From Halovivax gelatinilyticus (GTDB lineage Archaea; Halobacteriota; Halobacteria; Halobacteriales; Natrialbaceae), in the NCBI RefSeq assembly GCF_024300625.1, contig NZ_CP101322.1, positions 199,992 through 263,991 of the forward strand: a DNA stretch of 64,000 nucleotides, given 5' to 3'. A program made the translations under genes and the position numbers. Positions 1 through 64,000 of the stretch are shown here, piece after piece (position 1 is the stretch's first letter; every line of letters begins with the position of its first letter). Below the pieces are notes generated by a model, which was not told the DNA's origin, searched no databases, and worked only from the letters and a program-made list of their open reading frames with translations.

Positions 1-698
1 TCGGCCCTGGACGCCTCGACGGACTGTACGAGCGTGTCGGTCGAAATCGTCGCTCCAGCCGCCCGTGCCGACTCGGCGAGTTGGGTCGGGATGGCGACCA
101 TACCCCTGGCGGGGACGGCGATGTCGCCGTCGAGGACCATCTTCGCCGTGTACTCGAACACGGATGCGGCGGTCGAGAGGGAGCGATCCAGCGTGATACC
201 ACCGTAGAACGGGCGGAAGAACGCGTCGATGAACGACCGGGAGAAGCCTCGATCGACCAGGTAGGTCTCGACGGACTGGTCCGGGCCGGGAAATATCTCC
301 CGGGGCGAAGTGCCACGTAGGTGTCGCCACAGGTGGATCGTCCGGAGAAAGTCCGCAGGCGAGACGGCTGGGTTTCGAACGGACGCGACCACCCCCGCCG
401 GATCACGTCGCGGATCGGATAGGATCGAACGGTGGCCCGGACGGGCGATCACGGCACCGGGCGTAAACGTCCGCAGATCGAGGGCGTCGTACTCAAGTGC
501 GGACCGGGCAGCGGGATACCCGGTAAAGAACACCTGAAATCCGCGATCCAGGGTGAATCCATCGACGATTCGAGTGCGAACGCGGCCGCCGACAGACTCT
601 CGCCGCTCTAGCACCTCGACCGAGAACCCGGCGGTCGCTAGCTGCCTGGCGGCGGACAGTCCCGCGAGGCCGGCTCCGACGATCACGACCGATGGCAC
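1..698 (-). CDS. NAD(P)/FAD-dependent amine-oxidase-like oxidoreductase (3' end outside window)
   Basis: The protein begins VPSVVIVGAGLAGLSAARQL, a dinucleotide-binding (GxGxxG) fold for FAD, followed by an acidic strand end (VEVLERR) and the GGRVRT motif typical of the amine oxidase / phytoene desaturase / protoporphyrinogen oxidase superfamily. About 232 codons are visible and the frame runs off the window, so the substrate-binding part and C-terminus are missing. The GTG at 696-698 is the only plausible start, because an in-frame TGA lies seven codons upstream with no start codon between; a G-rich stretch (GGGGTGGTGG) just upstream could serve as ribosome-binding site. The substrate cannot be inferred: haloarchaea have many paralogues (carotenoid desaturases, protoporphyrinogen oxidase-like proteins). 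The family is confident, the function open. Confidence 0.85.
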   Translation of the reverse strand, partial: MPSVVIVGAGLAGLSAARQLATAGFSVEVLERRESVGGRVRTRIVDGFTLDRGFQVFFTGYPAARSALEYDALDLRTFTPGAVIARPGHRSILSDPRRDPAGVVASVRNPAVSPADFLRTIHLWRHLRGTSPREIFPGPDQSVETYLVDRGFSRSFIDAFFRPFYGGITLDRSLSTAASVFEYTAKMVLDGDIAVPARGMVAIPTQLAESARAAGATISTDTLVQSVEASRA

Positions 699-768
699 AG
701 TGTAGCCACCACCCCATCACGTAAAATGGACCCAGTGGTCCGAACGGAGAAACCGGAACCGTTCGGTC

Positions 769-1740
769 TTACATGTAGCCCAGATCGCGAAGGCGCTCCA
801 TCAGGTCCTCTTTGTCCTGGGCGCGACCGGCGCGCTCGGTGGTGTGATCTAAGTCCTGCAGCCAGGCGGGTTCGTCGTCCGCCTTCTCGGTGCTCACCTC
901 ACTGCCGAGCGAACGGAAGCCGGCGAAGTACTTCGGCGAGACCGGGATGTCGTCCTGTGAGAGACCGTTCGGCAAGTCCTCTACACCCTGCGGGACGTAG
1001 CCGTCGTCGGGGAACGCCGCGACGGTGTCGGGGACGACGTAGTGCCAGAAGGCGTCCCAGACGGCCGCCTCGTCGAACTGGATGATCGGGTGAACGCGAT
1101 CGTGGGGCGGGTAGATCTCGGGGTCGTGACGCGGCGAGAAGAACGTCTCGTCCGCGCGCGCTTCCTGTTCGTCCCAGCGGACCCCGGAGATGACGCCGTC
1201 GACGTCGTAGGTCTCCAGCGCGTCGTTCAGCGCGACGGTCTTCAGGAGGTGGTTGCCGGCGTACGTGTCGAGCAGGAACGGGAAGGTATCCTCGTCGTAC
1301 TCCAGGATGTTCTCGACGTGGTGCTGGTTGTGCGCCGAAAGTTCGGATATCGGGACGTCGTCGCCGGGCTGGAGGTCGTTCGCCTCGACGTACTCGCCGA
1401 TGTCGTCGTTACGCGCGTAGATGACTTCGAGCCCCCACTCGTCGGCCCAGCGGTCGACGAAGTCGTGGATCTCCTGGAAGTGCTGGAAGTGATCGATGAA
1501 GATCGCGGGCGGGACCGGAAGGTCGTACCGCTCTGCGACCTGCGTCACGAAGTACAACACGAGCGTCGAGTCCTTGCCGCCGGTCCACATCACCGCCGGG
1601 TTCTCGTAGGTCTCGAGCGCCGTCTTCGTCACGTCCGCCGCCTTCTCGATCTTCGCCTCGAGCGAGGGGTACGACTCGGGCGTCTCGTCCGTTCCATCCT
1701 CGTAGTCGACGTCGACTGCGACTGGTGTGTTCGTCGTCAT
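769..1740 (-). CDS. PAPS reductase / CysD-family PP-loop protein lacking cysteines
   Basis: This 323-aa protein has an adenine-nucleotide alpha-hydrolase PP-loop (WTGGKDSTL, residues 52-60). A downstream block, GVRWDEQEARADETFFS, followed by an aspartate-rich segment, resembles the RRDEEKSRAKE block of CysD (small subunit of ATP sulfurylase) and PAPS reductases. I see no cysteine anywhere, so the ECGxH catalytic motif of true APS/PAPS reductases is absent. It may therefore bind or activate a nucleotide rather than reduce PAPS. The ATG at 1738-1740 was chosen because an upstream in-frame extension is basic, serine/arginine-rich and unlike the rest of the protein. Upstream lie two GTAATTA copies exactly 10 bp apart (1744-1760). 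No other sulfur-assimilation gene is adjacent. Confidence 0.8.
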   Translation of the reverse strand: MTTNTPVAVDVDYEDGTDETPESYPSLEAKIEKAADVTKTALETYENPAVMWTGGKDSTLVLYFVTQVAERYDLPVPPAIFIDHFQHFQEIHDFVDRWADEWGLEVIYARNDDIGEYVEANDLQPGDDVPISELSAHNQHHVENILEYDEDTFPFLLDTYAGNHLLKTVALNDALETYDVDGVISGVRWDEQEARADETFFSPRHDPEIYPPHDRVHPIIQFDEAAVWDAFWHYVVPDTVAAFPDDGYVPQGVEDLPNGLSQDDIPVSPKYFAGFRSLGSEVSTEKADDEPAWLQDLDHTTERAGRAQDKEDLMERLRDLGYM

Positions 1741-1743
1741 TGT

Positions 1744-1760
1744 GTAATTAGATGTAATTA
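1744..1760. promoter_or_regulatory. Tandem GTAATTA repeats next to the PP-loop gene start
   Basis: GTAATTA occurs at 1744-1750 and again at 1754-1760, one helical turn apart, only a few bases upstream of the PP-loop protein start. The AT-rich direct repeat stands out from the GC-rich surroundings and could be a regulator site or part of the promoter/leader. No regulator can be assigned. Confidence 0.35.
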
Positions 1761-2023
1761 AGCGGGGTAAAACCCCCGGTTGTCGGCACAACGTTCCAGG
1801 CGTACTCCCACCGGCGACGGAAAAAGGTCTGCTGGCGCGGTGCACGCGCTGAGAGCGGGCGAAAGGGCCGATTGGCGAGTGGGCCACGAGCGGTAACGGC
1901 GGGAGACGGCCGAAACAGTCGATTCACCGCCGACGCGAGCGAGATCCGATTCGAGTACGACTCCTGTCGGACGAACCGAACGTCCGACGCAAAGTACTTG
2001 CCGGTGTGAACGAACGTCTGGGT

Positions 2024-2680
2024 ATGCTAGATCCGCTCGTCGTCGCACCGATCGTGATCGGGATCGTCCTCCTGTTCGCCGGTGCCACGCTCTCGCGATA
2101 CGGGATCGCCCTCATGGGTGCACTCGTCGGCGCCGGTGGCGGCTACCTCGCCGCGCCGACCGTCGCCTCGACCGCCGGGATCGGAACGCTCGCCGCCTCG
2201 GCCGCGGGCATCGCCCTCGGCATCGTCGTCGGCGTAATCGCCGCCCACCTGTTGCTCTCGTTCGCCGTCGGCATGATCGGGTTCGGCGTCGGAACGTACG
2301 TCGGACTGACCGTCCTGGCACCGATCCTCGTCGACGGCGCCTGGTACGTCGAAGCCGGCGTCGGCGTCGCGATCGGCATCGCCGTCGCCGTGGCCGGAAC
2401 GATCATGACCCATTACACGATGATCGCGCTGACGTCGTTCCTCGGCGCGGCGCTTTCGAGCCGGTCGCTCACGTTCGAACACTTCGAGCAGGCCCAGGAG
2501 GCGACCAGCCTCGACCCGATCCTGTTCGACGCGGGCGAGCCGCTGTTTCTCGGCCTGCTCGCGGTCGGGATCGGCCTCCAGGTCGGCCTCCTGAAACTCG
2601 GCTACGCGACCTGGTTCGTCCGACGCCTCCCCGGCGCCGGGATGGGCCGAGACCGGAGCGAAGCCCCCGCCGAGGGGTAG
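2024..2680 (+). CDS. Multi-pass membrane protein, glycine/alanine-rich
   Basis: The 218-aa product is almost entirely hydrophobic for its first ~180 residues, with about five to six predicted membrane helices rich in Gly, Ala, Val and Ile. Small-residue repeats (GALVGAGGGYLAA, GIALGIVVGVIA) resemble the TMEM198/DUF4203-like arrangement of packed helices. The C-terminus is short and hydrophilic. I start it at ATG 2024 (MLDPLVV), so that the first helix begins immediately; a GTG at 2006 would add six residues (MNERLG). I recognise no catalytic or transport motif. It stands alone between divergent and convergent neighbours, which gives no functional clue. Confidence 0.75.
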   Translation: MLDPLVVAPIVIGIVLLFAGATLSRYGIALMGALVGAGGGYLAAPTVASTAGIGTLAASAAGIALGIVVGVIAAHLLLSFAVGMIGFGVGTYVGLTVLAPILVDGAWYVEAGVGVAIGIAVAVAGTIMTHYTMIALTSFLGAALSSRSLTFEHFEQAQEATSLDPILFDAGEPLFLGLLAVGIGLQVGLLKLGYATWFVRRLPGAGMGRDRSEAPAEG

Positions 2681-2739
2681 AACGCGACGAGCGTCTGACC
2701 GTTTTCTACCGACTCTCCGAGTACTCGGTCCAGGCGAGG

Positions 2740-3963
2740 CTACGGGTCTGCCAACTCGCCGCCGAGATAGACGGCGTCGATCGAGGACCGCAAGAGCGAA
2801 ACGTCCGCGAGTGGATCGCCGTTGACGGCCACGAAGTCCGCCCGGTCGCCGGCCGAGAGCGTCCCGACGTCGTCGTCCGGCACCGTCGCCGCGGCACCGC
2901 CGGTCGCCGCGTAGAGCGCATCTTCCGGGTCCATCCCGACGTCTTCGACGAAAATCTCGAGTTCCATCGCGTTCTCGCCGTGGGGGACGAGGTCCGGGCC
3001 GAGGAAGTCGGTCCCCGCGGCGATCGAGATTCCCTCCTCGTAGGCCCAGCGGATCGACTCCAGGTGGGCATCTCGCACGCGCGCTGCCTTTTCGAGACCC
3101 CAGTCGGGGAGGCCGTGATCGGCGCCGTGTTCACAGATTCGATCGACGATCGACAGCGTCGGAACGAGGACGGCGTCGGTTTCCTTCAGGAGGGAGACGG
3201 CCTCTTCGTCGAGGTAGATGCCGTGTTCGATCGTATCGACGCCGTTTCTGAGCGCGTTCTTGATCCCCGAGGCGCCCTGCGCGTGGGCGGCGACCGGCAT
3301 GTCGACGCGGTGGGCCTCCTCGGTGAACGCAGAGATTTCGTCGTCCGTGAACTGACTCTGGTGTGGTTCGTCCTTCTCCGAGAGGACGCCGCCGGTGGTA
3401 GAGAGCTTGATGAGGTCCGCGCCCTGACGAATCCGCCGCCGCGCGCCTTTTCGACACTCGGTCGGTCCGTCGACGACGGACGGATCGTCGTCCGTATCGA
3501 GCCAGCGCTTCGGGAGGTAGTGGCGATCACCGTGGCCGGCCGTCTGCGAGAACGCCCGCCCGCTCGTGTAGATGCGCGGCCCGGGGATCTCCCCCTCGGC
3601 GATCGCGTCACGCAACCCGAGCGCGACGTCGCTTCCGACGTCGCGAACGGTCGTAAAGCCGGCGTCGAGCAGGGCCCGACAGTCCATCGACGCGCGGGCG
3701 GCTTTGAGCGCCGGCCGGTTCGACTCGGTCACCGACACGAACGGTTCCATCGAACGCATTCCCCACAGGTGGAGGTGGGCGTCGATCAACCCGGGAAGGA
3801 CCGTCTCGTCGGAGTGGTCGATCCGCGCGGCGCCGTCCGGTTCCGCGACGTCCTCCGCCGGTCCGACCTCGTTCACGCGTCCGTCCTCGACGACGATGCG
3901 CGCCTCTCGGAGAAGCTCGCTTCCGGTGCCATCGTAGAGCGATCCGCAGTCGACGTAGTACAT
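2740..3963 (-). CDS. Metal-dependent amidohydrolase (imidazolonepropionase/Xaa-Pro dipeptidase-like)
   Basis: The 407-aa protein belongs to the amidohydrolase superfamily. Visible motifs in order are LPGLIDAHLHLWG with the HxH metal ligands (H63, H65), a candidate carboxylated lysine in LIKLSTTGG, a histidine in AAHAQG, a second in IEHGIY, and the catalytic aspartate in AAGTDF near the C-terminus. This pattern suits the subfamily that hydrolyses cyclic amides or dipeptides (imidazolonepropionase-like, zinc Xaa-Pro dipeptidases). All metal ligands appear intact, so it should be active, but the substrate is unknown. The ATG at 3961-3963 gives the usual short beta-strand start (MYYVDCG); an in-frame ATG at 3990 would add nine residues. 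The gene is transcribed away from the downstream aminotransferase. Confidence 0.85.
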   Translation of the reverse strand: MYYVDCGSLYDGTGSELLREARIVVEDGRVNEVGPAEDVAEPDGAARIDHSDETVLPGLIDAHLHLWGMRSMEPFVSVTESNRPALKAARASMDCRALLDAGFTTVRDVGSDVALGLRDAIAEGEIPGPRIYTSGRAFSQTAGHGDRHYLPKRWLDTDDDPSVVDGPTECRKGARRRIRQGADLIKLSTTGGVLSEKDEPHQSQFTDDEISAFTEEAHRVDMPVAAHAQGASGIKNALRNGVDTIEHGIYLDEEAVSLLKETDAVLVPTLSIVDRICEHGADHGLPDWGLEKAARVRDAHLESIRWAYEEGISIAAGTDFLGPDLVPHGENAMELEIFVEDVGMDPEDALYAATGGAAATVPDDDVGTLSAGDRADFVAVNGDPLADVSLLRSSIDAVYLGGELADP

Positions 3964-4144
3964 AGTATGTGTACCCGTATCAACCACCATACTCCTTTGG
4001 ACAGGCGCAACCCGAGGTGACTCGTCGGGACGTCGAGACGACGTGTCCGACCGGCGTGAGAGCGTTCGTTCGGGATGCAGGCTTCGGCCCGTCTGTCCGG
4101 GACGCGTACGCTTTTAGTCCGGCCGTCACATCTCACAGCACAGA

Positions 4145-5362
4145 ATGTCCCCCGACACCGAGAGAGGACCGATCTCGCTTCTGACACCCGAGGCTCGTTC
4201 TGCGCTCGACCGGTCCGGCTACGGCTCCTGGCGGGCCATCGCCACGGCAGACGCCGTCTCGCTGGCCTTCGGGTTTCCCTATCCCGAGTCGCTCCCGACC
4301 GCGCGCCTCCAGGAATCGACCGGCGCCGTCCTCGACGACGAAGGCGAACGCGCCCTCCAGTACGGCGGCGGCGCGTACGCCGACCGGCTACAGACGTGGG
4401 TCGCGAAGCGGGAAACCGACCGCGGCATCGATCTCACCGATCGAGACGTGCTTCTCACCAACGGCGCAACGCACGCGATCGACAGCGTCTGTCGTGCGTT
4501 CTTAGACCCCGGCGACGTCGTCGCCGTCGAGGCCCCGACGTTCATGGGATCGATCCGCGTCTTCGAGAACTTCGGCGTCGACGTCGTCGGGCTTCCGGTC
4601 GACGACCGGGGCCTCGATGTCGACGCGTTCGCGGACCGATTGGAGCGCGCTCGCGCCGCGGGCGATCCGACGCCGACGCTCGTCTACACCATTCCGAACT
4701 TCCAGAACCCGACGGGGACGACGCTGCCCGAAGGCCGCCGGGTTCGCCTGCTCGAACTCGCCGACGAGTACGACTTCGTCGTGCTCGAAGACGACGCCTA
4801 CGGCGATCTCCGGTACGAGGGGGAGCCGGAACGCCCGCTTTGCGCCCTCGACGAATCGGGGCGAGTGGTCCGTGTCGGATCGTTCGCGAAGACGATCGCA
4901 CCGGGGGTCAGACTCGGGTGGGTTGTCGCCCCGGATCCAATTCGCGACGCCGTCGACGCGCTGGCCGCCGGGGGAACGAACACGTTCACCCGCAGCGTCG
5001 TCGGCCACTACTGTGACGCCGGTCACTTCGAAGACGCGATGCCGGAGTTGCGGACAGCCTACGCCGACCGACGCGACGCCATCCTGGCGGCGCTTGCAAC
5101 GCACATGCCGGACGAAGCGACCTGGACCGAACCCGACGGCGGCTTCTTCGTCTGGCTCGAACTGGGCGACGACGTCGACACCGACGCGCTGCTCGAGGAG
5201 GCGATCGACGCCGGCGTCACGTTCCTCCCCGGATCGATGTTCTACCCCAACGACGGCGGGGAGAACGCGCTCAGGCTCTCCTTTAGCTACGCGGAGCCGG
5301 ACGAGATCGACGTCGGAATCGGCGCGCTGGCCGCGGCGATCGACGCCCACCGTCGGGGATAG
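4145..5362 (+). CDS. PLP-dependent aminotransferase, class I/II (2-aminoadipate/MocR-like)
   Basis: This 405-aa fold-type I aminotransferase has the pattern YTIPNFQNPTG (substrate/PLP contact), VVLEDDAYGDLRY (aspartate to the pyridine nitrogen) and GSFAKTIAPGVRLGW, where K249 forms the Schiff base with PLP. The C-terminal GGFFVWLEL block and an arginine in ALRLSFSY bind the substrate carboxylate. These features match the LysN / 2-aminoadipate aminotransferase / MocR-domain group, which handles aromatic, branched-chain or aminoadipate substrates. No HTH domain precedes it, so it is a free-standing enzyme and not a MocR regulator. A TTTTAGTC box about 30 bases upstream of the ATG is compatible with a short-leader transcript. 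Confidence 0.9.
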   Translation: MSPDTERGPISLLTPEARSALDRSGYGSWRAIATADAVSLAFGFPYPESLPTARLQESTGAVLDDEGERALQYGGGAYADRLQTWVAKRETDRGIDLTDRDVLLTNGATHAIDSVCRAFLDPGDVVAVEAPTFMGSIRVFENFGVDVVGLPVDDRGLDVDAFADRLERARAAGDPTPTLVYTIPNFQNPTGTTLPEGRRVRLLELADEYDFVVLEDDAYGDLRYEGEPERPLCALDESGRVVRVGSFAKTIAPGVRLGWVVAPDPIRDAVDALAAGGTNTFTRSVVGHYCDAGHFEDAMPELRTAYADRRDAILAALATHMPDEATWTEPDGGFFVWLELGDDVDTDALLEEAIDAGVTFLPGSMFYPNDGGENALRLSFSYAEPDEIDVGIGALAAAIDAHRRG

Positions 5363-5401
5363 GCCATTATATCGGATTGGGTGGTACGTAGCGATCCGAC
5401 C

Positions 5402-5557
5402 ATGACCATCAGGTGTCTCAACTGCGGGAAGACCGAATCGCTCAGTCGGTGCCACGTCCACCTGGACGGCAACCAGGTCGTCGAAGGCGACCTCTGTCGA
5501 GCGTGTCACGAACGCTTCGACCGGGCCGAGTGGGCGACGGTCGTCGACCGGGCGTAG
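5402..5557 (+). CDS. 51-aa zinc-finger microprotein
   Basis: A short frame directly downstream of the aminotransferase encodes MTIRCLNCGK followed about 28 residues later by LCRACHERF. The two C-x2-C knuckles form a plausible four-cysteine zinc site. It starts at ATG 5402-5404 and stops at TAG 5555-5557. The spacing of only ~40 bases suggests co-transcription with the aminotransferase. Haloarchaea encode many one-domain zinc-finger microproteins, mostly of unknown function. Retention of paired cysteines and acidic composition favour a real gene. Confidence 0.7.
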   Translation: MTIRCLNCGKTESLSRCHVHLDGNQVVEGDLCRACHERFDRAEWATVVDRA

Positions 5558-5749
5558 CGCCGCGTCCCACAGTACGGACCGACTATCCGTTGAGACGACG
5601 TTCGAGTGCCCGCTCGCACCGAGGACTCGGAGGCTCGCTCGAGGGGCATCGGCTCAATTCCGACGGCCTTGACCGCGTTTTCGTCGGCGACTCTCCAGCG
5701 CGCTCGCTGATGGCAACGAATATTACGATCCGAACGACAGCGTACAGAC

Positions 5750-7471
5750 ATGGTCCCGCAGCGGAACCCTCCTTCCCACGACGACCGCCTCCACCGGGTC
5801 GGTTCGACGGTCAGACGTCTGCCGGCCCGCACGCGCGAGCGGATCGCTCGCTCCGTTCCGAAATCAAAATCCGACCTGTGGCGGGCCGGCCGCGAGCGTA
5901 TTCGCATCGACACTCGCTCGCTGGCCGTCTTCCGGGTCTTCGTCGGACTGCTCGTCGTCGCCGACTTGCTACTCCGATCGCGAAGCTTCTCCTTTTTCTA
6001 CACCGACGACGGCGTCATCACCCAGGAGTTGGCGCGGCTGTACGCCCCCGATCACGCCGTTTCGATCTACTACTTCACGTCGGATCCGACGGTGATCGCC
6101 GGCCTGTTCGTTCTTCAGGGGCTGTTCGCCGTCCAGCTGATCGTCGGCTACAAGACGCGACTCGCGATGATCCTGACGTTTCTCGGCGTCATCTCGCTCG
6201 ACCACCACAACCCGCTGGTGTTGAGCTACGCCGACACGCTGTTCCGACTGCTTTGCTTCTGGGCGATCTTCTTACCGCTCGGCGAACGGTGGTCGATCGA
6301 CGCGCTCCAGCGCGAGCGCGCGCCGCGTCCGTCGGTCGCTAACCTGGCGACGCTGTTCGCGCTCTCGCAGATGGTGTTCATGTACGTCGTCAACGGGATC
6401 CACAAGACGCAGTCGCCGCTATGGCGCTCGGGCGAGGCGGCGCCGCTCGTCTTCGGGTTGGACGAGATGACGTTCCTGCTCGGTGATTCCTTCCGAGGGT
6501 TCGAGACGCTCTTGCAGATCGGCGGATTCACCTGGTTCGTCATGTTGCTGTTCGGCTGGTTGCTCATCGCCCTCCGCGGCAGGCCCCGACTCCTGTTGAC
6601 CGGACTGTTCGTCGGCGGCCACCTCTCGTTCGCGCTCACCGTCAGAATCGGCGCGTTCGCCTACGTCGCGCTGGCTGGGCTCACGCTCTTCTTGCAGGGA
6701 CAGTTCTGGCGCGACGGCGCGCTGGTAATAGATCGGCTGGGACTGTCTGCCCTCCCGGCGAAAATACAGTCGGGAACCAGTCGACCCGGACGGGCGCTCG
6801 CGACGGTACTCCCGACCCTGCGCGTCGAGTACGAGCCCATCGATCGGCTCCGTCGGGTGACCTACCGAGGAACGCTGACCGTCATCCTCGTGACCGTCCT
6901 CATCACCGCCCTCGTTGTACCCGTGCAGGCGATGGTGCTGTTGGATCAAGATCTGGACGAAGAAGAGCGATTCGAGAAGGCGGTCGAGGAGACGACCGGT
7001 ATCGAGTACGTCTACACCGTCGCGTCCAGTCTGGGGATCGACCAGCCCGCCTGGAGCATCTTCGCGCCGACTCCGCGGACGACGGACAGGTACTACGTCT
7101 TCCCCGCCCGGACGGTCGACGGCGAGCGAATCGACGTCTACAACGACGGCCGGCCGTTCACCTTCGACCGGGCCTACGACGAACTTCAGAAACAACACGG
7201 CACCTACCGCGAGCGCTTCTACATGAACAGCATTCGTCGGGCGACGGTCGTCACGGACGCCCCCGAATTGCTCGCCGACCACCTCTGTGAGACCTGGCCG
7301 GATGAACACGGCACCGAGCTTCGATCGATCGAGATGTTCGAAGTGACCGAGGACGTCACCTTCGAGACGATCGACGATCACGAAAATCGTGACCGGGAGT
7401 ACAGCTTCATCTATCGACACGGCTGCGGCGACTTCCCGGCCGAAATCGTCGCCATCCCGCCCGATCGGTGA
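5750..7471 (+). CDS. HTTM-domain membrane protein (vitamin K-dependent gamma-carboxylase-like)
   Basis: The 573-aa product has a basic N-terminus, then a set of membrane helices with the HTTM signatures: LAVFRVFVGLLVVADLLLR, a conserved FYTDDGV loop, and helices ending LDHHNPLVLSYADTLFRLLCFWAIFLPLG. HTTM proteins are related to vitamin K-dependent gamma-carboxylase, but prokaryotic members have no proven activity. After residue ~390 comes a further helix and a ~170-residue acidic soluble domain (starting near DQDLDEEERFEKA) that probably lies outside the membrane. Length and domain order are normal for haloarchaeal members. ATG 5750 was chosen as the first start ahead of the basic segment. 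It appears to be transcribed alone. Confidence 0.85.
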   Translation: MVPQRNPPSHDDRLHRVGSTVRRLPARTRERIARSVPKSKSDLWRAGRERIRIDTRSLAVFRVFVGLLVVADLLLRSRSFSFFYTDDGVITQELARLYAPDHAVSIYYFTSDPTVIAGLFVLQGLFAVQLIVGYKTRLAMILTFLGVISLDHHNPLVLSYADTLFRLLCFWAIFLPLGERWSIDALQRERAPRPSVANLATLFALSQMVFMYVVNGIHKTQSPLWRSGEAAPLVFGLDEMTFLLGDSFRGFETLLQIGGFTWFVMLLFGWLLIALRGRPRLLLTGLFVGGHLSFALTVRIGAFAYVALAGLTLFLQGQFWRDGALVIDRLGLSALPAKIQSGTSRPGRALATVLPTLRVEYEPIDRLRRVTYRGTLTVILVTVLITALVVPVQAMVLLDQDLDEEERFEKAVEETTGIEYVYTVASSLGIDQPAWSIFAPTPRTTDRYYVFPARTVDGERIDVYNDGRPFTFDRAYDELQKQHGTYRERFYMNSIRRATVVTDAPELLADHLCETWPDEHGTELRSIEMFEVTEDVTFETIDDHENRDREYSFIYRHGCGDFPAEIVAIPPDR

Positions 7472-7688
7472 GTCAATACCGCCCGTGACAGTACCATTTC
7501 CAGGCGGGTGAGTTGACGATCGACAATTGTGGCACCACCTTCCGAGTTCATTTCTCGTCAAAGCAGGTCTCGGTACACCGGAGTCGAGTGAAAACACCGA
7601 CCCATGTGACGGAGCGCGGGTGTGAGAGAACGTGAGTGACCGCGGGATGGCCCAAACGCTTATTCCACAGATATTTGATTGATTACGT

Positions 7689-8291
7689 GTGCTTGATAGG
7701 GTTCCACGCCGGCGTCTCATCCGAGCAAGCGGTTACGTCAGCGTGATCGGGGTCTTCGCTGGCTACATATACCGGGCGAGCAATCGAGGTATTCTACATC
7801 GAGTCAGAAGCGTTACCACGACTCCTACTATCGACTACACCGTCGCAGATGACCGGATCCAGGAAGCTCGCATCACCGGATCGGGATTCGACTTCAAACT
7901 CTGGTGGAACGATCTATCGTCTGGAACGAACGAGATTGCCGTGACCCTCCAGGCGGCACTGACGATCGGTGACGATGGCGTCGCTCAGATGGGAGAGATC
8001 GCACGAGGATCGTTTACGGTCGAAGGAACTGTCGGGGAGATACGGGCGTCGGAGATTCGATGGGATGAACCACTCTTTCCCGTCGATATCATCGACGCGC
8101 ACCCAGGAATCACCCCCGTCAAGCTCCACGAGACGATTCGACAGGCGAGTGAGGATAGCGAGCCAAGATTTCGGTTGCGATTTGAGTTCGACGAAGGAAG
8201 TGGATCGACCACGAAGACGACCATCACACGCCGCGCCCGTCTGCCTAGAAGCTATCTCCAGGAGGCGATGGCAGAGCGTCAATCGGGGTGA
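7689..8291 (+). CDS. Hypothetical membrane-anchored protein
   Basis: A 200-aa protein with one N-terminal hydrophobic segment (YVSVIGVFAGYIY) and a soluble remainder that looks beta-rich (alternating FKLWWN, IAVTLQAAL, FRLRFEF). I do not recognise the family. The GTG at 7689-7691 follows a CTTATT element about 28 bases upstream, consistent with a leaderless transcript. Codon use is less GC-biased than in flanking genes, which suggests a recently acquired or fast-evolving gene. The C-terminus overlaps a short antisense frame. Confidence 0.6.
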   Translation: MLDRVPRRRLIRASGYVSVIGVFAGYIYRASNRGILHRVRSVTTTPTIDYTVADDRIQEARITGSGFDFKLWWNDLSSGTNEIAVTLQAALTIGDDGVAQMGEIARGSFTVEGTVGEIRASEIRWDEPLFPVDIIDAHPGITPVKLHETIRQASEDSEPRFRLRFEFDEGSGSTTKTTITRRARLPRSYLQEAMAERQSG

Positions 8292-8461
8292 ACAGGTAGG
8301 TCACATCTCGGTGAACTCGACTGCGCTGACGTGTGGTCTGCTGGTTGGTCATCAGGTGAAGCCGTTTCGCGAAACAATCCTTCGACAACGGTGTATTCAG
8401 CCCAGCAGTCGACGACATCAGTCAGGGAAACATCACCCTCGAGTCTGACTGGGTTCATCAC
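8279..8461 (-). pseudogene. Possible short or remnant coding frame (60 aa)
   Basis: On the minus strand a frame starting GTG-ATG at 8461 encodes MMNPVRLEGDVSLTDVVDCW and ends at 8279, overlapping the convergent hypothetical gene. Reading upstream of the start, the same frame stays protein-like for another ~16 residues (YSGLWFHDLYDR) before a stop. This looks like the tail of a longer, broken gene. I recognise no family. Apart from this, the 277-base interval 8292-8568 shows nothing. Confidence 0.25.
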
Positions 8462-8568
8462 ACGGTCATACAGGTCGTGGAACCACAGCCCGCTGTACCC
8501 CCATACAGACCGCAGACCGTTCTACCAGGTTCGTTCGAGTTCGTAGCGTCGCGCTAAGGTCGGCGAAT

Positions 8569-10986
8569 TCACGTATCGTCACCGTCTGCGGTGGGGAGCG
8601 TAACCGAAAATGTCGAGCCCTCGCCCGGTTCGGACTCGACCCAGATGTCCCCACCGTGGCGTTCGACGATGCGCTTACAGAGTGCGAGACCGATTCCCGT
8701 TCCCGCGCGTCCGTCCCGGGCGTGCAGGCTCTGGAACACTTCGAAGACCCGCTCTCTGTCGTCCGGGTCGATGCCGATCCCCTCGTCGGCGACTGAGACG
8801 GTCACCTCTGAGCCGTTGTGCACGGCCGAAATCTCCACCCGTGGCGGTTCGTCGCTGTACTCGATCGCGTTCGAAAGGAGGTTCTGGAATAACTGGCGTA
8901 ACTGCCCTGGATCGCCCTCGACGCGAGGCAGCGACTCGACCGTGAGCGTGGTACCGGTCTCTTCGATCTTCATCTCGAGGTCCCGACGAACGTCTTCGAT
9001 AACGACCTCGAGATCGATCGGCTCGAACGGGTCGCCGCGCCGTTCGACTCGCGAGTACGCGAGCAACCCCTCGATCATGTCACGCATCCGCTGGGCGCCG
9101 TCGACGGCGAAGTCGATGAACTCCGCACCGTCCTCGTCGAGCTCGCTCGCGTAGCGGCGCTCGACCAGCTGGAGGTAGCTCGTGACCATCCGCAGGGGCT
9201 CTTGCAGGTCGTGTGATGCGGCGTAAGCGAACTGTTCGAGGCGCTCGTTGGATGCTTCCAGCCGCCGCTCGAACTGTTTGCGCTCGGTGATATCGGCCAG
9301 GGCGCCGGGAAACGACACCGGCGTCCCGTCTTCGTCGTACTCGACGTGACCGCGCGCAACGACCCAACGAAGGTCGTCGTCTGCGTCCCGAACGCGGTAC
9401 TCTTCTTCGTACGCCTCCCCCGATTCGACGACGTCCTCGATCGTTCGTCGGACTCGCTCCCGATCGTCGTCGTGGATGGCCGAGATGAACTGATCGAGCG
9501 GTACGCCCTCGGTCGCCGCCTCGGGATCGATCCCGTACTTCTCCGCGAAAGATGCGCTGGTTACCATCCGGTCATCGGGAATGTGCCACTCCCACGTCCC
9601 GACGGCACCGGCTTCGGCCGCCGCCTCCAGGCGCTCTTTCGTCTCCTCTAGGTAACGCTCGCGTTCGACCCGCTCGGTTACGTCGTTCGCCGCTCCGACC
9701 CACCCGGCGAGTTCGCCATCCTCGTCGAAGAGCGGCGTTGCACGAGAGACGAACCAGCCGACGGTACCGTCGTCACGAACGGTCCGGTGTTCCAGCTCGA
9801 AGCTACGTTTCGTCCGAATGGCCCCGTCGATGGCGTCCCGAACTCGCGGCTGGTCTTCGGGTGGGATATTCTGTTCGATCCACGACGACCGTCGCTCATC
9901 GGTGCCGGATTGGAAGTTCGCCCCTTCTAACGTCTGCACCTCGCTCCAATCTGCGTTCGTCGTGAACACGACGTCCGAGGTGGTGGTGACCAGCGCGCGA
10001 AATCGTTCTTCGCTCTCTCGCAACTGTTCGTACGCCTCTCGTTTCGCCTCTCGTAACAACTCCTGTCCGCGCAGGACGATGTCCGAGGCGAGCTGTATAT
10101 CCGTCTCGTCTCGGTCCTGCAGGAGCTCCTGGTCGCCTTCCGCCTGCAGTTCCTGGACGATCGGCGTGATGTCCTCGACGCTGTGGATGATGTAGTCGAG
10201 GGTTCCAGCCGCGTCGAACACCGGCGAATTGATCGGATTCCACCAGCGTTCCTCGAATTCGTCGCCGTCGGCGTCGCGAGCGGGAATCGGGTAGTGCGTA
10301 ACCGACATGACGTCGGCAGCCCCGGTCTCCGCGACGGTCTCGAGCGACTCGCGGAGGTTCTCGACGCCGTCGGCCGGGTCCTCAGGGTTGTTCGGAAAGA
10401 TCTCGAACAGCGATTTTCCCAGGATCTCCGACCGATCGGTCATCGTCGCGTCCAGATACGCATCGCTCACGGCAACGATTTCGTACTCGTCGGGCTGGAC
10501 GATGAGATAATTGCCGGGTACGTTCTCGAACAGTCGACGAAAGGTCGCTTCGGTGGCCTCCGTTGCCGTCCGGTTTCGTCCACCACGTTCGCGAACGACT
10601 CCGAGCGATCCCTGCCCGGTTTCGCCCGCGTCGAGTGCGGTCACTCGAACCTCACAGCGAACGTGGTTCCCCCCGGCGGTCTCCACGCTGAGATCGAGGA
10701 CCTCGCGCTGGTCGGCGTCGTTCGATACGTGACGGTCGAGTTCGCGTTCGATCCGCTCGCTGTCGTCACCGAACAGGACGGACACGCGCTCGCCGAGGAG
10801 CTCCTCACGCGAGTATCCGGTCAGATCGACGATGGCGTCGTTGACCGAAACGAGGCGGTCGTCGGCGTCGAGTCGATAGATCCCGTCGTCGATCGTCTCG
10901 ACGAGGGCGTGATAGTACTCGAGGGCCTCGGTGTCGTCCGTTTGCCCCCAGAACGGTTTTTCAGAAGCCCCCGCCCGGTCACCCAT
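8569..10986 (-). CDS. Multi-PAS sensor histidine kinase
   Basis: An 805-aa cytoplasmic sensor kinase with no membrane segment. It contains about four PAS/PAC domains (residues ~25-140, 145-275, 325-445 and 455-575), separated by a helical linker near 275-325. A HisKA domain follows with the phospho-acceptor histidine in AASHDLQEPLRMV. The HATPase domain has an intact N box (QNLLSNAIEYS), G1 (DEGIGIDPDD) and G2 (GTGIGLALCKRIVERHGG). It should autophosphorylate in response to redox, light or small-molecule signals sensed by the PAS domains. No response regulator lies beside it, so it is an orphan kinase, as is common in haloarchaea. I start at ATG 10986 (MGDRAG); an ATG three codons upstream is equally possible. 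Confidence 0.92.
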   Translation of the reverse strand: MGDRAGASEKPFWGQTDDTEALEYYHALVETIDDGIYRLDADDRLVSVNDAIVDLTGYSREELLGERVSVLFGDDSERIERELDRHVSNDADQREVLDLSVETAGGNHVRCEVRVTALDAGETGQGSLGVVRERGGRNRTATEATEATFRRLFENVPGNYLIVQPDEYEIVAVSDAYLDATMTDRSEILGKSLFEIFPNNPEDPADGVENLRESLETVAETGAADVMSVTHYPIPARDADGDEFEERWWNPINSPVFDAAGTLDYIIHSVEDITPIVQELQAEGDQELLQDRDETDIQLASDIVLRGQELLREAKREAYEQLRESEERFRALVTTTSDVVFTTNADWSEVQTLEGANFQSGTDERRSSWIEQNIPPEDQPRVRDAIDGAIRTKRSFELEHRTVRDDGTVGWFVSRATPLFDEDGELAGWVGAANDVTERVERERYLEETKERLEAAAEAGAVGTWEWHIPDDRMVTSASFAEKYGIDPEAATEGVPLDQFISAIHDDDRERVRRTIEDVVESGEAYEEEYRVRDADDDLRWVVARGHVEYDEDGTPVSFPGALADITERKQFERRLEASNERLEQFAYAASHDLQEPLRMVTSYLQLVERRYASELDEDGAEFIDFAVDGAQRMRDMIEGLLAYSRVERRGDPFEPIDLEVVIEDVRRDLEMKIEETGTTLTVESLPRVEGDPGQLRQLFQNLLSNAIEYSDEPPRVEISAVHNGSEVTVSVADEGIGIDPDDRERVFEVFQSLHARDGRAGTGIGLALCKRIVERHGGDIWVESEPGEGSTFSVTLPTADGDDT

Positions 10987-11056
10987 GGACACCATGAGAG
11001 CCTCGATTCAGATAAGCTCCGTGCCTAAACCCTCGGTGCGCTACGCTGAGTCGACA

Positions 11057-11083
11057 GTAATCCGATCGAGGCGGTCGGATTAC
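11057..11083. repeat. Perfect 9-bp inverted repeat upstream of the kinase gene
   Basis: GTAATCCGA (11057-11065) and TCGGATTAC (11075-11083) are perfect reverse complements separated by 9 bases. The element sits 70-100 bases upstream of the histidine kinase start, in the 460-base gene-free interval 10987-11455. It could be an operator or a transcribed hairpin. Confidence 0.5.
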
Positions 11084-11185
11084 CTCGGAGACGATGTCGT
11101 TCCACACGGACTGTTTCGGGCACCGTCGGAGATCGGTATCTGAGTGAACGGGCCACCGCGTCATAATTCATCGCCCACACCAGTA

Positions 11186-11193
11186 GATATAAG
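11186..11193 (+). promoter_or_regulatory. TATA-like box ahead of the structured element
   Basis: GATATAAG lies 25-32 bases before the first base-paired position (11218) of the structured element. An archaeal TATA box at this place predicts transcription starting around 11213-11217, exactly at the foot of the stem. Confidence 0.45.
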
Positions 11194-11214
11194 CCGTCTT
11201 ACGATCAACTCGTT

Positions 11215-11304
11215 GACGGAAGCCGCGCTCTAACGGGGTAGAAATGCCCCGGGTGCTGAGACACCCAGGGCGCGGCTTCCAAAACCCACACACAGGGTTT
11301 TTGG
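11215..11304 (+). ncRNA. Candidate structured RNA: three-way junction plus terminator-like hairpin
   Basis: An 11-bp perfect stem (GGAAGCCGCGC 11218-11228 with GCGCGGCTTCC 11270-11280) encloses two adjacent hairpins. P2 spans 11234-11251 (GGGGTA/TGCCCC closed by a GAAA tetraloop). P3 spans 11251-11266 (GGGTG/CACCC with a 6-base loop). Immediately after, AAAACCC (11281-11287) pairs with GGGTTTT (11295-11301), ending in a T-run. With the TATA-like box upstream this makes a complete promoter-RNA-terminator unit in a gene-free interval. The GNRA tetraloop and zero-length P2/P3 linker are RNA-like features. An alternative is the right end or omega-RNA-like remnant of an IS200/IS605 element, but no TnpA/TnpB remnant is visible nearby. 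Confidence 0.5.
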
Positions 11305-11455
11305 TCGCCATGATTGCGTACACACTTCCGAGACAAAAAGGTCTCGCACGCTCGCGGTACGGAGAGTCGAATCGCTCCCCCTCGTTCGGTTTAGATTTCT
11401 CGAGTCGGGGTGGTATCTCTCGTTGGTGGATGGAACGACGGTACCGGAGGGGAGC

Positions 11456-11680
11456 ATGAAAGCGATCGCGGAGATCGTCGCGTCGATCGACGACCGACCC
11501 GACCGCGAGTGCTATCGGTGTGATCGCGACGTTCCCGGCGACCAGCTCTGTCGACTCTCCTTTACGGTGTCCGATTCGCTGGCGGATCGATACGAATCGG
11601 TATCGCGGCCGTGTTGTATCGACTGCGCGGCGGCGCTCGGGATGCTGGAACTGACGGACTGGATAGATGAGAATCGGTGA
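11456..11680 (+). CDS. Small zinc-ribbon protein (74 aa)
   Basis: A short acidic protein with two paired-cysteine knuckles, CYRCDRDV (residues ~20-27) and CCIDCAAAL (~52-60), which together can bind one zinc. The ATG at 11456 is fixed by a strong ribosome-binding sequence, GGAGGGGA, ending just upstream of the start; this is unusual among the many leaderless genes here. Proteins of this shape are common conserved haloarchaeal hypotheticals. The 204-base interval downstream belongs to the next operon's promoter. Confidence 0.75.
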   Translation: MKAIAEIVASIDDRPDRECYRCDRDVPGDQLCRLSFTVSDSLADRYESVSRPCCIDCAAALGMLELTDWIDENR

Positions 11681-11789
11681 TTAATTCGAATGCAGTTATA
11701 CTTCTAGTGGTGTGCAGGTTTATATCGGAATTAGGCGGGTAGTGTTTCGTAGATGACTTCCAACATTTGCGAAGAACTATGCAGACGTG

Positions 11790-11821
11790 TTCCTAATAGG
11801 AAATATATGCCTAATAGGAAA
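11790..11821. promoter_or_regulatory. Paired operator repeats flanking a TATA box
   Basis: CCTAATAGGAAA occurs at 11792-11803 and 11810-11821, an 18-bp phase. The first copy lies in a perfect palindrome, TTCCTA-A-TAGGAA (11790-11802); the second (TGCCTA-A-TAGGAA) has one mismatch. The only TATA-like stretch, AAATATAT (11801-11808), lies between and overlaps them. A dimeric repressor bound here would block the promoter of the following nucleotidyltransferase/HEPN operon. The N-terminal HTH of the first gene is the obvious candidate. Confidence 0.65.
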
Positions 11822-11884
11822 GGGTCGGTGACGATCGCACTGTAGCACCCGTTTCCTGACGAGCGGATCTTCCGGTATCAGGCG

Positions 11885-12475
11885 ATGCAAGACCTTCTGT
11901 CCGTTCTCATCGATCAGCCGTACGACGAGTTCACGGGCAGTGAACTCGCTGCCCTGATCGACGCCGATCGGTCGACCGTCTCGAAGGCCGTTTCGCTTCT
12001 CACGAGCGTCGACGCGGTAGAGACGCGTCGAGACGGCCGAAAGCGGTTCGTGCGCGTAAACCGTGATCGTCTATCCAAACCCGATCCGATCCTGTCGATT
12101 GCACAGACCGAATTTCATCAACCCGTCCACGCATTCGTCGAACGGGCTCGTGAAAATCTCGACACATTGGCCGGAATCGTCCTCTTTGGAAGCGTCGCCC
12201 GAGGGAACGCCGATCGAGCGAGCGACATCGATCTCCTCGTGCTCGTAGCGGAAGATAAAACGGCTGCACGACGGACCGTCCAGTCCATCGTCAGGGAACT
12301 CGAGGAAACGACGTTCGACGGGGACCGATATACGTACCAGCCGTTGGTCGAATCCACCGAAAGCGCACGGAGAATCGGTGACCGGCTTCGGGAACAGTTC
12401 AACGAGGGGATTACGCTCGTCCCCTCGGACCAGCTTACCGACGTGAGACGGGAGGTGTACGCCGATGGTGAATAA
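11885..12475 (+). CDS. HTH-nucleotidyltransferase (MNT-type) antitoxin-like protein
   Basis: The 196-aa protein has an N-terminal winged HTH (residues ~1-60; ELAALIDADRSTVSKAVSLL is the recognition unit). A minimal nucleotidyltransferase domain follows, with the signature GIVLFGSVARGNADRASDID (G-S-x10-D-x-D; both metal-binding aspartates present), and then a helical tail. MNT/HEPN pairs act as toxin-antitoxin modules in which the MNT protein adenylylates or shields the HEPN RNase. The downstream HEPN-like gene overlaps by 11 bases, so translation is coupled. The fused HTH plus two operator repeats upstream strongly suggest autoregulation. No in-frame start exists between ATG 11885 and the preceding stop. 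Confidence 0.82.
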   Translation: MQDLLSVLIDQPYDEFTGSELAALIDADRSTVSKAVSLLTSVDAVETRRDGRKRFVRVNRDRLSKPDPILSIAQTEFHQPVHAFVERARENLDTLAGIVLFGSVARGNADRASDIDLLVLVAEDKTAARRTVQSIVRELEETTFDGDRYTYQPLVESTESARRIGDRLREQFNEGITLVPSDQLTDVRREVYADGE

Positions 12476-12971
12476 CGCCATCCGAGACGATCTCGTGGCG
12501 GCCGAACGAACGTTCGAGCGGTCACCCGTGACGATCGAGGAGGGGCTCGACGTGGAAGACCCGGAATTGGTACAGCTACGCCGGGCGTGTCGTCTGCTCG
12601 CGGCCGGGTCGTCGCTTCTCGAACAGGGTTACTATACGGTCGTGATCGAACCGTCGTTCGTCGCGACAGAACGAACCATTCAGTTTCGGCTCATTCACGA
12701 CGGAGCTATGGCACCTGAGGAGGTCATCAGCAGCCACCGGCGACTCTACCAACGAGGCGCAACGGCCGGGCTCTACGACGAACGGTTCGGTGAGCAACTC
12801 GCCGACCTGTGGAACCACAACCGGACGAAGACGTACTACCGACTCGGAATCGCGACCGAAGAGCAAGCCATGGCGATGTCCCAGTTCGCCACCACCTTCC
12901 ACCGACACCTCGTCTCGACGAGCCGAACCAAACACGAGTGCGTCTGCGAGACCCCGCCCAGGGAGCGGTGA
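12465..12971 (+). CDS. HEPN-domain protein, putative toxin partner
   Basis: A 168-aa all-helical protein directly coupled (11-base overlap) to the nucleotidyltransferase gene, the standard layout of MNT-HEPN modules. Helices with RRACRLLAAGSSLLEQGYYTVV and TERTIQFRLIHDGAMAP fit the HEPN fold. The canonical HEPN RNase motif R-x4-6-H is not evident. The likely equivalent, HNRTKTYYR, has tyrosines where the histidine is expected. The protein might therefore be a degenerate toxin, use another residue, or act as a substrate-binding partner. It ends with a short Cys-containing tail (ECVCETPP). Confidence 0.7.
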   Translation: MVNNAIRDDLVAAERTFERSPVTIEEGLDVEDPELVQLRRACRLLAAGSSLLEQGYYTVVIEPSFVATERTIQFRLIHDGAMAPEEVISSHRRLYQRGATAGLYDERFGEQLADLWNHNRTKTYYRLGIATEEQAMAMSQFATTFHRHLVSTSRTKHECVCETPPRER

Positions 12972-13070
12972 CCGACTGTCCGAGATTCGAACGACGGTCT
13001 ATCCGTTCTGAAAACCGAAAACGACCGCCCCGCTCGACAACGGCGCGGTTCGTCAATAGAAATTTCAGCC

Positions 13071-13652
13071 TCAGTCGCTGATGAACTTGTTATCGCGCCA
13101 GTTGACGCCGCTCGTCGACCCCGTCGAATCTCGCGGGCCCTCGACGACCTCGACGTCGGCCGGACGGACCTCGCCGTCGACGATCCGGGTGGCTTCGAGT
13201 TCGCCCCCGTTGTCGGTGATCGCCGTCAGCGTGCCTTTCTCCGACTGCTCGGCGATGTCACAGAGGACGAGAAACATCTCGTACTGCAACAACGAATTCT
13301 GGAGGACGGTCTCGCGGTCGCCCTTGAACGCGGCGTACTCGACGAGTTCGGACTCGATCTCCTCTTCCTCGTCGTCCTCCCAGCGGAAGGCGTTGCGGTG
13401 TTCGTCCGGGTCCTCCTCGTAGACGCGGTTTTCGGTAACGCTGGCTTTTAGCTGGGCCGACGGGGTGTACTTGCTCACGCTCTCGTCTTCGGCGTCGGCT
13501 TTGAGGATGAGCGTGTTGTTTCGCCGGGTGAGTTCGACGTCTGTGATGCCGTCGGGATAGGTCGCTTCGTCGAGGTGATCGTGAAGGTCCTCGAGTGGCA
13601 GTTCGAGCGTCGAGTGCAATCGATACACGTGGCTGGATTCCTCAGTTGACAT
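13071..13652 (-). CDS. Conserved acidic haloarchaeal protein of unknown function
   Basis: The 193-aa product is soluble and very acidic (a run of Asp/Glu around DDEEEEIESE), with predicted mixed alpha/beta structure and no signal peptide or membrane segment. I recognise no catalytic motif. The ATG at 13650-13652 begins MSTEESSHVYRLHS, a typical haloarchaeal N-terminus. The family name cannot be given with confidence; it looks like a house-keeping hypothetical and not a transferred gene. It is convergent with the HEPN gene, separated by 99 bases. Confidence 0.7.
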   Translation of the reverse strand: MSTEESSHVYRLHSTLELPLEDLHDHLDEATYPDGITDVELTRRNNTLILKADAEDESVSKYTPSAQLKASVTENRVYEEDPDEHRNAFRWEDDEEEEIESELVEYAAFKGDRETVLQNSLLQYEMFLVLCDIAEQSEKGTLTAITDNGGELEATRIVDGEVRPADVEVVEGPRDSTGSTSGVNWRDNKFISD

Positions 13653-13847
13653 GGGTAAGGGTACGTGGGCTAGTCGCTTGTCTCCATATACGAGACCGGC
13701 GCTTATATGAACTGCTGTTCGATACCGGAGCCAGATTCGCGCATGAATCTAAAACCGAATGCCACCTTGATCGAATGAAGTACGGATGAGTCACAAAATT
13801 ATCTGCGCGAATCGAGTCGGAGAAATACAGACGGCCGACACCGGGTC

Positions 13848-14192
13848 TCACTGCGCGCCGACGGTCTCCGCCAGTTCGCCGCGCTCGTGGAGTTCCTCTA
13901 GAATGTCGCTGCCGCCGACGAACTCGCCGTCGACGTACGTCTGCGGGATCGTCTCCCAGCCGCTGTGAGCCGACAGCGCCTGCCGGTACTCTGGGAGCGA
14001 TTCGAGCACGTCGACCGTCTCGACGTCGTCTCGGTGCTGAGAGAGGAGGCCGAGCGCCTTCCGGGAGTAGCCACACTGGGGCATCAGCGCGGTCCCCTTC
14101 ATGAAGAGGACGACATCGTTCTCCTCGATCGCGGTCTCTACCTGCTCGGTCACTTCCTCCTGATCGAGCCCTTGGTTCGGTGGGAAGTCCAT
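13848..14192 (-). CDS. Monothiol glutaredoxin, Grx4/GrxD family
   Basis: The 114-aa thioredoxin-fold protein has the monothiol active site CGYS (in MPQCGYSRKAL) and the family motifs VVLFMKGT, TIPQTYVDGEFVGGSDIL and a Gly-Glu rich C-terminus. Grx4-type proteins carry or transfer [2Fe-2S] clusters and take part in Fe-S assembly; in haloarchaea, gamma-glutamylcysteine rather than glutathione is the likely low-molecular thiol. The length is normal and all key residues are present. It lies just downstream of the sugar-acid genes but has its own intergenic space, so co-regulation is doubtful. Confidence 0.93.
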   Translation of the reverse strand: MDFPPNQGLDQEEVTEQVETAIEENDVVLFMKGTALMPQCGYSRKALGLLSQHRDDVETVDVLESLPEYRQALSAHSGWETIPQTYVDGEFVGGSDILEELHERGELAETVGAQ

Positions 14193-14242
14193 ACGCAGGG
14201 TACAGGCGGTCGCCGGATATGCCTTGCGCCATCGGCGAACCG

Positions 14243-14905
14243 TTACTCCGACCGCGCGGCCTCGATCTCCTCGACGAACTTCGCGGCGCGACGTTCGATC
14301 GAGTCGAAATCGCCCGATTCGATCGCCTCGCGGTCGACCAGATCGCCGCCGACGCCGACCGCCACCGCTCCCGCGTCGACGTAGTCACCGACGTTCTGGA
14401 GCGTCACTCCGCCGGTCGGGATCAACGAGACGTCGCCGAACGGGCCAGACAGCGCCGAGAGGTGGGCGGGGCCGACGCTTCCGGCCGGGAACACTTTGAG
14501 CGCGTCGGCGCCCGCCTCGATCGCGGAGACGGCCTCGGTCGGCGTGAGAACGCCACACAGCGAGGCGACGTCCCGACGGTTGCAGGCACGGACGACATCG
14601 AGCGCCGCGTGAGGCGTGACGACGAACGTTGCGCCGGCGTCGATCACGACGGCCGCTGACTCCGCGTCGAGAACGGTTCCGGCCCCGACGACGGCGTCCG
14701 TCTCGGCTAGCTCCGCGCGAAGCGTCGCGATCTTCGCCGCGGCGCCCGGATCGTCCGCGGTGATCTCGATGCCGGAGACGCCGCCGTCGACGAGCGCCTC
14801 GGCGACGGGGAGGACCGTCGATTCGTCGACACCGCGGAGGACGGCCACGACGCCGTCGTCGGCGATCCGATCGAGCGGGTCCGGCGAAGAGGGTGATCGA
14901 ATCAT
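14243..14905 (-). CDS. 2-dehydro-3-deoxy-(6-phospho)gluconate aldolase, bacterial KDPG type
   Basis: A 220-aa class I aldolase of the KDPG/KHG family. The glutamate in GIEITADDP, the phosphate-binding TFVVTPHAAL and the Schiff-base lysine in DALKVFPAGSVGP are all visible, followed by IPTGGVTLQNVGDYV. It cleaves KDPG (or a KDPGal analogue) to pyruvate and glyceraldehyde 3-phosphate. It lies 4 bases downstream of an enolase-superfamily dehydratase and near gfcR. This places it in the semi-phosphorylative Entner-Doudoroff pathway used by haloarchaea for glucose or galactose. The kinase is not in the window. Confidence 0.92.
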   Translation of the reverse strand: MIRSPSSPDPLDRIADDGVVAVLRGVDESTVLPVAEALVDGGVSGIEITADDPGAAAKIATLRAELAETDAVVGAGTVLDAESAAVVIDAGATFVVTPHAALDVVRACNRRDVASLCGVLTPTEAVSAIEAGADALKVFPAGSVGPAHLSALSGPFGDVSLIPTGGVTLQNVGDYVDAGAVAVGVGGDLVDREAIESGDFDSIERRAAKFVEEIEAARSE

Positions 14906-14909
14906 CGGG

Positions 14910-16199
14910 TCACACCTCGTCGAACAGTTCCTCGCCTTCGACCATGTGCGCCTCCACGGCGTCCATATCGAGCGTCACCCCGAGTCCCGGCTGCTCGGGC
15001 ACCTCGATGTAGCCCTCCTCGATGACCGTCTCGGAGACGAGGTCGTCCCACCAGTCGAGTTCGTAGGAGTGAAACTCGACGGCGAGCGCGTTCGATATCG
15101 CCGCCCCGACGTGGACGCTCGCGACGGTCGCAACGGGCGAGGAGACGTTGTGCATCGCCACGGGGACGTAGTAGAGGTCGGCCAGATCGGCGATTTTGAC
15201 CGTCTCGCGCATGCCCCCGACTTTCGGCAGGTCGGGCGCGACGATGTCGACGGCGCCTTCTTCCAGTAGCCGCCGCTGACCGTGGGTTCGGTAGACGTTC
15301 TCCCCGGCGGCGATCGGCGTGCTCGTCGATCGCGTTACCTCGCGCTGGACGTCGTGATTCTCCGGCGGGACGGGATCTTCGAGCCACCAGACGTCGTACT
15401 GCTCGAGTGCCCTGGCCAATCGTTTCGCGCTGTCGCCGGAAAACGACCAGTGACAGTCGAAGGCGACGTCAGCGCGGTGGCCGACCGCCTCGGTCACGGC
15501 CTCGACGATGGCCTTCTTGTGGGCGATCTCCGCGTTACGGAGGTGGCGATTTGCCCGATCCTTCTCGTGGCCCGACGGAACGTCGAGATCGAACTTCAGC
15601 GCGTCGTACCCGAGGTCGGAGACGACGCGTTCGGCCTCCTCGGCGACGGCGATCGGATCGGCCGCCGGCGGGTCCTCACCAGTGGGTTTTCCGTCCGGTG
15701 GCCCCGCCCCACCCTCAGTTTCGGTGTGACAGTCACAGTAGACGCGCACCGCGTCGCGGTACTTCCCGCCGAGCAGCTGGTAGGCCGGCACCTCGAGAAT
15801 CTTCCCGGTTATATCGTGCAGGGCGATCTCGATCCCCGAGATGGCCGTGACGGTGACGCCGCCGATGGACCCCTCACCCGACATCCGCTGGATAAGGTGC
15901 TCGGTCAGACGATCGATGTCGAGCGGGTTCTCGCCGACGAGAAACGGCGCCATTCGCTCGATTAACTCGGGCGCGCCGGCGCCCCAGTAGGCCTCGCCCG
16001 TGCCGACGATGCCGGCGTCGGTGTAGACGCGCACGAGCGTCCACGGAAAGTTGCCGTCGACCATCGTGGTCTGGACGTCCGTGATCTCGACGTCGCGGCC
16101 GCCGCCACGGTCGGCCGTGACGCCCATCGATTCGGCCGCAAGATCGCGCATCGTGTACTCGGCGTTCGGATCGCGAAGCCCGCGATAATCGATCCCCAT
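14910..16199 (-). CDS. Enolase-superfamily sugar-acid dehydratase (gluconate/galactonate dehydratase-like)
   Basis: A 429-aa MR/MLE-group enolase-superfamily enzyme. Candidate metal ligands are the Asp in VAFDCHWSF, the Glu in WWLEDPVPPE and the Glu in IAAGENVYR. The candidate bases are the Lys in YDALKFDLD and the His in VAMHNVSSP. The N-terminal capping domain contains VGTGEAYWGAG. Haloarchaeal gluconate dehydratase belongs to this group, and the coupled KDPG-type aldolase downstream makes a sugar-acid substrate likely, giving 2-keto-3-deoxy acids. A lone insertion (TEGGAGPPDGKPTGEDPP) in the barrel is Gly/Pro rich. I use ATG 16199; a GTG five codons upstream is possible. Substrate specificity (gluconate, galactonate, xylonate) cannot be read from the sequence. 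Confidence 0.88.
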   Translation of the reverse strand: MGIDYRGLRDPNAEYTMRDLAAESMGVTADRGGGRDVEITDVQTTMVDGNFPWTLVRVYTDAGIVGTGEAYWGAGAPELIERMAPFLVGENPLDIDRLTEHLIQRMSGEGSIGGVTVTAISGIEIALHDITGKILEVPAYQLLGGKYRDAVRVYCDCHTETEGGAGPPDGKPTGEDPPAADPIAVAEEAERVVSDLGYDALKFDLDVPSGHEKDRANRHLRNAEIAHKKAIVEAVTEAVGHRADVAFDCHWSFSGDSAKRLARALEQYDVWWLEDPVPPENHDVQREVTRSTSTPIAAGENVYRTHGQRRLLEEGAVDIVAPDLPKVGGMRETVKIADLADLYYVPVAMHNVSSPVATVASVHVGAAISNALAVEFHSYELDWWDDLVSETVIEEGYIEVPEQPGLGVTLDMDAVEAHMVEGEELFDEV

Positions 16200-16320
16200 G
16201 CCCGTCACAATCACCCGGACGATTGTAGCCCTTGTTTCACGGCGAGTGACCGGTACGCCGCACTGACCGTCCCGCTTCGAAACGTGGCCAGATCAGTCAT
16301 CACGAGCCGCCGGCGTTGAC

Positions 16321-16983
16321 TTACTCCGCAGACGATCGGTCGTCGTTTCCCGGACCGACGCTGATCACTTGAAGCAGCGAGTAGACGGGAACGCCGTCGA
16401 GTTCGTCGACCCCGCGCTTGTCCGCGAGCACCACGCAGGCGAGCGGTTTCCCGCCGTCGTCGCGGATCGCGTCGATCGTCTCGGCCATCGTCGTGCCGCT
16501 CGTAATCGTATCGTCGACCACGTAGCACTCCCGGTCGCGTATCTCGGCGAAGTTGTGGCTGAACGTTCCGGCCAGTTCCTCGATGTCGCCTTCGTCCCAC
16601 TGGTGTTTCGCCGGCGTGTAGGTCGCCAGGTCGGTTTCGAGTTCGCGGGCGACCAGGGCGGCGATGGGGCCGCCCGCCTTCTCGATACCGACGGTCAGAT
16701 CGACGTCCTCGCCGTGTTTTTCCAGGAGATCCGCCATCGCGATCGCCATCGCGTCCATCCGGCGCGAGTCGCGACCGATCGCCGACCAGTCGACGTGGAT
16801 GTCGGGCGTTGTGCCGTCGTCTGTGGCTCGGGCCGTCGAGTCGTCGTCAGCGGCGTCGCTTCGCTCGACGAGCCAGCTCGCCGTCTCGCGCGAGACGTTG
16901 AGTTCGTCCGCGATCTCTCCGCGCGACAATCCCTGCTCGGCGAGCGCAGCCGCACCTTCGATGAGGTCGTCGACGTTCTTCAT
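16321..16983 (-). CDS. gfcR: Transcriptional regulator GfcR (orotate phosphoribosyltransferase-like)
   Basis: The 220-aa protein joins an N-terminal HTH (GLSRGEIADELNVSRETASW) to a phosphoribosyltransferase domain with the PRPP loop ECYVVDDTITSGTTM. This architecture is that of GfcR, which in Haloferax volcanii activates glucose and fructose catabolic genes of the semi-phosphorylative Entner-Doudoroff route; the PRT domain probably senses a metabolite and is not a biosynthetic enzyme. The neighbouring dehydratase and aldolase are plausible targets, being transcribed in the same direction ~120 bases downstream. ATG 16983 gives the usual MKNVDDLIE start. A true pyrE would lack the HTH. Confidence 0.93.
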   Translation of the reverse strand: MKNVDDLIEGAAALAEQGLSRGEIADELNVSRETASWLVERSDAADDDSTARATDDGTTPDIHVDWSAIGRDSRRMDAMAIAMADLLEKHGEDVDLTVGIEKAGGPIAALVARELETDLATYTPAKHQWDEGDIEELAGTFSHNFAEIRDRECYVVDDTITSGTTMAETIDAIRDDGGKPLACVVLADKRGVDELDGVPVYSLLQVISVGPGNDDRSSAE

Positions 16984-17088
16984 GGCCCGGGCTACCACGC
17001 GGACACTAAAAGGGCTACCATGGTCCCGGCATCGATCCGTGCTAGCGTCGATCGTGCACGCATATCAACGACTGGAAGACTCCAGGCG

Positions 17089-17535
17089 TCACCGATCGAA
17101 TTCCTCCCAGACGGCACCCATCCGCTCGTAAATCCACGGAACAATTTCTCGAGAGAGGACGTCGAAAAGCGAGACGGGGTAGGATCTGTCTTCACCATCT
17201 TCGTGATGAGCCGCCGGTGGCGCGTGAAAGTGTTCTCGAGTGTAGTCCGCACTGTCGTGTCGATCCCAACGGGCCATCCACTCTGTTTCGTGGTGAGTTT
17301 CGACGTACGTCACGTGGAAATCGCCGTTCGTGTACGCCTGGATCTCGACTGACGTTTCCGAGACGAACTGACGCGGGTAATACTGTGCATTCAGGGTACA
17401 GACCACAGAGTCCGGGTGAGTGGATGGGAATACGGAAACACCTGAGATCCACCGTTCGTCGCCGAGAACCGACGCGATCTCGCGCAGCACCGCTCGATTC
17501 GGATTGCGCTTCGTCCTCCTGCCCGCCACGGTCAC
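17089..17535 (-). CDS. Small effector-like protein (DUF6516/TumE-like?) paired with an HTH protein
   Basis: A 148-aa protein translated from GTG 17535 that overlaps the stop of the upstream HTH gene by four bases (GTGA), so translation is coupled. Its central part, WMARWDRHDSADYTREHFHA, resembles the histidine-rich RWDN-x-HH core of DUF6516 proteins, which occur as toxin-like partners of small HTH proteins. Several conserved-looking histidines (ETHHETEW, EHFHAPPAAHHED) could form a metal or nuclease centre. I assign the family only tentatively. Gene order (HTH first, effector second) and coupling suggest a toxin-antitoxin or regulator-effector module. Confidence 0.65.
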   Translation of the reverse strand: MTVAGRRTKRNPNRAVLREIASVLGDERWISGVSVFPSTHPDSVVCTLNAQYYPRQFVSETSVEIQAYTNGDFHVTYVETHHETEWMARWDRHDSADYTREHFHAPPAAHHEDGEDRSYPVSLFDVLSREIVPWIYERMGAVWEEFDR

Positions 17536-18053
17536 GCGATTCCTTCCTCGGCCGATCGGTATTCTCGGGCACGGCGCAGGTCACGTATCTCCGCCCTGAT
17601 CGCCTCCCAGTTGTTCAGGTCCTGCCAGATATTCTCCGGATCGTCGTACTCGAGCGGGTCGATCTCGCCGGGGTCAACACCATCGTACTCCTCCCGGTAA
17701 GCCGCCTCCTCGGAAAGCAGGTCATCGAGTCGACCGGCGAACTCCTCTTTCGGCAGATTCGCCAGTCGATCCAGTCGTCGCCACTCGAAGTACGATTCGT
17801 TTCGCCGGTAGGCCGCCGGATCGGGTATCACCCTGGTGAGAACGCCGATCTCGACCAGCCGATCGAGATGGCGGCGGGCGGCGTTTTTCGAACAGTCGGC
17901 TCGCTCGGCGATCGCCGAGACTCGCGTCGGTTCGACGAGTTCGAGCGCGACCCGATAGACGCGTTCGTCCGTCGGGGCGTCAGCCAGGCGGGTAGACAGA
18001 TCTGATGAAAAGTCCGTCTCAGGCGGGCCACCCTCGTCCGTCGGTGCGTTCAT
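17532..18053 (-). CDS. Winged-HTH DNA-binding protein, putative antitoxin/regulator
   Basis: The 173-aa protein has a winged helix near residues 30-95 (VSAIAERADCSKNAARRHLDRLVEIGVLTRV) and a helical, acidic C-terminal part (KEEFAGRLDDLLSEEAAYREEY ... NIWQDLNNWEAIRAEI) likely to bind its partner. It resembles the TrmB-like/DUF7342 HTH proteins of haloarchaea. A TATA-like ATATAT stretch (~18077-18088) lies about 30 bases upstream of ATG 18053, predicting a leaderless start. A perfect inverted repeat (18091-18110) abuts it, so autoregulation is likely. It forms a coupled pair with the downstream small gene. Confidence 0.78.
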   Translation of the reverse strand: MNAPTDEGGPPETDFSSDLSTRLADAPTDERVYRVALELVEPTRVSAIAERADCSKNAARRHLDRLVEIGVLTRVIPDPAAYRRNESYFEWRRLDRLANLPKEEFAGRLDDLLSEEAAYREEYDGVDPGEIDPLEYDDPENIWQDLNNWEAIRAEIRDLRRAREYRSAEEGIA

Positions 18054-18090
18054 GCGAACAAATACGAGCGACTGCGAAATATATGTACTG

Positions 18091-18110
18091 GTGATCGATG
18101 GGCCGATCAC
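18091..18110. promoter_or_regulatory. Inverted repeat next to the HTH/effector promoter
   Basis: GTGATCG (18091-18097) and CGATCAC (18104-18110) are perfect inverted arms with a 6-base spacer, immediately upstream (minus-strand sense) of the TATA-like ATATAT of the HTH gene. A dimeric HTH protein bound here would overlap the BRE/TATA region. Confidence 0.5.
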
Positions 18111-18203
18111 GCACATGTCGACTCGCTGCGACGGTCGATCGATCAGGTGACACACGGAGCGTAGCCGACTACCCGAAAAGGAGTCCAACGTCGTCGACCC
18201 TGA

Positions 18204-20030
18204 CTACTCCAGGACGACCAGCGTATCGCCCATGTCGACGCTGTCGCCCTCTGCGACCGCGACCTGGCTCACGGTCCCGCCGCGCGCGGCCACGATGTCG
18301 TTTTCCATCTTCATCGCTTCGAGCACGACGACGACATCTCCGGCGGCCACGTCGTCGCCCTCGGCGACCTCGACGGAGAGGACCGTCCCCTGCATCTCCG
18401 CGGAGACGGACTCGCCGTCTCCGGAAACCGCCGCCTCGGACCCGCCGTCGTCGCTGCTCCCCGTCTGGGGACGCTGGGGCGGCGAGCCGCCACCACCGTT
18501 CGAAAGCGGTGCGGCGCCGCGCTCTTCGAGGTCGACTTCGAAGCGCTTGCCGTTGACCTCGACCGTGAACTCGCGTTCGACGACCTGAACGTCGTCGGCC
18601 GAGGCGCTGGGTTCGGCCGGGCCCCAGCGTTCCTGTGCGTCAGAAAGGCGCTCGGGATCGAGTTCTTCGTCGAGGTACTTTGTCGTGTGCGTCCCCGCGA
18701 CGAACCGATCGTCCGTACAGGTCAACCGGTGGAACGGAACGATGGTCGTCACGCCCTCGATCTCGTACTCCGCGAGCGCGCGCTTTGAGCGGGCGAGACA
18801 CTCCTCGCGATCTGCGCCCCAGACGATGAGCTTCGCGATCATCGAGTCGTAATCGGTGACCAGCTCGTCGCCCTGTCGCATCGCGTCGTCGACGCGAACG
18901 CCCACGCCACCCGGTGGATCGTAGGTCGTGAGGACGCCGCCTGTGGCCGGCTGGAAGTCCTTGGCGGCGTTCTCAGCGTTGATGCGGAACTCGATGGCGT
19001 GGCCGTCGATCTCGACGTCGTCCTGTGCGAAGTCGAGTTCCTCGCCCGCGGCGACCCGTAGCTGCCACTTCAGGATGTCGATGCCCGTGATCTCCTCGGT
19101 GACGCAGTGTTCGACCTGAATCCGCGTGTTGACCTCGAGGAAGTAGAAGTTCGCGTCCGGCCCCAGGAGGCCGTCGCGGTCGACGTCCTCCTCGACGAGA
19201 AACTCGACGGTGCCGGCGTTCGTGTAGTCGGCCGCCGCGACGCCGCGGCGAGCCGCCTCGCCGATCTTCTCGCGGAGTTCGTCGGAGAGTGCCGGCGACG
19301 GGCCCTCCTCGACGACCTTCTGGTGACGGCGCTGGAGCGAGCAGTCGCGCTCGCCCAGGTGGCGGACGTTGCCGTGGTGGTCGGCGACGATCTGAACCTC
19401 GATGTGACGGGGATTCTCGAGGTAGCGCTCCAGGTAGACGGAGTCGTTACCGAAGTACGCCTCACCTTCGCGCTTTGCGCTCTCGAGTTCGTCGGCCGCG
19501 TCGTCGGCGCTCTCGACGACCTTCATCCCGCGACCGCCGCCACCGCCTTCGGCCTTGATCGCCACGGGGTAGCCGTGTTCGTCGCCGAAGGTCTCGACTT
19601 CCTCGACCTCCTCGACTGGATCCGTCGTCCCGGGGACGATCGGCACGTCCGCGTCGTTCATGATCGTCCGCGCCTTCGTCTTCTCGCCGAGCGCCTCCAT
19701 GGCGTCGCTCGACGGCCCCACCCAGGTGAGAGTTTCTTCGTTCTCCACTTTCCGCGCGAACTCGGCGTTCTCCGCGAGGAACCCGTAACCGGGGTGGATC
19801 GCGTCGGCGCCGGCCTTCTGGGCGGCGTCGATAACGGCCTCGTGATCGAGGTAGGAGTCGGCCGCACGCGCGGGGCCGACGTTGTACGCTTCGTCGGCGT
19901 AGCGGACGTGTCCGCCGTTTTTGTCCGCCTCGGAGTAGACCGCGACCGTCTCGACGCCCAGTTCCTCACAGGCCCGCATGACCCTGACCGCGATTTCGCC
20001 GCGGTTCGCCACCAGTACCTTCTCGAACAT
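18204..20030 (-). CDS. pccA: Propionyl/acetyl-CoA carboxylase, biotin carboxylase-BCCP subunit
   Basis: A 608-aa fused subunit: biotin carboxylase N-domain ([20 protein letters not shown]), ATP-grasp with the Gly-rich loop [13 protein letters not shown], the metal/catalytic [10 protein letters not shown] block, then a Gly/Ser/Pro linker ([11 protein letters not shown]) and a C-terminal biotinyl domain with the biotinylation site EAMKMEND. It carboxylates biotin using ATP and bicarbonate for the transferase subunit encoded at 20525-22075. With the small subunit between them it matches the haloarchaeal pccB-pccX-pccA propionyl-CoA carboxylase, which makes methylmalonyl-CoA. It is last in the operon, 132 bases after the small subunit. 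Confidence 0.93.
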
Positions 20031-20162
20031 TCCTGTTTGAACGGTCGGAAGGGCCGTACCTTATTGTTTCGCAAACGACTCGGAGAGGACGAACTGTCAC
20101 GCAGGGTTCCGCTCGGACGATTTCAACCGAACATCGAGCGGTTCGATCGAATCGATCGTCGT

Positions 20163-20525
20163 TCAGAATCGATCGATTCGGCCCGACGCGGCCCACGGAT
20201 CCCGGGGGGCGGCCGTCGGTACGCGACTAGCGCGTCCCGTTATGGCGTCGAGGCGGCCGGCGAACGCCCACCGCCGTTCGTCCCAGGAGTCCGTCTCGTC
20301 CGCCCGGGAGGCCGCGAGTTCCCGGTCGCGCAGGTGCGCACCGATGACGGCCGCGATCGCCGCGGTCTCCTCGGGAGTCGCCGACGGCGGGATCGAGAGT
20401 GAAACGTCGGCCGGCAGGAGTCCATCGACGCCGTCAGCGTCGGGAGTCGTATCGGTGGGTTCGACGGTCGACTCGTCGTCCGTGTCGTCGACCGACGATC
20501 GATCGGAGTGGGCGTTTCGACTCAT
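20163..20525 (-). CDS. pccX: Acyl-CoA carboxylase small (epsilon-like) subunit
   Basis: A 120-aa acidic protein between the two large carboxylase subunits. Its middle ([21 protein letters not shown]) is the short helix found in actinobacterial epsilon subunits (PEELAALxAVL), and the C-terminus has the WxxxGR-type end ([12 protein letters not shown]). In Haloferax mediterranei, PccX is needed for propionyl-CoA carboxylase activity. Its ATG overlaps the stop of the beta subunit by one base (TGATG), showing translational coupling. The first ~50 residues are disordered, rich in Asp, Ser and Thr. Confidence 0.85.
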
Positions 20526-22075
20526 CAGAGCGGGATGTTGCCGTGTTTCTTCTGGGGATTTTGCTCGCGCTTGGATTCGAGCATTTCGAGGTCGCGGATC
20601 AGCCGTGGGCGGGTTTCCGTGGGTCGGATGACGTCGTCGAGAAAGCCCTTGTCCGTCGCCGTGTACGGATTCGCGAACTCCTCGCGATACTCCTCGATGA
20701 GTTGTTCGCGAAGCGCGTCGGGATCGTCGGCGTCGGCGAGTTCCTCACGGTAGAGGATGTTGACGGCACCCTTCGGTCCCATAACAGCGATTTCGGCCGT
20801 CGGCCAGGCGTAGTTGACGTCCGCGCCGAGGTTCTTCGAGGCCATCACGCAGTAGGCGCCGCCGTAGGCCTTCCGGGTGATGACGGTAAGTAGCGGCACC
20901 GTTGCTTCGGAAAACGCGTAGAGCAATTTCGCTCCGTGGCGAATTATTCCGCGGTGTTCCTGGTCGGTACCGGGCATGTAACCGGGGACGTCGACGAATG
21001 TCACGATCGGGATGTTGAACGAGTCACAGAAACGGACGAATCGCGAGGCCTTCATCGAGGCGTCGACGGTGAGCGTTCCAGCGTTGACCCGCGGCTGGTT
21101 GGCCACGAGGCCGACGGATCGGCCGTCGAGTCGCCCGAATCCGACGACGATGTTCTGGGCGTAGTTCTCAGCCACCTCGAAGAACGACCCCTCGTCGACG
21201 ACCGTCTCGATGACGCTCGTCATGTCGTAGGGCTTTTGCGGATTGTCGGGGACGATCGATTCGAGCGCGTCGTCCCGGCGGTCCGGGTCGTCCCACGGCT
21301 CGACGCGTGGCGGATCCTCGACGTTGTTCTGTGGGAGATACGAGAGCAGCCGTCGGATGTCGTCGAGCGCTCCCTCTTCGGACTCGCAGGCGAACTGGGC
21401 GACCCCGGTTTCGCCGGCGTGCGTCATCGCCCCGCCGAGTTCCTCGTGGGTGACGTCCTCGCCGGTGACGGTCTTCGTCACGCCGGGACCGGTGATGTAC
21501 ATGTGACTCGTGTCTTTCACCATGAAGATGAAGTCCGTAATCGCCGGCGAGTAGACGGCACCGCCGGCACACGGACCCATCGTGGCCGAGATCTGTGGGA
21601 TGACGCCGCTTGCTTCCTGATTGCGTCGGAAAATTTCGGTGTAACCCGCCAGACTCTTGACGCCCTCCTGAATGCGAGCGCCGGCGGAGTCGTTGAGTCC
21701 GATGACGGGCGCGCCGACGTCCATCGCCATGTCCATCACCTTACAGACCTTTTCGGCGAAGACCTCGCCGAGCGAGCCGCCGAAGACGGTAAAGTCGTGA
21801 GCAAAGACGAAGACGGTTCGCCCGTCGACCTCGCCGTAGCCCGTCACGACGCCGTCGCCTTTGATCTTCATCTCGTCCATCCCGAAGTTCGTCTCCGCGT
21901 GGGTGCGAAGCTGGTCGAATTCGGTGAACGTCTCGTCGTCGAGGAAGTACTCGATGCGCTCGCGGGCGGTCATCTTTCCTTTCTCGTGCTGGCGTTCGAT
22001 CCGCCGCTCGCCGCCGCCGAGCAGCGCCTCCTCCCGGAGCGCCTCGAGTTCCTCGATACGCTCTTCCATCGTCAT
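20525..22075 (-). CDS. pccB: Propionyl/acetyl-CoA carboxylase carboxyltransferase (beta) subunit
   Basis: A 516-aa carboxyltransferase of the PccB/AccD5 type: two crotonase-like halves, with the acyl-CoA oxyanion glycine pair near [16 protein letters not shown] in the N-half and biotin pocket [15 protein letters not shown] in the C-half. It transfers carboxyl from biotin to propionyl- (or acetyl-) CoA; the acyl specificity residue cannot be judged here. It is first in the minus-strand operon pccB-pccX-pccA and starts [21 protein letters not shown] at ATG 22075. The operon may feed the methylaspartate or 3-hydroxypropionate-type routes or PHBV precursor supply. Confidence 0.94.
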
Positions 22076-22187
22076 GGGTCGATCCTCCGAGCGCCGGTCA
22101 TTGTCGGGTCGAAGGACCAGCCCGACAAAAAACGTTCTGAAGGCGCAACCGATCCGGTCAGATCGTCGTCAGGGCCGGAAGCCCGCG

Positions 22188-23555
22188 TTATTCGAGGAAT
22201 TCGGCGAAATCTCCGGTCAAAAAGTCGTAGTAGCCGGTGAGTGCGAGGGCGAGCGAGATGAGCAGGACGAGGATGACGGGCACGCGAACGACCCAGATCC
22301 ACACCCGCGCCCACGCGCCGAGGTCGCCGATCCCCCGCTCTAGTTCGGCGACAGCCCGGTCGGCGCCGATCCAGGCGACGAGTATCATGAGCAAGATGCC
22401 GCCGGTGACGAGCAGAATCTCCGCGGCGAAGATGTCGTAGAGGTCGACCATGATCGGTTCGTCCTCGTGGGAAAAGAGCGCGACGGGGACGCCCAGGAGG
22501 AACATGCCCCCACCGATGATGGTGGCGGCGCGGGCGCGAGTCGCCCCGTACTCGTCGATCACGAACGAGACGACGACCTCCATCAGACTGATCGCGGACG
22601 AAAGGGCCGCGATCGCGAACATCGCGAAAAAGAAGATTCCGATGAGCGTCCCGTACTGGACGTCGGCGAACGCGCCCGCGAGCGCGACGAAGATCGCCCC
22701 CGGCCCGGGTTCGGCCGCGCCGATTCCGGCCGCAAAGAGGATCGGAAAGACGATGAGTCCGGTCAGGACGGCGATAGCCGTGTCGAACCCGACGATGATT
22801 CCTGAGTCCTCCGCGAGGTTGCGATCCTCACCGAGGTAGGAGGCGTAGGTGATCATCACGCCCATTCCGAGCGAGAGTGTGAAAAACGCCTGACCCGCCG
22901 CCGCGGGGACGATAGACCGCCAGTCGTCCGCGAGCACGTCCAGATCCGGCGAGAGATAGTACGTGTACCCCTCGGTCGCTCCACCGAGCGTCCCCGCGTA
23001 GACGGCGAGACCGATCATGATGACGATGATCGACGGCACCATCAGCTTGACCGCGTACTCGATCCCTCGACGCACGCCGAGGGCGACGATGGCGATCGTC
23101 GCGGCCATGAAAATCGCGTGGAACAACACGGCGTCGAGACCCGTCGCGATGTCGAGGAAGTACGTCTCCGGATCGTCCGTGTAGCCCCCGGTGACGCTGC
23201 CGACGAAGTATCTGACCACCCACCCCGCGACGACGCTGTAGTACGAGAGGATGAGAAACCCGATCAGGATGAACAGCCCGCCGACGAACCGCCATGCGCC
23301 GCCGCCGAACTCCCTGAGCGCGCCGACCGGGCTCCGCTCGGTCTGACGGCCGATCGTGAACTCGACGAGCATCGCGGGGACGCCGATCAGAAGGATGAAA
23401 CCGAGGTACAGGAGTAAAAACGCGGCACCGCCTTCCTCTCCCACCTGGAACGGAAATCGCCAGACGTTACCCAGCCCGACGGCGCTTCCGACGGCCGCCA
23501 GAACGAATCCCATCCGCGTCGCCCACGTCTCGCGCGCGATGCGGTCGGTTCCCAT
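22188..23555 (-). CDS. Sodium-dependent transporter, NSS (SNF) family
   Basis: A 455-aa membrane protein with 11-12 helices. The first helix carries the unwound Na+/substrate-binding sequence GSAVGLGNVWRFPFQ, the family signature, and TM6/TM8 motifs are recognisable (GQAFFTLSLGMGVMITYASY). NSS proteins symport amino acids or related amines with Na+, suited to a high-salt organism. The substrate is unknown. The start MGTDRIARETWATR is normal length for prokaryotic members. It is divergent from the substrate-binding protein gene over a 214-base AT-rich spacer. Confidence 0.93.
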   Translation of the reverse strand: MGTDRIARETWATRMGFVLAAVGSAVGLGNVWRFPFQVGEEGGAAFLLLYLGFILLIGVPAMLVEFTIGRQTERSPVGALREFGGGAWRFVGGLFILIGFLILSYYSVVAGWVVRYFVGSVTGGYTDDPETYFLDIATGLDAVLFHAIFMAATIAIVALGVRRGIEYAVKLMVPSIIVIMIGLAVYAGTLGGATEGYTYYLSPDLDVLADDWRSIVPAAAGQAFFTLSLGMGVMITYASYLGEDRNLAEDSGIIVGFDTAIAVLTGLIVFPILFAAGIGAAEPGPGAIFVALAGAFADVQYGTLIGIFFFAMFAIAALSSAISLMEVVVSFVIDEYGATRARAATIIGGGMFLLGVPVALFSHEDEPIMVDLYDIFAAEILLVTGGILLMILVAWIGADRAVAELERGIGDLGAWARVWIWVVRVPVILVLLISLALALTGYYDFLTGDFAEFLE

Positions 23556-23741
23556 ACCCGACGGTCACGTGGATCCGACAAGGGTAATCAGACCGTACAC
23601 GTATCCCAACGGCGGAATTTTCGGAAAAATTCGGCACACATGTCTATCAAAATGACCAGTTAATCCGATAAGTTCACTGTCAACCCGAAGTGTTCTTAAA
23701 TATAATAAGTACTGACCTATGTGAAGTCATCGCACAAATAC

Positions 23742-23749
23742 TTTATAAT
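23742..23749 (+). promoter_or_regulatory. TATA box of the substrate-binding protein gene
   Basis: TTTATAAT sits about 25 bases upstream of ATG 23770, in the position expected for an archaeal promoter giving a leaderless or near-leaderless transcript. The flanking spacer 23556-23741 is AT-rich and probably also holds the NSS promoter on the other strand. Confidence 0.7.
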
Positions 23750-23769
23750 AGCCCGCTATACGATACGCT

Positions 23770-25044
23770 ATGGCACGGAACCTCAACCGAAGACGGGTGC
23801 TCGGAGGTATCGGCGCGGTAGGAGCGGCGACGGTCGCCGGCTGTCTCGGTGACGACGATCCGGTAGACGACGATCCCGGAACCGACGACGGAGACGCCCC
23901 GGGGACGGACCCGGACGACCGCGAAGTGATGCACGGCATCCTCCAGCCGGAAACTGGCGACCTCGGCGAACTGGGTACGCCGATCGCTGACGCCGCGGAG
24001 CTGCCGAGCATTCAGCTCGACGACGAGGGAAGCGATTTCGAAATTACCGTCCAGCGTGAGGACAGCGAGACGCTCTCTGAGGCGGGTATCTCCCGGGCGG
24101 AGGACATCGTCGCCGCCGGGAACCCGTCGTTCACCGGTGCCGCGGCGTCCGACGTTACCATCCCGGTCGCAGAGAGTGTCGCCATTCCGGAACAGATCGT
24201 CATGATCTCGCCCGCCAGTACGGCCCCCGAGATCACCGACCTCGACGGCGACTACATCCTCAGGACGTGCCCGAGCGACGCCCTCCAGGGTGCGGTCATG
24301 GGCGAACTGGCCTACGACGACCGGGGCTGGGAGACGGCCGCGACGATGTACACGAACGACGCCTACGGCCAGGCGTTGAACCGTGAGTTTTCGAACGCGT
24401 TCGAAGACGAGGGCGGTGAAATCGTCGGGGACGTCTCGTTCGAGCCCGAACAGTCCTCGTACGTCTCCGAACTCGAGAGCGCTCTCGGCGACGACCCCGA
24501 CTTCCTGATGCTGGTCGCGTTCCCGGTGAGCGGCATCCAGATCTTCCGAGACTTCTACGAAGGGTTCGACGAGATTCCTGTCATGGTCACCGACGGCCTG
24601 ATCGAAGACGGCCTGCCGGACGACGTCGACAACCCGATGGACAACGTCATCGGTACCTCGCCCGGCGCCGACGGGCCGGAGGTCGACGCGTTCAACGAAC
24701 TATACGAGGACGAGTACGGGACCTCGCCGGGCGTCTTCAACGCGCAGGCCTACGACGCCAGCGCGGTCCAGATCCTGGCAAACCTGCGAGCTGGAGACAA
24801 CGACGGCCAGGCCGTCTCTCAACAGGTCAGAGCCGTAACGGACCCCGGCGGCGAGGTCGTCGGCCCGTCGAACTTCGCCGAAGCGGTCGAACTGGCCGCA
24901 GACGGCGAAGAGATCGAGTACCAGGGCGCCTCGAGTCCCGTCGAGTTCGACGAGAACGGGGACATGACGGCCGTCTCCTACGACATCTACGAGTTCGGCG
25001 ACTACGAGATCAACGTCGTCGACTCGCTCGACTTCGAGAACTGA
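23770..25044 (+). CDS. ABC transporter substrate-binding lipoprotein, branched-chain amino acid type
   Basis: A 424-aa extracellular binding protein. The N-terminus has a twin-arginine motif (NRRRVLGG) and a lipobox ending VAGC (Cys25), so it is exported folded through Tat and lipid-anchored. An Asp-rich linker follows, then a type I periplasmic-binding fold (Peripla_BP_6) with IMISPASTAPEI, YTNDAYGQALN and DFLMLVAFPVSG. It belongs to the LivJ/LivK group that binds Leu/Ile/Val, but related members bind amides, urea or aromatic compounds. It is convergent with the permease/ATPase operon 25169-29206, so it is expressed from its own promoter. Confidence 0.92.
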   Translation: MARNLNRRRVLGGIGAVGAATVAGCLGDDDPVDDDPGTDDGDAPGTDPDDREVMHGILQPETGDLGELGTPIADAAELPSIQLDDEGSDFEITVQREDSETLSEAGISRAEDIVAAGNPSFTGAAASDVTIPVAESVAIPEQIVMISPASTAPEITDLDGDYILRTCPSDALQGAVMGELAYDDRGWETAATMYTNDAYGQALNREFSNAFEDEGGEIVGDVSFEPEQSSYVSELESALGDDPDFLMLVAFPVSGIQIFRDFYEGFDEIPVMVTDGLIEDGLPDDVDNPMDNVIGTSPGADGPEVDAFNELYEDEYGTSPGVFNAQAYDASAVQILANLRAGDNDGQAVSQQVRAVTDPGGEVVGPSNFAEAVELAADGEEIEYQGASSPVEFDENGDMTAVSYDIYEFGDYEINVVDSLDFEN

Positions 25045-25168
25045 TCGGCCACGATTCGAACTCGCAACGAATGCGGCATTTTTCGGTCAACCCTCGCGCG
25101 TAGCCGCCAGAAGGCTCGCACGTTACTAACGGACAGCGTTGCCGACGATCGAATACGGACGGTAAAAT

Positions 25169-25867
25169 TTAGCCCCCGAGGAAGTCGCGTCTGACCTGTT
25201 CGTCGGCGAGCAGGGCGTCACCGTCGTCCTCGTACCGGTTGCGGCCCTGAACGAGAACGTACCCTCGATCGCAGCGTCTGAGCGCCTCTTTCGCGTTCTG
25301 TTCGACCATCAAGATTGCCGTGCCGGTCTCGTTGATGAGGTCGACGCGGTCGAACATGTCGTCGACCAGGTCGGGTGCCAGACCGGCGGAGGGTTCGTCG
25401 AGCAAGAGGAGATCGGGTTCGAGCATCAGCGCCCGACCCATCGCGACCATCTGCTGCTGACCGCCGCTCATACTCCCCGCCTTCTGATCCTGTCGCTCTT
25501 CGAGGATGGGAAACCGATCGAAGATCAGTTCCAGCGCGTCCTCCGGCACCTCGTCCAGGATGTAGGCGCCCATCTCGAGGTTCTCGCGAACCGACAACGA
25601 CGGGAAGACGTTGTCGTTCTGTGGAACGTAGCCGACGCCGTGGGTGATGATCTCGTCCGGTCGAAGCCCGCTGATCTCCGCACCGTTGAAGGTGATGCTG
25701 CCGCCCATGTACGACGTGAGCCCGAAGACCGACTTCATCACGGTCGACTTTCCGGCTCCGTTCGGTCCGACGATCGTAACGTACTCGCCGTCGTCGACGG
25801 ACAGTTCGATGTCATATAGCACCTGGAGATCGCCGTACCCTGCGTCGAGCGAGTCGATCGTGAGCAT
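25169..25867 (-). CDS. Branched-chain amino acid-type ABC transporter ATPase, LivF-like
   Basis: A 232-aa nucleotide-binding subunit: Walker A GPNGAGKS, signature MSGGQQQMVAMGRAL, Walker B LLLLDEPSAGLAP and an H-loop region modified to MVEQNAKEAL, as in other LivF proteins (Gln in place of the H-loop His). It is the last gene of the livH-livM-livG-livF order, directly adjacent (no gap) to the livG-like gene. Together the two ATPases drive uptake of substrates delivered by the lipoprotein encoded at 23770-25044. Confidence 0.93.
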   Translation of the reverse strand: MLTIDSLDAGYGDLQVLYDIELSVDDGEYVTIVGPNGAGKSTVMKSVFGLTSYMGGSITFNGAEISGLRPDEIITHGVGYVPQNDNVFPSLSVRENLEMGAYILDEVPEDALELIFDRFPILEERQDQKAGSMSGGQQQMVAMGRALMLEPDLLLLDEPSAGLAPDLVDDMFDRVDLINETGTAILMVEQNAKEALRRCDRGYVLVQGRNRYEDDGDALLADEQVRRDFLGG

Positions 25868-26722
25868 CTACACGTCACCTCCGAGGTAGGCTTCGATAAC
25901 CCGTTCGTTTTCCTGTATCTCCGCCGGCGATCCTTCGGCGAGCACCTGTCCCTGGTGCATGACGATCACGTGTTCACAGTGTTCCATAATGACGTCCATG
26001 TCGTGTTCGACGAGCAGGAACGTGTACCCGTCATCTCTCAGTTCGTGGATTCGATCCAGCAGTTTCACCTCGAGCGAAGGATTCACCCCGGCCATCGGCT
26101 CGTCCAGAAGGAGCATGTCGGGGTCGGTGAGCAGCGCCCGCGACAGTTCGAGCAGTTTGCGCTGGCCGCCCGAGAGATTTCCGGCCTCCTCGTGGGCGAG
26201 GTGGTCGATCTCGAAGAGTTCGAGCGTCTCCCAGACCCGATTGAGCAGTTCACGCTCTTCTTCGATGACGCCCCGTCGAGTCAGCGGTGCCACGGACCGA
26301 AGGAACGACTCGCCCAGTTGCCCTTCGAACGCGAGCAACATGTTCTCTAGGACAGTCATCTCGCTCAGGTCGCGTGCGATCTGGAACGTCCTGACGAGAC
26401 CGCGGTTGGCGATCTGGTTCGGACTCATTCCGGTGATGTCGGCGCCTTCGAACAGGACCGTCCCGGCGTTCGGCGAGTGAACGCCGGTTATCAGGTTGAA
26501 CGTCGTCGACTTACCGGCGCCGTTCGGGCCGATGAGGCCGGTGATCGACCCGCGTTCGACCTCGAAACTCACGCCGTCGACGGCGACGACGCCCCCGAAC
26601 CGTTTTTCGAGATCGCGCACGCGAAGCGGCGGTCCAGCTGGATCGGTCGTCGAACCCTCGCCGCCGGCGCTCGGCGTGTCGACCTCGCGTTCGGCCGTAT
26701 CTCCGGCTTCGACGTCACTCAT
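25868..26722 (-). CDS. Branched-chain amino acid-type ABC transporter ATPase, LivG-like
   Basis: A 284-aa ATPase with an acidic ~40-residue N-terminal extension, then LRVRDLEKRFGGVVAVDGVS, Walker A GPNGAGKS, the long LivG insert, signature NLSGGQRKLLELSRAL, Walker B MLLLDEPMAGVNP and the H-loop LLVEHDMDVIM. The start ATG 26722 overlaps the livM-like stop by eight bases, so the extended frame upstream of it (which would be basic and Arg-rich) was rejected. It pairs with the LivF-like subunit. Confidence 0.93.
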   Translation of the reverse strand: MSDVEAGDTAEREVDTPSAGGEGSTTDPAGPPLRVRDLEKRFGGVVAVDGVSFEVERGSITGLIGPNGAGKSTTFNLITGVHSPNAGTVLFEGADITGMSPNQIANRGLVRTFQIARDLSEMTVLENMLLAFEGQLGESFLRSVAPLTRRGVIEEERELLNRVWETLELFEIDHLAHEEAGNLSGGQRKLLELSRALLTDPDMLLLDEPMAGVNPSLEVKLLDRIHELRDDGYTFLLVEHDMDVIMEHCEHVIVMHQGQVLAEGSPAEIQENERVIEAYLGGDV

Positions 26723-28103
26723 CGCCCTCACCTCCGGCCGTTCCGCGGGCGTCCATCGTCGCGTTCGGCGACTGTTCACGTCGAAGGTCGAGCGGCGAGG
26801 CCGGTTCATTTCGATGACCGAGCAGCCCGTCAGGTCTGTAAATCATCAGTAAGATCAGGATGATGCCGAAGAGCACGAATCGAAGGTTCGGTAACTCGCC
26901 GATGACGTAGCCGACGATGTAGAGCGGATCCCCGGCACCGAACGCTTCGTAGACGGTGTTTGGACTGGGAAGGGACACGTTCTGGCGAACGATCCGCTGG
27001 ACGTACGGCGGTCCCTCGAAGAGCAGGCCGACGAAGACGAACGCCCCGACGACACTCCCGGTGTTGGAACCGGAGCCACCGATTATGAGCGCGATGAAGA
27101 TGTAGAAGGTGACGATCGGCAAGAACGCGTTCGGATCGACGTAGCCGTTTCGACCCTGCCACATGATCCCGGCGAGGCCCATGATCGCACAGCCGAGGAC
27201 GAACACCTTGACTTTCACCAGGTTCGTATTCTTTCCGAGCGATTTCGTCGCGAGTTCGTCCTCGCGGATGGCCTTGAGTACGCGGCCGAAGGGAGAGTTA
27301 CCGGTCCGAACCATGAGCCAGAAGATCAGGACGACCAGCAGCACCAGCGTCAGGGTGTAGATCCAGTTTTCGACCGTGGTCCGACCGATCCCGAGCGAAT
27401 TGGTGATCGTCAAGATCTGATAGCCGAGGACGTTCGTTCCCTGGCTCGGATCACCGCCCTGGTAGAGGACCCACTCGGGTACGAACGCCTCGAGTCGGGT
27501 GAAACTGATGCCCGATCCGCCGCCCGTTCCGAGCTCTCTTCCGAGAACGCTAAATTCAGCGAGCGCGCCCGAGGTGACCAGCAATCTGATGACTTCCGCG
27601 AAGGCGAGCGTGACGATCGCGAAGTAGTCTGCGCGTATTCTGAGCGCCGGCAGAACGACGATCAGCCCAACCAGTCCAGCCGCAACGACGCCGAGGACGA
27701 TCGCCACCGGCATCGGAAGTCCGAGCCCAGCCGGTCCGAACCCGGGGTCGGGGTCCGACACCGCAATCGCCATCACGTACGCTCCGACGGCCATGAACCC
27801 GGCGACGCCGATGTTGAACAGTCCCGTATAGCCCCAGTGGAGGTTGAGAGCGAGCACGACGAGCGCGTACGAGGCACCGAGGAACGTGACCGTCCGCAAC
27901 GTTCGCATCACGCCGCTGGTCCCGAGACCCGCGATCATCCCCAGGGCGATGATGAACGCGTAGACGGCCAGTAGTGATCCGACGATGACCGCAAGGTCGG
28001 CCTGCCACCGGGGGAGTTGTGCGAACCGGTCTCTGAATCCCGTCGGTTCGTCTGACGTCGATTCGGCTCCGTTCGTTTCGTCTCTGGGTTCGTCTTCACT
28101 CAT
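26715..28103 (-). CDS. Branched-chain amino acid-type ABC transporter permease, LivM-like
   Basis: A 462-aa integral membrane protein with about ten helices and cytoplasmic acidic ends. The LivM signature region NLHWGYTGLFNIGVAGFMAVGAY is present, as is the coupling (EAA-like) loop GRVLKAIREDELATKSLGKN. It forms the heterodimeric channel with the LivH-like protein. Its ATG overlaps the upstream stop by four bases (ATGA) and its own stop overlaps the LivG-like start. An extracellular loop of ~55 residues around FTRLEAFVPEWVLYQGGD is longer than in bacterial LivM. Confidence 0.92.
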   Translation of the reverse strand: MSEDEPRDETNGAESTSDEPTGFRDRFAQLPRWQADLAVIVGSLLAVYAFIIALGMIAGLGTSGVMRTLRTVTFLGASYALVVLALNLHWGYTGLFNIGVAGFMAVGAYVMAIAVSDPDPGFGPAGLGLPMPVAIVLGVVAAGLVGLIVVLPALRIRADYFAIVTLAFAEVIRLLVTSGALAEFSVLGRELGTGGGSGISFTRLEAFVPEWVLYQGGDPSQGTNVLGYQILTITNSLGIGRTTVENWIYTLTLVLLVVLIFWLMVRTGNSPFGRVLKAIREDELATKSLGKNTNLVKVKVFVLGCAIMGLAGIMWQGRNGYVDPNAFLPIVTFYIFIALIIGGSGSNTGSVVGAFVFVGLLFEGPPYVQRIVRQNVSLPSPNTVYEAFGAGDPLYIVGYVIGELPNLRFVLFGIILILLMIYRPDGLLGHRNEPASPLDLRREQSPNATMDARGTAGGEGDE

Positions 28104-29206
28104 GCGGTTTCAACACCTCCGAAGAGCCCCTGCGGGCGATAAATCAGGATCAAGATCATCAACATGAACGCCGCGACTCGCGTGAGATCACCCGAGATCC
28201 AGACGAGCATCATGTTGTCGACCAGTCCGATGATCAGGCCGCCGGCGATCGCCCCGTAGATCGATCCGATGCCGCCTAAGATAACCGCGGCGAAGATCAA
28301 GAGCAGGAGGAACCAACCGGTGTTGAAGCTAAGCGTTCCCTGCTCTAAGACGATTAGATAGCCGGCGACCCCCGTCAACCCCGCGCCGATCACCCACGTC
28401 GCCAGGATCACCCGCTCGGTTGGGATGCCGGTGATCAGCGCCAGATCGCGGTTGTCGGCCATCGCCCGCATCGCCTTCCCGAGTTTCGTATACTGCAACA
28501 CCGTGTGGAGGGCGATCATGAGGATCAGCGCCGAGACGACCAGGATGACCTGGTGAACCGCGACCGAGTCCGTCCAGAACACGGTCCAGTGGTCGAACAT
28601 CGGCGAACTTCGAACGACGCCGCGGGTCCGTTCGCCGTAGAAGAACACGATGATGTACCGGAGCGCGAGGGCGACCCCGATACTCGCGATCAAGAGCGGT
28701 ATTCCCCCGGCTCTGCGCATCCGACGATAGACGAGCCGATCGATTACGAGCGCGACCGCGATTGTCGCGACTGCGGCAACGATCAGCCCGGCGATCATCG
28801 CGACCGGTTCGCCGTAGATGTGGAGGTCGAGTTCGCGCGCGGAGGTAGACCGATCCGCGTTCAGAAGGAGGCGCGAACCGATTCCCGCCGCGCCGATACC
28901 GCCGATCAGCCACGCGACCGTCCAGCCCGTGAACGCTCCCGTCGTGATCAGATCGCCGTGAGAAAAGTTCGCAAATCGAAGAATGCTGTACGTCATCGAC
29001 AGCCCCACCGCGGCGAGACCGTACACCAGCCCGTCGACCAGTCCCCGCCAGAGGTACGTCGAGAAGGTAGAAAATCCGAGATCACCGAGCGCCAGTCGCC
29101 GAAACAGATCCAGCACCATCAGGAGGACCCCAGCAACCAGCAACAGCCCGAACCGTTGTTCCCACGTCAAGTTCGTTGCAGTCCGACTCGCACCTTCAAT
29201 AGCCAT
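28100..29206 (-). CDS. Branched-chain amino acid-type ABC transporter permease, LivH-like
   Basis: A 368-aa permease with eight or more helices. Family motifs are LVDGLVYGLAAVGLSMTYSI, the FANFSHGDLITTGAF block, the EAA-type loop LGKAMRAMADNRDLALITGI and the C-terminal GGIGSIYGAIAGGLIIGLVD. It is first in the minus-strand operon and opens with ATG 29206. The 230 bases upstream (29207-29436) contain an AT-rich stretch (near 29240) that may be its promoter and otherwise nothing recognisable. Confidence 0.92.
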   Translation of the reverse strand: MAIEGASRTATNLTWEQRFGLLLVAGVLLMVLDLFRRLALGDLGFSTFSTYLWRGLVDGLVYGLAAVGLSMTYSILRFANFSHGDLITTGAFTGWTVAWLIGGIGAAGIGSRLLLNADRSTSARELDLHIYGEPVAMIAGLIVAAVATIAVALVIDRLVYRRMRRAGGIPLLIASIGVALALRYIIVFFYGERTRGVVRSSPMFDHWTVFWTDSVAVHQVILVVSALILMIALHTVLQYTKLGKAMRAMADNRDLALITGIPTERVILATWVIGAGLTGVAGYLIVLEQGTLSFNTGWFLLLLIFAAVILGGIGSIYGAIAGGLIIGLVDNMMLVWISGDLTRVAAFMLMILILIYRPQGLFGGVETA

Positions 29207-29436
29207 ACTGATAGTGATATCTGTGATTGGGGGTCAAATAGTTCACGCAATATGTTGGGAATTGACTCGGTTGTGATTGGCATGGCATCGTGTCGAACGC
29301 AGGTCAGATACGCCCAGATACCCGGTCGTCGTTGGACGTGAGAGTAATCCGACGCTATCGCTCAGCTACCCGGACGAGACAGGTACCGATCCCTCTTCAA
29401 AAGCGAACCTTCGATGCGGTCCGGGCTCCACCCCGA

Positions 29437-30153
29437 TCAGGCGTCACCGTAGACCGGCACCGCAGCGCCGCTGGTCACGCTCGCGCCATCACTGCAGAGA
29501 AACGCGAAAACGTCGGCGATCTCGGACGGATCGACCCACGAGTCGTGATCGGCGTCGGGCAGCATCTCGCGGTTCATCGGCGTGTCGATCACGCTCGGCA
29601 TCACACAATTTGCCCGAACCGTTCCCCGGTTCTCCTCGGCGAGCGTCTCGGTGAGCAGTCGGATTCCGGCTTTCGAGATTCGATACGGTCCGTCGCCCTC
29701 GCCGCCTTCGAGCGACGAACGGGCGCTGACGTTGACGATGGCTCCATCGGCCGCCTGCAGGTGAGAAAGGGCGTGTTTCGAGGTCAGAAACGCGGTCTTC
29801 AGGTTGACGTCCATGAGCAGTTCGTACTCAGAAAGTGGCGTCTCCTCGATCGGTTGGCCGCCGCGCCAGGTGCCGGCCACGTTTGACAGGTGGTCGATCC
29901 GTCCGTGTTCGTCGACGATTTCGTCGACGACGCGTTCGACGTCGCCCTCGTCGGTCAGGTCCGCCCGGTAGAAGTGGCCGACGTCGTCCGGATCGAGTTC
30001 GGTGTCCGCCGAATCGGGCGCCTCGACGTCGATCCCACAGACAGTCGATCCGTCGGCCGAAAAGCGTTCGACGACCGCGCTACCGAGGGCGCCGGCAGCG
30101 CCCGTGACGATCGTGACCGTGTCGGTGAAGTCGAAGGTGGCCGCTCGTGACAT
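29437..30153 (-). CDS. Short-chain dehydrogenase/reductase (SDR)
   Basis: A 238-aa classical SDR: cofactor-binding TGAAGALG near residue 17, the D after the second strand (GIDVEAPD, suggesting preference for NAD(H)), NVAG in place of NNAG, a catalytic serine in NVSARSS, and Y-x3-K in PYRISKAGIRLL. The C-terminus ends GAAVPVYGDA. It oxidises or reduces an alcohol/keto substrate that cannot be inferred. The start at ATG 30153 follows the family better than an in-frame ATG ten codons upstream. It is transcribed in the same direction as, and 86 bases after, spoVR. Confidence 0.9.
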   Translation of the reverse strand: MSRAATFDFTDTVTIVTGAAGALGSAVVERFSADGSTVCGIDVEAPDSADTELDPDDVGHFYRADLTDEGDVERVVDEIVDEHGRIDHLSNVAGTWRGGQPIEETPLSEYELLMDVNLKTAFLTSKHALSHLQAADGAIVNVSARSSLEGGEGDGPYRISKAGIRLLTETLAEENRGTVRANCVMPSVIDTPMNREMLPDADHDSWVDPSEIADVFAFLCSDGASVTSGAAVPVYGDA

Positions 30154-30239
30154 ACGACGAGGTACGCCGGGCGTGGTGATCAATCACGGGGGAGAACGAC
30201 GCAGCCGGTGTTTACCGTCGACCGACGATCACAGTGAGT

Positions 30240-33200
30240 TCAGGCCAGCCACTCCTCGGGCTTCGTATCGTAATCGACGTCGTCCGCCGCGAGGTGCGAG
30301 ACGGCATCCCATTCGACGCGCTGGACCGACTCCTGCTCGCCGTCGTAGCGCAGCAGGATTCCACGTTCTTCGGGCGTCGGCTCGCGGTTGCGCCGTTTTG
30401 CGACCTCGACGTCGTGGTCGTCGATCTCCTTTCTGATCGTCAGCAAGTTCACCGGCCGACCCCAGAGTTCGAACAGTCGCTCGAGTACGTCCTGGGCCTG
30501 CGCGAAGTCGAGTTCGATGCCGTTGTACTCGTGTTCTAAGAGGAGTTCGCCGGCGTTGGCGTAGTTGCCGTCGGCGACGGTAATCGTGGGCTTCCCGAAG
30601 TTCGTAAACTGTAAGAGAAGTTTACGTTTGACGTCGTCGGGGTCGGTGCTCGCAACGTGGAACTGACCCGTCGCGCGCGAGTACTCGTAGGTGAAGTAGT
30701 CGTTCGTTCTGATGAACTCCGGCGTGAGAAACTCGTCTAAGAACGTGACGTCGTTGTGACTCTCCCGGACGTCGTACAGTCGATCCCAGCCCGCGGTGAA
30801 CGTGACGTGTTCTACCGCCTCGTCGACGGTGGCGTAGCGTGCGTCGTCGAAGAGGTAGCGATCGATCCGCTCGAGTTCGTCCCGCGAGATTCGCGAGAGG
30901 ACGCCCCGGTTGGCCGGTTTGACGAGCGAGTACTGTCGTCGGGCGAGTCCCTCGTAGGTCAGTACGCGCCACGGGTGGCGGTAGACGTCGATGTCGCCCG
31001 CCCGTGCCGCGGCGAGGGCGTCCTGATCGACCCACGTCGACGGCACCGACTCGAGTTCGTCGAGCGAGCCATCCGAGATAGAAGCGATCGGTTCCGGCGG
31101 TTCGAGCCGAGTCAACACGTCCTCGAAGTCGACCTCGTCGCGCAACGTCCGCCAGGAAATGCCCTCGACTCGCAGGAGCTGTTCGACGACGTCGCGCCGG
31201 TTCGTTACGTTCTCGATGTAGCGCCAGAGCTTCACTCCGAGACTGTAGGGATTGAGTCCCGGCGACGCCAGCACGCTCGACATGTGATCGGCGTACTCGA
31301 AGACCTCGTCGTCGCCAGCGAACGCCTCGTCCGCCATCATCTTCGACTCCCAGTAGGAGTTGTGGTTTATCAGCCCAGCTGCGGCGTAGCGATGCGTTTC
31401 TTCGACGGAGATGTCGTACACCGTCCCGGACGACGTCTCGACCGAGACGATTTCGTCGGTCCACGTCTCAGCTTCGAACCACGAAAGCGCGTCCACGTAC
31501 GATTCCAGCGCGTTCGACTCCCTGTCGTATCCGAACCCAATTTCCTCGGCGAACAGATTCGCCGATCGGCCGGTTACGTGGACGTGGTAACAGCCATCTG
31601 ATTGCTCGCGCCGACGACCGAGGATCCCAAAGTTCGTCAAGAGAAGAAGTACCGTCTGGCTCAGGTCCGAACTCGACGTCGAGAGGATCGCTCCTTGCTG
31701 CCCGGCGTGGCCGTCCGCGTCGAAGAGTCCACGGAGGAACTCCGCTACGACCGGTTTCGGTGATCGGAGAATGTGCTCGGGAACCGTCTTGACCGACGCG
31801 GCCTTACCATCAGGTAGACCAAGTTCCTCGAGCAAGCAGTCTACGAGCGCTCGAGAGTAACAATAGACGCGCCATCTGGATCCCTGTTGCTCGACAGTTG
31901 GCTCGACCCCGAACAGCTCGTCGACCAGCCCGGCGAACTCTTCGGCATGTGCCCGAGTTGCGTTTGTAAAGCCGACCTGTCCGGCAGCGGACGACACGTG
32001 TCCATCACCAACTAGAAGGCCGAGGAAGCGTCCGAACGACTCGTCCACGACGTTCGGAACGAGAATCGGTGTTCGCTGTGCGAGGTCCTGTCGCTCCCCG
32101 TTGTACTGTTCGAGGGCTTGTTCGATTGCGTCGGACTTCCGTGCCCGGCCAGTGCGTCGGTATCTAAGGACCGTCCAGACAGATACCCCGGCTTCCTCAG
32201 CCACGTCGTCGAGCGTGATGTACTCCGCCGGCTCCCACCCGATCGAGGCATATGACGACGGCCAGACGCCGTTCCCGCCAGAAATTTCGATTTCGTCGCC
32301 GAGGTCAAGTTCGTCCAGTCGGACCCACGATCCGTCAGGGCGTCTAATTCGATGGTTGTTCGACCCGGTGAGTTCGAATCCGCGACGCGTTTCGATCGTG
32401 ACCGTATCGTGGTCCGGGATTACGTTCGAGTCGTAGACCGCCTGTGCGGCCTCTCCGTCGGACACGGTGGGGTGTTCGTCGACGACCTCCGACATCCGAA
32501 CCAATCCCTGGGTGGTAAATACGGGCGTGTCCGGAGCGACACAGGCCCACCCCTCGTTCATCACCTTCGTCATCTTCTGCGGGGCGAAGTAGTACGCCTC
32601 CTCGCGCAGCATTTCGAGGATATCCTGCTGCCAGTCGGTCATCTCGACGGCTCGGTCTTCCTCGCGATCGTACTGCTTTCCGTACTCGCGGACGAACCCG
32701 AGGACGTCGGATTCGGGCGTGTTCGGTTCACCGTCCCGTTCGGCGTCTGCCTCGCGGGCGTCGAGCCACTCGTCGTCGAACACCTGTGAGGTCACCTCGG
32801 GCGAGAGTTCGAGCGCCTCCAGTTTCTCGCGGAGGTCGTCGTCCAGCTCTTCGGGGTCGGTTTCGCGAACCAGTCGCTCGCGGTAGGTTCGGTGCTGGTC
32901 GATCGTATCTTCGAGCGTGAGAACGTGATCGATCCAGCGTTCGACCTCGCCGCGATCGATCTCGGGGTCGGACATGTAGGCTTCGATCGTACGGGCGTGA
33001 CGTTCGAGCATCGCGGCCGCGTCGACGGCGTCGGCGTCGGATCGAGCGTCGGTGAACAGGCCGAACCACTCGTTGTTCGCGAAGAAGTCGGCGTGGGCTT
33101 CGACGTGGGTGATCACCGCCTTCTGATCGGCAAGCGAGTTCGACTCCTGTAAGAACGCGTGCGATGGGTTGTCGTTGTTGACGATCTCGAACGCCCTGGC

Positions 33201-33440
33201 GCCGGTGTAGCGGTCTTGCTTTCGCTGGCGATCGTACTGCATTCCCCACCGCCAGTGCGGGTAGCGTCGCTGGAACCCGCCGTAGGCGATCAGCTCGTTC
33301 ATCTCGTCGTAGTCGACGATCCAGTAGTTGACCGGGTACGGCTCCAATCCAAGCCTCTCGGCGAGTTCGCGAGCGGCTCGAACCGGTTGCTCGAGATCGG
33401 TTGCGATCGCTCGCTTTCGCATGCGGTCTGAGTCGCTCAT
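30240..33440 (-). CDS. spoVR: SpoVR family protein interrupted by an intein
   Basis: The 1066-codon frame encodes a 671-aa SpoVR host protein split by a 395-aa intein (residues 300-694). The N-extein holds the SpoVR landmarks YPVNYWIVDYDEMNELIAYG and YFAPQKMTKVMNEGWA; the C-extein continues SYWESKMM and HPWRVLTYEGLARRQYSLVK. The intein sits exactly within the near-invariant EGWA-SYW motif. SpoVR proteins accompany PrkA-type kinases and DUF444 proteins, here the three preceding genes, in stress- or sporulation-related operons of unknown mechanism. I start at ATG 33440 (MSDSDRMRK), 57 bases after the yeaH stop. Unless the intein splices out, SpoVR would be disrupted. Confidence 0.93.
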   Translation of the reverse strand: MSDSDRMRKRAIATDLEQPVRAARELAERLGLEPYPVNYWIVDYDEMNELIAYGGFQRRYPHWRWGMQYDRQRKQDRYTGARAFEIVNNDNPSHAFLQESNSLADQKAVITHVEAHADFFANNEWFGLFTDARSDADAVDAAAMLERHARTIEAYMSDPEIDRGEVERWIDHVLTLEDTIDQHRTYRERLVRETDPEELDDDLREKLEALELSPEVTSQVFDDEWLDAREADAERDGEPNTPESDVLGFVREYGKQYDREEDRAVEMTDWQQDILEMLREEAYYFAPQKMTKVMNEGWACVAPDTPVFTTQGLVRMSEVVDEHPTVSDGEAAQAVYDSNVIPDHDTVTIETRRGFELTGSNNHRIRRPDGSWVRLDELDLGDEIEISGGNGVWPSSYASIGWEPAEYITLDDVAEEAGVSVWTVLRYRRTGRARKSDAIEQALEQYNGERQDLAQRTPILVPNVVDESFGRFLGLLVGDGHVSSAAGQVGFTNATRAHAEEFAGLVDELFGVEPTVEQQGSRWRVYCYSRALVDCLLEELGLPDGKAASVKTVPEHILRSPKPVVAEFLRGLFDADGHAGQQGAILSTSSSDLSQTVLLLLTNFGILGRRREQSDGCYHVHVTGRSANLFAEEIGFGYDRESNALESYVDALSWFEAETWTDEIVSVETSSGTVYDISVEETHRYAAAGLINHNSYWESKMMADEAFAGDDEVFEYADHMSSVLASPGLNPYSLGVKLWRYIENVTNRRDVVEQLLRVEGISWRTLRDEVDFEDVLTRLEPPEPIASISDGSLDELESVPSTWVDQDALAAARAGDIDVYRHPWRVLTYEGLARRQYSLVKPANRGVLSRISRDELERIDRYLFDDARYATVDEAVEHVTFTAGWDRLYDVRESHNDVTFLDEFLTPEFIRTNDYFTYEYSRATGQFHVASTDPDDVKRKLLLQFTNFGKPTITVADGNYANAGELLLEHEYNGIELDFAQAQDVLERLFELWGRPVNLLTIRKEIDDHDVEVAKRRNREPTPEERGILLRYDGEQESVQRVEWDAVSHLAADDVDYDTKPEEWLA
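31359..32543 (-). mobile_element. Intein with LAGLIDADG endonuclease and LacI-like HTH in SpoVR
   Basis: A 395-codon in-frame element. N-splicing block A starts at Cys1 (CVAPDTPVFTT); block B is GSNNHRIRR (intein residue 64 is the His). Block F is TVYDISVEETHRYAAAGL and block G is INHN, followed by Ser+1. All class 1 catalytic residues (C1, B-block His, penultimate His, Asn395, Ser+1) are present. Two LAGLIDADG motifs, FLGLLVGDGHV (~173-183) and FLRGLFDADGHA (~269-280), keep their acidic residues, so a homing endonuclease is probably functional. Between block B and the endonuclease lies ITLDDVAEEAGVSVWTVLRY (109-128), closely like the LacI DNA-binding helix-turn-helix. GC content seems slightly lower than in the exteins. 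Confidence 0.93.
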
Positions 33441-33497
33441 CGGTCGGTCCCCCACTCGTCGATCGGTCGGCGATAGCACCGTCCGCCCGTGGTGAAT

Positions 33498-34820
33498 TCA
33501 CTCATTGGCGTCACTCTCCGTGCTCAGTATCTCGTAGATCGCGTCGGCGACATCGTCGGCCGAGTTGACGTACGCGACGGCGACGTCCTCGGCGTCGGCA
33601 CCGAAGTGTTTCTCCAGTTCCTCAGCGTGGGTCGCGTTGATCGCGTTCCCACTCGGCTGGGTCTCGACGTAGGCGTGGAGGTTCGCGTCGATCTCTTCCA
33701 TCATCGGAATCACGCGCTCGCCCGTATCGTTCGAGGAGTTCTCCGAGTCGCCGGCCGCGAAGACGTACCGGTTCCAGTCGCTCCACGGGTACTCAGAGAG
33801 GACCTCGGCCGCCAGGTCGTACGCGCTCGATATCTTCGTCCCGCCACCCGATCGGATCCCGAAGAAGTCGGATCGGTCGACCTCCCAGGCCTCGGCGTCG
33901 TGGGCGATGTATACGAACTCCGCGGTGTCGTACTTCCCCGTGAGGTACCAGTCGAGCGGCGTGAACACGCGTTCGACGAGTTCTCGCTTCGTCTCGCGCA
34001 TCGACCCCGATACGTCGCGAATGTTGACGACGACAACGTTTCGCTCGCGCTCTTCGACGATTTCGGGGTGACGATAGCGCTCGTCTTCGCGTCTGAGCGG
34101 GACGTGTCCGATACCGTCGCGGCGAATGCGCTGGTTGATCGGCTCGCGGTCGACGGACGATTCGACTTCGGCGATCGACGACCACCGGCCCCGCTCGTCG
34201 GCGACCTCGTCGTGGGCCCGCTCGATCCAGCCCATCGAGACCGGTAAATGCTGTTCGCGCGCCCACTCGAAGACCTCCCGGGGCGAGATCCCCTCGACCT
34301 TGCAAACCTCGCGAACGAAGTCCTCGTCGAACGCCATGGAGAGCTTTCGCTTCAGTCCCTCGCGGAACATGCGTTCGACGTCGAGCGTGCTGTCCGGACC
34401 GGAGCGGGTGATGTCGGTGAACGGCCCCTCCGTCTCCTCGACGACGGTCTTTCCCTTCGGTTCGAGGTCGAGTCCGAGTTCCTCGTCGAGTTCCTGGGCG
34501 AACTCCTCGGGATCCATCTCGTAGTACTCGTGATCGCCGCCCTCTTCGCCCGGCTCGCCATCTTCCTCGCCGTCGCCCGGCTGCGGCTGCGGCTGGCCAA
34601 CCGGCTGTCCGACGTCGGGAGCGCCGTCTTCACCCTGACCGACCCCGCCCCGGTCGCGTCGGTCGTACTCGAACTGCGGGAGCGAGACGATCTTGACCGG
34701 GATCTTGATCTCGTCCGCGCCGCTGCGGCCCAGATCGCCGTACTGGATGAAGTCGGACAGGTCGGCGCGGTTGTCCTCGCCGACCGTACGAAACCGTTCG
34801 AGGTCGTCTTTCAGCCCCAT
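33498..34820 (-). CDS. yeaH: DUF444 / YeaH-YhbH family protein with von Willebrand A-like domain
   Basis: A 440-aa protein. The N-terminal half is a charged linker with a Gly/Gln/Pro-rich segment ([21 protein letters not shown]) typical of DUF444. The C-terminal vWA-like domain has the MIDAS sequence NIRDVSGSM (DxSxS) and a threonine in [14 protein letters not shown]. YeaH occurs with PrkA/YeaG and SpoVR; it may be a kinase partner or substrate-binding scaffold. It overlaps the upstream prkA-like gene by ten bases. The gene-order conservation with both bacteria and archaea makes the family certain, the role unknown. Confidence 0.93.
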
Positions 34821-37099
34821 CGTGCGGTCACCTCGCGCATGACGTGTCGACTCGTCAGTTCGGCCGACGCGCGCGAGTAGCCGTACGAGTCGACCAGGTG
34901 GTCGATCGTCGCCTCTTTCACCCGCTCGGTCTCGGTGTCACTCGGCGGGTCGTCCCAGGCGGCCGGGTCCAGATCCGGGAAGTGACGCTGGACGTCGTCC
35001 CAGTCGTGGCTCTCGAGGACGTCCGTGAGGACGGGTATCGCGGTGAGGTCGGCGTCGCTGGCGGAGAACTCCTCGTCGCGGTGTTCCCAGGCGTAGCGAT
35101 TCAGCGCCGTGATAACGTTCTCCCGGCGGAACCGGCAGACCTCGTCTGTCGGCCGGTTGGCCTCGTAGTCCGATTCGTCGAAGCGGCCGAGCTGTTCGAC
35201 CTCGAAGAGCTTCATCTTCAGCGGATCGGGCTCGATCGGATCGCCGCGCTCGTCGGCGAGGGATTCGCCCGTCTCCCACGCGTAGACGTGTTCGACGTAC
35301 TCCGAGACCGTCTCCTCGTCGACGCGTTGGTCGTGACAGATCGCCTCGATCACGTCCGCCTCCTGGCGTTCGAAGACGTACTCGGCGACGGGGACGACCC
35401 GCGATTCGAACTCGGATTGCTCGCCGGTCGAAAACAGCGGTTCGGCAGACAGCCCCTCGACCATGGCGTCGATCACGTCGCTCGGCATCACCACGTCCTC
35501 GACGTCGAGCGTCGGGTGGTACCGATCTCGGTCGTCCTGGAGGAGTTCGGCGATAACGTCGCGCGTGTACGTTACCGGGATGCCGTGGGTCCCGTCGGGT
35601 GCGTCGTCGTCGAACTCGAACTCCTCCTTCTCGACGCGGTCGTCGCCGACCTGCAGATACCCCTGATCGAACACGAGCGCCTTGTCGACCAGATTCAGAT
35701 CCGAGGGGACATCGTCGCTCGCGAGGCGCGTCACGACGGCGTACAGCGCGGCCACGTCGATCGCGTGCGGGGCGAGTTCGCGCTCTCTGACGGAGCCGGT
35801 TTCGTCCTTGATCGAGATCGAAAGTGGCTGGCGGACCTTCCGGGCGAGTTCGTCAGGATCGGTGGTCGTCCAGACGGACGTTTCGTTCGTCAACTCCCGG
35901 CGGACGAGTTCGGCCTCCATCGATCGGTTCGTCAGGTAGTGGAATCGTCGTTTGTTCAACCGGCGTTTGAGCGCCTTCAACGGGTCGAGACCGTTTCGAT
36001 CCGCGTGCTGGTCGAGTTGCGCCTCCAGGTCGGGATTCGAGATAATCAGCAGCTGCGTGTCGACGTCCATTCCGATCCCCTTATCGAGCTTGACGGTCCG
36101 CTCGTCGGGCACGTTGAGCAGCTTCTGTAGCAAGTCGGCGTGCTGGGAGGCGTCCTCGACGATGGTCAGGACGCCGTTTCCCTGCGATAGCACGCCGTCG
36201 TAACTGAACGCCTGCGGATTCTTCCGACCGCGGGAGTCGAGTTCCTGGAGCATGCCGTGCATCCAGGAGCCGACGAGCCGTTCTTTTGGCGTGCCGTCGT
36301 CCTCGGCGTGGAGGACGCCGATGCCGCTCCCGACGTCGACGACGTAGTTTTTCACCCGAAGGTGGGTCTCGTCGGTGATCGCCGAAAACAGCGAGTCCGT
36401 CCCCTGTCGTCGGTAGCGCTCTTCTAAGTAGTCGTAGGCCTCCCGCGAGAACGGGTCCAGTCCGGTGTCGACCCGGATCGGCACGTGATCGCCCACGTTT
36501 TCGTTCAATCCCGAGAGGATGTCCTCGCGCACCGGCTCGGGAAAGACCGAGAGTGGGTGGGTCTGGACCGGGCTCTCGAACCAGTGTTCGTCGTCGGTCG
36601 CGGTCGGGTCGACGCCGTAACTGAGTCCTCGGTCCTCGGCCGAGGCCGTCCGGACGTTCCACTCGATCGTATATCGCCGACCCTCTGGCGTCTTCGAGTA
36701 CTCGCGGAGTCCGTTGATCAGACAGCGCTTGAACTCGGATTTGCCCGTCGCGGTCGGCCCCTCGAACCAGATGATGGTCTCTTCTTTCCCCCGACCGGCC
36801 GCGATCGCCCGGAGGTCGTCGACGAACGCGTTCAGCACCGGGGTGTTTCCGAGGACGGCGTGCTCACCGTCGTTGTACGGATCGTCGAAGAACCGATAGC
36901 GCTCGCGGTGTTCGCCCTCTTCGAGGACGGTTCGCGTACCGGCCGCCTCGATCGCGTCGAGAACGTACTTCGAGGCGTGGGCGGCGACGGTCGGGCGTTC
37001 GAAGAGGTGGTCGACGAACGACTCGATGTCCATCGGTTCCTCGTAGGTCTCTTCGAGGGTTCGATCTGCGTCCGCGACGTAGTCGGTTCCACGGCTCAT
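34811..37099 (-). CDS. Second PrkA-like AAA+ serine protein kinase
   Basis: A 762-aa PrkA-family protein. An AAA+ N-domain carries Walker A GPTATGKS (residues 114-121) preceded by IIWFEGP; later comes a DEDASQ-type region ([20 protein letters not shown]) and a C-terminal PrkA domain ([20 protein letters not shown]). It is more divergent than the adjacent PrkA and has the unusual P-loop TATGKS where family members have PVGSGKS. The two may work as a pair, as paired prkA genes recur in haloarchaea. It overlaps its upstream neighbour by four bases and yeaH by ten. Confidence 0.9.
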
Positions 37100-39171
37100 T
37101 GCTCCTCGATCTCGTCTCTGGCCACCTCGGCGCCGGCGAACTCGAGCACCTCCTTGGCCCCCGGTTCCGAGTAGCCCTGTTCTATCAGCGCGTCGATCCA
37201 GGCGGAGCGCTCGTCGTCGTCGATCTCTCCCGCGCTGACCAACGCCGAGAAGTTGATGTTGTGCTTTTTGTCCTCCCAGAGTTTGCGTTCTAAGGCGCGT
37301 CGGAGCCGCTCGTTGTCGGTCGGATCGAACGCCTCGCCCTCGCGGGCGCGCCGAGACACCCAGTTCGAGACTTCCTGTCGGAAGTCCTCTTTCCGATCGG
37401 ACGGGATGTCGAGTTCCTCTTCGACGGCCCGAAGGAAGGTCTCGTCCGGTTCTTGCTCTCGACCCGTGAGCTCGTCCTCGATGGTCGCGTCGTCGATGTA
37501 GGCCATGACGTGATCCATGTACTTTTCACCCTGTCGTTGGATCTCCTCGACGTCGTAGGCCAGCGCGTTGCGGACGTCCTCGATCGCTCGTTCGCGGTAC
37601 TCCTCGCGGACGCGCTCGAGATAGCGGTAGTAGGTGTCGAACTCCGATTCCGGGATCGAGCCGTGGTGTTCTACGTTCTCTTCGAAGAAGTTGAACACCG
37701 TCAGCGGCGAGAGGTACTCGCGGCCGCGGTGTTTCGAATCCATTATCGCTTCGGCGATCTCGTCGCCGATGAACCGCGGGGAGACGCCGACCATCCCCTC
37801 GCCGATCTCGGCGACCTGGTCGGCTTCCTCGCGGAGCTTCTTCACGTCGACGTCCTCGCTCTCGTCGATCTCTCCGTTGTACGCCTTGGCCTTCGCGAGT
37901 AAGTCGATCCGATCGCTGTCAGGTTCCTCGATCCGCGTGAGAACGCCGAACAGCCCCGCCATGGTCAGCGTGTGCGGTTCGACGTCGATGTCGGGGACGT
38001 CGGCGTTCTCCAGCATCTTCTCGTAGATGCGCGCTTCGTCCTCGTAGGACAGCACGTACGGGAAGTCGATCCGCTTCGTGCGGTCGTTGAACGCCTCCAT
38101 CTTCTCGTCGCCCTTCTTGTCCTTGTACTCGGGCATGTTCGTCCGGCCGACGATCACCTGGTCGATGTCGATCCGGGGGTTGTTCTTCGGTTTGATCGTC
38201 TGCTCCTGCGTCGCGTGCAGGAAGTCGTAGAGGAACTCGCGCTGGAGTTTTAACAGCTCCTCACCCGAGAAGATGCCCCGGTTCGCGTTACAGAACGCGC
38301 CGGAATAGTCGAACGCCCGCGGGTCGGACTCGCCGTAGACGGCGATCTTCGAGTAGTTGACGTCGCCGGTGAGTTCGGTCTCGTCCTGATTCTTCTTGTC
38401 TTTGGGTTCGAACGTCTCGAGACACTGGCGCTTGTTCTCGTCGGCGACGAGTCTGACGATCTCGACGTGGTTTTCGAGGACGGCTTTGAGATCGTCGTCG
38501 TACTTCGCGAGCAACCGATCCATGTAGAACTCGCTCTCGGGATCTAACGCCTGCTCGTTCTGGATCGTATACGGGGCGTCCAGAGACTCGTTCATCGCGT
38601 CGATCACCTCCTGGCGCTGTTCTAACGGGAGCAAGACCAGCGGATCCTGATTCATCGGCGATCGAACGACGTCGTCGGCCGGATCCTGGTCTTTGATCAC
38701 GTCACAGAGGTTCGTCCAGCGGAAGGTGTACATCCGACCCTCATCCTGGAGCGTGTACGCCTCGAAGTACCGACGGAGCTGTCGATCGAAGTGTGATTTC
38801 CCCGATCCGACGGGGCCGAGGAGGAGTTTGATTCGTCGCTCCGGTCCGAGCCGGCGCGACCCCGACTTTACCTTGTTGACGAATTCGTGGATCGCCTGGT
38901 GGACGACGCGACCGTAGAACGTGTTCTCGCCGTCGCCGAGCGGATCGATCGAGGCGAGGTGATACTCGACGACCCCGCGCGACTCGTCGTAACTGGTTCC
39001 ATAGAAGTCGAACATGTCCGCGACCCGCTGGTGGGCGTTGCGGGCGATCTTCGGATCGGCCGTGACTTCGTCTAAGTACCAGCTGAACGGCTTCGAATCG
39101 CGAAGGTCGGCTGGCATCGATTGCTGGTAGGCGGTACTTATCTGTTCGAGCGTGTCGGTGTCACCGGTCAT
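37096..39171 (-). CDS. prkA: PrkA/YeaG-type serine protein kinase
   Basis: A 691-aa protein with AAA+ domain (Walker A GPVGSGKSH, 119-127), the sensor sequences VIVGRTNMPEY and FIGDEIAEAIMDSKHRG, and a C-terminal PrkA kinase domain with FNFFEENVEHHGSIPE. PrkA proteins autophosphorylate and respond to nutrient or other stress; some act as AAA+ proteases rather than kinases. It leads the operon prkA-prkA2-yeaH-spoVR, all joined by overlaps or short gaps. The large upstream interval (39172-39756) holds its promoter, perhaps including a TATA core enclosed in an inverted repeat. Confidence 0.93.
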   Translation of the reverse strand: MTGDTDTLEQISTAYQQSMPADLRDSKPFSWYLDEVTADPKIARNAHQRVADMFDFYGTSYDESRGVVEYHLASIDPLGDGENTFYGRVVHQAIHEFVNKVKSGSRRLGPERRIKLLLGPVGSGKSHFDRQLRRYFEAYTLQDEGRMYTFRWTNLCDVIKDQDPADDVVRSPMNQDPLVLLPLEQRQEVIDAMNESLDAPYTIQNEQALDPESEFYMDRLLAKYDDDLKAVLENHVEIVRLVADENKRQCLETFEPKDKKNQDETELTGDVNYSKIAVYGESDPRAFDYSGAFCNANRGIFSGEELLKLQREFLYDFLHATQEQTIKPKNNPRIDIDQVIVGRTNMPEYKDKKGDEKMEAFNDRTKRIDFPYVLSYEDEARIYEKMLENADVPDIDVEPHTLTMAGLFGVLTRIEEPDSDRIDLLAKAKAYNGEIDESEDVDVKKLREEADQVAEIGEGMVGVSPRFIGDEIAEAIMDSKHRGREYLSPLTVFNFFEENVEHHGSIPESEFDTYYRYLERVREEYRERAIEDVRNALAYDVEEIQRQGEKYMDHVMAYIDDATIEDELTGREQEPDETFLRAVEEELDIPSDRKEDFRQEVSNWVSRRAREGEAFDPTDNERLRRALERKLWEDKKHNINFSALVSAGEIDDDERSAWIDALIEQGYSEPGAKEVLEFAGAEVARDEIEEQ

Positions 39172-39486
39172 GGTATCACAGGGTGGGTCGGGTGCCGTCG
39201 ATCGCTCCGGGGCGAGTGCTGACGATCGACTCGGAGAAATCGTCCAATGCTCCGGGCCGAAACGACCCCGAGAACGGGTATCCGTCGGTCATAGGCCCGC
39301 CGCATCGGACGTGTGATTGAGTGTTATTGTCTAACAAACTGACCTGCCGCTGGAAACGCGGTCGAACCGTCGAGGGCGGCGAGGGGCGTACACACATTGT
39401 GGACCTCCGACGCTCCGACGAGAGCAGGTCGTCCGGAACGCCACCATTCGGCGGACGGATACCGATGGTGTTTAATATGATTGTAA

Positions 39487-39505
39487 TCAAGCTATATAAG
39501 CTTGA
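39487..39505. promoter_or_regulatory. TATA core enclosed in a perfect inverted repeat
   Basis: TCAAGCT (39487-39493), ATATA (39494-39498) and AGCTTGA (39499-39505) form a 19-bp palindrome whose centre is TATA-like in both directions. It could drive transcription toward prkA (325 bases away), toward 39757, or of a small RNA between. The surrounding 585-base interval 39172-39756 has no convincing gene. Confidence 0.5.
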
Positions 39506-39670
39506 CCCCAACAAGTATTTAGCAGAACAATTTTCCGGCCGTTCTATCCGGGTACTGAAACGTGCGTGTTCCACCAGTTCACGCAACTGGCGACGCGTAC
39601 TTAGTTCGAGAGCCTGCACCTGCGCGCATCGATCGCACGCGGAGTCGGACCGAAGCGGCGGAGGTTCCGT

Positions 39671-39716
39671 GACCGACCGATCACCGTACTGCGTATGATT
39701 CCGTGATCGATCGGTC
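39671..39716. repeat. Long imperfect inverted repeat upstream of the DUF5820-like gene
   Basis: GACCGAcCGATCAC (39671-39684) is complementary to GTGATCGaTCGGTC (39703-39716) in 13 of 14 positions, with an 18-base loop. It ends about ten bases before the CTTATAC box of the next gene. It may be an operator or the terminator of a transcript starting near 39522. A smaller hairpin (CCAGTT/AACTGG, 39574-39590) lies between. Confidence 0.5.
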
Positions 39717-39726
39717 TCCGCGACCG

Positions 39727-39733
39727 CTTATAC
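39727..39733 (+). promoter_or_regulatory. TATA box for the 39757 gene
   Basis: CTTATAC lies 27 bases upstream of ATG 39757, fitting leaderless transcription of the conserved small protein that follows. Confidence 0.6.
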
Positions 39734-39756
39734 GTCCGCCGTGCGTACGGCGACTC

Positions 39757-40152
39757 ATGACGTCGAACGGACTCGCCGATGGGTGGGAGATCTGGACGGC
39801 CGAGGACGACGGCCGCACCGTCTACGCCTACCGACCGGACGTATTCGACGGCGACGAGTACCCCGCCCCCTGTCTCCCCGTCTGCTATCTCACCCCGGGC
39901 ACGCAGACGCGCCGACCCGGACAGAACCCGACCGATCGCACGACGACCGACGACTGGTTCGTCACGCTCTACCTCGAACCGGAGGTGTACGTCGACGACG
40001 TGCACCGGTTCGAGTCCCGGTCGGACGCCGAATCGTTCGCCCGCTCGCTCCTCGCCCGGTTCGCCGACGGCGAACTCGACTATCGCGAGGCGTATCAGAT
40101 TCCCCGCGAGCACTACCTAGACCGGCTAGACGAGTTGACCGGACGGAACTAA
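39757..40152 (+). CDS. Conserved haloarchaeal protein, DUF5820-like
   Basis: A 131-aa acidic protein with a repeated aromatic pattern: WEIWTAEDDGRTVYAYRPDV near the start, then FVTLYLEPEVYVDD and a helical C-terminus (SDAESFARSLLARFADGELD). I recognise the haloarchaeal DUF5820 look (W-x2-W, RPDVFDGDEYPAPCLP) but no molecular function. It is soluble and has no metal or nucleotide motif. The leaderless ATG is supported by a well-placed TATA box. Confidence 0.8.
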   Translation: MTSNGLADGWEIWTAEDDGRTVYAYRPDVFDGDEYPAPCLPVCYLTPGTQTRRPGQNPTDRTTTDDWFVTLYLEPEVYVDDVHRFESRSDAESFARSLLARFADGELDYREAYQIPREHYLDRLDELTGRN

Positions 40153-40209
40153 CGGCCCCGCTCGGCTGACCCGGACGTTCATTAGCGTCGATCACCGACT
40201 CTCAAGCGG

Positions 40210-40437
40210 ATGTACGTCTGCCGTCGCTGCGACGAAGAGATCCCGCCGGACGTCGAACCGTGTCCGGCCTGTGGGTACGATCCAGGCGGCTCCGCGAAGG
40301 ATCTCGGCGGTATCTGTCTCGGACTCAGCGTTCCGCTCCTCTACGCCGTCACTCCAGCCGGCGTGTTTCTCGTCTTCGTCGGTCTCCTCTGTTTCGGCTG
40401 GGGGCTGCTAGCGACGCCGAGCGAGCGGGTACTGTGA
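40210..40437 (+). CDS. Small membrane protein with N-terminal zinc ribbon
   Basis: The 75-aa protein begins MYVCRRCDEEIPPDVEPCPA, with CRRC and CPACG knuckles (a CPxCG-type zinc ribbon), followed by two closely spaced hydrophobic helices (GICLGLSVPLLYAV and GVFLVFVGLLCFGWGLL). It is a typical haloarchaeal zinc-finger microprotein fused to a membrane hairpin, of unknown function. It is spaced 57 bases after its neighbour and may share a transcript. Confidence 0.75.
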   Translation: MYVCRRCDEEIPPDVEPCPACGYDPGGSAKDLGGICLGLSVPLLYAVTPAGVFLVFVGLLCFGWGLLATPSERVL

Positions 40438-40504
40438 GGCGACTCGCCGTCGACATCGATGGAATACCCGTGGGCTTAACCTTCCGGACCGAGTAGGTCG
40501 GCCG

Positions 40505-40951
40505 ATGTCTACGATCACCCTCCTCGGTGATCGCCTGGCCGAACCCGGGACGGAGTTCGTCTACGAGGGAGAAGCCGAGGCCTGTGCGGGGTGTCCCTAC
40601 CGAAGCCAGTGTCTCACGCTAGAGGTCGGGCGGCGATACCGTGTCACCGACGTCAGAGACAACGCCCAGTTGCTCCCCTGTGCGGTCCACGACGAGGGCG
40701 TTCGCGCCGTCGAAGTCGAATCGACTACCGTGCGGGCGAACGTCCCAACCGACGGCACGTTCGCGGGAGCCACGGCGACGCTCGCCGGGCCGTGTCCGTA
40801 CGTCGAATGCCCGAGTCACTCGCTCTGTGAACCGAACGGAGTCGAACACGGTGAGTCGGCCCGCGTCGTACGTATCGAGGGCGATCCACCGCACGAAATC
40901 TGTCACCTCGATCGATCGCTCACGACCGTCGAACTGGATCCCGACGGGTAA
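40505..40951 (+). CDS. UPF0179 family protein
   Basis: A 148-aa archaeal protein with cysteines arranged as CAGCPYRSQC, PCAVH, PCPYVECPSHSLC and EICH, typical of UPF0179. The cysteine pattern suggests an Fe-S cluster or zinc sites; the function is unknown. The motif EFVYEGEAEACAGCPYR is the family signature. It is widely conserved in Euryarchaeota, usually as a single copy, indicating a basic cellular role. Confidence 0.9.
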   Translation: MSTITLLGDRLAEPGTEFVYEGEAEACAGCPYRSQCLTLEVGRRYRVTDVRDNAQLLPCAVHDEGVRAVEVESTTVRANVPTDGTFAGATATLAGPCPYVECPSHSLCEPNGVEHGESARVVRIEGDPPHEICHLDRSLTTVELDPDG

Positions 40952-41187
40952 CCAGATCGACCGGGACGTTCCCTGCACCGATTCGTACCGATCACAGCCA
41001 GCGACGAGCCACTGCACACTGGTTCGAACCGTTCTCATCGAATCCGGATAGTTCGGTTTTCGAACCGAACAACGTACTTAACGTCGCAATTTGAACACCC
41101 CGAGTTGTTTCTCAGTCCCACCACCACCATCCGATGCGAGGTACACGGTCGCGTGGACACCCTCACCGCCGTGACTCGCACCTTCAG

Positions 41188-41655
41188 ATGGCTACCACAA
41201 CCGCCCTGCTCGTCGCCGTACTCGCCGCCGGCGTCGGTTCCGGCCTCCTCGCCCACGAGTGGGCACACGCCGGCGTCCTCCGCCTGACAGGTACCGAGTA
41301 CACGGTGACGTTCCTCCCCGACCGAGACTCGTCCCCCCTCCGCTGGCTCACGAGCTGCCCCTGGGCCGTCGTCCACCCGAACCCGACGGCCGCCACACCT
41401 GCCTGGTCGCTAAAAGTAGCCGCCCTCGCACCGCTCGCGCTCGCGATTCCGGTGTTCGGCCTCGCGCTCTCCGGTCTGGCCCCCTCGCCCGAACAGCCCC
41501 TCTTTTCCGCCTTCGCACTCGGCTGGCTGGCCTGTGCGATCCCGAGCCCCCAGGACTTTTCCGTCGCGTTCTACGCACACCGCGCGCTCGAATCCGTCCC
41601 CGCCGCACCCGACGGAGACGACACCACAGCAATCGGAGTTCGAACTGGCGACTGA
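41188..41655 (+). CDS. Membrane protein with HExxH motif (putative M50-like metalloprotease)
   Basis: The 155-aa protein is hydrophobic with about four helices. HEWAH (residues 27-31, HExxH) lies in the first segment GLLAHEWAHAGVLR, the arrangement of site-2-protease-like and DUF3267-type proteins in which the zinc site is inside the membrane. A possible third ligand, the Asp in CAIPSPQDFSVAFYAH, lies near the end. The ATG at 41188 excludes a basic upstream extension to 41134. Activity is not proven; the protein is shorter than full S2P proteases. Confidence 0.7.
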   Translation: MATTTALLVAVLAAGVGSGLLAHEWAHAGVLRLTGTEYTVTFLPDRDSSPLRWLTSCPWAVVHPNPTAATPAWSLKVAALAPLALAIPVFGLALSGLAPSPEQPLFSAFALGWLACAIPSPQDFSVAFYAHRALESVPAAPDGDDTTAIGVRTGD

Positions 41656-41886
41656 CACGGTCTCGTGAACACTGAACCGGCCGTTCGACGGCAGACTCAA
41701 CGAAGTCGACTACGACAGACTTCCCGAACTCACCGAATCGGTGGCAATAGAACGTCAGAACGCACCGGGCCGACCGCAATCGAACGTTCGAACGAACCGA
41801 GTCAGCCGGTTGGTCACCGGACGTACCCGCACGTGAGCACGACCCACGCAACCCTTATCCGTGCCCCGACTCTCTCCTAAGACGCA

Positions 41887-42081
41887 ATGGCAAACGGTAA
41901 AGTTGATTTCTTCAACGACACAGGCGGTTACGGCTTCATTTCGACGGACGACGCGGACGATGACGTTTTCTTCCACATGGAAGACGTTGGCGGCCCGGAC
42001 CTCGAAGAAGGCACCGAGATCGAATTTGACATCGAACAGGCCCCCAAGGGCCCCCGCGCGACGAACGTCGAACGCCTGTAA
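41887..42081 (+). CDS. cspA: Cold-shock domain protein
   Basis: A 64-aa CSD protein with RNP-1 (GGYGFISTDD) and RNP-2 (DDVFFHMED) motifs and a strongly acidic surface. It binds single-stranded RNA/DNA and may act as RNA chaperone or in translation. A CTTATCC box (41854-41860) lies 27-33 bases upstream of the ATG, implying a very short leader. Its abundance in haloarchaea and compact codon use suggest high expression. The 231 bases before it (41656-41886) contain only this promoter. Confidence 0.95.
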   Translation: MANGKVDFFNDTGGYGFISTDDADDDVFFHMEDVGGPDLEEGTEIEFDIEQAPKGPRATNVERL

Positions 42082-42218
42082 CACGGCCGCTCTAGCGTTT
42101 CAGTCGACACCAATTTTCGAAGACACACCGATCGACGAGCGACAGCTGGTTCGGTGACCGGCTCCCGATCGACGGAATACACATCGGTTCAGTCGCCACC
42201 ACGTCGGCCGGAAACCGC

Positions 42219-42587
42219 TCAGGGTGACCGATCGGGGACGCCAGTCAGCAACTGACCGACGTCGTGAATATTGCGCGTCTCGAGTAACAACTCCGCGGCC
42301 TCCCGGAGCGTGAACGACGCGTCGATCTCGACGCCGTAACACCGGGCGTAACACTCGAACCAGTCGTTCATCGCCCGCTCTAGCGCGTCGAACTCCGCGG
42401 GCGAAAACCGAACGAGCCGGCCGCCCGTCCGGCCTTCGACGTACAGCCATATCGCCCGACCGGCCCCGTCACGAAGGTACGCTTCGGCCTCGTCCGGATC
42501 GCACTCGCCGAGGGCTCGCTCTCGAACCCGCGCACGATCTCGCGCTGCTTGACGGGCGAATGCGGCGATTTGTGATCCGTGAGACAT
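42219..42587 (-). CDS. Conserved haloarchaeal protein, unknown function
   Basis: A 122-aa helical soluble protein beginning MSHGSQIAAFARQAARDRAR. It includes a mid-section YLRDGAGRAIWLYVEGRTGG and a stretch of amphipathic helices (DALERAMNDWFECYARCYG). No known motif is visible. ATG 42585-42587 was chosen since the frame upstream is basic and overlaps the fixC end region. It lies 29 bases downstream of fixC and could be transcribed with the fix operon. Confidence 0.65.
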   Translation of the reverse strand: MSHGSQIAAFARQAARDRARVRERALGECDPDEAEAYLRDGAGRAIWLYVEGRTGGRLVRFSPAEFDALERAMNDWFECYARCYGVEIDASFTLREAAELLLETRNIHDVGQLLTGVPDRSP

Positions 42588-42616
42588 AGAAAACTGGGTC
42601 CCGCCAGAGGAAGCGA

Positions 42617-44296
42617 TCAGCCCTGTTTGTACTCGACGCCTTTTCCGCCGCTCGGATGCTCCCACGCCGTGTCGGCGACGATCGCACAGGTCCCACACTC
42701 GACACAGGGTTGCGTATCGAGGCTCACCATTCGCTCTTCAGAGCCGTTTACCTCGACCAGTTCTGATCGATAACAGCCACCGCCGAAGTCTTCTGCACTC
42801 ACCGGACAGGCCGCGACGGCCGCCCCACTCGCCTCGTACGTTTCGTCGAGGAGTTCAATGTGTGGGTTGCCGACGTCCGTATCGTAGGTGAGATCGCCGA
42901 TTCGCGCTTCGAGTGACGGCGGTTCGACGGACGACTCCCACTGGATCGTTCGACCGAGTTCCTCGCCGAGGACCGTCGGAAGGGTGACGTATCCCGTGCT
43001 CGTGTCGGGCAACATCCCCACCATGAACGGCGAATTGTACGCCCGCTTTACGAGTCGTTCCGAGAGTCGGTTCGTCGCCGCGAATCGGCCGACTCGCGAG
43101 GTCAAGAGCCCGTTGGTCAGGCGCTCGACCAGGTTCCGCTCACCGAGGAAGCTCGCGGCTCGGTACCGACGTGGTCGGAGCTTGCCCATCGTTCCGGACT
43201 TTTCGAGCATGTCGACGTAGCTCCGGCCGGCCGCGTCGGCGGCCGGATTCGACCGGGTGCTCGCGAACGCGTCGGCCGCGAGCGCGCCGGCCGTAACCGC
43301 GTGGTTCATCCCCTTGATGATCGGCCCCTGGGCCTGCATCTGCCCGGCGGCGTCGCCGACCAGAAGCAGCCGCCCCTTGTACGGCGACGGATGAGCCACT
43401 TTCTTCGAGTCGGGCACGAGCTTCGCCCCGTACTCGCGCTCGTGGTAGTCGTCGCCGAACCACTGGGCACAGAGCGGGTGCGTCAGAAGGGCGTCGAGCA
43501 GCTCGTGCGGTTCGGCTCGCTCTGCGACGAGACTGTCGAGGTGGAAGACGGTCCCGATCGAGACCGATTCCTCGTTCGTGTAGAGAAATCCACCGCCTCT
43601 GACGCCCGAGAAGAGGTCGCCCGAGAAGAGGTGGGCAACGCCCTCGTCCTCGCCGACGTCGAACCGGTCTTCGATCTCGTCTGGATCCATCTCGACGACG
43701 GCTTTAACGCCCTGGAACCACTCGTCGGGTTCGTCCCAGTCCATCAACCCGGCGTCGCGAGCCAGTTCGGAGTTGACGCCGTCGGCCGCGACGATCACGT
43801 CGGCCGTGATCGGATCCAGCTCGTCGCAGGTGATCCCGACGATTTCGCCGTTCTCGCGCAACAGCCCGTTGACGCGGACGTCGGTCAGCACACCGCCGCC
43901 GGTCTCGCTGGTCTTTTCGTGGACCTGTTCCTCGAGCCAGGAGTCCATCTTGCGCCGCAAGACGGCGTCACACCAGTCCGTATCGTGCTCGTGTAAGTCC
44001 GTGAGCGAGAACGATTTGACCTTGTTTCCGGCGATGTTGTGGATCTCGTAGTCGGTCACCGGTCGTTCGGCCGCTTCCTCGCGAAAGCCGTCGAAGAGGT
44101 CGTCGATCGTGTAGGGCGCAGACTCCTCGGCGTAGATGAGCCCGCCGGAGACGTTCTTCGAGCCCGCCTCGACGCCGCGTTCGACGACGAGCGTTTCGAT
44201 ACCGTGATCGGCCAATCGCGCCGCGGCCGCGGCCCCGCCCGGACCACAGCCGACGACGATCGCTTCGTAGTGTTCGTACTCTCCGTCACCAGACAT
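42617..44296 (-). CDS. fixC: FixC-type ETF:quinone oxidoreductase with FixX-like C-terminal ferredoxin domain
   Basis: A 559-aa protein: FAD-binding VVGCGPGGAAAAARLAD at the N-terminus, GRLLLVGDAAGQMQAQGPII for the second FAD contact, and a C-terminal ~90 residues with cysteine clusters AACPVSAEDFGGGC and PCVECGTCAIVAD, resembling the separate FixX ferredoxin. It accepts electrons from the FixAB flavoprotein and passes them to quinone, either in acyl-CoA oxidation or in bifurcation. Its ATG overlaps the fixB stop by one base (TGATG). One classical 4Fe-4S ligand arrangement (CxxCxxC) is shortened, so cluster type is uncertain. Confidence 0.9.
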   Translation of the reverse strand: MSGDGEYEHYEAIVVGCGPGGAAAAARLADHGIETLVVERGVEAGSKNVSGGLIYAEESAPYTIDDLFDGFREEAAERPVTDYEIHNIAGNKVKSFSLTDLHEHDTDWCDAVLRRKMDSWLEEQVHEKTSETGGGVLTDVRVNGLLRENGEIVGITCDELDPITADVIVAADGVNSELARDAGLMDWDEPDEWFQGVKAVVEMDPDEIEDRFDVGEDEGVAHLFSGDLFSGVRGGGFLYTNEESVSIGTVFHLDSLVAERAEPHELLDALLTHPLCAQWFGDDYHEREYGAKLVPDSKKVAHPSPYKGRLLLVGDAAGQMQAQGPIIKGMNHAVTAGALAADAFASTRSNPAADAAGRSYVDMLEKSGTMGKLRPRRYRAASFLGERNLVERLTNGLLTSRVGRFAATNRLSERLVKRAYNSPFMVGMLPDTSTGYVTLPTVLGEELGRTIQWESSVEPPSLEARIGDLTYDTDVGNPHIELLDETYEASGAAVAACPVSAEDFGGGCYRSELVEVNGSEERMVSLDTQPCVECGTCAIVADTAWEHPSGGKGVEYKQG

Positions 44297-45849
44297 CACT
44301 GCTCACCTCCGTCGGTCACCGCATCCATCGTCAGTTCGCCGCTCTTAATCGCCTCCGTCAGCCGCGGGAGCACCTCGAAGAGGTCACCCTCGATGAAGTA
44401 ATCCGAGAAGTCACAGATTCTCGCGTCGGTGTCCGTGTTGATCGAGACGATCGTCTCCGACTCGTCCATCCCGACTTTGTGCTGGACGGCGCCCGAGACG
44501 CCCGCGGCGATGTAGAGGTCGGGCGAGACGACCTGTCCCGTCTCACCGATCTGTCGCTCTTCAGCCGTGTACGTCTCGACGTGACCGTCGAACTGGTAGG
44601 ACGAGGTGACGATGCCGCGAGTGATGCCGAACGCCGCGTCGTCGAAGGCGTCGGCGAGATCGAGTCCCAGTTCGATTCCGCGCGTCGGGTCGTCGCCGAT
44701 GCCGCGACCGAGACAGACGACGACCTCGTGTCCGGTCAGGTCGACGCCCTCGTCTAACGTGTCGTGCTCCGTGATCTCGACGCCGAACCACTCGTCGTCG
44801 AGTTCCATATCGTGCTCGACGACGAGGCCATCCCGGTCCGGATCGGGGTCCGGAACGGGGAACGTTCCGGGGATGACCGACGCTCCCTGCGGGTGAAAGT
44901 CCCGGTCGGGGTTGTCGATGCAGAGGATCGTCGAGTACTCGAACCCGGAGAAGTCCGGTCGTTTCATGTGCAGCGTCTTCTCGAACGTCTTCTTGACGCC
45001 CGGTTCGCCCGTCTTCACGGGATTCGAGACCTTTTCAGGCTTGATGAACAGGTCAGAACAGTCCGACGCGAGACCGGAGTCGAGTTCGGCCTGAACGGTT
45101 GCCGAGAGGTCGCGGCCGTTGTTCGTGGCCGGAAAGAGGATGTACCGCGGTTCGTCGTAGTCGCGCCAGTCCGTGCTCTCGGTGGTACCCTGCCCGCGCG
45201 CCATGTGCGCGGCGACGCGGGTGTACGGCGTGTTCATAAACCGTTCGAGGCGGTCGTCGTCGTGATAGACCGCGACGTCCGCGCCGTAGGTGATCGCCTC
45301 CTCGGCGAGTTCCGCACAATCGTCGCCGATGACGAACGCGACGACGTTTTCCTCGTCGCCGAAATCCTCGGCGTAGGTGTCCATGAGCTCGCGCGCCTTC
45401 CCGAGCATCTCCTTCGAGACGTCGAGTAACTCGCCCTGCTGAGTCTCACAGTAGACCCACATATCCTCGTAGTGGCCACCCTGGAGCGCCCGCACGTGCT
45501 TCTTATCACGCGTCGGGTGCGAGAGGCCGTCGTCCTCGTCGGGTTCGTCTCCCTCCGGCTCGTCCCCATCGTCGGCATCATCCGTCGATTCGTCTTCGTC
45601 TACGGCCTCGCCCTCGGCGTCCTCGCCGACGTCTTCGGCCGTTTCTTCGTACTCGCCTTCGGTTTCCGGTTCGTCGACCTCACCCGCCTCCCGGAGGGCG
45701 TCCATCCGCGATTCGATCGCCTCGCGGGCGGTTTTCCGGTCCTGACCGTCGCGTTCGGCCTCGAGTATAGCACTTAGCTCCGCTAAGTCGTCGACGGTTT
45801 CGAGTTCGTCGCGAAGTTCCGGGACCGTAAACGCATCCGGATCTACCAT
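44296..45849 (-). CDS. fixB: Electron transfer flavoprotein alpha subunit with acidic N-terminal extension
   Basis: A 517-aa ETF alpha/FixB. The C-terminal FAD domain is typical (YIAAGVSGAVQHKVGMDESE, IVSINTDTDA, CDFSDYFIEGDLFEV). The first ~115 residues are extra: a short helical region (FTVPELRDELETVDDLAEL) and a run of Asp/Glu (TDDADDGDEPEGDEPDEDD) before the ETF fold begins near KHVRALQGGHYEDMWVYCE. FixA and FixB form the heterodimeric flavoprotein. The gap to fixA is two bases. The acidic leader is a haloarchaeal trait and might aid solubility or binding. Confidence 0.92.
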   Translation of the reverse strand: MVDPDAFTVPELRDELETVDDLAELSAILEAERDGQDRKTAREAIESRMDALREAGEVDEPETEGEYEETAEDVGEDAEGEAVDEDESTDDADDGDEPEGDEPDEDDGLSHPTRDKKHVRALQGGHYEDMWVYCETQQGELLDVSKEMLGKARELMDTYAEDFGDEENVVAFVIGDDCAELAEEAITYGADVAVYHDDDRLERFMNTPYTRVAAHMARGQGTTESTDWRDYDEPRYILFPATNNGRDLSATVQAELDSGLASDCSDLFIKPEKVSNPVKTGEPGVKKTFEKTLHMKRPDFSGFEYSTILCIDNPDRDFHPQGASVIPGTFPVPDPDPDRDGLVVEHDMELDDEWFGVEITEHDTLDEGVDLTGHEVVVCLGRGIGDDPTRGIELGLDLADAFDDAAFGITRGIVTSSYQFDGHVETYTAEERQIGETGQVVSPDLYIAAGVSGAVQHKVGMDESETIVSINTDTDARICDFSDYFIEGDLFEVLPRLTEAIKSGELTMDAVTDGGEQ

Positions 45850-45851
45850 AC

Positions 45852-46709
45852 TCAGTCACCTCCGGCAAAGGGGGCGAGTTCGTCTACTACCCGAGACATT
45901 CCGTCCGCGTCTGTCGGGTCGACCATCGTCGCTTCGCGCTCGGAAGGCGCCTTCGGGATCGGATCGACCGACGAGACGATGGTCGGCGAGCCGTCGAGGC
46001 CGATGTAGTCCGGATCGAGGTTCATGTCCTGGTGGTCCCACATCGTCAGGTGCTCCTCGTAGTCGGCCGCCCGCTCGCTCGTCTCCTGGCGAAGTCGCTT
46101 GTGCTCGAGGCGGTGAGACGCCTTTCGGTAGGTCGGTTCGAACTCCGGATCCGCGACGATGAGACTCGGCGTGGACGATTCGACCGTCTCGATCTCGTCG
46201 ACGTCGCCTTCGACGAGTCGCTTCGCACGAACGGTGGTGTCTTCGATATCCAGCGCGAGTGCGTGGGTGATCATCGGCCATCCCATCGCCCAGGCCGTCT
46301 GCGGGCCGGTGTGTCCGGTCTCGCCGTCGGCCGTCTTGAAACCGGCAAACAGGAGGTCGATCTCACCGACTTCCTCCTCGTACTTCTCCAGGGCGGCGCT
46401 GATCGTGATCGCCGTCGCCCACGTGTCGGCCGCCGCACACTCTCTGTCCGAGAGCAGATAGAGGTCGTCGGCGTACACCGATTCCATCGCCTCGCCGAGC
46501 ACCTCCTTGTAGCCTGGCGGACCCATGCTCATCACGCTCACGTGGCCGCCGTGGCGAACGCGCGTCTGTAACGCCGCTTCCAGCGCGAACTTGTCGTTCG
46601 GGTTCATCACTGTCGGCGTCTTACCGCGTTCCAGGTGTCCCTCCTCGTTGAAAGAGACGGCCCCCTCGCTGAAGTCGGGGACGCCCTTCGTCAGTACTAC
46701 CGATCTCAC
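45852..46709 (-). CDS. fixA: Electron transfer flavoprotein beta subunit
   Basis: A 285-aa ETF beta/FixA with the family opening VLTKGVPDFSEGAVSFNEEG, ALEAALQTRVRHGG and the AMP-binding DGETGHTGPQTAWAMGWP region. It is the first gene of fixA-fixB-fixC. I start at GTG 46709, which gives the expected MRSVVLTKGVPDF; an AGGGG-like stretch (GGGGGAAAG) precedes it. A 58-codon in-frame extension upstream has no ETF character. A CTTATTAG box near 46783 is the probable promoter, giving a ~45-base leader. Confidence 0.92.
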   Translation of the reverse strand: MRSVVLTKGVPDFSEGAVSFNEEGHLERGKTPTVMNPNDKFALEAALQTRVRHGGHVSVMSMGPPGYKEVLGEAMESVYADDLYLLSDRECAAADTWATAITISAALEKYEEEVGEIDLLFAGFKTADGETGHTGPQTAWAMGWPMITHALALDIEDTTVRAKRLVEGDVDEIETVESSTPSLIVADPEFEPTYRKASHRLEHKRLRQETSERAADYEEHLTMWDHQDMNLDPDYIGLDGSPTIVSSVDPIPKAPSEREATMVDPTDADGMSRVVDELAPFAGGD

Positions 46710-46927
46710 GCTTTCCCCCGCGTTCGGTCCGTGTTCGCTCGTCCCATGCTCATCTCTCCCGTTCGAAGGAGTCACTAATAAGATGCGGGGGTTACAATCG
46801 GGGTTCGCGAGACGGTTCCGGGTCGCGAGCGACACATCGACGCCACTCCGACCGGTGGAAAAGAGGGGTAGTAATAGCCACACTCCAGAGAGCGAACTCG
46901 ACAGTGTCTATTCGTCCGCGAAGCAGG

Positions 46928-47800
46928 TCAATCAACCTGGCCGACGTCGGTTTGCATGGTAATCTGTCCGGCAGCTCGCATCGTTCCGTCGACGGCCGCG
47001 TGCGTACCGAGTTCGAGCGCGCCACAGGAGAGGTCGCCGAGTACGCGAACGTCTTCACCCAGCGTGATCGTTCCGTCCCGGGTCGTGACGTCACCGTGAA
47101 CGGTCGTTCCCGACGCGACCTCTATGTCGCCTCTGGCGCGCAGACTCCCGAATATCTCGGTATCGTGACCGACCGCGAGTTCTTTCGCCCGAATGTTTCC
47201 GTGTAGTCGACAGTCGTCACCGATACGCGCCGGCGTCGATACGCGCCACGTATCGTCGCTTACCGTCGCGTTCTGTGGAATAACCAGCGGGTCGACCGAC
47301 GGTTCGTCCTGCCCCTCGTCGTCTAACAGTTCGTCGATGAACCGCTGTGCCGCTTCCTCCTCGCCGACGACGAGTAAGTGTTTCAGGTAGACGAACAGGA
47401 GGACGATCGTCGGCATCGGATTACGGATGACGATCCAGCCGTTCGCCTCGAATCCCTCCTCGATGTCCACGTCGTCGCCGATGTCGAGATCGCCGGCGAC
47501 TTTCAACTCGCCGCCGACGTGGACCCGCTCGCCGAGGTAGGCGTCTCCGCCGACGAGAATCGTCTCCGCCACGTCACACCACATGTCGAGCCGACAATCG
47601 CCTTCGGCTTCGATTGCGCCGCCGAAGTGGACGCCTTCGCCGGCGACGACGTTTCGACCGCGAACGCCGAATTCGACCGTCGCGCGTCCGCCGATGAGAA
47701 CGTCACCATCGGTCACCAGATCACGCTCCTGGGCTTCGGTTCCGTCGGGAACGACCAGAGTATCGAGTGGGTCGCTGTGGAGCGTCACACTCGATTGCAC
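46928..47800 (-). CDS. Bactofilin-like polymer-forming protein with hydrophobic insert
   Basis: A 290-aa protein of two right-handed beta-helix segments with hexad-like repeats (VLIGGRATVEFGVRGRNVVA; later GDIEVASGTTVHGDVTTRDG), the pattern of bactofilin/polymer-forming cytoskeletal proteins. Between them, residues ~125-165 contain a hydrophobic stretch (MPTIVLLFVYLKHLLVV) followed by an acidic helix, which would interrupt the helix or anchor it in the membrane. Bactofilin homologues (halofilins) shape cells in Haloferax. ATG 47800 is the natural start. The gene is convergent with nothing and lies 218 bases from fixA. Confidence 0.8.
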   Translation of the reverse strand: MQSSVTLHSDPLDTLVVPDGTEAQERDLVTDGDVLIGGRATVEFGVRGRNVVAGEGVHFGGAIEAEGDCRLDMWCDVAETILVGGDAYLGERVHVGGELKVAGDLDIGDDVDIEEGFEANGWIVIRNPMPTIVLLFVYLKHLLVVGEEEAAQRFIDELLDDEGQDEPSVDPLVIPQNATVSDDTWRVSTPARIGDDCRLHGNIRAKELAVGHDTEIFGSLRARGDIEVASGTTVHGDVTTRDGTITLGEDVRVLGDLSCGALELGTHAAVDGTMRAAGQITMQTDVGQVD

Positions 47801-47905
47801 TGTCTCCCGAGTAATAAACTGGCGTCAGACGTCCGGCAGACGAACCCCGTGGAGCGATCCGACGCAGACGACTCGTTTTTGTGGACACCAGTCTAAGACC
47901 GGATC

Positions 47906-48103
47906 ATGACCACGCTCGCATTCGACGATGACGGCGTCGACGTCGTCTACGAGGGAACCGAGTTCCGCCTCGAAAAATCGCTCGTCGAGGAGGCGATCGA
48001 GAAACCCTATTACGACGTTACCGACCACGAAGTGCTACAGATCGTCGCCGAGCATCCCGACATCTCCGGCGAACCCAGGCGGATCGGTGATATCATAGAT
48101 TGA
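47906..48103 (+). CDS. Small conserved haloarchaeal protein (DUF5800-like)
   Basis: A 65-aa acidic protein, MTTLAFDDDGVDVVYEGTEF then a helical part (SLVEEAIEKPYYDVTDHEVL) and RIGDIID at the end. I recognise it as a small, highly conserved haloarchaeal hypothetical, perhaps DUF5800, with no known function. No cysteine or metal motif. It is divergent from the bactofilin-like gene; the 105-base spacer holds both promoters. Confidence 0.78.
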   Translation: MTTLAFDDDGVDVVYEGTEFRLEKSLVEEAIEKPYYDVTDHEVLQIVAEHPDISGEPRRIGDIID

Positions 48104-48127
48104 ACACGGATCGACGGCGATTGGGTC

Positions 48128-48694
48128 TCACCCGTCCGAGTCGAACCGTTCGGCAGCGGATTCGAACGCGAGTTCGGACAGTTCCCGACTCCGTCGCTCC
48201 TCGCGCGCGGCGAGCGCCTCCGGATCCGGATTGACGTCGTCCGTGAGCCTTGCCCACGAGTTGTGCGTCTTCGCGTGACACCACCGACAGAGGTAGACCG
48301 TGATCTCGTGGCCGACCGAATCGTCGTCTGCGGCGTACGAGAGGTGGTGTTCTTCGAGGAGCGGGCGAGCAGAGGAGTGGGCGTCTCGGTGTTCTTCGAG
48401 CCCGCATCGCACGCACTCTCGATCACTCACGCGACATCGGAAGTGCGGACACCGATTCCACTCGAGCGTCGAGTCCGCCTCGAGCGAGTCGGCACCCGTC
48501 TCCGGCGGCTGGTCCGGGTCGACGACGTGACACCGGTAGGACGACGACGCTCGATCGCGAGCGAACTCGGGGTCGCGGTGTGGCCGCTCGATCGCCAGCC
48601 GACACCGGCCGTCGTCGGTGAGGTGGTCACACCGGTCGACGAATTCGTAGGGATCGTCGACGCCGACGGCCGTTCCGCGGGGCGTCTTCTTCAT
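48128..48694 (-). CDS. HNH/treble-clef zinc protein
   Basis: A 188-aa protein with two Cys-rich regions. The first is CDHLTDDGRCRLA with a later CHVVD; the second is CPHFRCRVSDRECVRCG followed by LLEEHHLSYAAD and ITVYLCRWCHAKTH, a Cys4 HNH treble-clef pattern with the catalytic histidine in EEHH. It may be a DNA endonuclease or a structural zinc protein of haloarchaea. I use the ATG at 48692-48694 (MKKTPRGTAVG); another ATG lies ten codons upstream, and the frame extends further without ETF- or HNH-like content. Confidence 0.72.
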   Translation of the reverse strand: MKKTPRGTAVGVDDPYEFVDRCDHLTDDGRCRLAIERPHRDPEFARDRASSSYRCHVVDPDQPPETGADSLEADSTLEWNRCPHFRCRVSDRECVRCGLEEHRDAHSSARPLLEEHHLSYAADDDSVGHEITVYLCRWCHAKTHNSWARLTDDVNPDPEALAAREERRSRELSELAFESAAERFDSDG

Positions 48695-49006
48695 TCGGTA
48701 CCACCGTCGGTCCCGAGAGACCATTTCAGTTACGACAGCGATCCGGTACCGCGACCAGGGACGACGCGGCCGCGGTCGACTACTGGTCGAGTCCGAACGC
48801 GATATCGTGTGAGTTCCGCCGTGGGCAATTCTCCCACGTATAAACCAACCGGTGGGCATCCGGTCCGTCGGGCCGGTCGAACCCGACCCGAACGCGATCG
48901 CCATCCCGCGCCACCCGGAGTATACCCTGCGGTCTCACCGCCGGATTCGGCCAAAACACTTTCCTACCTGAACACTCCTCTCTCTATCAGTATACGGGGG
49001 GATTAC

Positions 49007-51523
49007 ATGATAGGTAAATTACGTACTATCGTTCCGGCGCAAATTCGCCGGAGCTACGCACTGAAATTCGGAATCGCACTTCTCATTCTGGGTCTCTCGG
49101 TCGGACTCATCGGGTTTCTTGGCACGACCATGATCACCGACAGCGTCGAAGAACGGACGCTAGAGACGCAGGTGAATCAGGCCGGGCAGGAAGCGACCAT
49201 GCTCGACACCTGGAACACGCAGAACGAAGGAATAACCCACGACATCGCACAAACGCCGGTCTTGCGATCCGAGGATCCCGAGGCCATACAGAGCTTCCTC
49301 GACGATCTCACGTTCGACTTCGAAGAAGCACACTACGTCGACCCGATCAGCCAGGAGGTCCTGGCATCGACCGCGGGCGGAGCCGAACGACTCGACGACA
49401 TCAATTTCCCTGACGCGGCCGAACTCGATTCGGAACGAACGCTGAACGTCGAGCGAACCGAACCGTACATGAACGTAAACCCGACGTTCGGTGACGATCA
49501 GCCGGTCCTCGCCTACCACGTCGGCATCCGCGGTTCGGATCGGGTTCTGATCCTCACGATGAACTTAGCGGAGTACGGGACCGGACTCGAAGGGGATCAG
49601 ATCGTCACTATCGTCAACGACGACGCCCAGATCGTCGCGAACAGCATGCTCCCCCGGGCCGGCTTCGACGGCGGACTCGTCCCCGAGGACGGATCGTTCC
49701 CGGTATCGTACGACGATCCCGACGGATTCTTCGCGGATGCGACGAGCGGAGACGACGAAAACCGAACCGGTGCGAACGTCTACAGCGGCAGCGGCAGTAC
49801 AGCACTCCACGACGAACCGTACAATTTCAGCACGAACGAATACGTCGGCGCCTACCACGGGACCGACATGGGCTGGACGGTCCTCTCACACACGTCGACC
49901 GACGACGCCTACGGGTTCGTCAACACCGTCAATCAGTGGGGGATGTACGCGACGCTCGGTGGCATCTTACTGATCGGTCTGATCGGTGCCGTCATCGGTC
50001 GAAACACGGCGACCTCGATCGATCGACTCACGGGGAAGGTAGCCGAGATGGAGAGCGGAAACCTGGACGTCGAGTTCGAGACGAAGCGGATCGACAACAT
50101 CGGCCGGCTCTACACCGGATTCGCCGAAATGCGAGACGAGTTGAAGCTTCAGATTACCGAGGCCGAAGACGCAAGAGCCGAAGCTGAAGCCGAACGAGAA
50201 CGCGTCCAGGCGATCAACGAGGACCTCGAACGAACTGCCGAGAGCTACTGTGGCGTCATGGAGGAGGCCGCAGATGGCGACCTCACCGTCCGAATGGACC
50301 CCGACTCGACGGACAACGAGACGATGGCCGACATCGGATCCGACTTCAACTCGATGCTCACCGAGATCGAAGCGACCGTCGAGAACCTAAACCAGTTCGC
50401 GACGGAGGTCGCGACCGCGAGCGAACAGGTGACCGCCTCCAGCGAAGAAGTTCGATCGGCCAGCGAGCAGGTCAGCAGTTCCGTCCAGGAGATCTCCGAC
50501 GGGGCGAGCCAGCAGTACGACTCCCTGCGATCGGTCGACAACGAGATGAACAACCTCTCGACCACCACCGAAGAGATCGCCGCCTCCTCGAATCAGGTGG
50601 CCGACGTGGCCGAACGGACGGCGACGACAGGACGAGACGGTCGCGACGCAGCCCGCGAAGCGATCGCCGCGGTCGAGGTGCTCGAAGACGAGCGCGAAGC
50701 CGTCGTCGCCGAGTTCGAACAGCTCCAAACGGACGTCGGACAGGTCGACCAGCTCGTCGACCGCGTCGCGGAGATCGCAGAGCAGACGAACATGCTCGCG
50801 CTCAACGCGAACATCGAGGCGTCCCGATCGGCCGGCGGCGACGACGACGGCGGATTCGCCGCCGTAGCAGCGGAGGTCAAAGAACTCTCCCAGGACGTCA
50901 AGGCCGCGACCGAAGAGATCGACGAACAGCTAGAAAATATTCAGGACCAGACCGAGCGCTCGGCCGAGGAAGTCGATCGAACGGCCGAAGAGATCGAACG
51001 GGTGGGCGAGCTGGTAGCCGAAACGGTCTCCGCTCTCGAAGAGATCGCCGAGTACTCCCAGGAGACCAACGACGGCGTCCAGGAGATTTCGGCGGCGACC
51101 GAAGAACAGGCGGCGTCGACCGAAGAAGTCGTCGCCATGGTCGACGAGGTGGCGACGATCGCCGAACAGACGACGACGGAAGCGGAGGGAGTCGCCGCGG
51201 CGGCCGAGGAGCAGACGACGGCGATGACCGAAGTATCGAGTTCGGCCAACGACCTCACCGAGCAGGCGATGGCCCTCTCGGAGGCCCTCGGTCGGTTCGA
51301 TACCGACGCAGATGTCGACGACTCGTTACTCGACATCGATCCCGAAGGCGACGGAGACGACGGCGGAGACGAGTTCACGTTCGACGACGACCAGGCGGTA
51401 CCGGTCGAGTCAGACGAAGACGAACCGGCGCCCGAACAGGGGGCCGACGGAATCACCGACGGAAACGCCACCTGGGACCGATCGGACGACGACGATGGAG
51501 AGACGTTCTCGCTCGATAGCTAA
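49007..51523 (+). CDS. Methyl-accepting transducer (chemotaxis receptor)
   Basis: An 838-aa transmembrane receptor. TM1 is at residues ~20-42 and TM2 near 309-335; between lies an extracellular ~265-residue sensor, probably a double-Cache fold. A HAMP domain follows TM2, then a long coiled coil with the signalling tip AEQTNMLALNANIEAS (~590-605) and alternating Glu/Gln methylation regions. The C-terminal 50 residues are acidic. It reports an external stimulus to the CheA/CheW system encoded elsewhere. I start at ATG 49007, preceded by GGGGGGAT; a longer in-frame extension antisense to the HNH gene was rejected. Confidence 0.93.
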   Translation: MIGKLRTIVPAQIRRSYALKFGIALLILGLSVGLIGFLGTTMITDSVEERTLETQVNQAGQEATMLDTWNTQNEGITHDIAQTPVLRSEDPEAIQSFLDDLTFDFEEAHYVDPISQEVLASTAGGAERLDDINFPDAAELDSERTLNVERTEPYMNVNPTFGDDQPVLAYHVGIRGSDRVLILTMNLAEYGTGLEGDQIVTIVNDDAQIVANSMLPRAGFDGGLVPEDGSFPVSYDDPDGFFADATSGDDENRTGANVYSGSGSTALHDEPYNFSTNEYVGAYHGTDMGWTVLSHTSTDDAYGFVNTVNQWGMYATLGGILLIGLIGAVIGRNTATSIDRLTGKVAEMESGNLDVEFETKRIDNIGRLYTGFAEMRDELKLQITEAEDARAEAEAERERVQAINEDLERTAESYCGVMEEAADGDLTVRMDPDSTDNETMADIGSDFNSMLTEIEATVENLNQFATEVATASEQVTASSEEVRSASEQVSSSVQEISDGASQQYDSLRSVDNEMNNLSTTTEEIAASSNQVADVAERTATTGRDGRDAAREAIAAVEVLEDEREAVVAEFEQLQTDVGQVDQLVDRVAEIAEQTNMLALNANIEASRSAGGDDDGGFAAVAAEVKELSQDVKAATEEIDEQLENIQDQTERSAEEVDRTAEEIERVGELVAETVSALEEIAEYSQETNDGVQEISAATEEQAASTEEVVAMVDEVATIAEQTTTEAEGVAAAAEEQTTAMTEVSSSANDLTEQAMALSEALGRFDTDADVDDSLLDIDPEGDGDDGGDEFTFDDDQAVPVESDEDEPAPEQGADGITDGNATWDRSDDDDGETFSLDS

Positions 51524-51675
51524 CCGGTAGCTCCACAACTTCTTCAGTCTCCCCGTTCGTCGATCGGTGGAGAGTCGACCTCGTTCGGCACTACCAGCGC
51601 GCATCGTCCGCGCCAGGGACACCCATCACGTTGGTAAACCTTCAACGCTGCAACCCAGCCGATCCGGTCAGTACG

Positions 51676-51682
51676 TTTATAG
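51676..51682 (+). promoter_or_regulatory. TATA box of the DUF192 gene
   Basis: TTTATAG sits 26 bases upstream of the GTG start at 51705 and decides between that start and an in-frame upstream ATG at 51567. A leaderless transcript is implied. Confidence 0.7.
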
Positions 51683-51704
51683 ACATACCGGACGGACAGA
51701 AACT

Positions 51705-52064
51705 GTGCGTCTCGTACACGAACCGGGCGACGGCGAGCCGACCGCGCTCGCGACGACGGTCGAAACGGCCGATTCGCTGCTCTCGAAGACGCGAGGACTC
51801 ATGTTTCGCCGGTCGCTACCGGATTCGTACGCCCTGGTTTTTCGGTTTGGGACCGTCGCGAACCGTGACGTCCACATGCTGTTCGTATTCGTCCCGCTCG
51901 ACGTCCTGTGGGTGAGAGAAGGGGAGGTCGTTCGAGTAGATCGACTGACTCCCTGGCGGGGCTACGGGCGAAGTGAGTGCGATCAGATCGTCGAACTCCC
52001 TGCCGGTGGCGCAGACGGCGTCGAGCCGGGCGATCGAGTCAAACTCGTCGAAGACGAAGCGTGA
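51705..52064 (+). CDS. DUF192 family protein
   Basis: A 119-aa protein with the DUF192 core: SLLSKTRGLMFRRSLP, YALVFRFG, HMLFVFVPLDVLWV and the C-terminal IVELPAGG...GVEPGDRVKL. The family is small, beta-rich and of unknown function. The GTG start is set by the TATA box; no signal peptide is present, whereas many bacterial DUF192 proteins are exported. The stop adjoins that of the convergent small membrane protein. Confidence 0.88.
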   Translation: MRLVHEPGDGEPTALATTVETADSLLSKTRGLMFRRSLPDSYALVFRFGTVANRDVHMLFVFVPLDVLWVREGEVVRVDRLTPWRGYGRSECDQIVELPAGGADGVEPGDRVKLVEDEA

Positions 52065-52271
52065 TCACTCACTCGGCTCGAACAGGTCGCGGCTGGCTAC
52101 GCCCCACGGGTCTAACAGGTAGACGAATCCGAGAAAGACGGCGAGCCCGATCGCGACGACTCTGACGGCGATTGCTGTCCTCGACAGGTCCTCGACGGCC
52201 ATCGTCACCCCGACCAGCGCCGCGACGACGAACCATATCGCGGCGATTCCGACTCGCTTGCGTGGGTCCAT
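52065..52271 (-). CDS. Small two-helix membrane protein
   Basis: A 68-aa protein, MDPRKRVGIAAIWFVVAALV then a second hydrophobic helix (AVRVVAIGLAVFLGFVYLL) with a short acidic tail. It is convergent with the DUF192 gene and directly abuts it. No known family is evident. The ATG at 52269-52271 excludes a short extension upstream. Confidence 0.65.
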   Translation of the reverse strand: MDPRKRVGIAAIWFVVAALVGVTMAVEDLSRTAIAVRVVAIGLAVFLGFVYLLDPWGVASRDLFEPSE

Positions 52272-52459
52272 ATCCGTGACTTTCGTCGGGACGACGAAAA
52301 GGAACCGATTCGTCACCGACCGCTACGACTGGTTCGTCACTGACTCCGACAGACCGCGTCCTATCGTTCGCTACAGGTACCGACTGGCCGGCCGCCGATT
52401 CGCCGGACGCCTCTTCGTATAGATGCACTGGGCGCTCTTCGATATTGGCCGTGAAAGAA

Positions 52460-52544
52460 CGCCGAGAGGGAGATTTGAACTCCCGTGTCCGTGAGGACAG
52501 CAGATTTCGAATCTGCCGCCTTGGCCGGGCTAGGCTATCTCGGC
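52460..52544 (-). tRNA. tRNA-Ser (CGA)
   Basis: The minus strand folds as a class II tRNA: 7-bp acceptor stem GCCGAGA/TCTCGGC, a D arm (TAGCCTAGCCCGGCCAAGGC), anticodon stem-loop GCAGA-TTCGAAA-TCTGC with anticodon CGA, a long variable arm (TGTCCTCACGGACAC) and T arm with the TTCAAAT loop. The discriminator is G (52460), as expected for serine. CCA is not encoded, and there is no intron. Confidence 0.95.
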
Positions 52545-52665
52545 TCAGCAGTGAGTACCCCCCAGTTACTGTTATGGGTTTCGATTCCCGGCGAGTCACG
52601 GAAATCGTGTGCATTTGTATCACTCGAATCGGAACTTCTATCAGCGAACGATTCGACGAACCGAC

Positions 52666-53616
52666 ATGGACGTATCACAGGCGAATCAGGAGTGTACGGA
52701 AGTCATCGATCGGCTCGGTGACGCCGTCATCTCCGAACGACGATTCTTCGAAGACGTACTGGTGGGAGTCATCGGACGGGGCCACGTCCTGCTTGAGGAC
52801 GTCCCCGGGACCGGGAAAACGCTCACTGCACGGTCGATCGCGGACGCGCTCGGCCTCTCGTTCTCCCGAATTCAGTTCACACCCGACCTTCTCCCGTCGG
52901 ACGTGACCGGGACGCACATCTACAACGAGGGCGACGGCTCGTTCGAGTTCACCGAGGGACCGATCTTCGCGAACATCGTCCTGGCCGACGAGATCAATCG
53001 CGCGCCGCCGAAGACCCAGGCGGCGCTCCTGGAGGCGATGGAAGAGGGGCAGGTGACGGTAGCCGGAGAGACCAGACCCCTCCCCAAGCCGTTTTTCGTC
53101 ATCGCGACGCAGAACCCGGTCGAACAGGAAGGGACGTTCCCACTGCCCGAAGCGCAGGTCGACCGGTTTCTCGTCAAGACGTCGCTCGGCTACCCCGACG
53201 CCGACGGCGAAGTCGAACTGTTGAGTCGACGGGCGAACCGCGAAACGATGAGCCCCTCCGTCGAGCGCGTGTTCGAGCGAGAACACGTCGAAGCGCTCAG
53301 ACGCGTGCCCGAGTCGGTCCGAACTGATCCGGATCTACTCGAGTACATCGTCGAAATTACCCGCAAAACCCGCACAGACGGACGCGTCGAGATCGGCGTC
53401 TCACCTCGCGGAACACAACGCCTGTTCGAAGCGGCCAGAGCGTACGCGGCGCTGCGCGGGAGCGAGTTCGTCACGCCTGACGACATCAAGCGAGTCGCCC
53501 AACCGGTGTGTGCACACCGACTCGTCTTAACCCCCGACGCCACGGTCAACGACGTCGATAAGTCCCAGATCATCGACAGCGTACTCGAATCGGTTCCGGT
53601 ACCGACCGTCGAGTGA
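52666..53616 (+). CDS. MoxR-type AAA+ ATPase
   Basis: The 316-aa protein has Walker A DVPGTGKT (residues 45-52), Walker B NIVLADEINRAPP, sensor 1 VIATQNPVEQEGTFPLPEAQ and the lid sequence VSPRGTQRLFEAARAYAAL, the MoxR pattern. MoxR ATPases act as chaperones for maturation of vWA-domain complexes. Partner vWA genes are not next to it here, which is less usual. The ATG 52666 is preferred to an upstream start overlapping the tRNA region. The tRNA is 120 bases upstream on the other strand. Confidence 0.92.
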   Translation: MDVSQANQECTEVIDRLGDAVISERRFFEDVLVGVIGRGHVLLEDVPGTGKTLTARSIADALGLSFSRIQFTPDLLPSDVTGTHIYNEGDGSFEFTEGPIFANIVLADEINRAPPKTQAALLEAMEEGQVTVAGETRPLPKPFFVIATQNPVEQEGTFPLPEAQVDRFLVKTSLGYPDADGEVELLSRRANRETMSPSVERVFEREHVEALRRVPESVRTDPDLLEYIVEITRKTRTDGRVEIGVSPRGTQRLFEAARAYAALRGSEFVTPDDIKRVAQPVCAHRLVLTPDATVNDVDKSQIIDSVLESVPVPTVE

Positions 53617-53762
53617 ACCGCCGTCCGTCGCCAGTATTTAGTAAATCTGACCAGTAGTTCCGCCGGCGGAATACCTCCCGTTTGAGAGAGTCGGTGAGCG
53701 ACGACAACCCGTACGATTCACTGATCGATACGTTCATTCGTCCCGGGGACTAGCTCCCCGTC

Positions 53763-54314
53763 ATGCGGATACGAGAGTGGAAGGATCTGTTAGCGGACGT
53801 CTCCGAGCAGTCGGTCGATCCCTCCTCGTGGCGTGCCGTCGCCGGTGATCGCTCGGGTGGAATCGGCGAAGACCTTTACCTCGCCCACCCTCGGGCCGGC
53901 GTCTACCTGTTGAAGACGTACGCGAAGAATCCCTACCGCGTCGAAGGCTGTGGCACGAAGGTCGCACGGCGAGTCGATGAAGAGATCGACGCCTACCTGC
54001 CAACGGACGAACCCGGCAGTCGGTTCGCCGTCAGAACGCCGCCGACAGACGAATCGCACGCGGAAACGGTCTCAAATCGGCTGCAGACCGTCGTCGAGAC
54101 CCACGCCGACGCTCCGACGACCCCGCAGGACTTTTTCGACGACGTGATGGAAGCCCTCGAAAGTCCGGCGTTCGGCCCGATGGCGTACGATCAGTTCGAC
54201 CGACCGGACGCGCTGGACGGACTGAGCGAGCAGTTCGAAGAGGCCGAGTCGGTACTGAACGCCGAACTCGACGAGCTGGTCGAAGCCGACGAAGTCGATC
54301 GCGGCTTCATGTGA
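53763..54314 (+). CDS. Conserved haloarchaeal protein, unknown function
   Basis: A 183-aa acidic soluble protein. The first half (RIREWKDLLADVSEQSVDPS, AGVYLLKTYAKNPYRVEG) could be a small alpha/beta domain, and the second half is strongly helical and acidic (LSEQFEEAESVLNAELDELV). No motif recognised. ATG 53763 follows a 146-base spacer. The 227 bases after it (54315-54541) contain an inverted repeat GGCACC/GGTGCC (54450-54469) and an AT-rich stretch, but no gene. Confidence 0.68.
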   Translation: MRIREWKDLLADVSEQSVDPSSWRAVAGDRSGGIGEDLYLAHPRAGVYLLKTYAKNPYRVEGCGTKVARRVDEEIDAYLPTDEPGSRFAVRTPPTDESHAETVSNRLQTVVETHADAPTTPQDFFDDVMEALESPAFGPMAYDQFDRPDALDGLSEQFEEAESVLNAELDELVEADEVDRGFM

Positions 54315-54541
54315 GACGAAAACGTATACAGGGAGGAGTGTCCGGCCGAGAAACCGGCCGGATCGATCGTCACCGACCACGGGGATTTCTCCACGGAGGG
54401 TGTTGAGTATTCGAAAATGGCGGGTGTTACGCCGCCGATGTCAGAGGCAGGCACCCCACTACTGGTGCCAATATAGTATACCGAGGAGTACTACGTAGTT
54501 GTGGTACCTAATGCTTTAGGGACGTGGACATTCGACGGACG

Positions 54542-55498
54542 TTACGCGTCGAGTCGTTCGATCCATCGGATCGGGTCCTCCAGTTCGGCCCCGGTCGGAA
54601 GCGCGTCCGGCCCGCTCCAGACGCGACCGGCGTACGCGAGCGACCGCTCGTCCGCAACCGTTTCGAAGAAGCGTTTGCCTCGCTCGTACTGGCGGCGCTT
54701 CAACCCGAGCCCGAGCACCCGTCGAAGGAGTCGTTGTAGCGGCGGGCCGCCGGATCGTCGATCGTCGAGCTTTCGCCGCAGATCGGCGTACTCGTCGTCG
54801 AACGCGTGATCCATCAACAACTCTGCGTAGCCCTCGACGACGGTCATGGTTTCGTCTAACGCGCGAAACGCATCGGTGTCGAACGAACCCGACGAGAGCG
54901 CTTCGAGACCGGTCTCGACGTGTCCTTCGAGGTGGGTAGAGAGCCAGGGGGCGGTGGTAAACTCGGCGGCGTGGGTCACCTCGTGAAACGCGATCCAGCG
55001 TCGGAATCGATCGTACTCGATCGACAGTTCGTCGGCGACGCGCACAATGTTCGGTCTGACGAAATACAGCGCGTGCGTTCGATCCGGATTCTCTGCGAGC
55101 AAGAGCGGGTCGTACTGGCCGAGAACGTTCCGGCCGAGAAACGAGAGCAAGACCGTCATCGTCGCCGTGTTGACCGTCCGCGAGAGTCGGTGAAATCCGC
55201 CGACGTGGCGTTCGACCGGTGACATCACGCGACGAAAGGTACCGACGTTCGCGTCGATCCAGTGGTGTCGATTCTGGATTTCGACGGTATCCGGCAGCGA
55301 AAATTCGAAGTCGGTGACGTCCTCGATTTCGCGTCGGGCGTCCAGAACGTCTGTCCGGTAGGCCGCTCGTTCGCCGGGGTCGAGCTCGATCGATCCCGGC
55401 GGCGTTGCCGCCTTCGCGGCGTCGGCCGTCGCCGTCCAGTCGATCGCACCGGATCCCGACGCGGACGCGACGGTTCGGACGCTCCGATACAGGTTCAC
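54542..55498 (-). CDS. DUF2342/zincin-like metalloprotease (F420 biosynthesis-associated family)
   Basis: A 318-aa protein with HEVTHAAEF (HExxH) in the central helix IAFHEVTHAAEFTTAPWL and a conserved ASGSGAIDW near the N-terminus, matching DUF2342/TIGR03624, a zincin family associated with coenzyme F420 genes. A candidate third ligand, the Glu in VVEGYAELLMDH, lies ~60 residues later. The GTG at 55498 gives MNLYRSVRTVASAS, which fits the family; a TTG nine codons upstream would add SRLPVAGG. No F420 gene adjoins it here. Confidence 0.82.
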   Translation of the reverse strand: MNLYRSVRTVASASGSGAIDWTATADAAKAATPPGSIELDPGERAAYRTDVLDARREIEDVTDFEFSLPDTVEIQNRHHWIDANVGTFRRVMSPVERHVGGFHRLSRTVNTATMTVLLSFLGRNVLGQYDPLLLAENPDRTHALYFVRPNIVRVADELSIEYDRFRRWIAFHEVTHAAEFTTAPWLSTHLEGHVETGLEALSSGSFDTDAFRALDETMTVVEGYAELLMDHAFDDEYADLRRKLDDRRSGGPPLQRLLRRVLGLGLKRRQYERGKRFFETVADERSLAYAGRVWSGPDALPTGAELEDPIRWIERLDA

Positions 55499-55543
55499 GC
55501 CACCAGCTACGGGTAGACGGCTCAAAAGGGTTCTGTCGTTATT

Positions 55544-55831
55544 TCAATTGACGACGACTTCCCGATCTTCGATCTCCTCCGCACCGTCGTCGGATCGATA
55601 CTTTCGGACCGCGAACGCGACGCCGACGAGCGCAACCAGTCCGATTATGACGGGCAGGACCGAGCGGCCCCCGTCGTCGTTCTCGTCTTCGTCCATCGGT
55701 GACGTCCCGACACCCTCCGTCTCCGCGTCGGCATCGTCGCCGGTCGCGATGAAATCCGGGAGCGACCGAGGACCGAACTGCGTGTCTCCATCGAGGTGCA
55801 ACTCGAACAGAGTGAACTTTTTCTCACCCAT
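55544..55831 (-). CDS. Small C-terminally anchored haloarchaeal protein
   Basis: The 95-aa protein has a short beta-like N-terminus (MGEKKFTLFELHLDGDTQFG), an acidic linker and one C-terminal membrane helix (SVLPVIIGLVALVGVAFAV) followed by KYRSDD. It looks like a tail-anchored protein. I do not know a function. ATG 55829-55831 starts the conserved block; upstream in-frame residues are few. Confidence 0.7.
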   Translation of the reverse strand: MGEKKFTLFELHLDGDTQFGPRSLPDFIATGDDADAETEGVGTSPMDEDENDDGGRSVLPVIIGLVALVGVAFAVRKYRSDDGAEEIEDREVVVN

Positions 55832-56035
55832 ACGTGCGGCGTCCACCAGCGGGACCTTAGCCGTTTTGGAGCGTTCGATTCGTGAACTCGAGTCGAGTTC
55901 GTGACGTCGTCGGAATCGCTACGGTCGACGCTTCGTCGAATAGCTCGGCCGGATCGGACCAACTCGGCCGTTGGCTGACACCGTCGGTCGAAGCCGACCG
56001 GTATCGTTAAGTGGACCGTGCATGCCCTCTTGCGT

Positions 56036-56251
56036 ATGAGCGGACGTCCACTCGACGTACTCGAAGACGCACTCGGAGAACCCGTCACCGTGAGGCTAAA
56101 GAGCGGTGAAGAGTACGCCGGCGAACTCGACGGATACGACCAGCACATGAATCTGGTCCTCTCGCGCGCGAGCGTAGCAGACGACGAGACGGCGTCGACC
56201 GAAGACACAACGATTATACGCGGCGATAACGTCGTGTCGATTACTCCATGA
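56036..56251 (+). CDS. lsm: Archaeal Sm-like (LSm) RNA-binding protein
   Basis: A 71-aa protein with the Sm fold: Sm1 [26 protein letters not shown] and Sm2 with [10 protein letters not shown] at the end. It forms heptameric rings binding U-rich small RNAs. It overlaps rpl37e by four bases (ATGA), a gene pair conserved across Euryarchaeota. The ATG at 56036 ([10 protein letters not shown]) was preferred over a start six codons upstream. Halophilic LSm proteins like this one have a shortened acidic insert ([10 protein letters not shown]). Confidence 0.95.
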
Positions 56252-56424
56252 CTGGAAAGGGAACCCCGAGCCAGGGTAAAAAGAACAAGACGGTTCACGT
56301 CAAATGCCGTCGCTGTGGCGAAGCGTCGTATCACACGAAGAAAGAACGCTGTTCGGCGTGCGGATTCGGCAAATCGGCGAAGCGTCGTGAGTACGCCTGG
56401 CAGGGCAAAGCGGGCGACAACTGA
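56248..56424 (+). CDS. rpl37e: Ribosomal protein L37e
   Basis: A 58-aa basic zinc-ribbon protein: [20 protein letters not shown], then CRRCG and CSACG (C-x2-C pairs) and [11 protein letters not shown]. It is a component of the large ribosomal subunit. It is unusually basic for this proteome, as expected for r-proteins. Start ATG 56248 lies within the lsm stop, and the stop is at 56422-56424. Confidence 0.96.
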
Positions 56425-56511
56425 CCGAGTGGTTCACTTCTCGTCGACGTTTTCTACACAGCCGCTGCGCTGTCTCTCGATCGACCGTCGGGCGCGAGCG
56501 AATACGGAGCC

Positions 56512-56518
56512 TTTTATC
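56512..56518 (+). promoter_or_regulatory. TATA box of purF
   Basis: TTTTATC is centred 27 bases upstream of ATG 56542, supporting leaderless transcription and the longer PurF start that leaves a propeptide in front of the catalytic cysteine. Confidence 0.6.
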
Positions 56519-56541
56519 GCCTGGACTCGCAAGAGGCGTAC

Positions 56542-58050
56542 ATGACTGACGGGCGGGGCGAGACACCCCTCCGGACGGGGATGACCGAAAAGTGCGGCGT
56601 CGTCGGGGTCAGCCTCGACGAGCGAGAGGCAGTGAGACCACTATACTACGCGCTCTACGCGTTACAACACCGCGGCCAGGAGTCGGCGGGCATCGTCACG
56701 CACGACGGGTTCCAACAACACAGCCACGTCGAGATGGGCCTCGTCGGCGACGCCTTCGACGAAGACGACCTCGCGAGGCTCGCCGGTTCGGCCGGGATCG
56801 GACACGTCCGCTATCCGACCGCCGGAAGCGTCGATAAGGGCTGTGCACAACCGTTTTCCGTCTCGTTCAAGAGCGGGTCGCTGGGGCTCTCACACAACGG
56901 AAATCTCGTAAACGCCGACGAAATTCGAGACGAACTCGCCGGCTTCGGTCACGCGTTCACGAGCGACGGCGACACGGAAGTGATCGCCCACGACCTCGCG
57001 CGAAACCTGCTCGAGGCGGACCTCATTCGAGCCGTCAAGCGGACGATGAGCCGCATTCACGGCTCCTACGCGCTCACGATCTGTCACGACGACACCGTCC
57101 TCGGCGTCCGCGACCCGCGCGGTAATCGTCCGCTCTGCATCGGAAAACTGGACGACGGCTACGCCATCGCATCCGAGTCGGCGGCGATCGACACGCTCGA
57201 TGGAACGCTCGTCCGCGACGTCGAACCGGGGGAACTCGTCGTCCTGGAACCCGACGGCTCCGGCTTCGACTCGTACCAGCTCGTCGAGACCGAAGAGACG
57301 GCCCACTGCTTCTTCGAACACGTTTACTTCGCCAGACCGGACTCGGTGATCGACGGTCACCTCGTCTACGAAGCGCGTCGCGAGCTCGGACGGAGACTGT
57401 GGGCCGAAAGCGGCGTCGAAACGGACGTCGTGATGCCCGTCCCGGACTCGGGCCGTGCGTTCGCGAGCGGATACGCGGAAGCGGCCTCGGAGACGACGGC
57501 GGCCGGAGCGCCTCGCGAGGAGGGACAGACCGGTCCGGAGTTCGCCGAGGGATTGATGAAAAACCGCTACGTCGGTCGGACGTTCATCATGCCCACGCAG
57601 GGCGAACGCGAGCGCGCCGTTCGGCTGAAGTTAAACCCGATCAAGAGCACGGTCGAGAACAAGACCGTCACCCTGATCGACGACTCGATCGTTCGTGGGA
57701 CCACGTCGACGCAGCTGGTCGACTTGCTCAAAGACTGCGGCGCCAAAGAGGTCCACCTTCGGATCGGTGCGCCGCCGATCGTCGCACCCTGTTACATGGG
57801 CATCGACATGGCGACGCGCGAGGAACTGATCGCGTCCGATAAGTCGGTGCCGGAGATCGCCGAAACGATCGGCGCAGACAGCGTCTCCTATCTCTCGACG
57901 AACACCGTCGCCGAGGCGCTAGAAACCGCTCGCGACGATCTGTGTCTGGGGTGTGTGACCGGCGAGTATCCATACGATATCGAGGGAGAAGAGACCGATC
58001 GGAACGTCACCCGCCCCACGATCGATTCCGGTATCGAGGCAGACGACTGA
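56542..58050 (+). CDS. purF: Amidophosphoribosyltransferase
   Basis: A 502-aa enzyme of purine synthesis that transfers glutamine ammonia to PRPP. The Ntn glutaminase domain begins CGVVGVSLDEREAV, where Cys17 becomes the catalytic N-terminus once the leader MTDGRGETPLRTGMTEK is removed, and includes QHRGQESAGI. The phosphoribosyltransferase domain has VTLIDDSIVRGTTSTQL. Candidate Fe-S ligands include cysteines such as those in DDLCLGCVTG. The leaderless start makes a 16-residue propeptide; an internal ATG at 56581 would leave only three residues. It stands apart from other pur genes. Confidence 0.95.
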   Translation: MTDGRGETPLRTGMTEKCGVVGVSLDEREAVRPLYYALYALQHRGQESAGIVTHDGFQQHSHVEMGLVGDAFDEDDLARLAGSAGIGHVRYPTAGSVDKGCAQPFSVSFKSGSLGLSHNGNLVNADEIRDELAGFGHAFTSDGDTEVIAHDLARNLLEADLIRAVKRTMSRIHGSYALTICHDDTVLGVRDPRGNRPLCIGKLDDGYAIASESAAIDTLDGTLVRDVEPGELVVLEPDGSGFDSYQLVETEETAHCFFEHVYFARPDSVIDGHLVYEARRELGRRLWAESGVETDVVMPVPDSGRAFASGYAEAASETTAAGAPREEGQTGPEFAEGLMKNRYVGRTFIMPTQGERERAVRLKLNPIKSTVENKTVTLIDDSIVRGTTSTQLVDLLKDCGAKEVHLRIGAPPIVAPCYMGIDMATREELIASDKSVPEIAETIGADSVSYLSTNTVAEALETARDDLCLGCVTGEYPYDIEGEETDRNVTRPTIDSGIEADD

Positions 58051-58079
58051 CTCGACGCGACTGTCTGAACCGACGCCGC

Positions 58080-58643
58080 TCAGTAGAGGACGGTTCCGAG
58101 CAGGTAGACGACGATCCCGAGCGCGAACGAGGTGATCCAGAGCGGGGCGACGATTCGTCCGACCCTCGCGTGGGCCGTCCCGTGTAGCTCCCTGACCTCG
58201 TGGCTCACCGTCAACAACAGGGCGTAGTACAGCAGCGGAATGCAGACCATCGCCAGTCCGATGTGCCCGACGAGCACCGGCAGGTAGAGGTAGTGGTAGA
58301 CTGCTTGCGGGCCGTCGAACCCGGCCGCACCACCGGTGGCGACGAGCCGGTAGAGATAAAAGAGCAGAAACGTCGCGAACAGGACGACCGAGATCACCAT
58401 CAGCCGGCGGTGTCGCTCGATTTGTCGCCGACGGATCGCACGCCACCCGGCGGCGATCGTCAGTATCGCCAGCGCGCTAATTGCGACGTTTACGGTGGGT
58501 ATGAACTCGAGGACCGCCGTCGGCGCGTTCGGTACCGTCGACGACGGAATTCGTCCGCCGGCCGCGCCAAAGACGAGTGCGAGCGAGATGACCGAGAGAA
58601 CGGCCGTCACCCATGGGACTCGGTCGGGAGCGAGGGATGCCAT
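58080..58643 (-). CDS. DUF420 membrane protein
   Basis: A 187-aa protein with about five membrane helices. Conserved histidines are in ERHRRLMVIS and YHYLYLPVLVGHIGLAMV, the pattern of DUF420 (CtaM/YozB-like). Members are linked to haem-copper oxidase assembly in Bacillus, but the archaeal role is unproven. ATG 58641-58643 is the start. It is convergent with purF (29-base gap). Confidence 0.85.
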   Translation of the reverse strand: MASLAPDRVPWVTAVLSVISLALVFGAAGGRIPSSTVPNAPTAVLEFIPTVNVAISALAILTIAAGWRAIRRRQIERHRRLMVISVVLFATFLLFYLYRLVATGGAAGFDGPQAVYHYLYLPVLVGHIGLAMVCIPLLYYALLLTVSHEVRELHGTAHARVGRIVAPLWITSFALGIVVYLLGTVLY

Positions 58644-58861
58644 CAGGTGAAGCAATCGAGCGGATCGTAAAATCCCTTCCTACTGCGGGCTGGCAGACCC
58701 AGGTATAGCGCCAGACGACCGCCGGTCAGCCCGGTCGTCAGCCACGAGAGGTGGCTCAGTCCGTCAGGGCCATCACTCATACACACGAGTTATCCACCGA
58801 ATCGGGCCGATACATTATGATTATGAGTAATTTTTTAGGCCGTGATCCCGTTCGTTCAGCC

Positions 58862-58999
58862 ATGGCAACGAATCAGCGCTCCGCCTACAACGGTTCAGAC
58901 CAGATCACGCGGCCCCCAGACGGAGCGGGGATGGCCCATCCCACGGTCGTTCCGACGAATTTCGAACCGGACGAGTGGGAACGGAACGCGGACGAGTGA
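58862..58999 (+). CDS. Small hypothetical protein (45 aa)
   Basis: A 45-aa frame, MATNQRSAYNGSDQITRPPD to WERNADE, acidic and Pro-rich. A T-rich TATA-like stretch (AATTTTTTAG) lies ~27 bases upstream of ATG 58862. A longer frame from 58751 is possible but lacks promoter support. The 218-base interval before it is otherwise empty. No known family. Confidence 0.5.
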   Translation: MATNQRSAYNGSDQITRPPDGAGMAHPTVVPTNFEPDEWERNADE

Positions 59000-59129
59000 G
59001 AGTCGACGTCGGTGTACACACCGACAGACCACGTCCCCCGTTCGAAGCGAGCCGATGGCGGGGTAACCTATTCTCGAAAATAGTGTCTTGAGACGAACCT
59101 TCTTGTAGGCAGTCGAACTACGCCCTTGC

Positions 59130-60473
59130 ATGGGTCTGTTCGACCGGTTGCGTGGGGATGACGATCCGCGAGTCGCCTTCATCGGTATCGACGGTGTACC
59201 GTTCAGTCTTCTCGACGGACACCGCGATCGGTTTCCAGCGTTCGCGTCACTCGCAGCCGAGGGGGCGGCCGGCGAGATTACGAGTATCGTTCCGCCGGAA
59301 TCGAGCGCGTGCTGGCCGGCGCTCACTACCGGCGTCAACCCCGGGTCGACCGGCGTCTACGGGTTTCAGGATCGCGAAACCGGCACGTACGACACGTACG
59401 TCCCGATGGGCCAGGACGTCCAGGCGACGCGGGTCTGGGATCGCGTCGAGCGTGCGAATCGAAACGCCTCCATCTTCAACGTTCCCGTAACGTTCCCGCC
59501 CGACCGAACGCTCCAGCGGATGGTCTCTGGATTCCTCTCGCCCGAACTCGAGGCCGCTTCTCACCCGGACGATGTCGCTCGCTACCTCGAGTCGATCGAT
59601 TACCGGATCGACGTCGATCCGAGGCTCGGTCACGAGTCGGACAAGGAGGCGTTCGTCGAGGACGCTCACGCGACCATAGACGCCAGATTCGAGGCGTTCG
59701 AACACTACCTCGACGCCGACGACTGGGACCTCTTTATGGGCGTCTTCATGACGACTGACCGGGTGAATCACTTCCTCTATCGGGACTACGAGCAGGATGG
59801 AGCGTACGCAGAGGACTTCCTCGAGTTTTACGAGAAAGTCGACGAGTACGTCGGCCGGATCCGAGCGTCACTTCCCGACGACGTCACGTTGATCGTCGCG
59901 TCCGACCACGGATTCACGACCCTCGAGTACGAAGTTCACTGCAACCGGTGGCTCGCCGAGGAGGGCTGGCTCAGTTACCGAACCGACGAGCCGGAAGAAC
60001 TAGACGACATCGCAGACGAAACGCGCGCGTACTCGTTCATTCCCGGTCGATTCTATCTCAACCTCGAGGGGCGCGAACCGCGGGGCTCCGTCTCGCCCGA
60101 CGAGTACGACGATGTACGCGACGAACTCGCCGCGATGCTCGAATCGCTCGAGGGCCCGAACGGAGCGCCCGTCGTCGAGCGCGTCGTCGAAAAGGAGGCG
60201 GCGTTTCGCGGCGACCACGACGCGATCGCCCCGGACCTCGTCGCGATTCCGGCCAAGGGCTTCGACCTCAAATCCGGATTCAACGGCGATGGACCGGTCT
60301 TCGACACCGGACCCCGAAACGGAATGCACAGCTTCGACGACGCCGCCCTCTACATCGACGATCCGGACGCCTCGATCGGCGACGCGGATCTCCTCGACAT
60401 CGCGCCGACGATACTCGAGTGTATGAACGTCGAGTATCGTCGCGGGGAGTTCGACGGCGCCAGCCTGATCTGA
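59130..60473 (+). CDS. Alkaline phosphatase superfamily protein (phosphodiesterase/pyrophosphatase-like)
   Basis: A 447-aa protein of the type I phosphodiesterase/nucleotide pyrophosphatase group. Motifs are FIGIDGVPFSLL (first metal Asp), a nucleophile region SSACWPALTTGVNPGSTGVY, TDRVNHFLY, ASDHGFTTL (Asp-His metal pair) and GMHSFDDAALY (third His). All metal ligands look present. It is cytoplasmic (no signal peptide) and could act on sugar nucleotides, lipids or polyprenyl phosphates. Substrate unknown. It is followed by the DUF371 gene on the same strand. Confidence 0.88.
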   Translation: MGLFDRLRGDDDPRVAFIGIDGVPFSLLDGHRDRFPAFASLAAEGAAGEITSIVPPESSACWPALTTGVNPGSTGVYGFQDRETGTYDTYVPMGQDVQATRVWDRVERANRNASIFNVPVTFPPDRTLQRMVSGFLSPELEAASHPDDVARYLESIDYRIDVDPRLGHESDKEAFVEDAHATIDARFEAFEHYLDADDWDLFMGVFMTTDRVNHFLYRDYEQDGAYAEDFLEFYEKVDEYVGRIRASLPDDVTLIVASDHGFTTLEYEVHCNRWLAEEGWLSYRTDEPEELDDIADETRAYSFIPGRFYLNLEGREPRGSVSPDEYDDVRDELAAMLESLEGPNGAPVVERVVEKEAAFRGDHDAIAPDLVAIPAKGFDLKSGFNGDGPVFDTGPRNGMHSFDDAALYIDDPDASIGDADLLDIAPTILECMNVEYRRGEFDGASLI

Positions 60474-60542
60474 CGACCGAGGCGTCGACGGGGAGCCGGA
60501 TCGTATCGATTCCGTTTTTCGGACCCGGCCACACGTTCGACC

Positions 60543-61028
60543 ATGTACGACGAGAGCGACGACCGCGAAGGCGGGGCCGGTGAGCCGACGACACGACGCG
60601 TCGAACGTATTCGAGCGCGCGGTCACGAGAACGTCTCCGCCCGACACGGAAGCACGTTCGAGGTGACCACCGACGACTTTCTGACCCCGGCGGGCGATTG
60701 CATCCTCGCCATCGAGGCCGATCGCGCACCCGCCGACTTCGATTCGACGTTCGTCGACGCCTGTCGAGACGAGGCGGCGACGATCTCGATGACGATTCGC
60801 GCGAACGGGTACGAGGCGACGGTCACTGGTCGCGGCGACCCGGCGCTGACGTTCGACGACGACCGCAGCGCAGTGGGTCGAACGAGCGAGTACGTCGACG
60901 ACCGAACCGTGATGGTCGAGGCGTCGATGGCGGCGAACGGCGTCGACCGACGGCTCGTCGACGCGCTGGCCGACGGCGCCGACGCCGAGGTCCGACTCGT
61001 CGTCTGCCCACCCGAACGACAAGACTGA
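60543..61028 (+). CDS. DUF371 family protein
   Basis: A 161-aa protein with the DUF371 signature RARGHENVSARHGSTFEVTT and LTPAGDCILAIEAD. The archaeal DUF371 family is small, soluble and of unknown function. The first ~20 residues are an acidic haloarchaeal tail. It stops 25 bases before the cation efflux gene, whose palindromic promoter falls directly after its stop codon. Confidence 0.85.
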   Translation: MYDESDDREGGAGEPTTRRVERIRARGHENVSARHGSTFEVTTDDFLTPAGDCILAIEADRAPADFDSTFVDACRDEAATISMTIRANGYEATVTGRGDPALTFDDDRSAVGRTSEYVDDRTVMVEASMAANGVDRRLVDALADGADAEVRLVVCPPERQD

Positions 61029-61031
61029 AGT

Positions 61032-61046
61032 TTAGATTGAATCTAA
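61032..61046. promoter_or_regulatory. 15-bp perfect palindrome on the cation-efflux promoter
   Basis: TTAGATT-G-AATCTAA (61032-61046) lies just 7 bases before GTG 61054 and covers the likely TATA/start region. Its form recalls the TTAGG-N-CCTAA half-sites of DtxR/SirR-type metalloregulators known in haloarchaea. It probably represses the metal transporter gene that follows. Confidence 0.65.
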
Positions 61047-61053
61047 GTACGGT

Positions 61054-61992
61054 GTGGCGGACATCGACGAGCGTCGGCGGTTCGCCCGCGCGTCGTGGGC
61101 GAACGTGATCGGAAATGCGGCGAAAATTATCGTCGAGGGAGCGGCCGGTCTCGCGTTCGGGAGCGTCGCGCTGGTCGCCGACGCCGCCCACTCGATCGGC
61201 GACCTGGTCGCGAGCGTCGTCGTTCTCGTCTGGGGAGAGAGCCGGTTCGACGATCCCGACGCCAGCCACCCGCACGGCCACGCCAGGATCGAGCCGTTGA
61301 CCGCCCTCTTCGTCGGCGCGATGATCGTCGTACTCGGCGCGAGCCTGTTCTTCGAATCGACGCAAGGGCTGCTCGCCGGTGCGTCGGGGACGTTCAATTA
61401 CGCCTTGCTGGGCGCCGTTACGTTCGCGATGGTGACGATGTACGCCGTCTACCGGTACACCGCAGCGATCAACGCGACCATCGGATCGACGGCGCTCGCC
61501 GCCCTGGCCGCAGACTGCCGAAATGATCTCTACACGTCGTTCGCCGCACTCGTCGGAATTCTCGGGCTGATGATGGGGTATCCGGCGCTCGACCCGATCG
61601 CCGGCGGGCTCGTCAGCCTGCTCGTCATCTACCAGGGCGTCTCGATCGGTCGCGAGAACGTCGGGTACCTCGCGGGAACGGCGGCCCCCGAGGGACATCG
61701 GGAGGTCGTCGAAGAAACGCTACTCTCACATCCGGCGGTCGAAGGGGTCCACGACCTCGTCGTCTACTACGACGGGACCGTCCTCGAAGTCGAAGCGCAC
61801 GTAGAAGTTGACGGCGACCTCCCGCTTCGGGACGCCCACGACATCGAAACGGCCCTGGTCGAACGAACGCGCGCCCTCGAACCGGTCGGGGACGCCCACG
61901 TTCACCTCGATCCGTCCGGGATCGGCGAGTGGAAAGACGCGACCGACGGCAGTCCGGACGGGCCGTCGTCGCACCGCGGCGCCCGCGAGTGA
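61054..61992 (+). CDS. Cation diffusion facilitator (CDF) metal efflux protein
   Basis: A 312-aa CDF protein with six helices. Metal-site residues are in VALVADAAHSIGDLVAS (TM2 D-x3-H/D) and ALAADCRNDLYTSF (TM5), with HPHGHARIEPL in the loop. The cytoplasmic C-terminal domain carries the usual ferredoxin-like fold (GVHDLVVYYDGTVLEVEAHV). It exports Zn2+, Fe2+ or Mn2+; the TM2 D-x-x-H-type site does not settle which. The GTG start follows the palindromic operator, and the gene is probably metal-regulated. Confidence 0.9.
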   Translation: MADIDERRRFARASWANVIGNAAKIIVEGAAGLAFGSVALVADAAHSIGDLVASVVVLVWGESRFDDPDASHPHGHARIEPLTALFVGAMIVVLGASLFFESTQGLLAGASGTFNYALLGAVTFAMVTMYAVYRYTAAINATIGSTALAALAADCRNDLYTSFAALVGILGLMMGYPALDPIAGGLVSLLVIYQGVSIGRENVGYLAGTAAPEGHREVVEETLLSHPAVEGVHDLVVYYDGTVLEVEAHVEVDGDLPLRDAHDIETALVERTRALEPVGDAHVHLDPSGIGEWKDATDGSPDGPSSHRGARE

Positions 61993-62079
61993 GACGTCGC
62001 GTTTTCTGCGCGTGAACGGACGGAGGGAAGTCAATTGAGAAATCGACGTCCATTTTGATCGTCGGCCCCTCGTCTACGT

Positions 62080-62922
62080 ATGAGCGATCGATCCGCGTCG
62101 AGCCAATCGACAGATTCGACCGCGGACGAACCGGCCGAAAACATAAGCGGCGGGTCCGACGGCGGTGGAGCGGCCCGCGTCTTCGAACCGGCGACGGCCG
62201 ACACCCGCGCCGAACGGGTGGTCGACTCCCTCGGAGAGAGGTACTGGCAGAAAGCCTACGGTGGACAGGACGCGTTTACGTGTCTCGTTCGAACGATATT
62301 GAGTCAGAACACGAGCGACGTCGCGAGTCAACCAGCTCACGACGCGTTGATCGAGAGATACGATTCTGACGGGGACGACCTCGCCGCATCGCTCGCCGCT
62401 GCGAACCGGGAAACCCTGGCCGAGACGATCAGTTCGGCCGGCCTCTACAACCAGAAGGCACGAATGATCGCCGAAGCCGCCGAGTGGATCGTAGAACGGT
62501 TCGGCTCCGCCGCGTCGTTCGACGCGTTCGTCACGGAGACGGACGCCGAGACGGTTCGGTCCGAACTGCTCGACGTCCGCGGCGTCGGACCGAAAACGGC
62601 CGACTGCGTGCTCCTGTTCGCAGGCGGGCGCGACGGCGTCTTTCCCGTCGATACGCACGTTCACCGCATCTCCAGGCGGATGGGACTCACACCGCCGGAC
62701 GCCGATCACGAGGAAGTTCGCGAGGCGCTCGAAGCGGACGTTCCACCCGAGAAGTGCGGGTTCGGACACACTGCAATGATCCAGTTCGGCAGGGAGTTCT
62801 GTTCGGCCAGGACCCCGGCGTGTCTCGACGGGCCTGAAGCCTGTCCGTTGTACGATTCGTGCGACCGGATCGGCGTAACCGAGGAGACGGGTTCCGTCGT
62901 CGATCCGGCCGACGCGACCTGA
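62080..62922 (+). CDS. nth: Endonuclease III (DNA glycosylase/AP lyase)
   Basis: The 280-aa HhH-GPD enzyme has VRGVGPKTADCVL with the catalytic Lys172 and FPVDTHVHRIS with Asp191. A C-terminal 4Fe-4S cluster motif follows (CSARTPACLDGPEACPLYDSC). It removes oxidised pyrimidines and nicks the abasic site. About 45 residues of acidic, disordered N-terminus precede the domain. The TLSQNTSDV-like block (RTILSQNTSDVASQ) marks the first helix pair. Another HhH paralogue could exist elsewhere, so specificity is inferred only. Confidence 0.93.
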   Translation: MSDRSASSQSTDSTADEPAENISGGSDGGGAARVFEPATADTRAERVVDSLGERYWQKAYGGQDAFTCLVRTILSQNTSDVASQPAHDALIERYDSDGDDLAASLAAANRETLAETISSAGLYNQKARMIAEAAEWIVERFGSAASFDAFVTETDAETVRSELLDVRGVGPKTADCVLLFAGGRDGVFPVDTHVHRISRRMGLTPPDADHEEVREALEADVPPEKCGFGHTAMIQFGREFCSARTPACLDGPEACPLYDSCDRIGVTEETGSVVDPADAT

Positions 62923-63044
62923 TGGCGGATCGGCCAGTGGTGCCCGTCGAGTTCACTCGACGGCGAATTCGTCCGACCAGCGACCGTGCGGAACCGTCAC
63001 ACGCCGTCACGGCGCGGCTCGGACGTCGAGGTCCCATCCAGGCG

Positions 63045-64000
63045 TCACGATTCTCGCGGGTCTACCAGTTCATTGATTCGGTCGCCGACGAGGAAGATGC
63101 AGAGTATCAACAGGGTCAGTGCGACTGCGGGCACGACGGCGTCCCACCAGACGTACCACCAGTATCCGTACGGCTGATCGAATCCGTCGGCGATCTCCTC
63201 GCCCAGCGAGACGGTGTAGGCGTGCGTGTGGAGTAAATCCAGATACGAGAGGGCGGCCTCGGCGAGCATGTAGATGGGGACCAGCGTAACGATGGGGACG
63301 AACACGCCGGTCGTCACGTTCGGTAGCACGTGGTATCTGACCACGTAGAGGTTTCCGGCACCCGCCGCCCGCGCGGACTCGACGTACTGTTCGGTTTTCA
63401 CCCGAAGCACTTCGCTTCTCACCAGACGGGCGAATCCACCCCAGCTGAAGAGTCCGAACAGGAGTACCAGCAGAACGTGCGTTCGACCCGTCGCGAGCGC
63501 CATCATCACCAGCACGTACGCGAAGAACGCGGGGACGGACGTGACGACGTCGACCAGGCGCATCAGGACGTCGTCGACGCGACCACCGAGCGTCCCCGCC
63601 GTCACCCCGACGACCGTTCCGAGTCCGCCGGCGATGACGGCCGTCGAGACGCCGACCTGCAGGCTCGTCAGGATCCCTTGCGTGACGGCGTGTGAAATGT
63701 CTCGACCGGATCGGTCGGTTCCGAGCGGGTGTTCGAGGGTGCCGTAACAGGAGCCGTCGGATTCGGTCCCGACGCAGGTGTTCGGTATCCAGAACTCCGC
63801 GGAGAACCCGACCGGCGGGTTGTGGGAGACGGCCGGATCGAACTGTACCTCCCGTCCGACGACGAACTCGCCGTAAAACGCCATCGCGATCACCCAGCAC
63901 AGCACGAGTAGCGCGACGAGGGCGACGCGGTCCCGCGCGAACCGGACGAGAAATCGTCGAACCGCCGTCGGTCGCCTCGCGACGGCCGGGCCGACGACGA
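63045..64000 (-). CDS. Dipeptide/oligopeptide-type ABC transporter permease, DppC-like (5' end outside window)
   Basis: The frame is open to the window edge and ends at the stop at 63045. About 318 codons are visible: the basic cytoplasmic start, TM1 (RVALVALLVLCWVIAMAFYG), an extracellular loop with a pair of cysteines (CVGTESDGSC), and five more helices. The periplasmic-side GTDRSGRDISHAVTQG and the ATPase-coupling EAA loop (ESARAAGAGNLYVVRYHVLP) identify DppC/OppC permeases. The substrate may be peptides, nickel or glycosides. Partner subunits should lie beyond the window. Confidence 0.9.
   Translation of the reverse strand, partial: VVGPAVARRPTAVRRFLVRFARDRVALVALLVLCWVIAMAFYGEFVVGREVQFDPAVSHNPPVGFSAEFWIPNTCVGTESDGSCYGTLEHPLGTDRSGRDISHAVTQGILTSLQVGVSTAVIAGGLGTVVGVTAGTLGGRVDDVLMRLVDVVTSVPAFFAYVLVMMALATGRTHVLLVLLFGLFSWGGFARLVRSEVLRVKTEQYVESARAAGAGNLYVVRYHVLPNVTTGVFVPIVTLVPIYMLAEAALSYLDLLHTHAYTVSLGEEIADGFDQPYGYWWYVWWDAVVPAVALTLLILCIFLVGDRINELVDPRES

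Follow-up and report, generated by a model that had tools for sequence, protein, structure and literature searches.

Among described systems, the archaeal VMA inteins (TliVMA and PhoVMA; PDB 7qss, 7qsu and 7qst) are the best fold and profile matches to the element reported here. They have in common with it a Hint domain and a nested LAGLIDADG endonuclease, but are only about 20% identical to it and are hosted by the A subunit of the V-ATPase. The haloarchaeal MCM (cdc21) inteins are likewise mobile and inserted at conserved sites, and co-conversion of their +1 residue to Ser has been documented (PMC10643990), but their host is a replicative helicase and their insertion site is a different one. 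The 24 known haloarchaeal intein alleles (PMC4071816) come from the same class of organisms and are patchy too; they occupy 13 host genes, most of which belong to DNA metabolism, and SpoVR is not among them. Host family and conserved motif are shared with a mini-intein of a huge phage (LR756504.1), which differs by its length of only 129 aa, its lack of an endonuclease and its insertion at NEG↓C (the arrow marks the insertion point).

The window analysed here, a 64,000-nucleotide stretch of the Halovivax gelatinilyticus genome, contains a SpoVR gene that is almost certainly interrupted by a full-size intein of class 1 that moves through homing and targets a single site of SpoVR, NEGW(A/S)↓S. 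SpoVR is apparently both a new host and a new allele for a known kind of element, as a prior sequence-only reading had supposed: no description of SpoVR together with an intein was found in the literature searched (outside subscription papers and intein databases), and no SpoVR-intein model turned up in the NCBIfam scan, though models for other intein hosts exist. SpoVR lies outside the DNA-metabolism genes that usually host inteins, and what is unusual about its intein is the span over two domains of life and phages, together with a readable mark at position +1.

All window coordinates given below are on the minus strand. The SpoVR precursor is a single open frame of 1079 aa (30240-33479), composed of an N-extein of 312 aa (32544..33479) that ends in VMNEGWA, the intein, and a C-extein (30240..31358) that begins with SYWESK and holds the SpoVR_C region and the stop codon. 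Both flanks of the insert match SpoVR (Pfam 1.1e-73), on the N-extein side over residues 28-314, and the assignment of the host rests on this PF04293 match as well as on its neighbours, a DUF444 (YeaH-like) gene at 33498..34820 (Pfam 2e-108) and a PrkA-family kinase gene at 34811..37099 (Pfam PrkA 5.2e-32). The PrkA/DUF444/SpoVR operon has been described, as has a second PrkA-type kinase in its haloarchaeal versions (PMC3102087); an open frame directly upstream of PrkA (37096-39171) is possibly that second kinase. Counted from the GTG start, the joined exteins amount to 684 aa and 79.8 kDa, somewhat more than the ~76 kDa first estimated for the spliced protein. Near-invariant residues of SpoVR besides NEGWA are H125, H129, N308 and E309, and a sequence search found no solved SpoVR structure.

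The intein (31359..32543) is a stop-free insert of exactly 395 residues that starts with C-V-A-P-D and ends with I-N-H-N, followed by S-Y-W; the junction codons read AAC GAG GGG TGG GCC, then TGT ... AAC, then TCC TAC TGG. The translation upholds what the sequence-only reading had proposed, namely an in-frame insert with the class 1 residues C1, H394, N395 and Ser+1, placed inside the most conserved SpoVR motif at the NEGWA↓SYW junction. Together with the block B His, these residues and the precise in-frame insertion are those of a class 1 intein. That the insert is an intein is agreed upon by profiles, an AlphaFold model, PDB matches and homologues at the identical site. Pfam gives Intein_splicing (1.7e-9) and LAGLIDADG_3 (1.1e-20), and the NCBIfam models intein_Nterm and intein_Cterm match exactly at residues 1 and 395 with E 1e-3 each, the latter above and the former below its curated cut-off. 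The AlphaFold model of the 395 residues is confident (pLDDT 92.5) and has the Hint fold; in the PDB it is matched best by endonuclease-bearing VMA inteins (E 1e-24), while PI-PfuI, PI-SceI and I-DmoI rank lower. A model of the whole precursor (pLDDT 78, pTM 0.50) is too weak for placing the intein in a SpoVR active site. Its named matches in a viral fold search were other types of intein- or endonuclease-bearing proteins, with no SpoVR among them.

Within the intein, the N-terminal half of the splicing domain (residues 1-95; 32259..32543) contains C1 and a block B of the form S61-N-N-H64, in which Ser, also found in most relatives, replaces the usual Thr. The C-terminal half (residues 356-395; 31359..31478; intein_Cterm) carries block F, VYDISVEETHRY, and block G, LINHN↓S. 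The endonuclease domain nested between them (residues ~165-350; 31494..32051), recognised by LAGLIDADG_3 and by fold matches to I-DmoI and the VMA intein, has two LAGLIDADG motifs, GRFLGLLVGDGH at 31998..32033 and FLRGLFDADGH at 31707..31739. Both keep their acidic residues, D180 and D277, as had been noted from the sequence, and a conserved site of the host is occupied. The first splicing half is separated from the endonuclease by a domain of three helices (111-149 in the AlphaFold model), whose weak LacI/HTH_17-like helix-turn-helix match (residues 108-133; 32145..32222) stays under the curated cut-off in the case of Pfam LacI (2.1e-4). GC3 is 0.70 in the intein versus 0.81-0.83 in the exteins.

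The precursor would be made as one chain of 1079 aa, from which the Hint domain, by means of C1, the block B His, H394, N395 and the extein Ser+1, would cut out the 395 residues and ligate the exteins, restoring the conserved NEGWA-SYW motif. Once freed, the intein is predicted to act as a LAGLIDADG endonuclease with an extra helix-turn-helix and to cleave empty spoVR alleles at the conserved site; repair would then copy the intein in, along with short flanking DNA able to bring the required Ser+1 codon. Sequence establishes the architecture and the site of the element, its conservation and patchy distribution, the existence of degenerate copies and the conflict between intein and host trees; we infer that splicing and DNA cutting take place in H. 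gelatinilyticus.

Full-length homologues at the identical SpoVR site occur in dozens of genomes, which excludes a chance insertion. SpoVR is present in 351 of the 391 Halobacteria sampled, and 21 of the 391, the window's own genome included, carry a full-length intein in it, the others being 61-75% identical to the window copy; one more copy is split by a contig break, and there is one fragment. Named carriers include Natrinema, Natribaculum, Halorussus, Halospeciosus, Halovenus, Halomicrobium, Halorubrum, Halonotius and Halorutilus. The same intein is found at NEGWA↓S of SpoVR in Myxococcota (16/331 sampled genomes), Planctomycetota (8/343) and a small group around genome G393 (4/5). The named bacterial copies derive from metagenome bins; the SpoVR halves around them, however, are bacterial and stand apart from the archaeal ones in the host tree, which argues against stray archaeal contigs. 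Plasmids gave partial endonuclease-type matches only. This breadth, which extends to phages, as well as the degenerate copies, the helix-turn-helix and the +1 pattern, goes beyond the sequence-only reading. Several single loci deserve mention. In Natrinema pallidum (G034; L025/L125) the SpoVR gene is broken across two contigs inside the intein, and in G310 (L108/L012) the SpoVR sequence that directly precedes the intein is aberrant (DEMSDDDGGPTTKVMNEGWA) and lacks part of the domain, through either an assembly error or a real deletion. A split SpoVR match in G323 was rejected as a second intein on account of a frame break with one TGA inside, and no second intein was seen in G310 and G114, candidates by their long open frames, which were not read through.

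SpoVR is uninterrupted in all four sampled genus-mates, where the site is contiguous and reads NEGWA-ALW; NEGWA is contiguous also in the other uninterrupted alleles examined. In a tree built from the host parts of SpoVR in 67 haloarchaeal rows (22 intein alleles and 45 empty ones), the window groups with the four genus-mates at support 100, and 15 changes of intein state are needed over the tree. Since the genus-mates are empty and the window's SpoVR belongs with theirs, the simplest account is that the H. gelatinilyticus lineage acquired the intein. The genus-mates could serve as natural targets for a test of cutting. Neither of the two refuting conditions named by the sequence-only reading was borne out: close relatives are without the segment, and their site is contiguous, as is EGWASYW in other haloarchaea. 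Among the uninterrupted alleles sampled, EGWA-AYW is commoner than EGWA-SYW. One empty allele (L059, G193) has SYW amid AYW relatives, either natively or as the footprint of a lost intein.

All 52 copies have C1, H64, D377, H394 and N395 without variation, and every copy at NEGWA↓S is followed by Ser+1, while each of the catalytic residues D180 and D277 is kept in 48/52. Three copies are decayed or shortened in the endonuclease and have lost the catalytic Asp and Lys: these are of 264 aa (L175-L178; G398, G399), 378 aa (L204/L207; G813) and 324 aa (L205/L206; G773). In two further copies just one of the catalytic Asp residues has changed, and the short copies have no helix-turn-helix. Invariant splicing residues combined with the loss of some endonuclease residues form the pattern of an element obliged to splice and free to lose mobility. 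The breadth of the allele allows homing to be followed in phages and two domains in three states (full, degenerate and empty). All copies are open in frame with invariant intein splice residues, and an RNA intron was rejected on these grounds. An inserted domain that stays in SpoVR or merely cleaves it, or a BIL/Hedgehog-like Hint, is very improbable: N395, Ser+1 and all other splicing residues are kept in every copy, those with a decayed endonuclease included, the segment is wholly absent from close relatives, and the insert breaks a NEGWA motif that is contiguous in uninterrupted SpoVR.

It is a possible, if rather doubtful, alternative that the intein splices but is immobile here, with an inactive endonuclease and vertical inheritance, given that several relatives are clearly degenerate and that activity cannot be read from sequence. 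The window copy, however, keeps all catalytic endonuclease residues, and dN/dS in the endonuclease part of close relative pairs is roughly 0.1 to 0.16, like that of the splicing part; in one Halorubrum pair, dN and dS are 0.055 and 0.474 for the endonuclease versus 0.063 and 0.444 for the splicing part. Purifying selection on the two parts is similar, and with all sampled genus-mates empty, the gain in the window lineage was probably not ancient. We consider it unlikely that the intein is regulatory, keeping SpoVR inactive until stress (salt, redox) allows its conditional splicing. The site inside conserved NEGWA, whose importance is suggested by other near-invariant residues, would fit such a role, as would the cysteine at position 1 and the stress or sporulation link of bacterial homologues of the operon genes; but patchy presence, many empty relatives and disagreement with the host tree have the look of a selfish element. 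An intein mobile by homing is the reading that we prefer.

A class 1 intein requires a nucleophile at +1, and Ser+1 is required for splicing of this one. The +1 residue is Ser in 22/22 haloarchaeal intein alleles of the tree, while the 45 empty alleles, a non-random sample, have Ala (30), Ser (12), Thr (2) or Val (1). Phylogenetically independent pairs associate Ser with the intein by 6.8 to 0 on average, and never the reverse (median p 0.016), a correlation that is partly expected from the need of Ser+1 for splicing. The first 18 bases after the window intein (TCCTACTGGGAGTCGAAG; 31341..31358), a possible co-conversion tract, have 5-8 differences from the empty genus-mates and 1-2 from intein-bearing relatives; over bases 31-120 downstream, the genus-mates are on balance closer. 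Homing likely brought in the Ser codon by co-conversion, in a short tract of few bases, comparable to the +1 change reported for the MCM intein (PMC10643990). The Ala/Ser alternation at +1 offers a readable mark for co-conversion.

The window intein and that of the myxococcal bin CSSed165cm_511 share 59% identity, the best archaeal-bacterial value, while their host parts share 40%, and intein identity exceeds that of the host protein in all comparisons of the window with bacteria. Halobacteria are separated from the rest by a branch of about 0.43 changes per column in the intein tree, against 2.06 in that of the host protein, even though the end branches of the intein tree are no shorter than those of the host protein. 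Host and intein trees disagree: 15 of 17 Myxococcota form one group in the host tree, whereas a single myxococcal clade is rejected for the intein (AU p 0.007), whose careful tree places archaeal copies beside myxococcal ones with moderate support (81 to 85). The higher intein identity across domains and the nesting of archaeal inteins beside myxococcal ones make a transfer between Archaea and Bacteria very likely, and the tree, which has no known root, suggests that it went from bacteria to archaea. With one allele shared by archaea and bacteria at a single site, how inteins cross domains becomes a testable question.

Phages also carry this allele. IMG/VR contigs, one of them of 335 kb, encode a SpoVR that carries it at NEG(F/L)A↓S, with 37-38% identity to the window intein; on the 335-kb contig, SpoVR is accompanied by PrkA and DUF444 as well as by genes for ribonucleotide reductase, PhoH, dUTPase and endolysin. 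Five of the 79 phage SpoVR loci fetched have the intein at this site (two of them being the same phage), and nearly all others are contiguous. In an annotated phage collection searched by tblastn with the intein, no SpoVR intein was found, the matches being other inteins, mostly of phage DNA polymerase or terminase (22-26%). That one allele passed between Archaea and Bacteria with SpoVR-carrying giant phages as its reservoir and carriers can be put forward only tentatively. The mini-intein of LR756504.1 (L157; 2908-4821) is inserted two residues ahead of the main site, so the motif is a repeated target, and NEG↓C is a second insertion site in SpoVR. The whole PrkA-DUF444-SpoVR operon was met in one phage case, a giant phage contig (L153; IMGVR_UViG_3300025121_000011, 230-11887) with free-standing homing endonuclease-like genes between the operon genes and an intein-like insert in its ribonucleotide reductase as well.
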